A stretch of DNA of 22,442 nucleotides from a virus, in the IMG/VR virus record IMGVR_UViG_3300001213_000163, positions 1 to 22,442 of that record. One strand, 5' to 3'. Position numbers and translations under genes: made by a program. This document shows, one piece after another, positions 1-22,442 of the stretch (position 1 is its first letter; each line of letters opens with the position of its first letter). The notes under the pieces were generated by a model. That model saw only the letters and a list, made by a program, of their open reading frames with translations, searched no databases and was not told the origin of the DNA.

Positions 1-119
1 GACTGGACGTACTGATCGTCGTAGGTCCTGTTGACGTTGGCGGCGAACTTGAGGCTATTGACGAAGCCTCGCGCGACCTCCTTCGTCACCCAGGTGGGAG
101 TTGCGAGGGTGTTGGGCAC
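1..119 (-). CDS. Major coat protein, P22 gp5-like, N-terminal fragment cut by the window edge
   Basis: Only the first 39 codons are visible before the window ends. The start is GTG at 119, with GGAG six bases upstream, 36 nt after the scaffold stop. The protein opens VPNTLATPTWVTKEVARGF and continues through a NVNRTYDDQY stretch. That is the usual N-terminus of P22-like coat proteins, which begin with a PNTLxTP motif followed by a helix and a hydrophobic-VxRxYDxxF segment (family knowledge). Its place directly behind portal and scaffold fits head-gene order. It would form the icosahedral shell. The call rests on a short stretch plus position, so it is likely but not certain. Confidence 0.8.
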   Translation of the reverse strand, partial: MPNTLATPTWVTKEVARGFVNSLKFAANVNRTYDDQYVQ

Positions 120-155
120 CGATTACTCCAAACCGAGGCGCGGTGAAGCGCCGAA

Positions 156-1226
156 TTACCGCCGTGGGAGTGGTCGCCGATCCCGAGCGTTCGCCTTCAC
201 TACGTATTCATCGAAGGGAACTTCATCGGAGTCGATGTCACTCACGGCAGCATGTGGCGATCCCGTTACAGGCCGCACGGGAGGTTTCGCCTTGCTCACT
301 GCGGGAGGCGCTGCGCCTGCGGTAACAGCATCCAACCGCGTCTCGATTCTTGCGATTTCGCGGACCAGATCGCGCGGTCCCAGCGTCGCAAGTCGCTGCA
401 AGTCGTCAGGGTGCTCCGATAGGTGCAGCATCAGCCGTGGAGCATCGGCCGAGCCGACAATCTCTTCAGCGATAGCGTTCCAAACCGTGGGACGCTCGCC
501 GCGCTCAAGCATGGACAGCGGCTTGAGGTCTAGGATCTCAGGGGACACGCGCTCCGCGAACGTGGGATCGGCCTTGGCGAATGTCTCGATCTTCTCGCGG
601 AATCCGGTCACGCGCTTTTCGAGGGCCGCTTCGATGCGGACAGCCTGCTCGCGCTGATGAGCCTCTTGCTGGCGGGCGGCGAATTCCTGCCGCGCCTCCC
701 ACCGGGCCTGAGCCTTCACATAGTCCCGGTAGTTCTCGAATTGGTCCTCCTGCGGCTCCGGGTCGCCATCAGCCTGCGTGCCGGGCCTAGGGGTCGGCTG
801 GGAGGGTGCCGCAGGAGGTTTGCGAAGTTCCGCGAGTTCGGCCTCGAGCCGAGCTTTCTCGGCGGCGAGGGCATCCCGCTCGCGCTTGGCCTCGGCCGCC
901 TGGCGGGTCGCCTGGAGCATCCGGGCCCTAGGGTCGTGCCTTGGCTTGCCAAGTGGCCGTTCGTGCTCTGGGCGCTCGTCCTGCTCGTCCTCAGAGGCAT
1001 CCTCGTCGGCATCCTTGGCCGGCTCCGCGTGGACGTTCTCGGCGGGGCGGAACTTGCCGTCAGGATTGCGCGTCGGCTCTGCGGGGACGGGCGGGATCGG
1101 CTTCGCCGGCTTCGCCTTGAGAGGCTCGGCCTTGTCCTCGGTGGCGAAATTGGCCTTGATCTGCTCGGGCGTCTCGTCCGAGGACGTGACGGAGAAGTCA
1201 TCTATCTGGACTGCGGGGCTGGTCAC
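156..1226 (-). CDS. Scaffolding protein, P22-like head assembly
   Basis: This 356-aa hydrophilic protein has no membrane segment. Residues 30-100 are Pro/Glu/Asp/Lys-rich and probably disordered. Residues about 103-136 and 165-220 are Ala/Glu/Arg/Gln-rich and should form coiled coils. The C-terminus is basic (ARDRRPLPRR), matching the P22 scaffold, whose basic C-terminal helix-turn-helix contacts coat (family knowledge). The GTG start at 1226 overlaps the stop of the upstream HTH gene as GTGA, and GGAG lies nine bases upstream. Coat follows 36 nt downstream. The role is assigned from composition and from lying between portal and coat; sequence similarity to named scaffolds is weak by eye. Confidence 0.82.
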   Translation of the reverse strand: MTSPAVQIDDFSVTSSDETPEQIKANFATEDKAEPLKAKPAKPIPPVPAEPTRNPDGKFRPAENVHAEPAKDADEDASEDEQDERPEHERPLGKPRHDPRARMLQATRQAAEAKRERDALAAEKARLEAELAELRKPPAAPSQPTPRPGTQADGDPEPQEDQFENYRDYVKAQARWEARQEFAARQQEAHQREQAVRIEAALEKRVTGFREKIETFAKADPTFAERVSPEILDLKPLSMLERGERPTVWNAIAEEIVGSADAPRLMLHLSEHPDDLQRLATLGPRDLVREIARIETRLDAVTAGAAPPAVSKAKPPVRPVTGSPHAAVSDIDSDEVPFDEYVVKANARDRRPLPRR

Positions 1227-1402
1227 AGTTTCGGCTCCCGTATAAGGCTGTCAACGTAAATCAGCCGCTGACCACTCGGCAGAATCACGTAATCCAAACG
1301 TCCAGCCTTCATCCAGTTATAGAGGGTAGCCCTACATCTCCGAGAGATTAGACACGCTTGGACAACATTTACGCGAGGCTGCGAAATGTCCAAAGCGTCC
1401 AT
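1223..1402 (-). CDS. Excisionase/MerR-type helix-turn-helix protein (59 aa)
   Basis: This short gene starts at ATG 1402 and ends in a TGA that overlaps the scaffold GTG (GTGA). The product contains VVQACLISRRCRATLYNWMK (residues 13-32), then a turn and a beta-wing with LPSGQRLIYVDSLI (41-54). This is the layout of the HTH_17/excisionase DNA-binding fold: the first helix pair reads V-x-x-A-x-x-I-S-x-x-T-L-Y-N-W, followed by a wing and a final helix. It is translationally coupled to scaffold, so it should be made with the late head proteins. A DNA-binding protein here is unusual. It could regulate late genes, act in packaging or be a small remnant of a mobile gene; nothing in the sequence decides between these. 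Confidence 0.75.
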   Translation of the reverse strand: MDALDISQPRVNVVQACLISRRCRATLYNWMKAGRLDYVILPSGQRLIYVDSLIREPKL

Positions 1403-1464
1403 TTAGGGGCACCTAGCCCGCGAAAATACTGTCTCAGTCTGTAACATTCCCGCCGCGACGCCTG

Positions 1465-1659
1465 CTAAACCAGCCCCGTGAGAAATAGTGCGACACCTAG
1501 GGACATCCGCGACATGGCGTGTGCTATTCCTCTTGGCGTGATGCGGAGAAATAGCGGGCAAACACAGGAAAAAGCGACCACCGCGCCCACTACTCTCCCA
1601 ACCGTGAGCATGGCTCGCCGGGGCGGCGACGGAGCGACAGCGGCGAGCCATCGGACCAC
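1465..1659 (-). CDS. Possible small membrane protein (64 aa)
   Basis: An open frame from GTG 1659, with GGAG eight bases upstream, runs to TAG at 1465. It encodes a basic N-terminus and a hydrophobic stretch around residues 19-37 (LTVGRVVGAVVAFSCVCPLF). A second short hydrophobic stretch ends the protein (SLGVALFLTGLV). It is separated by about 60 nt from the HTH gene and by about 230 nt from the gene upstream, unlike the tight packing elsewhere. Third-position GC is lower than in the neighbours. A competing frame over the same bases gives an Arg/Ser-rich product that looks like a shadow. The hydrophobic pattern is the only real support. Confidence 0.33.
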   Translation of the reverse strand: MVRWLAAVAPSPPRRAMLTVGRVVGAVVAFSCVCPLFLRITPRGIAHAMSRMSLGVALFLTGLV

Positions 1660-1815
1660 CTTGAAGCTCCGTAGGACCCACAGGACGGTCGATCCGCGCA
1701 AAGGTTCTCCTGCGGTTAACGCCGCAGTCTCTACCGGGCAACGGGCTGGTAGTCGATCCAGCAAAGGCCATACGTCCCGGTCCCCGCTGACACTCCAAAG
1801 AGAACCGCTCAAGCG

Positions 1816-1866
1816 GAGCCCTGAAAACCTGTAGGGCAGGGCTCAGGATCGGCCGGGGCGCCCTAC
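1816..1866 (-). terminator. Hairpin cluster behind the portal unit, possible terminator
   Basis: Read on the minus strand, GTAGGGC (1866-1860) pairs with GCCCTAC (1837-1831). It is followed by AGG and four T residues, which resembles a weak intrinsic terminator with a large loop. The abutting GAGCCCTG (1844-1837) can pair with CAGGGCTC (1823-1816). A third small stem, CCGCT/AGCGG, follows at about 1805-1816. The two main stems share one base, so they may compete. The T-run is short and the first loop is 22 nt, so termination is only a possibility. The rest of 1660-1890 shows no convincing gene. Confidence 0.3.
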
Positions 1867-1890
1867 CGTCAGTAGGGAATGGCCGAGGAC

Positions 1891-2079
1891 TCACTTCCCC
1901 GTCAGCAGCCACCGCAGCCGCCCCCGAAATCCCCGGTGCAGCAGGATCGACTCCAGCCCCTCGATACGCATCCGGTCGAGCCGTTCGTTGTTCAGCGCCG
2001 CCTGGACCGCAGGGCGCACGTCCAGCGCAGCATCAGCGCGTCTTTGGAGTTCGCGCCGGCTGATCTTGACAACCACCAT
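1891..2079 (-). CDS. Small basic protein after portal (62 aa), unknown function
   Basis: The gene starts at ATG 2079, overlapping the portal stop by one base (TGATG), so the two are probably translated together. The product opens MVVVKISRRELQRRADAAL and is rich in Arg and Leu with helical periodicity. It has no cysteine pairs and no long hydrophobic run. It is followed by the hairpin cluster and looks like the last gene of this transcription segment. No family is recognised. Its position suggests a minor head or head-assembly role, which is inference only. Confidence 0.7.
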   Translation of the reverse strand: MVVVKISRRELQRRADAALDVRPAVQAALNNERLDRMRIEGLESILLHRGFRGRLRWLLTGK

Positions 2080-4322
2080 CAGAGCCCCTCGCTTACTGCC
2101 TGCGACCCTATCGGCTCCTCGCCCTCGAGCGGAGCCTGCAACGGCTCAACCTTCGCAGCGAGCATCTGGGACGCGGCGTCCGCAAGCATGTCCTGCTGCG
2201 CCTGGTGAGCCACCACGCCATGCTCATGTGCCCGATCCTTCGCCGCCTCCGTCGCCTTCACGAAAGCGTCCAGCTTCGCAAGCATCAGGTCCGTTTGCGC
2301 CTTGATTCGCTCGATCTCTAACCTCGTCTGGTTGTCCATCTGCGCCTTGGCGAGCATCGCCTGTTGCTTGGCCTGCTCCTGCTGCAACATTTGCGCGGCC
2401 TGCTGGAGTTGCTGCTTAAGCATCTGATTTTCTTGGCCGAGAGCCTGAGCCTGCTCCGGGGTCGGCCCCTGCTGCTCATCGCCGGGCTCGAGGCCGGGGA
2501 ACTGCTTTTCCCGCATCTTCTTCAGCAGGTCCGCGATTTCCTTAGCTCCGGGGAAGTCACGGAAGCGGAAGTACGTCGGGCCGATGAGCGGCATTAACTG
2601 CGGCGCCGCCTGGAGGATCTGCCCGATTTCGTCTGCGCCCTGCTGGAGTCGAGACTGCCACGACTTCCCGATAGTGACGTTGACGCCGTAGCGGCCTCGA
2701 GCGAGGTCGTAGTGCTTCACGTTAGGCGGCTTCGGAACCCCCTCGGGGATCTGCACCGGCTGCGGGCGCCCCGTGTCTTGGTTTTCGACGTAGGGCTGAT
2801 TGAGCATCACCTCGGAGGTGTTGTCCTCGAAATCCAAGGTCCGCGCGATCCGCCCCGGCCGGTCGTAGATTTTGGGGATCAGGTCCAAAATCACTTTGGC
2901 CTCGTAGCTCATGCTCACGTCGGCCAGGTTGTGCAGATAGTGGGAGGTTCCCGCGTCCGTCTGGGACTGGAGCGCCATGATGGCCTTCCCAGACTTGGCG
3001 CGGTCGGTGACGTTTCCGAGGGCGGGGTCGAACGTGGACGTTGACGCCTGGATGAACTCGTCGGCCTGCTGGAGCAGTGCCATGGACGGGCCAAGCCGCC
3101 CAACGTCCACCTGGACGCGCTGCGGAGGCGGAGCCGGCGAGCCGGCGATAGTCGTGCCCTTGTACATCAGCACGGGGAAGTTCCGCGTATTCGACTGCTG
3201 CCAGAGGGCCTCGTATCCCTCGATCTGTCCTTCAGCCACAATCCAAGGGGCGCGGGGTTCGAGCGCCGCCAGTTCCACGGCAGACGATGCCGCGTAGTTG
3301 AAAAGCCGCTGAGCGTCCCGCGCGCCACGGATCAGCCCCACCCATCGGCGCTCGGCGTCGAACGGCTGGAGTTCGCGCCCGATCACGGGAACGAGTGGGA
3401 TGTACTGCCCGTTCCACTCGGCTTCCTCTAGGACTTCGTGAGCCGTGACCTTGAACCAACGGATGCTCCTCTTGCTGTGGATGCGCTCCTTGTCCTCGGG
3501 CACTACGTCGGCTTGCTCCTCGCCTTCCTCGAGCTCCTCCTTAACGACCACCTTGCCGTCCCGGTAGATCAGCGTCTCTTCGGCGTACTCCACGCGGAAG
3601 TACTCCGCGACCAGGAACGCGCGCTCGTCGCCGTCACCCTTGATCCAGTTCGGCTCATCCCGTACCAAGTCCGCGAAGTCACTATCGGCAAGCTGCGAAA
3701 GCTGCGACTTCGGATACAGCCGCGTGAACCGATCCTTCGGCACCCATGAAGTCACAAACGCCCACTCGCCGTCAGAGTAGTCGGGTTCCTGGGCCGCAGG
3801 GTCGAAGTACACCGCGTCCTGATACAGAAGCCGGCGGATGACGATCTTCTGGTCGAACTCGTTTCCGCCCTCCTCGTCCCATTCGGTGTCGATGCGATAG
3901 GCTCCACGCCCGGCCTTGACGGCGCGCTCGAACGCCCAAGTCCGTGCCAGCCCCGCTCGAGAGTCACGCTCGATCTTGCGATAAAGCCCCTGGATTACCT
4001 CCGCCGTGTCGTCATCAGCGTCCTCCGAGAGCGGATGGATGTTGACGCCGAGATGCGCCGCCCGCTCTTGGTTGAGGATGATCTGCACCGGCTGGTCCAG
4101 CTTCGGGATTGACAGGATCGGCCGGGGCGGAATGGGCACGCCGGCCACGGCGGTTCCGATGCGCTGGCGCTGCGCGTCCGTGTCCCACTGCATCTCAGGG
4201 ACCTGGAACCGTAGATCCTCGCGCTCCCGCTCGCGCTGGCGCTGGTCCGCCTCGGTAGCCCACTTGAAACGCTTTTTGGCTTCCTCGAGGATCTTGTCGT
4301 GGTCCGTCTTTCTCACATCCAT
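2079..4322 (-). CDS. Portal protein, P22 gp1-like
   Basis: This 747-aa protein matches the P22 portal family in length (P22 gp1 is about 725 aa) and layout. The N-terminus is highly charged with an RQREREREDLRF stretch. Next come a clip/stem-type segment with NQERAAHLGVNIHPLSEDAD near residue 85 and a long core containing WVPKDRFTRLYPKSQ. The C-terminal region from about residue 630 is Gln-rich coiled coil (QMLKQQLQQAAQMLQQEQAKQQA), corresponding to the barrel and tail of this family. It forms the dodecameric DNA gate to which terminase docks and through which DNA leaves. The start is ATG 4322 with AGGAG six bases upstream. Confidence 0.95.
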   Translation of the reverse strand: MDVRKTDHDKILEEAKKRFKWATEADQRQREREREDLRFQVPEMQWDTDAQRQRIGTAVAGVPIPPRPILSIPKLDQPVQIILNQERAAHLGVNIHPLSEDADDDTAEVIQGLYRKIERDSRAGLARTWAFERAVKAGRGAYRIDTEWDEEGGNEFDQKIVIRRLLYQDAVYFDPAAQEPDYSDGEWAFVTSWVPKDRFTRLYPKSQLSQLADSDFADLVRDEPNWIKGDGDERAFLVAEYFRVEYAEETLIYRDGKVVVKEELEEGEEQADVVPEDKERIHSKRSIRWFKVTAHEVLEEAEWNGQYIPLVPVIGRELQPFDAERRWVGLIRGARDAQRLFNYAASSAVELAALEPRAPWIVAEGQIEGYEALWQQSNTRNFPVLMYKGTTIAGSPAPPPQRVQVDVGRLGPSMALLQQADEFIQASTSTFDPALGNVTDRAKSGKAIMALQSQTDAGTSHYLHNLADVSMSYEAKVILDLIPKIYDRPGRIARTLDFEDNTSEVMLNQPYVENQDTGRPQPVQIPEGVPKPPNVKHYDLARGRYGVNVTIGKSWQSRLQQGADEIGQILQAAPQLMPLIGPTYFRFRDFPGAKEIADLLKKMREKQFPGLEPGDEQQGPTPEQAQALGQENQMLKQQLQQAAQMLQQEQAKQQAMLAKAQMDNQTRLEIERIKAQTDLMLAKLDAFVKATEAAKDRAHEHGVVAHQAQQDMLADAASQMLAAKVEPLQAPLEGEEPIGSQAVSEGL

Positions 4323-4331
4323 CGAGGACTC

Positions 4332-4637
4332 CTAGAGCAGATACCGCTCATAGAACCGCATCAGTTCGATATGCGTGTCGTAGCCTTGCGGCGTCAATCC
4401 TTGGTCCACTTGCCACGGCGGGCAGCATCGGTCGGGATCGAGTTCGTGCGCCTGCTGACGTAGCGCCTTGGCCTCCTCGATCTTGAGCCGCGCCCCCGTC
4501 CAGTCATGATCCTTCCGCATCCGCTGCGCGTGGCGATGCGCGAGCACTGACGCCTGGAGCAGTGCGCGGACCTGTTCCGGCACTTCGGGCGGCGGTTCCG
4601 GCTTCGGAGGCTTGCCAGCGTCAGGAGGCTTTGGCAT
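4332..4637 (-). CDS. Proline-rich small protein (101 aa), unknown
   Basis: The gene starts at ATG 4637, sharing one base with the stop of the fibre-like gene upstream (TAATG), and ends 9 nt before portal. Residues 3-20 are almost all Pro, Lys and Glu (KPPDAGKPPKPEPPPEVPE). The rest is helical, with an ALLQASVLAHRHAQRMRKDH segment and a C-terminal ELMRFYERYLL. One CC pair is present. It is sandwiched between two virion genes, so a small structural or assembly role is plausible. No family is recognised. Confidence 0.7.
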   Translation of the reverse strand: MPKPPDAGKPPKPEPPPEVPEQVRALLQASVLAHRHAQRMRKDHDWTGARLKIEEAKALRQQAHELDPDRCCPPWQVDQGLTPQGYDTHIELMRFYERYLL

Positions 4638-6364
4638 TACTCGTACACCACCGTACAGCCGGCGTTAGCCGTAGCGACGACCAAGGTTAGCCCAACTGTG
4701 AAGGCCGCGTCCTGTAGGTTGATGTCGAAAGGCGTCGTCAGCGCACCCATCGACCCACTCGTCCACAGAACCGCACCCGTAGAAGCGAGCGCGTCGTACA
4801 GCGTTACCACGGCGTTATTGGACACGCTGTTGATGGCGATGCCGCGCACGTTCCCGGGGCCGTACTTCAGAACGACGCCCGCTGTCTGGCCCACCGCGAA
4901 GTTGTAATAGACCGGTTGCGTAACGAGCTGTCCCAACCGGGCGATATGCGCCGTCCGCGTGAAGTACGACACCGCAGCGGAGTTGCCCGAGTTCACTACG
5001 TCCATCCAGACGTAGAAGTGAACCGTATCCGTCAGCGTCGTCGTGGAGCCTGTGACCTTGTGCAGCGGAACCCCGCCCACGGCGAAGGTAAACGACCCAT
5101 TCGTGAGCAGGATCTCCCAAACTGTGTTATTGGTCGTGGGAGCGTAGGTATACCCAAGCTGGCCGTTGAACGATCCCGAGGACACACGCGTCTCGTTGCC
5201 TGTCTTGAGCGTCACCACGGAGAACGTGGTCCCGTCCAGTTCAAAGTACGCGCCGTCCGTGATCGTGGGCATCGCGGACGATGCCGCAGCCACGCCCCAC
5301 CGCCTCTTGACGTTCGCCGTTCCAGTGTCTCCGAGCCGCATGTGCGCCCGGAACTTGTTGGTCGCGCCTGAGACGTACCGAGCCGCACGCTTGGAGTAGA
5401 GGCGGGCATAGTGCCCGTTCGCAGTCCCGCTCTTGATCTCGACGTTCGACCCCGAGATGGTGACGGTGCCGGTCGAAACCGAGGTTAGCCAGAAGTTAGG
5501 ATCGAGCGTCCCGCCCTCGAACTGCGCCCCCACCAACCGATACCGGGGCGAGGTCTGTAGCTCCTGATTGGGCGTGAACGCTGCCGGCCCGTTTCCAAAG
5601 TTGTCGCCCTGGACCGAGACCTTGAGGTTCCCCTGCGCGTCCAAGGAGCGCGGAACGGCCTCGACCACGGGACAAAGCGCCGTCTGAAGCCGGAACGTGG
5701 TGGTCGTCTCCGACATAGTTGTAACGACCACACGGACGTAGCTACTGATCGCCTGGACTGTCACGCCGAAGTTGGAGTTCGCGGTGTAGTAGTAGGTGTC
5801 GGACAAGTCCCAGTTCGGCGTGGCGTTCGGGGACTGCTGCACCTTGATGATGCAGTTCTTATCAGCCAAGAGCGATACCTGGATGCCGGCCACGCCGAGC
5901 GTCGAGGTCTTGGTCCCCGTGAAGGTGTAGCTATTCCCGGCGGCGAGATTGGTCGTGCTCGAGTTGTTCGCGTCGGCAATGACTGTCTGCACTGCCGCCA
6001 CGTTGAGATGCTTCGTCCCATCTGCCGCGTCCGAGGTGCCTATGGCGTTCCCGGCCGTGTCTTGGATCGTGGCCTTGAGCCCGCCTCCGGTAGCGAGCGC
6101 CGCCGGCAAGCCACCGTTCAGCAGCGTCCGCAGCCGCTTGAGGATCGCCACGACTGAGCCGTTCCCCGAAGCCGACTCCGTGTCCGTCGTCGCGCCCTCG
6201 GCAACGTCCGATCCATCGGGGACCATTACGGACACACCTACCGCACCATGAGGCTGCGTCCCCGGAACCCACTCGAGCGTCCCGATGTCCCAGAAGTGCA
6301 TCAGCGACGCGGACTGCACGTACTGCTGTGGGTATTCGTCGGGGTTGTTGCGGAGCAGTGTCAC
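4637..6364 (-). CDS. Beta-rich virion structural protein, fibre or decoration type (575 aa)
   Basis: The 575-aa product is dominated by Thr, Ser, Gly, Val and Asn, as in phage fibres and beta-sandwich decoration proteins. Residues about 20-35 contain a LMHFWDIGTLEWVPGTQP motif. Residues about 125-235 form one domain with the pattern ADKNCIIKVQQSPNATPNWD followed by alternating beta strands and VVEAVPRSLDAQGNLKV. Residues about 280-480 look like a carbohydrate-binding or jelly-roll beta-sandwich. The GTG start at 6364 overlaps the preceding stop as GTGA. It sits between terminase and portal rather than among tail genes, so it may be a head fibre or head-tail component. Structural nature is well supported; the exact location in the virion is inference. 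Confidence 0.78.
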   Translation of the reverse strand: MTLLRNNPDEYPQQYVQSASLMHFWDIGTLEWVPGTQPHGAVGVSVMVPDGSDVAEGATTDTESASGNGSVVAILKRLRTLLNGGLPAALATGGGLKATIQDTAGNAIGTSDAADGTKHLNVAAVQTVIADANNSSTTNLAAGNSYTFTGTKTSTLGVAGIQVSLLADKNCIIKVQQSPNATPNWDLSDTYYYTANSNFGVTVQAISSYVRVVVTTMSETTTTFRLQTALCPVVEAVPRSLDAQGNLKVSVQGDNFGNGPAAFTPNQELQTSPRYRLVGAQFEGGTLDPNFWLTSVSTGTVTISGSNVEIKSGTANGHYARLYSKRAARYVSGATNKFRAHMRLGDTGTANVKRRWGVAAASSAMPTITDGAYFELDGTTFSVVTLKTGNETRVSSGSFNGQLGYTYAPTTNNTVWEILLTNGSFTFAVGGVPLHKVTGSTTTLTDTVHFYVWMDVVNSGNSAAVSYFTRTAHIARLGQLVTQPVYYNFAVGQTAGVVLKYGPGNVRGIAINSVSNNAVVTLYDALASTGAVLWTSGSMGALTTPFDINLQDAAFTVGLTLVVATANAGCTVVYE

Positions 6365-6582
6365 CGCGTCACCTTGGCCTTGAGGTCCCAGAGCACCTTG
6401 CCTAACTCCTCACGGACTGCCCGGAGCACGGCCTCCTTGCCCGTCAGCAGCCCTATCGGCCGCTGCGCCAGCCTCGCGCACACGTCCTCAACCATGTCCG
6501 TCTCGATGCCGTCCTTGCCGGCCCTCCATTTCACGATCTCGCCGGTTTGCTTGTAGACGACCTGGAGGCGGTAGTCGCTCAT
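6361..6582 (-). CDS. Small protein between terminase and structural gene (73 aa), unknown
   Basis: The gene starts at ATG 6582, overlapping the terminase stop as ATGA, and its own stop overlaps the next GTG. The product begins MSDYRLQVVYKQTGEIVKWR, a short beta hairpin, then has a helical half with VEDVCARLAQRPIGLLTGKE and AVLRAVREELGKVLWDLKAK. Similar small proteins follow TerL in other phages, but no function is known to me. Tight coupling on both sides makes it a confident gene with an unknown role. Confidence 0.75.
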   Translation of the reverse strand: MSDYRLQVVYKQTGEIVKWRAGKDGIETDMVEDVCARLAQRPIGLLTGKEAVLRAVREELGKVLWDLKAKVTR

Positions 6583-7904
6583 GACCAGCCCCACGCCGCC
6601 GGCATCGGCGGCACCTCGGCGCGCTTCTGCTCGCGCGGAATCTGATGCCGCACCGCAAGCCCTCGGAGCGCGTCGCTCGCGTGGCTCGCCCAGTCGTGCA
6701 CGGGCGTCGCCTTGAACTCGTTGAGACGCTGGTTGTAGTCGCGGCGGTAGTGCATCAGCGCCTCGAGCCCGGCCTTACACTTCTCCGCGTCGAACCAGCA
6801 GCGAGGAAGTAGCATCCGAACGGCGTGGATGCCTTCCTCCACTTCTCCAGCCATCGCGTCATGGATGCGTGGGTGCTGGTCGAAGCGGATGCCGAGGGCG
6901 AGTGCCACCTCGAGACGCGACCGGCCCGAGGACAGTTCGCGCACCTGGATATCGTGCGGAGCCCAATGCTTGCCATAGCTATACCCGCGCCCGCGCAGCA
7001 TCGTGGCATAGTGCGGGAAGCCCTCGCCGGAGGCTTCGTAGTAGTCGATCAGCCGCACCTCGCCCGACCGTAGCGACTGCGAGAACCAGACGGCCATCGC
7101 GTCCCCGATGCCGAGGTCCCAATCCGTGTCCACCGGCAGCGCGGGATCGTAGGGGACCGAGGTTATCCGCCCGGCAACGCGGCACTCCTCGAGTTCGCGG
7201 GTGTAGATCGCGCCCTTGACCGAAGCCTCGAATGAGCACTCATACTCCTGCGCGTACTCATCGCGTGTCATTACGGCGCGGGCCTTGGCTAGCTCCTGCT
7301 CGGGGACTAGCCCCGTCTCCGAGGCGGGATAGGAGCGGAAGAACCAATCGGCGTCTCCCGCGAACTCACGCGCCCGAGAGGTCTGCATCTGGTCGTAGAG
7401 TTCGTTGTCCCGCCCGTTCGGCGTGCCACAGAACATGGACCAGCCCTGCCGGTCAACCAGTGTCGCGCGCAGAACCTCGCTATAGACGTTCCGCGCCATG
7501 AGCGAAGCCTCGTCTAGCACGATGCCATCGAAGTACAGCCCGCGCAGCGACTGCGGGTTGTCCGCGCCGTAGATGCGGACCTGGCCCCCGTTCGGGAAGT
7601 CCACGCGCAGTTCGGACTGGTTCACCTTCACGCCCGGGAACGGAGACGAGTAGTGGACGAGGTAATCCCACGCGGCAGACTTCTCCTGCGAGTACGTCGG
7701 CCCGATCAGACCAAAGCGAGGCCGATCCTTCTTGCATTCAATCGCACCCCGGATCAGTTGATTCACGGCCAAAACGGTCTTTCCGAAGCGGCGGTGACAA
7801 ACCAGCACGCCGAACCGGGCGCCCTTGCGGAATAGGTCATGGATCGCACGCTGCTGCGGGCGCGGCTTGTACGGGATCGTGACGACAACCTCGCCCTTAC
7901 TCAT
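6579..7904 (-). CDS. terL: Terminase large subunit, packaging ATPase and nuclease
   Basis: This 441-aa protein has both terminase domains. The ATPase half shows Walker A CHRRFGKT at residues 36-43, Walker B IVLDEA at 128-133 and the coupling motif FCGTPNG at 158-164. The RNase-H-fold nuclease half shows acidic residues in VDTDWDLGIGD (258-268), followed by a HWAPHDIQVREL motif and a final HASDALR. It cuts concatemeric DNA and pumps it through the portal. The length is typical (about 430-500 aa). ATG 7904 overlaps the small-subunit stop by eight bases, so the two subunits are coupled. Confidence 0.96.
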   Translation of the reverse strand: MSKGEVVVTIPYKPRPQQRAIHDLFRKGARFGVLVCHRRFGKTVLAVNQLIRGAIECKKDRPRFGLIGPTYSQEKSAAWDYLVHYSSPFPGVKVNQSELRVDFPNGGQVRIYGADNPQSLRGLYFDGIVLDEASLMARNVYSEVLRATLVDRQGWSMFCGTPNGRDNELYDQMQTSRAREFAGDADWFFRSYPASETGLVPEQELAKARAVMTRDEYAQEYECSFEASVKGAIYTRELEECRVAGRITSVPYDPALPVDTDWDLGIGDAMAVWFSQSLRSGEVRLIDYYEASGEGFPHYATMLRGRGYSYGKHWAPHDIQVRELSSGRSRLEVALALGIRFDQHPRIHDAMAGEVEEGIHAVRMLLPRCWFDAEKCKAGLEALMHYRRDYNQRLNEFKATPVHDWASHASDALRGLAVRHQIPREQKRAEVPPMPAAWGWS

Positions 7905-8298
7905 CAGCCCAACGCACTACCAGATTCACCGGGAACGGAACAGTCGGCTCCTGCTCTGCGGGCTTATCTATCGCGCGGTTCATCAGGTCCGTGAACGCTT
8001 GGATGGACGGATCTTTCGCCCATACCTCGATGATTTCCTCTTCGGTGTTGAGCTTCTCCGGCGTCTCCACCACGCGCTCAAACTTCCCGCTTTTCTTCGA
8101 CCGGACGACAAGGAACTTGAGCCCAAGAGCGTTCTCGATCTGCGCGCTCACAAGGTCGGGCATCTTCTCGAGGACTTGCTTGCGTAGCTTGTCCCGCGCC
8201 TTGAGTTTGAGTGCTTGGGACTCCGCGAACACGCCGGGCGGGCGAACCACCTTGCCCCGTGGCCGACCACCTCCGCGACGAGCGCCACCGCGAGGCAT
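7897..8298 (-). CDS. terS: Terminase small subunit (133 aa)
   Basis: The product opens MPRGGARRGGGRPRGK, the basic PRGGxRxGxGRP leader common to many phage small terminases. A helical body follows with LKARDKLRKQVLEKMPDLV, a central segment of charged residues and a C-terminal EEIIEVWAKDPSIQAFTDLM. It would recognise packaging sites and hand DNA to TerL. It lies directly upstream of TerL with coupled start and stop. The ATG at 8298 shares one base with the stop of the preceding small gene (TAATG). The assignment comes from the N-terminal motif and position. Confidence 0.85.
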   Translation of the reverse strand: MPRGGARRGGGRPRGKVVRPPGVFAESQALKLKARDKLRKQVLEKMPDLVSAQIENALGLKFLVVRSKKSGKFERVVETPEKLNTEEEIIEVWAKDPSIQAFTDLMNRAIDKPAEQEPTVPFPVNLVVRWADE

Positions 8299-8426
8299 TA
8301 CTTGCGCTTCTTGTCCTTCTCGCCAAGTTCGCGCAGTTCCTGCATGAGCCGTTGAGATTCGACCCTGAAGTCGCGCCGCAGTAGGCGACCTTGGCGCCTA
8401 GCCTCTGCGATACTTTCCTTGCTCAC
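8298..8426 (-). CDS. Very small basic protein (42 aa), unknown
   Basis: A GTG at 8426 overlaps the stop of the upstream gene (GTGA), and the frame ends in TAA at 8298 where terS begins. It encodes VSKESIAEARRQGRLLRRDF and a helical, charged C-terminal half ending KDKKRK. The exact junctions on both sides are the main evidence; the Shine-Dalgarno site is weak, so translation is probably by coupling. The last 20 bases nearly repeat the end of the upstream gene, giving both products a basic KKRK tail. Function is unknown. Confidence 0.6.
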   Translation of the reverse strand: MSKESIAEARRQGRLLRRDFRVESQRLMQELRELGEKDKKRK

Positions 8427-8578
8427 TTGCGCTTCTTGCCCTTCTTCACGCCCTCGTCGGCCATCTCGCCAAGCTTCTTAGCGCCGAGGGACGCGAGGTC
8501 GCCCAGACTGCCCTTGCTCGGCTTCCAGCCGTGCTCAAGAGCCCGGAACGTGTGAACCTGCTTCGCCGTCCAAGGCAT
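8423..8578 (-). CDS. Small basic protein (51 aa), unknown
   Basis: The gene starts at ATG 8578, sharing one base with the upstream stop (TGATG), after a purine-rich GGGGGAAG site. The product begins MPWTAKQVHTFRALEHGWKP and ends GVKKGKKRK. A short helix-rich protein with a strongly basic tail could bind nucleic acid, but no family is recognised. Similar MPWTxKQxRLFRAxxHG openings occur in small proteins next to terminase genes in other phages, which fits its place just ahead of terS. Junction tiling makes the gene call firm. Confidence 0.68.
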   Translation of the reverse strand: MPWTAKQVHTFRALEHGWKPSKGSLGDLASLGAKKLGEMADEGVKKGKKRK

Positions 8579-9087
8579 CACTTCCCCCGTATCGCGTGGA
8601 CGCTGTTATTCACGGCCAGCCCCGCGCATACGCCCACGTAGATCCAGCGGGCGATCTTGGCTTCCTTGGAGTGGCCGCTCTTCTCCAGCTTCCAGATCGC
8701 GCCCATCGTGCCTGTCATGGCGGCTAGCTTGAGGGCGATGCGAGACTCCACGTTCACGCCGAGCGGATTTTGCTCGTAGCACGTCGGACACTTGTGCAGC
8801 GCCCATCCGGTGGTGCCGAGGTCGGCGGCGGAGGCCATCCCTACCCACCAGCCGTGGTCGGCCATGCGGTCTGCGAGGTTGATGAGCACCACGCGGTCGG
8901 TGTCGGGAGGCTGATACTGCGCCGGCCCAACTACCTCCGTCTTGGAGCAGTAGACCAGCGTAGAAGTGCAGCCACCTCCCTCGTACTCGCAGGTAACGGT
9001 ATTGCAGCCGTCAGGGGATGGGAATGAACAGGGGTACTTCTCGCACGGAGGCCCCATCAGCGCGGCGGCGAGGAGTAGGGAGAGCAT
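8578..9087 (-). CDS. Secreted or membrane Cys-rich protein (169 aa), unknown
   Basis: I chose ATG 9087, which lies six bases after GGAG and shares one base with the upstream TGA; a GTG three bases earlier is possible. The N-terminus MLSLLLAAALMGPPC looks like a short export signal. It is followed by a cysteine cluster (C15, C20, C28, C33, C40, C47). The second half has three hydrophobic stretches around WWVGMASAADLGTTGWAL, ALKLAAMTGTMGAIW and ARWIYVGVCAGLAVN, with ADLGTTGW...CYEQNPLG between. This resembles small multi-spanning membrane proteins with a conserved NP motif. It closes the exported-protein run before terminase. Role unknown. Confidence 0.75.
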   Translation of the reverse strand: MLSLLLAAALMGPPCEKYPCSFPSPDGCNTVTCEYEGGGCTSTLVYCSKTEVVGPAQYQPPDTDRVVLINLADRMADHGWWVGMASAADLGTTGWALHKCPTCYEQNPLGVNVESRIALKLAAMTGTMGAIWKLEKSGHSKEAKIARWIYVGVCAGLAVNNSVHAIRGK

Positions 9088-9857
9088 CACGGTCTCCAGG
9101 CGTAGATTTCCGCCACTTCCGCTGCGGACAAGGTGTAGGCATAGATCCGCACGTCATCGAGCGTTCCAGCCCAGTAGCGATTTGACCCTGTGGGCCACCA
9201 TCCCATGCTGAACGTAGCGTCCCCGTCGTAGAAAATCGTCGCCGTGGTGCCTGTGTAGTTCACGACAGGAGTCGTGTTCCCGTCGAGGTACATCTTGACG
9301 TTAGTTCCGCTCTTGGTTACTGCAACGTGGTGCCAAGCTGCGGATGGGATCACGAAGTCCTGGGAGCTAGTGTTCTCACCTGCGAGGCTACCAGTTGTCC
9401 AGTTGAACTGATACTTCGTGCGGTCGGCGGCTCCGGTCTGACAGAAGGCCCAGCCTCCGTTGATCGGACTTGAATTGGCCCCGATGTGCACCAGCACCGT
9501 AGCAACCGCTACCTGTGACGCGCTCGCGTTGATCCAGAAGGCGAGGCTCATGTTGTTCGTGAGCCGTACGAAGTTCGCGTTCGTCGTGGCTCGCTGGCTA
9601 GATCCGTTCAGGATCAGGGCGGCCGTACCGATCTTCTGCGTGGTCGTGTCCCACGCCGGAGAACCGGTCAGCGTGCCGTGGAATTCTCGCCTGGAAGAAT
9701 CGCGGAATATCGTCCCCGATCCTTCGTCAAGATGCCACCATCCGACTAAGCCGCTTCGCTCCATGATCCATGCGGAAGTGATCTTGACCGGCCCCGTAAT
9801 CGTCTGCCCGCTGACCAGCGCGGGGAGCAGCAGCAGCGCGAGGAGTAGGCGCTTCAC
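9087..9857 (-). CDS. Secreted LamG/concanavalin-A-like lectin-fold protein (256 aa)
   Basis: The start is GTG 9857, which overlaps the upstream stop (GTGA) with GGAG eight bases before. The first 18 residues (VKRLLLALLLLPALVSGQ) are a Sec signal peptide. Residues about 36-256 form a LamG/Laminin_G_3-type beta-sandwich: LVGWWHLDEGSGT near 37-49, AWHHVAVTK at 174-182, MYLDGN at 189-194, and the closing GTLDDVRIYAYTLSAAEV at 231-248. This fold usually binds glycans or forms structural layers. The signal peptide predicts transport to the periplasm or beyond, unlike normal virion lectins that assemble in the cytoplasm. Confidence 0.88.
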   Translation of the reverse strand: MKRLLLALLLLPALVSGQTITGPVKITSAWIMERSGLVGWWHLDEGSGTIFRDSSRREFHGTLTGSPAWDTTTQKIGTAALILNGSSQRATTNANFVRLTNNMSLAFWINASASQVAVATVLVHIGANSSPINGGWAFCQTGAADRTKYQFNWTTGSLAGENTSSQDFVIPSAAWHHVAVTKSGTNVKMYLDGNTTPVVNYTGTTATIFYDGDATFSMGWWPTGSNRYWAGTLDDVRIYAYTLSAAEVAEIYAWRP

Positions 9858-9967
9858 TTCTTCATCTCCTTCATCGCAGCCCGGTAGCCCGCGCACCACG
9901 ACTCACGGTTGCTCGGCCGGTAGCACCGCGAGCACTGCGCGCCGCGAGGGCAGACGTGCTTCCGCAC
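9854..9967 (-). CDS. Cysteine-rich mini-protein (37 aa), unknown
   Basis: The start is GTG 9967, two bases after the upstream TAA and just after a strong GGAGG four bases away. The stop overlaps the next GTG. The product, VRKHVCPRGAQCSRCYRPSN followed by 17 more residues, has cysteines at 6, 12, 15 and 25 and a basic helical tail ending KEMKK. The cysteines could bind zinc or form disulfides. It has no signal peptide, although both neighbours do. The strong ribosome site and exact tiling support a real gene; the function is unknown. Confidence 0.6.
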   Translation of the reverse strand: MRKHVCPRGAQCSRCYRPSNRESWCAGYRAAMKEMKK

Positions 9968-9968
9968 G

Positions 9969-10430
9969 TTACCTCCAAGCGAGGCAGACGAAGCAACCGG
10001 CAGACTTGCCGAACGCCGCACACACTTCGTCCTGCTGCGCCTGCGTGGCAGACCTACAGAATGCTCGGGCATCGTCCCCGTCTAGCTGGATCGTCTGCGC
10101 GTCGTACGAAGCCAGCGGTCCCTTAACCAGAACCAACCCAATGAACGCCTGGCGTCCCGCGAGCGTACCCGCGTAGATCCGGCATCCGGCAGCGTTCGCC
10201 TGAGCCGCAGTGCAAGCTGCTCCGCCCTCGGCGTTGTAGGCCACACACGCCTGAGCCTGCGTGCAGTCGTAGGCGAGTCCCTTCGCCATGCACGTTGCAC
10301 GGTTCATCAACAGGCGCCCGTTGTTGAGAGAGGCTACCTGGGGCGCAGTGAGGTCGATGCTGTACGTCTCCTGCGCCGAGGCCACGCCCGCCACCAGCAA
10401 CACCAGAACGGCAAAGATCAGTCGCTTCAT
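9969..10430 (-). CDS. Secreted Cys-rich protein (153 aa), unknown
   Basis: ATG 10430 follows AGGGGGAATTCG, a good ribosome site, ten bases after the stop of the fibre-like gene. Residues 1-19 (MKRLIFAVLVLLVAGVASA) are a clear Sec signal peptide with an ASA cleavage site before Gln20. The mature part has nine cysteines spread over about 130 residues and several Ala/Gln-rich helical stretches, with no long hydrophobic segment. That suggests a disulfide-linked periplasmic or extracellular protein. It is one of four neighbours with matching signal peptides. No family is recognised. Confidence 0.78.
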   Translation of the reverse strand: MKRLIFAVLVLLVAGVASAQETYSIDLTAPQVASLNNGRLLMNRATCMAKGLAYDCTQAQACVAYNAEGGAACTAAQANAAGCRIYAGTLAGRQAFIGLVLVKGPLASYDAQTIQLDGDDARAFCRSATQAQQDEVCAAFGKSAGCFVCLAWR

Positions 10431-10440
10431 CGAATTCCCC

Positions 10441-11808
10441 CTAGCTAACCGTGACCGGGCCGTGAACAATCGCGGTCCAAGTGATGTATGCGCCGTTGAC
10501 CGTCATGTCCGAGTCGATGTCGAACGTCACCTTCGCCACGTTCGCTGTCGCCACGTCGAGCGCAATGGCGTAGGTCAGCGTCTTGGACGAGGTGTTGATG
10601 ATGACCGACTCGTCGTCAGTCTCGTTCGTCGCATCCTTGGCGCAGGTCACGGTCGTCGCATTGTTCACACACGCAAAGCGGAAAGACCCCTGCCGGATGG
10701 CGTAATCCGGCGTCGCGTCCTTCGCGTGAACCCGGTACGAGAACTCCACACCGAACGAGTTGGTCGTCGTGGACGTGAACGTGGCGACCAGTTCGGCCGC
10801 TCCGCCTTCGGTCAGCGTCACGGTCTTGGAATAGAACAACTGATCCGCCGCCGTAGTGTTGACCGATAGCCCGCCGCCGTTCGGGACCGTCACCGTGGGC
10901 GTTCCGTTGTCCTGGAACTCCGCAATTGCTCCCGTGCTCGTCCCGTTGTTGACCACCAGCGTCTTGGCCGATCCGCCACCGAAGCCCGTCACAGTCAGCG
11001 GAACCCCGGTCGCTGCGATGCTAGCCACGGAGGTCGGCCCCGAGAGCGTCATCGCTCCCTCGTCGTCAATGACAAAGCGATTCGTCAGGGTGCCGGGAGT
11101 GCTTCCCGCGCCACCGGTCGGAGCCGTCCTGAAGATATGCGAGCCACCATTCCCGGCGCCCGTGGGTCTGCCGGCGTCATGGTAGAACGTCGCCCCGCTG
11201 ATGTCTGTCCCCACTCCATCCTGAGCCGCGATCACAAGATCGGTTGGCGTCGCGCTCGAGGTTGCACCCACCGTCAGCGCCGTAGAGGTCAACGTGGTTG
11301 CCAGCGCGTCATTCGTGATCGAGAAAATGTCCGTCCCGTCCGACTTCTCCACCACAAAGGGCTGCGTGGTCTGCGTGCTATGCCCCTGGACCTTCAACTG
11401 AATCGCATCGGCCGAGCCGTCGATAGTGACCGCTCCGGTAAACGTGGTGCTAGCGATCTTGGTCGCCGTTAGCGTATCGGTCGCAAACGTGAGGTCCGAA
11501 TCATCCGACAGCAATCCAGCAGCCCCCGCGAATACAACCCGCGTCGCCGTGAGCCCGCTGTCCGTAATCGAAGTCGAGCCGATGATCTTGGTAGCTGTCA
11601 GCGTGTCGGTCGAGAACGTCAGATCCGCGTCCTGCCCGAGATTCCCCGAGCCGTCCACGAACAGCACGCGGGTAGCAGTACCGCCCGACACGGCATCACC
11701 GATGGTCATCCCGCCCCCGCCACCACCGCCGCCTCCAAGCAGAATCGCTTGAGCCGAGGCAAACGACGGAGCCGCAAGGAACGCGCACGCCAGAAGTAGG
11801 CGCTTCAT
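10441..11808 (-). CDS. Tail-fibre-like repeat protein carrying a signal peptide (455 aa)
   Basis: Residues 1-19 (MKRLLLACAFLAAPSFASA) form a Sec signal peptide. After Gln20 comes a run of nine glycines (25-33). Then a unit reading TATRVLFVDGSGNLGQD and DLTFSTDTLTATKI (about 44-75) recurs with changes at 87-118, a 43-residue period. This TxTRVxFxxxxGxLxxDxxLTFxxDTLTAT motif and Gly-rich stalk are typical of phage fibre or receptor-binding proteins. Beta-rich Thr/Ser/Gly sequence fills the rest, with a globular C-terminal domain from about 325. ATG 11808 starts one base after the upstream stop. The signal peptide is out of character for a virion fibre. Confidence 0.82.
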   Translation of the reverse strand: MKRLLLACAFLAAPSFASAQAILLGGGGGGGGGMTIGDAVSGGTATRVLFVDGSGNLGQDADLTFSTDTLTATKIIGSTSITDSGLTATRVVFAGAAGLLSDDSDLTFATDTLTATKIASTTFTGAVTIDGSADAIQLKVQGHSTQTTQPFVVEKSDGTDIFSITNDALATTLTSTALTVGATSSATPTDLVIAAQDGVGTDISGATFYHDAGRPTGAGNGGSHIFRTAPTGGAGSTPGTLTNRFVIDDEGAMTLSGPTSVASIAATGVPLTVTGFGGGSAKTLVVNNGTSTGAIAEFQDNGTPTVTVPNGGGLSVNTTAADQLFYSKTVTLTEGGAAELVATFTSTTTNSFGVEFSYRVHAKDATPDYAIRQGSFRFACVNNATTVTCAKDATNETDDESVIINTSSKTLTYAIALDVATANVAKVTFDIDSDMTVNGAYITWTAIVHGPVTVS

Positions 11809-11809
11809 G

Positions 11810-12340
11810 TCACTGCGCCGCAGCGTAGTACTGCACCTTCAACGCGCCGTCCGAACTGCCGGCCCGGATGAACTTGATCCGCCTGATCGAGTCCTCGCCG
11901 CAGATCAGCAGCGCCGGCTGAGACGACTGGTCCCAATACAGCCCAATGGCAGACGTGGGCGTGGTCCCATCAGCCAGGAACCGGAGGTCCGCAGTCTCAA
12001 GCGTGGCGTAGGCAACGACCGGCTTCTTTGTGGGGTCCACAGTAATCACGCGCCAGTAGGCTGTATCCGTCACGGCCTTGACCGTCGAGCTAGGTCCATT
12101 CGCGGCCAGGCACAGATAGTTCGTGGTCCCGCTCGAGACCATGTTGCCGACAACGTAGTCGACGCCGTTGCTGTACGCGGTCGCCAAGTTCCCCGTGCCC
12201 AAGTGCAGTTGCAACGCCGTGGTAGAGACGGTCAGCGCCTCGTACCCGAGCGCCACCGCAGGCGCAAGCTGGCCGGGACACTGCGCCGCAGCCGGGGCCG
12301 ACAGCCCAAGCAGCACGCACAGCAGTAACAGTCTCTTCAT
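11810..12340 (-). CDS. Secreted beta-rich protein, fibre-associated (176 aa)
   Basis: ATG 12340 overlaps the upstream stop as ATGA. Residues 1-19 (MKRLLLLCVLLGLSAPAAA) are a signal peptide with an AAA cleavage site before Gln20 and Cys21. The spacing is not a standard lipobox. The mature part has a NGVDYVVGNMVSSGTTNYLC stretch, which resembles the short carbohydrate-binding-like modules in phage tail proteins (YxxGxxVxxxGxxYxCxxAxxG...WRxI). A C-terminal beta-rich half follows. It is placed immediately before the fibre-like gene and shares its signal peptide, suggesting the two work at the same site outside the cytoplasm. Confidence 0.75.
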   Translation of the reverse strand: MKRLLLLCVLLGLSAPAAAQCPGQLAPAVALGYEALTVSTTALQLHLGTGNLATAYSNGVDYVVGNMVSSGTTNYLCLAANGPSSTVKAVTDTAYWRVITVDPTKKPVVAYATLETADLRFLADGTTPTSAIGLYWDQSSQPALLICGEDSIRRIKFIRAGSSDGALKVQYYAAAQ

Positions 12341-12507
12341 CGATCCCCTCCCGCCGGCTGCTGCTTTGACACGAGCGCCAGCACGTCCTGAGCCATTCTT
12401 TGCAAAAGCCCTAGCTTGGCCTCGAGCATGACTACCTGAATCCTTGCGGCCTGTCGGATCTCACAATCCGGTAGGTTCGCGGGGCAGTTCAGTTCAATCT
12501 TTTCCAC
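12337..12507 (-). CDS. Small protein after the spanin candidate (56 aa), unknown
   Basis: A GTG at 12507, nine bases after GGAGG, begins inside the end of the upstream gene. The frame stops in a TGA that overlaps the next ATG (ATGA). The product VEKIELNCPANLPDCEIRQA plus 36 residues has two cysteines near the N-terminus. An amphipathic helix (residues about 21-48, rich in Leu, Val and Ala) follows. It has no signal peptide or lipobox, so it does not look like an outer-membrane spanin lipoprotein despite its position. Tiling on both sides supports the call. Confidence 0.65.
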   Translation of the reverse strand: MEKIELNCPANLPDCEIRQAARIQVVMLEAKLGLLQRMAQDVLALVSKQQPAGGDR

Positions 12508-12793
12508 GATGCCCGCCCTCCGTCAACAAGTGATCGAGGATCCGCTTGAGCAAGTCTTGCAAGTCGTCCAGCCGACCTGTCAAGTGCTCGCGGAACTCCC
12601 GATGTTGGTTCTCGAGCGCCGCTATCCGCCCCGCGTTGGACTCGGCTCGATTGGCTAGGTTGTGGGTCGCATCCACCGCGCCCTCGACACGCCGGAACCA
12701 TGAGCCGGCGAACCAAGACGCGAGGATGATCCCCGCCCCAACGCCAGCGATGAGAAAGGCCATATCGCTGGCTAACGCAGTTCCGCCGTTCAC
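12494..12793 (-). CDS. Membrane-anchored coiled-coil protein, inner-membrane spanin candidate (99 aa)
   Basis: GTG 12793 overlaps the upstream stop (GTGA), though no clear ribosome site precedes it; a Met at residue 11 is an alternative start. Residues about 11-32 (MAFLIAGVGAGIILASWFAG) form one transmembrane helix. Residues about 38-92 are a charged coiled coil with heptad Leu/Ile/Ala (IAALENQHREFREHLTGRLD, LQDLLKRILDHLL). An N-terminal anchor plus periplasmic coiled coil is the architecture of i-spanins such as lambda Rz (family knowledge). It follows the holin candidate, as expected in a lysis cassette. No partner o-spanin lipoprotein was found nearby, so the call is tentative. Confidence 0.55.
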   Translation of the reverse strand: MNGGTALASDMAFLIAGVGAGIILASWFAGSWFRRVEGAVDATHNLANRAESNAGRIAALENQHREFREHLTGRLDDLQDLLKRILDHLLTEGGHRGKD

Positions 12794-12987
12794 GGGTTCG
12801 GGGGCGACGGTGGCTTCGGCGCATAGTACGAATCGGACTTGACCATCCCGCTACCAAGGCAGAACGTCGCCAAGGCGAGCACAACCTGGTCAAGCCAAGG
12901 CGGCGCGTCGGGAACGGCCTTGATGATCGCGTCCAGTGCAAGCAGCAGGGCGCCGATCTTCGCTTTGTTGGCTAAGAACCAGGTCAT
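12790..12987 (-). CDS. Holin candidate, small two-helix membrane protein (65 aa)
   Basis: ATG 12987 follows a GGAAGGAAGCG ribosome site and overlaps the stop of the 28-aa gene. The protein opens MTWFLANKAKIGALLLALDA with a hydrophobic helix about 11-26. A second helix covers about 32-50 (LDQVVLALATFCLGSGMV), and the C-terminal tail is Pro-rich (APKPPSPPNP). Short length, two membrane helices with a Pro-containing turn, and a place between the endolysin region and a spanin-like gene match class II/III holins. Holins share little sequence, so this is a context-based call. Confidence 0.55.
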   Translation of the reverse strand: MTWFLANKAKIGALLLALDAIIKAVPDAPPWLDQVVLALATFCLGSGMVKSDSYYAPKPPSPPNP

Positions 12988-13070
12988 CGCTTCCTTCCCT
13001 TCCACCACCTCAAAGCGAGGTGGCCGAAGAACACGGCACTAGCGACACTGCCGAGATACGGAAACGTCAC
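12984..13070 (-). CDS. 28-aa membrane micro-protein in the lysis region
   Basis: A GTG at 13070 overlaps the upstream stop (GTGA), and the frame ends in a TGA overlapping the holin-candidate ATG, so it fills the gap exactly. The product begins VTFPYLGSVASAVFFGHLAL and ends RWWKGRKR. It is one short hydrophobic helix followed by aromatic residues and a basic tail, which suits a single-span membrane peptide with its C-terminus in the cytoplasm. There is no strong ribosome site, so expression would depend on coupling. It could be an antiholin or lysis modulator, or a simple coupling peptide. Confidence comes from the exact fit and sensible composition. Confidence 0.5.
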   Translation of the reverse strand: MTFPYLGSVASAVFFGHLALRWWKGRKR

Positions 13071-13267
13071 GAAAGGAGCACCAACGGGCTACAACCCGTG
13101 GTCGAGTGGTCACAGGGCCATTTGCCACAGCCCAGACACGTAGGGGGAACCGGATTTGCTGCGCTCCCTTGCCATCCACCCTGGACTACGGGCAGACATG
13201 CTTTACAGAACTCTACCCATGGCGCATAGCAGCGCCCACAACCCGGACAGCGCCAGCCTCCGCTCAT
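13067..13267 (-). CDS. Zinc-ribbon small protein (66 aa)
   Basis: ATG 13267 overlaps the upstream stop (ATGA). The product has WRCPGCGRCYAPWVEFCKAC at residues 5-24, giving CxxC-x10-CxxC with an extra Cys13. A second Cys group (C44, C47, C52, C59) includes CLGCGKWPCDH. The first group is the standard phage zinc-ribbon motif in which a CPxCGxxYAPW loop is followed by a second knuckle. It may bind nucleic acid or protein; function is unknown. Such mini-proteins are frequent between lysis and structural genes of related phages. Confidence 0.7.
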   Translation of the reverse strand: MSGGWRCPGCGRCYAPWVEFCKACLPVVQGGWQGSAANPVPPTCLGCGKWPCDHSTTGCSPLVLLS

Positions 13268-13728
13268 CCCCACGTAACCAGCGAGAACTCCTCGCCCGTC
13301 TCGCCGTCGATCCCGACCCAATCGCCGCAGCGAACGCTGACCTTGAGCGTCATGCGCCGAGGGAGTTTGCCCCCCGGCCGCAGCGTGATGCAGAACCCCT
13401 TGGAGCTTCGATAGGCGTTCGGGACCTGAGAGAACGGGAACGGGCCGCCCTCGCCACCTTCCTCGAGCGGGTCGCCGTGCTCATCGGCGGGACCGATCAA
13501 CCACGGCGTGCAGCCGGCAGTCTCGACCGTCCACACCACAGGCTGACCCACGATCTCATCGGGCGGGCTAGAGTCGAACTTGACACGGTCCTTGCCGTCG
13601 AAGTTGAGCGCGTTGTGGCCGCCGGCCAAATAGACCGACCACGGTACGCCGCCCGAGGTGAAGCCGGTAGCCTCTCCCTGCGTGGACAGACCCGCGACCC
13701 ACTGCACGCCAAAGCTAAACTGCTTCAT
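13264..13728 (-). CDS. Hypothetical beta-rich protein (154 aa)
   Basis: ATG 13728 follows GGGGGACGGC, 31 nt after the upstream stop, and the stop overlaps the next ATG. The product starts MKQFSFGVQWVAGLSTQGEA and is rich in Gly, Pro, Trp and Val, with likely beta structure. Three cysteines are spread out and no membrane span is present. The C-terminal part (TLKVSVRCGDWVGIDGETGE) suggests a small barrel. No family is recognised. It lies in the same transcript as the endolysin. Confidence 0.65.
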   Translation of the reverse strand: MKQFSFGVQWVAGLSTQGEATGFTSGGVPWSVYLAGGHNALNFDGKDRVKFDSSPPDEIVGQPVVWTVETAGCTPWLIGPADEHGDPLEEGGEGGPFPFSQVPNAYRSSKGFCITLRPGGKLPRRMTLKVSVRCGDWVGIDGETGEEFSLVTWG

Positions 13729-13759
13729 GCCGTCCCCCGTTTCGCTATGCGGAACTGTT

Positions 13760-14062
13760 CTACCACGTGAAACGCACGGCCAACTCGGCGTCGAGCGGCC
13801 CCGAGTACGGCTTGTAGCACGCCGCTGCAATGCTCCAGTGGTCGCCTATGCGCGCCGCTAGCGAGAGACTGGCGCCCGTCCCGTCCAGATGCCCTACCGC
13901 CGCCCCGCGCCTGCCCTCGGGCACCGTAGCGAGCGCAGCGTCCAAGTCCGCTTGGATGCGGGAGTCGAGAAAGCGCCTGATCGGCCCGGAAGGGGTGTCA
14001 GTCTCGTACAGCTTGCCGCCCTCGAGGACGCGAGCGGCTAGGCCAATGGTTGGCGTCGTCAT
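13760..14062 (-). CDS. Hypothetical protein downstream of endolysin (100 aa)
   Basis: ATG 14062 overlaps the endolysin stop (ATGA) after a GAGGCTGAGGC site, so translation is coupled to the endolysin. Residues 1-50 are mixed helical (TIGLAARVLEGGKLYETDTP). Residues 55-100 alternate polar and hydrophobic residues (GASLSLAARIGDHWSIAAAC), ending AVRFTW. The alternating pattern and aromatic C-terminus resemble beta-barrel strands, but there is no signal peptide. Function is unknown; a lysis-associated role would be inferred from position only. Confidence 0.65.
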   Translation of the reverse strand: MTTPTIGLAARVLEGGKLYETDTPSGPIRRFLDSRIQADLDAALATVPEGRRGAAVGHLDGTGASLSLAARIGDHWSIAAACYKPYSGPLDAELAVRFTW

Positions 14063-14616
14063 GCCTCAGCCTCGTGCAAGATCGGGAGATCCCAGATAGC
14101 GCACGCCAGCCGCCAGCGTCGCAGCCGGTCGTCCCATCCGTTCATCCCGCCGTTGATCCGGCGCGTGATCTGCCTGATTCCCTCGAGGCTATGCTGGTCC
14201 GCGAGCGGGTTACAGCCCTTGAGGCGCCATATCCAGCCGGAGATGGCGAAGCCTAGCCCGGGGCGTAACACTGCGTCAGGGTCGGCCTCGAGGTCCACGC
14301 CAAGCGCTTGGCCTGCGTCGTGGTACATCGCTCTGCCCGTGATCTGCAATGGGCCTCGGCCGTGGAACAGCTTGCCGTCGCCCGGCTGTACGTTGCCTAA
14401 GTCCGCGCGTCCTTCGTAGCCTCGCTGCGCTTCGGTCGGCCCCCAAAGCTCAGACCAGATCGTGAGGCCGGCCGATTCGTGACCGACCTGAGCCACGAAC
14501 GCGGCGCAGCGCCTCGGCGTGATGATGCTGAAGCGGAGCATCGCGTCGGCCATTGGCTTGTACATGAGCGCAACACTTGCGCGAGGGAACGCTGCGCGAA
14601 ACTGCTGCTCCGTCAC
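14059..14616 (-). CDS. GH19 (chitinase-like) endolysin
   Basis: This 185-aa protein is a single catalytic domain of the GH19 lysozyme type. Key motifs are FVAQVGHESAG at residues 40-50 with the likely catalytic acid Glu47, YEGRADLGN at 67-75 with a second acidic residue Glu68, and FHGRGPLQITGR at 84-95. Helical segments follow with GCNPLADQHSLEGIRQITRRI. It would cleave glycan strands of peptidoglycan at the end of infection. No signal peptide is present, so it needs a holin. The start is GTG 14616 without a clear ribosome site, directly behind three palindromes. It is the first gene of the left block. Confidence 0.92.
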   Translation of the reverse strand: MTEQQFRAAFPRASVALMYKPMADAMLRFSIITPRRCAAFVAQVGHESAGLTIWSELWGPTEAQRGYEGRADLGNVQPGDGKLFHGRGPLQITGRAMYHDAGQALGVDLEADPDAVLRPGLGFAISGWIWRLKGCNPLADQHSLEGIRQITRRINGGMNGWDDRLRRWRLACAIWDLPILHEAEA

Positions 14617-14617
14617 G

Positions 14618-14658
14618 CGAAACCGTTTCGTCTGGATTCCAGATTCCAGACTTGTCTG
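14618..14658. promoter_or_regulatory. Three abutting palindromes ahead of the lysis/late block
   Basis: Three dyads lie almost end to end upstream of the endolysin start: CGAAACCGTTTCG (14618-14630), TCTGGATTCCAGA (14631-14643) and CAGACTTGTCTG (14647-14658). The first two are perfect 6+1+6 palindromes and the third is 5+2+5. GATTCCA is also directly repeated. They could bind a dimeric regulator of the leftward genes or form leader hairpins. No consensus minus-strand sigma70 promoter was found near them. The rest of the divergent gap 14659-14880 holds only a small CCGGC/GCCGG hairpin (14738-14751) and an 11-bp inverted repeat (14707-14717 with 14833-14843), and no convincing gene. Confidence 0.45.
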
Positions 14659-14884
14659 AAAACTGGACAGCGTGACAAGGCGAGCAAAGCGTTCGAACTC
14701 GCCGCCCCAGAGCAGCCAATGCGAACTAGGTTGCCTTCCGGCCTATGCCGGCGCTTATTCACACCTCCCCGCAGCCAGCGAGCCGGGCGCCTGTCGGTCT
14801 CGAGACGAACGCTGCGGGAATGCATCCGCAAAGGCTGCTCTGGAATGGCGAGGTTGACGAAATTGAGTTTCTGGAATTCGTGCG

Positions 14885-14921
14885 TTCGTGCGCTTTTTCC
14901 CTTGACATGCGAGCGCACGCA
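14885..14921. promoter_or_regulatory. Inverted repeat over the -35 box, operator candidate
   Basis: TTCGTGCGCT (14885-14894) and AGCGCACGCA (14912-14921) form a 10-bp inverted repeat with one mismatch and a 17-nt centre. The -35 box lies in that centre, and the right arm fills most of the promoter spacer. A dimer binding here would block RNA polymerase, so this is a reasonable operator. No repressor for it is identified. Confidence 0.4.
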
Positions 14922-14930
14922 CCCTAAATT
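14902..14930 (+). promoter_or_regulatory. Consensus sigma70 promoter for the plus-strand unit
   Basis: TTGACA (14902-14907) is followed by a 17-nt spacer and TAAATT (14925-14930). The -35 box is perfect, the -10 matches 4 of 6 bases and the spacing is optimal. Transcription would begin near 14936-14938, at or next to the ATG at 14937. This is the only clear host-type promoter in the window and drives the only genes on this strand. Confidence 0.75.
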
Positions 14931-14948
14931 GGAGTCATGGAGGCCAAG

Positions 14949-15215
14949 ATGGAGAGCGAAATCAGGGCGGCGGTAGAGGGGTCCTACTTGGACGTTGCCT
15001 CTCTCCGAGCCGTCGAGGGCGGCTACCGCATCAACATCAGCCGCGAGCAGATCGAGGACGGGTGCGCGAGCATCCTCCGCGACAAACTGCCGCTGGACTG
15101 GACGGCCACGGTCGACCAGCACGGCATCGCGATCTACCCCGAGGGCGCGACCGTGCCGAGCGCCGCGTGCCGCCGCTGCCACACGTACTGCGCGGGCGAC
15201 TGCGCGAGCCACTGA
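14949..15215 (+). CDS. Plus-strand small protein with C-terminal Cys cluster (88 aa), unknown
   Basis: I chose ATG 14949 because GGAGG lies five bases upstream. ATG 14937, four codons earlier, would be leaderless, since transcription should start there. The product opens MESEIRAAVEGSYLDVASLR, has a mixed alpha/beta body with an acidic bias and ends with four cysteines (CRRCHTYCAGDC) that could bind zinc. It is the first gene behind a strong host promoter and runs against all other genes, which fits an early or constitutively expressed function. No family is recognised. Confidence 0.72.
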   Translation: MESEIRAAVEGSYLDVASLRAVEGGYRINISREQIEDGCASILRDKLPLDWTATVDQHGIAIYPEGATVPSAACRRCHTYCAGDCASH

Positions 15216-15227
15216 GGGGACAGGGCC

Positions 15228-15437
15228 ATGAGCAAGAGCGAGCGACGCAGACTGCGTGAGTACGTACTCCGACGCTACAAGAGCCGGGGCGGCCGGGCCG
15301 TCCGCATCGGCTCCGATGGCGCTGTAATGGTGCTGCTCAAGGGTGACGGATCTCAGATGCTGCAGGGCGTCGATGAGTCGGCCGGACGGTATTTCGCGGG
15401 ATGGGCGCCCGAGCTGCTGCGCGAGGCCAGTTTCTAG
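15228..15437 (+). CDS. Plus-strand small basic protein (69 aa), unknown
   Basis: ATG 15228 lies 12 nt after the previous stop behind a GAGGGGACAGGG purine stretch. The N-terminus (MSKSERRRLREYVLRRYKSR) is strongly basic and helical. A short beta section with AVMVLLKGDGSQML follows, and the C-terminus reads YFAGWAPELLREASF. A basic helix plus a small beta part could bind nucleic acid. It is the second and last gene of the unit, with the terminator 18 nt after its stop. Function is unknown. Confidence 0.72.
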   Translation: MSKSERRRLREYVLRRYKSRGGRAVRIGSDGAVMVLLKGDGSQMLQGVDESAGRYFAGWAPELLREASF

Positions 15438-15455
15438 CGCGCCCACCGGAACGTC

Positions 15456-15487
15456 AACGCCCCGGAGGGCTAACTCCGGGGCGTTTT
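15456..15487 (+). terminator. Intrinsic terminator of the plus-strand unit
   Basis: AACGCCCCGGAG (15456-15467) and CTCCGGGGCGTT (15474-15485) form a perfect 12-bp stem with a six-base loop, ending in TTTT. On the minus strand no T-run follows, so it should mainly stop rightward transcription. Confidence 0.85.
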
Positions 15488-15513
15488 GCGTTCCTGGGGC
15501 ATCGTGGGGCGTG

Positions 15514-15684
15514 GAGCGGGCTTTACCGCTCGCGGGGCACGCGCCGGTTGGCGTCTGCGCGGCGTGTGCTTGGGGATCGTCAGCAGGAGCGGCGGCGCAG
15601 ATCAGCGCGCTTTCCAGGGACAGGAACGGCCCGCGCCAGCTTAGGCCGTGGTCCTCGCCGTCTGTGCCGCCGCTCCTGCTGACG
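15514..15684. repeat. Long inverted repeat and hairpin array in the convergent intergenic region
   Basis: The 316 bases between the plus-strand gene and the right block hold no gene. After the terminator come a 6-bp stem (15514-15519 with 15526-15531) and a stem of about 10 bp with one G-U pair (15537-15546 with 15560-15569). Then comes a 24-bp arm (15578-15601) matching its partner (15661-15684) at 23 positions, with the core GTCAGCAGGAGCGGCGGC. The 59-nt loop itself carries CGGCC/GGCCG. Neither strand shows a T-run after the long stem. It may be a structured RNA, a transcription barrier between converging units or a small mobile-element relic. Confidence 0.6.
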
Positions 15685-15753
15685 GTCACGCCGGGGACGC
15701 CTGCGTCATGCGGATTCCCCCATTCTGACGCCGGGAGTATTGTACCATGCGTG

Positions 15754-15990
15754 TCAAGGGGTTTTGCGGCGCTTGATGGCGCGGCGGATGCGGACCGAGA
15801 CGTTGCCGATCACGTCGGCTACCCATGGGTCGGTGGGATGCCCAACCCACGCACGCCGCTCGATCTCCGCACTCCTCAGCGCCAGCTTCAGGCCGTGGAG
15901 GATGCCCTTGGATCTCTCCAAAGCGATCATGGCGCGGTAGTCCTCCAGCGACGGGAACGTGACGCTGATCGGCTTTGGCTTCCTAGCCAT
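15754..15990 (-). CDS. Last gene of the right block (78 aa), unknown
   Basis: ATG 15990 lies after GGAGGGGAGAG and overlaps the upstream stop by eight bases. The product starts MARKPKPISVTFPSLEDYRA and ends with a basic tail (RIRRAIKRRKTP). The middle is helical (IALERSKGILHGLKLALRSAEI). No cysteines or membrane segment are seen. No family is recognised. It ends the leftward transcript just before the hairpin array. Confidence 0.68.
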   Translation of the reverse strand: MARKPKPISVTFPSLEDYRAMIALERSKGILHGLKLALRSAEIERRAWVGHPTDPWVADVIGNVSVRIRRAIKRRKTP

Positions 15991-16288
15991 CTCTCCCCTC
16001 CAGCACCTCGGCTACGCGGGAGGACTTGGCCTGCTCCCACACGGCACAGCCTCCGCACATTGGCTCGATCCCGTTACGCTTTCCACACGAGCACGCCCTA
16101 TTGTCCCCCGCCTCGATCAGCCTCTGCGCCCGAGCCTCGCTCTCCTCCAGCGCATCGAGGGCACGCCGAGTCACACACGGCCACTCGCGTGCTCCGCACT
16201 GGCAGACCGTCTTGGAGTGAAATGCATGTTTATACGGCATGTGCCAGAGCCGGGCCTCCTCGATCTTGGCCATCAGCCTGTCATCCAT
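15983..16288 (-). CDS. Small Cys-rich protein with WPCxTRR module (101 aa)
   Basis: ATG 16288 overlaps the upstream stop by eight bases with GGAGG before it. The product has CQCGAREWPCVTRRALDALEE (residues 29-49) and a second Cys group with C66, C68, C78 and C81. The first module closely matches that of the neighbouring 87-aa protein, and both end LEGR(N/D)G, so the two are paralogues. The Cys groups could bind zinc. Proteins with a WPCxTRRxxDALEE motif occur as small accessory genes in phages, but their function is not known to me. Confidence 0.7.
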   Translation of the reverse strand: MDDRLMAKIEEARLWHMPYKHAFHSKTVCQCGAREWPCVTRRALDALEESEARAQRLIEAGDNRACSCGKRNGIEPMCGGCAVWEQAKSSRVAEVLEGRDG

Positions 16289-16544
16289 TGCGTCCCTCCA
16301 GCTTGGCGAGGATCGGGAAGATGTCGCCTCGCTTGTACTCCTCCGAAGTAAACAGCAGGTTCGCGTTGAGAGCCTCGATCTGCCGTAGTGCCTCCTCCAG
16401 CGCGTCGGCGAAGCGCCGCGTTTCGCAAGGCCACTGCTCTCGGCAAATGGGGCAGTAGTCTTCGCCCGCGACTGCCCCGTGGCGGTAGTGGCGCGCCTTT
16501 GCGAATGCGATCCTCTCGCGGAGGCGGGTGGTGGGGTCGCTCAT
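16281..16544 (-). CDS. Small Cys-containing protein with WPCxTRR module (87 aa)
   Basis: ATG 16544 overlaps the upstream stop (ATGA) inside a copy of the 21-bp junction repeat. The product has CPICREQWPCETRRFADALEE at residues 31-51, preceded by a basic helix and followed by a helical tail ending LEGRNG. It is a paralogue of the next gene, with the same WPCxTRR core and the same ending. CxxC plus a third Cys may bind zinc. Function unknown. Confidence 0.7.
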   Translation of the reverse strand: MSDPTTRLRERIAFAKARHYRHGAVAGEDYCPICREQWPCETRRFADALEEALRQIEALNANLLFTSEEYKRGDIFPILAKLEGRNG

Positions 16545-16723
16545 CGCTCCACCTCCCCGGGGACTTCCGCGCGCACCTTCGGCCACGCAGGGCACGTTGA
16601 CTTGCAGTTGCAGCCGTTACACGGTTGTCCGTGCGTGCTTGCGTAGATGAGCATGAGCAACGTCGGATCGGGTCGCTGGAGTTCGCAGCCGTTCTCCACG
16701 TACCAGACCATAGATAGCCTCAT
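16541..16723 (-). CDS. Small Cys-rich protein (60 aa), unknown
   Basis: The gene is bounded on both sides by the 21-bp junction repeat: its ATG 16723 and its TGA both lie in ATGA overlaps. The product opens MRLSMVWYVENGCELQRPDP and has PCNGCNCKSTCPAWP near residues 34-48. This dense cysteine motif may bind zinc. It ends GEVER like the gene before it. No family is recognised. Confidence 0.68.
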   Translation of the reverse strand: MRLSMVWYVENGCELQRPDPTLLMLIYASTHGQPCNGCNCKSTCPAWPKVRAEVPGEVER

Positions 16724-16947
16724 CGCTCCACCTCCCCGAGTGGCACGTAGGACTTGACGGCGCTTCTGCGGTGCCCGCTGTAGCCATCTCCCGAGTACCC
16801 GTGCGGGTCTACGCCCGGCCCGCTTGTGTACCCTTCACGAAAGGCGTCGGCTTCTTCGCTGGTGGCAAAGCGCGCAGTACCGTCGTCTCGTCCGCAGCAG
16901 GTCAACGTGAGCACCCACGGCTTGAGGTAATGGTCAGCCTTGCTCAT
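16720..16947 (-). CDS. Small protein with CC pair and Gly/Tyr loop (75 aa), unknown
   Basis: ATG 16947 lies in an ATGA overlap within the junction repeat, with GGAGG upstream. The product begins MSKADHYLKPWVLTLTCCGR, has a short helix (SEEADAFREGYT) and a Gly/Ser/Tyr/His-rich loop (GYSGDGYSGHR), and ends GEVER. The first half looks like a small beta-hairpin plus helix. No family is recognised; tiling supports the gene. Confidence 0.66.
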   Translation of the reverse strand: MSKADHYLKPWVLTLTCCGRDDGTARFATSEEADAFREGYTSGPGVDPHGYSGDGYSGHRRSAVKSYVPLGEVER

Positions 16948-17126
16948 CGCTTCACCTCCCTCCGATGCTCGACACCTGCAATGGAGAACGGTCCACGCGG
17001 GTCGTCGTTGAGCAAATACCGCAGCAGGGGATCGAGCGGCAGATCGAAGGTCTTGAACTCCCGCTCGTAGTCGTTCGGGCCGACTTGGTTGGTCCGCGCC
17101 AAGATGAGTCGGACGCATTCACTCAT
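16944..17126 (-). CDS. Small protein (60 aa), unknown
   Basis: ATG 17126 lies in an ATGA overlap behind GGGGAGATGGAGCG, part of the junction repeat. The product starts MSECVRLILARTNQVGPNDY and contains a FKTFDLPLDPLLRYLLNDD segment, with a C-terminal EHRREVKR. The layout suggests a small alpha/beta protein. No family is recognised, and it has no Cys pair, unlike its neighbours. Confidence 0.66.
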   Translation of the reverse strand: MSECVRLILARTNQVGPNDYEREFKTFDLPLDPLLRYLLNDDPRGPFSIAGVEHRREVKR

Positions 17127-17878
17127 CGCTCCATCTCCCCGAGTGCGGCGCGGACCTGTCGCGCCAGATCACACAGGTCACAACGCTCCGTTTCGTGATG
17201 CGCAGGCGCGTCGGCAGCTCCGTGAATCAGCGCATATCGGAATGCCACGGTGAGGCACCGCTTCAGCAGGGAGCGGAGAGCCGCGTTCCTGTTGAGCAAC
17301 GGTTTCAGTGGATCTACCTCGCCCCTCAGCCGCTCGATCTCGGCCTCAAGCTGATTACGTTTGTCGAACGCCTGTACTATGTCGCCTTCCAGCCGCTCGA
17401 TCTCGGCTTCCTGCTCGGCGATGCGATCCCGCGCATGGTCGAGTGCCATGCGAGCACGGGGTAGGTCGCCTTGTTCCTCCCGCAGCCGCTCGATCTCAGC
17501 CTTGAGTGGAGTACAGAAGCCGCACACGGGGCGCGTACCGTCCGACATGCGCCCGTCATAGTCCGCATGCACTTCGTAGCCGAGAGCGCCACGTAGAGCA
17601 GCCTCGTCGATGCGAAGCCTGCGGTTCTCCTCCCGCAGCCGCTCGATCTCCCGCAACCCCTCTCGCCTTGCCTCATCGCAGCGAGCCGCGTACTTCTCGG
17701 CCTTGATGCGCTCTGCCTTTTCTTGGTTGATCTGCTTGAGCAGTTCTCGGATCTCCCCGAGCGCAGCCTCGATGGCCGAAGCGTCGAGTGCCTCATCGCA
17801 GGACTCTGTGGGGAAGGCATATAGATCGTCGGCCATTCTCCGCAGCCGCTCCTCCGCTTCCGGCGTCCAGCCGCTCAT
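17123..17878 (-). CDS. Coiled-coil protein with two CxxC groups (251 aa)
   Basis: ATG 17878 overlaps the upstream stop (ATGA). Residues about 35-95 and 125-190 are heptad-rich coiled coil with repeated EIERLREE units. Between them lies a GTRPVCGFC group (C119, C122), and near the C-terminus HHETERCDLC (H227/H228, C233, C236). The same 15 bases, GAGATCGAGCGGCTG on the coding strand, recur four times in the coil-coding part. The two Cys groups could bind zinc. It might be a structural or recombination helper protein; no family is recognised. Confidence 0.72.
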   Translation of the reverse strand: MSGWTPEAEERLRRMADDLYAFPTESCDEALDASAIEAALGEIRELLKQINQEKAERIKAEKYAARCDEARREGLREIERLREENRRLRIDEAALRGALGYEVHADYDGRMSDGTRPVCGFCTPLKAEIERLREEQGDLPRARMALDHARDRIAEQEAEIERLEGDIVQAFDKRNQLEAEIERLRGEVDPLKPLLNRNAALRSLLKRCLTVAFRYALIHGAADAPAHHETERCDLCDLARQVRAALGEMER

Positions 17879-18045
17879 AACTCACCCCTCTCGTTCCGCC
17901 CGCGCTTCGCTATCTCCACCGCCGCCAACTCCGCCAGCCGCACGATGTAACTCATCGCGCCCTCGCCAGGCTTGCGCGGGTTGTCGAGCACTACGGACTC
18001 GTAGATCGCAGCCTCGCGGACTGAGGCCCACACGGTTTCCCTCAC
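17875..18045 (-). CDS. Small helical protein (56 aa), unknown
   Basis: GTG 18045 overlaps the upstream stop (GTGA), and GAGG lies eight bases upstream. The stop overlaps the next ATG. The product begins VRETVWASVREAAIYESVVL and has a second helix, MSYIVRLAELAAVEIAKRGR. Two amphipathic helices joined by a KPGEG turn are likely. It directly follows the helicase-loader-like gene and may act in replication, which is inference. Confidence 0.62.
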   Translation of the reverse strand: MRETVWASVREAAIYESVVLDNPRKPGEGAMSYIVRLAELAAVEIAKRGRNERGEL

Positions 18046-18524
18046 CGCAGCATCCTCTGCTCGCCCGCCACCGGCAGCGCAGCAACGGCGTCCTTCTCCG
18101 CCCTGAGCCACGCCTCCCGCCATGCCTTCCAGCGGAACGGCTCGCTCGAGGGCTCGCACCAGGAGAACGCTTGGACGCCACCAGCGGCCGCGAACGCTTG
18201 CGCCGCAGGCTCGCCATAGCTTTCACGTAGCGCCCGCGAGTCGATGCCGAGGCCCTGCTCAAAGATCCGCACAATCGCGTCATAGGCCGCGCGGACCTTC
18301 GTCTCGTCCACCTTGCGCTCGGGAGCGGCAGCGAGCAGTTCCGCGATGGACGGGAAGTATCTCGACTGAAGCAGTGACGCGCGTACCGTCGCGCTCCAAG
18401 ACTCGGCCGTGAACAAGTGCCCGAGCATTTCGTAATAGACCTCGACGCGCTCCGGCTTCAGCTCCAGCCCGTGAGCGACAGCGAGGGCGTGAAGCCCCGT
18501 CGCAAATGCCTCCGGCGCGATCAT
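18042..18524 (-). CDS. Helicase-loader-like replication protein (160 aa)
   Basis: ATG 18524 overlaps the upstream stop (ATGA) behind GAGGAAGGC. Residues about 5-55 read as a helical bundle: FATGLHALAVAHGLELKPER, YYEMLGHLFTAESWSATVRA and then LLQSRYFPSIAELL. The pattern of a Y/W-x-x-L-x-x-L-stop helix followed by yFPsiaEL is typical of the N-terminal domain of phage helicase loaders (G39P / lambda P-like; family knowledge). The C-terminal half is helical without a Walker motif. It comes two genes after a lambda-O-like initiator, the usual O-P order, which supports the call. Sequence similarity is limited. Confidence 0.55.
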   Translation of the reverse strand: MIAPEAFATGLHALAVAHGLELKPERVEVYYEMLGHLFTAESWSATVRASLLQSRYFPSIAELLAAAPERKVDETKVRAAYDAIVRIFEQGLGIDSRALRESYGEPAAQAFAAAGGVQAFSWCEPSSEPFRWKAWREAWLRAEKDAVAALPVAGEQRMLR

Positions 18525-18697
18525 GCCTTCCTCTTCGGCGCAACAACGACCTCGCGCACGTAGTAGATCCGATGCGGAGGGCCGCCGCGAAGCTCGCATC
18601 CCTTCGCGGCCTTTACCGCTTGCTCATGCGTCTTATGCTTCGTGCAGATTCCCCACGACCAGATCGTCCAATACTGGCCCTCGAGCAGTTTCTTCAT
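18521..18697 (-). CDS. Small protein between initiator and loader (58 aa), unknown
   Basis: ATG 18697 overlaps the initiator stop (ATGA), with GGAGG five bases upstream. The product starts MKKLLEGQYWTIWSWGICTK and looks like a small beta-alpha-beta unit: strand, helix (THEQAVKAAKGCEL), strand (RIYYVREVVVA) and a basic end KRKA. Similar small folds are common in phages. Its function is unknown, but it is co-translated with replication genes. Confidence 0.68.
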   Translation of the reverse strand: MKKLLEGQYWTIWSWGICTKHKTHEQAVKAAKGCELRGGPPHRIYYVREVVVAPKRKA

Positions 18698-19512
18698 GCC
18701 TTCCTCCCCGCGACGAACTCCGCGAGCACGCGCTTGTTCGTCTCGCTGATCTGGTCGGCCTTGCTCATCCGGTGCCCGATGGTCGATGCCGCGCCCTCGG
18801 CCCATTGCCCTAGCCCCTGGACGAACCGAGCCGGCCGCGCCCACTCCGCACGCTCAGCAGCCGCAAGGAAGCGGCGCCAGCGGGCAACCGCCTCCATCGG
18901 TCCCACCTTCTCCTCGGCTTCCTTGACCGCACGGGCCATCTCCCCGTAGGGAGGCTTGCTCTCGGCTCCCCAACGCTCCATCCATGCCTCCCCGTAGGGC
19001 GTTAGCTGCGTGTCATGCCCTTTCCGGGCGCCGCCGTTCCCCTTGGCGAGTGACCTCGAGGAAGGCGTCGAACCGCCCGGCGCGGAAGCGCCGGAAGTCT
19101 GTTTAACCGTAGATCCCGTAGATCCTGTAGATCCTGATGGGCAGGTTGTGTTACTAGCACTATGCTTTCCCCATGCTAGTATGATACTTGGATCAGGCTC
19201 AGGGATAAGTGACTGAGCCTCCTTGATATGCGGCCATTGGTGTTGATGCCATTTCGGGATGGCGATGAACTTCTGGCCGTTCACCGAGTAGCGGATGATG
19301 AACCCGCTGGACTCGAGCGAGGCCAACTGCTCGTCCGGGTCAGTGCTGTCATAGGGCAAACACTGTGCTTTTATGCGGCTCGGCCTGTCCTCGAGCCGGC
19401 CCTCTCGATCAGCGATACACCAGAGGCCGGCGAACAGGAGACGCGTCAGCGGCGGAAGTGACGCCAAAACTTCGTTGGCGAAAAAGCCGGGACGGATCAG
19501 CCGTTGCCTCAC
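18694..19512 (-). CDS. Replication initiator, lambda-O-like (272 aa)
   Basis: I chose GTG 19512, eight bases after GGAGG and overlapping the HNH stop (GTGA); an upstream TTG would add five residues. Residues about 5-105 form a winged-helix domain, IRPGFFANEVLASLPPLTRL with LLFAGLWCIADREGRLEDRP. It continues with SLESSGFIIRYSVNGQKFIA and IPKWHQHQWPHIKE, a pattern well known from phage replication proteins. Residues about 118-165 are a Ser/Gly/Thr linker, and the C-terminal part is helical and Trp-rich. It would bind the origin and recruit the helicase loader encoded downstream. The linker DNA carries iteron-like repeats. Confidence 0.8.
   Translation of the reverse strand: MRQRLIRPGFFANEVLASLPPLTRLLFAGLWCIADREGRLEDRPSRIKAQCLPYDSTDPDEQLASLESSGFIIRYSVNGQKFIAIPKWHQHQWPHIKEAQSLIPEPDPSIILAWGKHSASNTTCPSGSTGSTGSTVKQTSGASAPGGSTPSSRSLAKGNGGARKGHDTQLTPYGEAWMERWGAESKPPYGEMARAVKEAEEKVGPMEAVARWRRFLAAAERAEWARPARFVQGLGQWAEGAASTIGHRMSKADQISETNKRVLAEFVAGRKA
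19109..19219. other. Candidate replication origin inside the initiator gene
   Basis: Three tandem 9-bp repeats, GTAGATCCY at 19109-19117, 19118-19126 and 19127-19135, encode Gly-Ser-Thr units of the linker. Next to them is a locally less GC-rich stretch with two inverted repeats: TACTAGCA (19152-19159) with TGCTAGTA (19174-19181), and GGCTCAG (19196-19202) with CTGAGCC (19213-19219). In lambda, iterons and an AT-rich element lie in the same part of gene O. The match in layout makes this a good origin candidate, but short repeats could also be a linker artefact. Confidence 0.45.
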
Positions 19513-20000
19513 GCGATGTGCCTCCAAGACTCATGCCTTGCAATTCTTGAAGCATGGACAGCAGTGATCCCAAAACACTGCGCGATAGCGATATAGGAAT
19601 GGCCAGCCTTGGCCATCAATCGAATCCTCACCACGATATCGGAGGTAAGTTTCGCCCTTGGATGTTGCTCTCCCCGCCGCATCTTTTCTGGGTGAAGCCT
19701 TGCGCCGGATCTGTCCCCCTTTGCCGTTCGCAGTTTTCTGTCTCGATCCGCCACATTGTCTTTTTGGGTTCCGATCCAAAGATGGGCGGGATTACAACAT
19801 GGGGGGGTATCGCAGGAATGAAGGATGAACATTCCACGCGGTATCGGGCCGCGCGCTAACTCCCATGCCACGCGATGGGCATAAATGCTAGCGGAATTGA
19901 AGTGACCGTAACCACTGGGAAACCGTGCTGCTGTCCATGGCCAGCAATCGGTCGCGCCACGGATATCGACCTTGCTCCAGAATCGGTGTATGATCCCCAT
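19509..20000 (-). CDS. HNH homing-type endonuclease with C-terminal HTH (163 aa)
   Basis: ATG 20000 lies one base after the upstream stop. The protein is an HNH_3-family nuclease: W8, CWPWT at residues 19-23, GYGHF at 30-34, AHR at 41-43, GPIPRG at 51-56, HSCD at 61-64, CCNPAHL at 68-74 and GTQKDN at 77-82. The histidines and asparagine form the metal-dependent active site, and the cysteines may bind zinc. Residues about 110-160 (KLTSDIVVRIRLMAKAGHSY and onwards) form a helix-turn-helix for target binding. Free-standing enzymes of this type are selfish homing nucleases. It sits directly in front of the replication initiator. Confidence 0.9.
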   Translation of the reverse strand: MGIIHRFWSKVDIRGATDCWPWTAARFPSGYGHFNSASIYAHRVAWELARGPIPRGMFILHSCDTPPCCNPAHLWIGTQKDNVADRDRKLRTAKGDRSGARLHPEKMRRGEQHPRAKLTSDIVVRIRLMAKAGHSYIAIAQCFGITAVHASRIARHESWRHIA

Positions 20001-20001
20001 G

Positions 20002-20256
20002 TCAGGCGACCTCATCGCCTGGCCCTCGCCGCAACCCCTGCTCCGATTCATTCTCGGGGCGGGGCCTGCCGACCGGCGGAGCCGTTGTGATCGTGGCACG
20101 TTCCGCTCGCCGTGTCAAGCCCAAAAGTGCCTCATCGCTCGCCCGCCGCCGGCAGCCTTGGCAGTACAGCTTGCTCGCCCCGCGCCTCGGCCTGCCGCAG
20201 CGCCGGCACCGGCCGCGAGCGAGTTGGCGAAGCTGCCAGAGGTATTGGCGGGTCAA
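20002..20256 (-). CDS. Small zinc-finger protein (84 aa)
   Basis: The start is ambiguous. TTG 20256 has AGGAG seven bases upstream and a tight TTGA overlap. ATG 20289 would add 11 residues and overlap the upstream gene by 37 nt. The product begins LTRQYLWQLRQLARGRCRRC with CxxC-x11-CxxC at residues 17-35 (LYCQGC closing), then a long polar tail. A short aromatic helix followed by a two-knuckle finger is a familiar small phage protein type, seen as RxYYxxLxxxGxCxxC. It probably binds nucleic acid; its role is unknown. Confidence 0.65.
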   Translation of the reverse strand: MTRQYLWQLRQLARGRCRRCGRPRRGASKLYCQGCRRRASDEALLGLTRRAERATITTAPPVGRPRPENESEQGLRRGPGDEVA

Positions 20257-20897
20257 TCCCAGTCTCCTTCCGGGTGACGCGCCCGCCATCTCGCCTCGGA
20301 TGGCAGCGCATTTATCACTTCATCTACGCTCGCGGCCCGCTCATACTTCCTAAGCTCCCGCGCCCTTTCGATGCGCCACTGCTTGGCAATTCGACACTCG
20401 GCCGAACAAAGCCAATTACGCTTCGTTACGGGAGAAAACTTTTTCCCGCATTCCTGGCACTCGCGCTCTGGCAGCATCTGCGAATGCACTAGCCGCCTCG
20501 CTTCCGCCTCACTGTCGAGTTCGGCCTGTTTCCGGCACGTTGGCGAGCAATACTTCTGTTGCCTGTATCCAACAAATTCCGTCTCGCATACTGGGCATTT
20601 GCCCGGCACTTGAGGGGCGCCCCTGCCCGACACGCTTGCTCGCGCGGAAGCTACGCGATCAATGGTTGCGCGCACCCGGCACACCAGAGAACAGAACGTC
20701 TGCCGCCCCTTCAGCGGAACAAACTGCGTGCCGCAAATGCATCGCAGAGTCGGCCTTGGGTCTTGCTCCCTAATCTGCCGCCGAGCCTCCCTCTGCTGTT
20801 CCAATGAGTGATTGACACGGCATTCAACGGAGCAGTATCGCTGGTTTGGCGTCGGAACAAACGACTTTCCGCACGTGCATGTTTTGTGGTGTTTCAC
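20253..20897 (-). CDS. Protein with four tandem zinc-ribbon modules (214 aa)
   Basis: GTG 20897 has GGAGG seven bases upstream and overlaps the upstream stop (GTGA). Four similar modules follow each other, each with a CxC or CxxC knuckle, a Phe, a basic loop and a C-x3-C knuckle. Their cysteines are 7/9/22/26, 53/55/69/73, 101/104/117/121 and 147/150/164/168. Each module ends with a (Y/F/L)CSxxCR signature and is linked by a charged helix of about 25 residues. The protein is a chain of zinc ribbons that could wrap DNA or RNA or serve as a protein scaffold. Single modules of this kind are known in nucleases and phage proteins; I know no named family with four. Confidence 0.8.
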   Translation of the reverse strand: MKHHKTCTCGKSFVPTPNQRYCSVECRVNHSLEQQREARRQIREQDPRPTLRCICGTQFVPLKGRQTFCSLVCRVRATIDRVASARASVSGRGAPQVPGKCPVCETEFVGYRQQKYCSPTCRKQAELDSEAEARRLVHSQMLPERECQECGKKFSPVTKRNWLCSAECRIAKQWRIERARELRKYERAASVDEVINALPSEARWRARHPEGDWD

Positions 20898-21181
20898 CTG
20901 ACCACCTCCCACACCGTAGCCCGCCGTCCCGTGCGTGTCGGCCACGTCCGTCCCGTGTCGCGCACTAGGCCACGGTTCACTAGTTCGATCCGCCGGGGAC
21001 GCTCGGTCGATGGGTTCATGCCGAGGGCCACTTGGATCTCATCGTCCGTCGCGCCGCCGCGCTCGATCAGGAACTGAAGCACGCGCGAGCGTTCGTTGTC
21101 GTGGCGTAGCTCGGCAGCGACAGCTGCCTCCATCGAGGTGTCGCTGTGGCGCTGGTAGGGGAGCGACATCTGCGCGCTCAC
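20894..21181 (-). CDS. Winged-helix DNA-binding protein (95 aa)
   Basis: GTG 21181 overlaps the upstream stop (GTGA); a Met four codons later is possible. The N-terminal 25 residues (QRHSDTSMEAAVAAE) are flexible. Residues about 30-95 are a winged helix, RSRVLQFLIERGGATDDEIQ, then VALGMNPSTERPRRIELVNR, GLVRDTGRTWPTRTGRRATV and WEVV. The helix set and the GLVxDxG...TxxGRxAxVW wing are characteristic of a small phage family. It probably regulates phage genes, though no operator is evident. It lies upstream of the zinc and replication genes. Confidence 0.82.
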   Translation of the reverse strand: MSAQMSLPYQRHSDTSMEAAVAAELRHDNERSRVLQFLIERGGATDDEIQVALGMNPSTERPRRIELVNRGLVRDTGRTWPTRTGRRATVWEVVR

Positions 21182-21321
21182 TTCTTCTGCCTCAGTTCGT
21201 CGGCCTGCGCCTCGGTCAGCCGGCAGACGTTGCACGCCCGGCCCTTCGACCACACCTTGCCGCAGAGGCAGATCCAAAGCTGCGGCTTGCTGGCGAGATA
21301 CGGCGCACGCGGGTTAGCCAC
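21178..21321 (-). CDS. Zinc-knuckle micro-protein (47 aa)
   Basis: GTG 21321 overlaps the end of the upstream gene by eight bases, with GAGG upstream. The product begins VANPRAPYLASKPQLWICLC and continues GKVWSKGRACNVC, giving C18, C20, C30 and C33, a CxC-x9-CxxC zinc site. It ends with a charged helix (EAQADELRQKK). The small ribbon resembles one module of the 214-aa protein two genes downstream. Function unknown. Confidence 0.68.
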   Translation of the reverse strand: MANPRAPYLASKPQLWICLCGKVWSKGRACNVCRLTEAQADELRQKK

Positions 21322-21412
21322 GGGAGCCTCGCTTGATCGTCTGGCACGCCCAGGACAGCGCCACGGCAAGCCCGACAGCCGCGAGCAATCCAACCACCTC
21401 GTACCACCGCAC
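21314..21412 (-). CDS. Single-span membrane micro-protein (32 aa)
   Basis: GTG 21412 begins five bases after the upstream stop, and the end overlaps the next gene by eight bases. The product VRWYEVVGLLAAVGLAVALS continues WACQTIKRGSRG. It is one hydrophobic helix of about 17 residues preceded by aromatics and followed by a basic tail. The ribosome site is weak. Tiling and composition support a real gene, one of three consecutive membrane peptides. Function unknown. Confidence 0.52.
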   Translation of the reverse strand: MRWYEVVGLLAAVGLAVALSWACQTIKRGSRG

Positions 21413-21417
21413 TTGGC

Positions 21418-21609
21418 CTACCACGCGAGCACCACGAACAGCACAGCAGCCACCGCGCACCAGAGGAACGAAACCAGCAGCGTCCCGAGGATCTCGTTCT
21501 CCGCGCGGATCCACCAGCGGTCAAAGCGGCGGAGTAGGATCGGCCAACGATGCTGCCGGTACGGGCGCAGCAACTGGAGACGGCGAGCGAACGGCGGTGT
21601 CTCGATCAC
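21418..21609 (-). CDS. Small membrane protein with basic N-terminus (63 aa)
   Basis: GTG 21609 has GGAGGG a few bases upstream and overlaps the upstream stop (GTGA). Residues 1-38 are basic and aromatic (FARRLQLLRPYRQHRWPILL, RRFDRWWIRAE). Residues about 41-63 form one membrane helix (ILGTLLVSFLWCAVAAVLFV). The basic part should face the cytoplasm, with the C-terminus out. It may anchor to DNA or nucleotides near the membrane or interfere with a host membrane process; neither can be shown. Confidence 0.6.
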   Translation of the reverse strand: MIETPPFARRLQLLRPYRQHRWPILLRRFDRWWIRAENEILGTLLVSFLWCAVAAVLFVVLAW

Positions 21610-21713
21610 TTCTCCCTCCGATCCAAGATAGCCAGCCCGACCCACAGCGTCAGCGAGATGCCGGCGAGCAGGCCAACACAGCAGCCCCACACGAACGCCG
21701 TCCAGATGGTCAT
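21606..21713 (-). CDS. Single-span membrane micro-protein (35 aa)
   Basis: ATG 21713 overlaps the stop of the PAPS-reductase-like gene (ATGA), and its TGA overlaps the next GTG. The product MTIWTAFVWGCCVGLLAGIS continues LTLWVGLAILDRREK. It is one hydrophobic helix of about 25 residues with a charged tail. Exact overlaps at both ends and a coherent membrane pattern support it. Function is unknown. Confidence 0.58.
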   Translation of the reverse strand: MTIWTAFVWGCCVGLLAGISLTLWVGLAILDRREK

Positions 21714-22442
21714 GATGCCTCCTTGGCGAGACGCGCATGGCGCATCGCCCGGAAACGTTGCCACGCTTCGGACTTCGGCTGGGCCTGCCCAAGCCCCTTA
21801 CACCAGTAGTCGTTTCGTAGAAGCACACGGCACATTCGCCGCCATGAGGGCGCCCAACACTTGGCTTCAAGCTCGGGCGGTGCTTCCTCGGGAATCACCC
21901 CGTACCCGCGATCATGCCAACCGCTGATGAACTTCTTGAAGCGGAATACGTAATGCTCCCGCGTTTTCTTCGGCATGGTCTGAAGTAGAAGATTGCAGAA
22001 GCTACGCCACGTATGATTGCTCGGCTTCGTAACCTTGTTGTATCCCGTGATGTTCCCCGTCTCTTCGATGTAGAGTGCGCCAGAATTGGCCCCATTGACG
22101 CGGCCCACGAGTTTGAACCACGTCTGCGGCTCGAGGATGTGATAGAGCCACAAGCCGCGTCTCTGGTCGTCCCCGAATGGCTGACACAACCGCTGATGCT
22201 TGAGAGGAACGCCGGCCATTTGCATCTTGTCGTAGATGCGGTTATGTGACTTGTACGGATACATCGCGTGATAGCGCCAGATGTCCTCGGTTAGCCAGTC
22301 ATAGATCGGATAGACGTTGTAGGTGTCTGCCACGATCTTCGTTGTCCACCTTTGGCCCTGAAACATCAGATCACGCTTTTCCCACGTCGCCACCGCGCAG
22401 TAACGATGGAGGCTTTCCTGCGCGCGAATCCCGATGAAGCCG
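21710..22442 (-). CDS. DUF3440 / PAPS-reductase-family protein, N-terminus outside the window
   Basis: Reading is open to the window edge, so about 243 C-terminal residues are visible and the start is missing. It begins GFIGIRAQESLHRYCAVATW, the C-terminal GIRAxES signature of the PP-loop/PAPS-reductase fold. The DUF3440 region follows, with YPIYDWLTEDIWRYHAMYPY, HNRIYDKMQMAGVPLKHQRL, QPFGDDQRRGLWLYHILEP and FKLVGRVNGANSG. Relatives include IbrA and phage auxiliary metabolism proteins whose N-terminal half binds ATP. The reaction in phages is unproven; sulfur transfer or nucleotide modification is possible. Next come three membrane peptides. Confidence 0.88.
   Translation of the reverse strand, partial: GFIGIRAQESLHRYCAVATWEKRDLMFQGQRWTTKIVADTYNVYPIYDWLTEDIWRYHAMYPYKSHNRIYDKMQMAGVPLKHQRLCQPFGDDQRRGLWLYHILEPQTWFKLVGRVNGANSGALYIEETGNITGYNKVTKPSNHTWRSFCNLLLQTMPKKTREHYVFRFKKFISGWHDRGYGVIPEEAPPELEAKCWAPSWRRMCRVLLRNDYWCKGLGQAQPKSEAWQRFRAMRHARLAKEAS

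Follow-up and report, generated by a model that had tools for sequence, protein, structure and literature searches.

The particles of tailed phages are assumed to assemble entirely in the cytoplasm, and virion proteins with cleaved leaders are represented by the coat proteins of inoviruses, which resemble the proteins described here in that respect. Among phage proteins that act at cell surfaces, T5 Llp is a lipoprotein, and PblA/PblB of a Streptococcus mitis phage are reported without a signal peptide. The phages of P. gingivalis, proposed as Nixviridae, contain five genes of unknown function that encode Q-rule signal peptides (PMC10367356). A search of open-licence papers revealed neither leader-bearing virion-type proteins in the group of tailed phages considered here nor a description of such a set for these phages, in keeping with a preliminary description that had proposed an undescribed system. 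We examined this proposal for a run of five presumably late genes in a viral genome fragment and consider it probable, from sequence comparisons, that four of them specify a fiber- or decoration-type and partly glycan-binding set that is sent through the host Sec pathway and acts outside the cytoplasm.

Gene order and predicted leaders

The window, meaning the whole stretch of DNA analyzed, is a 22.4-kb IMG/VR fragment (22,442 nucleotides, 63% G+C) from a phage of podovirus type whose portal is P22-like (PF16510, E 5e-124). The minus-strand order is GH19 endolysin (14059-14616; PF00182; phrog_181, E 9e-52), holin-like genes, the five-gene set, a presumed terminase small subunit (7897-8298), the terminase large subunit (TerL; 6579-7904; PF03237), portal and scaffold. 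Both the gene coordinates given in the preliminary description and its placement of the set, with holin and endolysin on one side and terminase on the other, were correct. As context outside the set, two small membrane proteins (12494-13008, minus strand) are holin- or spanin-like by the hydrophobic segments in their translations, and the presumed small subunit lies directly upstream of, and overlaps, the TerL gene; family searches with the presumed small subunit and with the membrane protein at 12790-13008 returned no match. Spacing within the set ranges from -1 to 111 bases, and the gap between the set and the presumed small terminase gene is 279 bases. From its place between holin/endolysin and terminase we infer that the set is expressed late; a scan for promoters and terminators added no information. 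The nearest cultured relatives of TerL are in Pelagibacter HTVC010P-type phages and Rhodoferax phage P26218 (~45% identity), and a bacterial genome scan returned TerL relatives of at most 53% identity scattered over several phyla, from which, as from the G+C content, no host was assigned.

Leaders were evaluated with a home-made signal-peptide scorer, a position matrix based on a hand-compiled set of 34 E. coli leaders, with which every possible start was scored. The training leaders themselves score 12.3-20.6, and the cut-off for passing was 7.5. All five proteins had been credited with an export signal; four pass and the fifth falls short. The four accepted leaders have the canonical n/h/c anatomy of Sec/signal peptidase I substrates, with an A-x-A type site and Gln at +1, and the (M/V)KRL-hydrophobic-Gln layout noted earlier is present in each. 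Gln occupies +1 in 4/4 window leaders, in 2/34 of the E. coli set and in 24/33 leaders of the phage group, for which cleavage sites were picked by eye in a manner favoring A-x-A followed by Q. The phage-group share is near the 71% described for Bacteroidetes (PMC5837995, PMC10653852). Among genes of at least 100 aa in viral loci related to the window, 90 of 2886 (3.1%) pass the same cut-off, and at this rate four passing genes among five in a row are not a chance outcome (P for at least four of five ~5e-6, against a background that includes relatives themselves bearing leaders). Export of the four window proteins via Sec is well supported at the sequence level. Lipoprotein export was rejected, as the first 40 residues of all five proteins, on inspection, contain no suitably placed lipobox. 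Leader-like starts in shadow frames (e.g. 15343-16458) were disregarded.

The first gene of the set (11810-12340, minus strand) encodes a 176-aa protein with the leader MKRLLLLCVLLGLSAPAAA followed by Gln (score 12.2), a CBM5/12-like insert and a virion-type C-terminal beta domain, and a Shine-Dalgarno sequence, gggagggg, precedes the leader-giving start. The CBM5/12 match (E 0.002, 18.6 bits) is below the curated cut-off of 26.2, and a stretch resembling this part also occurs in tail fibers of contigs L086 and L087. Structure modeling of the protein produced generic cupin/jelly-roll matches at low significance and nothing else. The second gene (10441-11808, minus strand) encodes a 455-aa repeat protein with the leader MKRLLLACAFLAAPSFASA followed by Gln (score 15.1); its earlier designation as tail-fiber-like reflects repeat composition, and no family matched in the searches. 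The third (9969-10430, minus strand) encodes a 153-aa protein with the leader MKRLIFAVLVLLVAGVASA followed by Gln (score 17.0), nine cysteines in the mature part and a Shine-Dalgarno sequence, aggggg, before the leader-giving start. All three scores are inside the E. coli range or at its margin.

The fourth gene (9087-9857, minus strand) encodes a 256-aa LamG lectin-fold protein with the leader VKRLLLALLLLPALVSG followed by Gln, which at a score of 8.0 and with a VSG site is the weakest of the four accepted; it begins with GTG, preceded by the Shine-Dalgarno sequence aaggag. The LamG call was confirmed above the curated cut-off (PF13385, E 9e-21, 75 bits against 27.6), and the suggested glycan binding draws on this domain and on the sub-threshold CBM5/12 match of the 176-aa protein. 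The LamG protein also shows a weak resemblance, at 26% identity, to a protein of Vibrio phage D479 annotated as a virion structural component. The fifth gene (8578-9087, minus strand) encodes a 169-aa Cys-rich protein with nine cysteines, an uncharged hydrophobic start that fails the cut-off (score 2.1) and a possible C-terminal membrane segment. A similar start is found in a gene located before terminase in contig L005 (2457-2936), and the 169-aa protein is at best a candidate for export. Against cultured phages, the LamG protein gave weak matches at most and the 176-aa and 455-aa proteins gave none; direct homolog scans with the 169-aa, 153-aa and LamG proteins provided nothing useful.

Leader-bearing and leaderless homologs

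Comparison across related phages, as the preliminary description had proposed, indicated that the set recurs. The order before the terminase gene of contig L237 is that of the window, consisting of a homolog of the 176-aa protein (E 2.5e-9), a fiber-like gene, a weak homolog of the 153-aa protein (2107-2577, 23% identity, E 3e-4) and terminase. Both homologs bear leaders; the middle gene encodes a 348-aa Gly-rich tail-fiber-type protein (phrog_863, E 2e-13) whose hydrophobic start is weaker, and the L237 terminase belongs to the other main clade of the terminase tree from that of the window. Leader-bearing genes also stand directly before terminase in L002, whose TerL is 70% identical to that of the window, and in L005, L069 and L202, and most relatives are without a leader-bearing gene at this position. 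The leader-bearing content differs among L002, L005 and L069, comprising a 526-aa protein, a 773-aa beta-helix protein (PF13229) and related proteins of 113-117 aa. The 526-aa protein of L002 had no family match, and PDB sequence searches with it and with the 176-aa and 455-aa proteins returned nothing meaningful. Beta-helix proteins with leaders occur in L005 and L139, and one beta-helix domain in the relatives has a weak, sub-threshold chondroitinase-B match. The leader genes of L005 and L202 are identical at 54/60 DNA positions within the leader and at 130/258 positions in the mature parts, and both lie just upstream of terminase genes without detectable relatedness. This comparison suggests that leader and slot move together as one module; alternatively, the leader may be under strong selection.

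The 176-aa protein has homologs of both kinds. Leaders are present in the L237 homolog and in one from L234, and are lacking in L015 (6713-7012, no Cys) and, through the L237 homolog, in a 95-aa protein of the complete genome MW202577.1 (E 5e-6) whose gene is close behind a phrog_267 capsid gene. Two cysteines are common to the window and L237 proteins, the first close to the start of the mature part and the second in the strand region at the C-terminus, and the third cysteine of the window protein is within its inserted CBM-like part.

A second comparison is provided by a fiber- or decoration-type family named here TTL after its motif, whose gene immediately follows that of the major capsid protein in related P22-portal podoviruses (capsid adjacency checked at 17 loci). 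The capsid proteins of these relatives were too diverse for an alignment usable in a scan. TTL proteins carry a leader in seven contigs (L139, L146, L147, L129, L234, L229 and L240) and lack one in 16, where they typically start M-A-x-x-TTL. Predicted cleavage of the leader-bearing members gives Q-x-x-x-TTL, a mature start that aligns with the leaderless start. A conserved cysteine pair (G-x-C..C, 21 residues apart in six members and with an insertion in L240) is found in 7/7 leader-bearing members and 0/18 leaderless sequences, and the leaderless L131 and L206b proteins have the region yet not the pair. On the terminase tree the leader state of TTL changes at least 5-6 times, the same frequency as with shuffled labels. 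On the TTL tree the leader-bearing members and five leaderless ones share one of two subfamilies, inside which the cysteine pair is present in 7/7 of the former and 0/5 of the latter (Fisher 0.001, a figure made optimistic by shared ancestry). A single origin of leader and cysteines within the family is possible, in which case the 7/7 would not represent seven independent events. Because the pair is confined to leader-bearing members, this association is the best evidence that the leaders lead to an oxidizing compartment, and it supports real export.

The TTL family also provides insight into the type of protein exported. The N-domain was modeled well, with block pLDDT values that mostly exceed 80. 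Phage virion proteins fill the first seven places among its structural matches (tail tube, capsid chain, tail tip, GP4 portal-tail chain, baseplate and two tailspikes; Z 8.0-11.0), with unrelated ATPase barrels next at 7.9. Profile matches include the phage Chi minor tail protein (E 4e-5) and the JBD30 tip protein (E 9e-5), and leaderless members match PHROG tail-fiber and baseplate families; a search against cultured phages gave no match to TTL. Further pairs are found in L139, where the leader of one gene (19894-20802) precedes a domain that in Microcystis phage Mvi-Yong1342-1 (55% over 121 residues) starts with no leader, and in L146, where a leader-bearing gene (10379-11338) is paired with a leaderless one of L010. 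The L139 contig also shows, downstream of its capsid gene, an alternation of leader-bearing and leaderless genes with presumed structural roles. Where homologs exist, the exported proteins thus appear, from sequence and models, to be virion-type in kind. Among the window's own proteins a virion-type homolog is demonstrated for the 176-aa protein alone, with a weak one for the LamG protein.

Possible action of the set

In the process we consider probable, the Sec pathway of the host would carry the precursors out of the cytoplasm, signal peptidase I would cut a standard leader to leave an N-terminal Gln, and the mature proteins would fold in the periplasm, some with putative disulfides, and act outside the cytoplasm, at latest on cell lysis. 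The preliminary description had argued that virion parts assemble in the cytoplasm and that a secreted set near the head genes therefore suggests another task. This step is insecure, as the mature parts in relatives are virion-type and leaderless homologs in other phages lie directly behind the major capsid gene. An exported protein could still become part of the virion once the cell has lysed, so that a role at surfaces, as a decoy or in capture is possible but does not follow from export. Within the preferred reading we give roughly equal weight to two end uses, docking on released virions and coating or clearing of host envelope and extracellular polysaccharide.

One tentative possibility is that the set conditions surfaces by coating, masking or clearing glycans of the host envelope or matrix, which could limit superinfection or the loss of progeny on debris, or open the extracellular matrix. 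The LamG and CBM-like domains of the window are consistent with this, as are the beta-helix domains of relatives, including that with the chondroitinase-B match, and a slot in which the content varies and the leader stays. Precedents are available in T5 Llp (PMC9586334) and in the lysis-released, surface-binding PblA/PblB (PMC9917116). However, neither a lipobox nor an outer-membrane anchor was seen, crossing of the outer membrane before lysis is left without explanation, a late-operon position is late for exclusion, and the TTL slot is structural.

That structural slot bears on a further reading, to which we also assign a rather low probability, in which virion components acquire their fold in the periplasm and are added to completed particles as lysis mixes periplasm and cytoplasm. 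Leader-bearing and leaderless TTL genes occupy the same position behind the capsid gene, with no second TTL copy in the examined parts of the L139 and L147 contigs, so the function of TTL may be kept. The match of the TTL fold to virion domains and the leaderless homolog of the 176-aa protein behind a capsid gene point in the same direction, and Hoc/Soc-type decoration proteins, which can bind finished heads, are counted in its favor. On the other hand, ordinary leaderless fiber genes are also present (e.g. in the L139 contig), so exported fibers are not needed for the virion, and the beta-helix and LamG proteins suit a secreted role equally. We give a similarly low probability to the broader statement that a tailed-phage group builds part of its virion coat by Sec export and periplasmic disulfides, with the parts joining particles only after lysis; if true, this would give a disulfide-hardened, glycan-binding coat that the cytoplasm cannot make.

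It is improbable that the hydrophobic N-termini are uncleaved segments anchoring cytoplasmic virion proteins to membranes or particles; the virion-type mature modules would agree with this, but the full n/h/c anatomy with A-x-A and Q placed exactly before the domain start, and a cysteine pair found only in leader-bearing members, argue against it. Auxiliary metabolic cargo, in which secreted carbohydrate-active proteins would nourish the host or break down polymers without any part in particle or infection, is very unlikely. The leader-bearing beta-helix proteins of L005 and L139 would fit, but searches with the window's set revealed no enzyme family, both TTL and the 176-aa protein are virion-type, and a late-operon position is poor for aiding host metabolism.

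Comparison with known systems

The proposed export of fiber- and decoration-type proteins via Sec shares features with several systems. Inovirus coat proteins, unlike the set here, are assembled in the inner membrane and do not belong to tailed phages. The closest precedent is found in the P. gingivalis phages, in which several phage genes likewise have Sec leaders exposing Gln at +1; phage type and host are different, and the Q-rule genes are not reported as virion-type modules or leader/leaderless pairs (PMC10367356). Like T5 Llp and other superinfection-exclusion proteins, the window proteins are phage-encoded and predicted to act at the envelope, but unlike Llp, which blocks FhuA (PMC9586334), they are without a lipobox, belong to a late operon and form a set. 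The proposed action on cell surfaces resembles that of PblA/PblB (PMC9917116), which differ in being human-pathogen adhesins. Head decoration and fiber proteins, such as the GP4 cement protein (PMC9698820), tailspikes and tail tips, are comparable in the capsid-adjacent slot of TTL, in virion-type beta domains and in the homology of the 176-aa protein with a leaderless protein behind the capsid gene; the leaders and cysteine pairs set the present proteins apart from those described. The exact placement of leaders before virion-type domains, together with leader-linked cysteine pairs, suggests that part of what the late structural module encodes acts outside the cytoplasm, and raises the testable question of whether such proteins are incorporated into virions after lysis or are secreted to condition host surfaces.

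Possible mobility of leaders and gain or loss of a module

In two of the viral contigs compared with the window, L005 and L202, the DNA encoding the leader, a predicted Sec/signal-peptidase-I signal peptide, is identical at 54 of 60 positions (90%) between L005:2933-3274 and L202:6-329, whereas the mature regions match at 130 of 258 (~50%). The terminases downstream of these two genes are unrelated to each other. Judging from this sequence pair, leaders may be movable as cassettes. Modular change is also suggested for the small beta-domain protein of window 11810-12340 (-): compared with its homologues in L237, L234 and L015, it carries the CBM5/12-like stretch as an insertion, and a putative sugar-binding module would thus have been added to, or lost from, this protein lineage.

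Other genes of the window

Between the terminase and portal genes lies a leaderless 575-aa protein of fibre-like composition (4637-6364, -), for which no family match was found. Adjoining HNH endonuclease-type and NinG-like genes (19509-20945, -) are next to a replication initiation protein (18694-19527), and a DUF3440 protein (21710-22442, -; E 2e-37), whose gene is cut by the window end, also has a weak PAPS-reductase match.

Leaders and hydrophobic starts in other contigs

The 159-aa protein L005:2457-2936, which shares the slot of window 8578-9087, has a hydrophobic, uncharged start (MLPIILSAALLGG) and is possibly an outer-membrane barrel. In the 499-aa protein L147:10806-12305, a charged, phage-type N-terminal segment of ~50 residues precedes a leader-like stretch (ILTAILLLYAAPSFA, predicted cleavage before Gln) and then a fibre-like part; either two genes are fused here, or translation begins at an internal start further downstream, or the protein is anchored.

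A leader is also present on the 407-aa tail-fibre-type protein L249:20021-21259, with a QGGTGISS repeat start. L249 is a more distant contig, and its sequence suggests that leader-bearing fibres are spread beyond the present clade.
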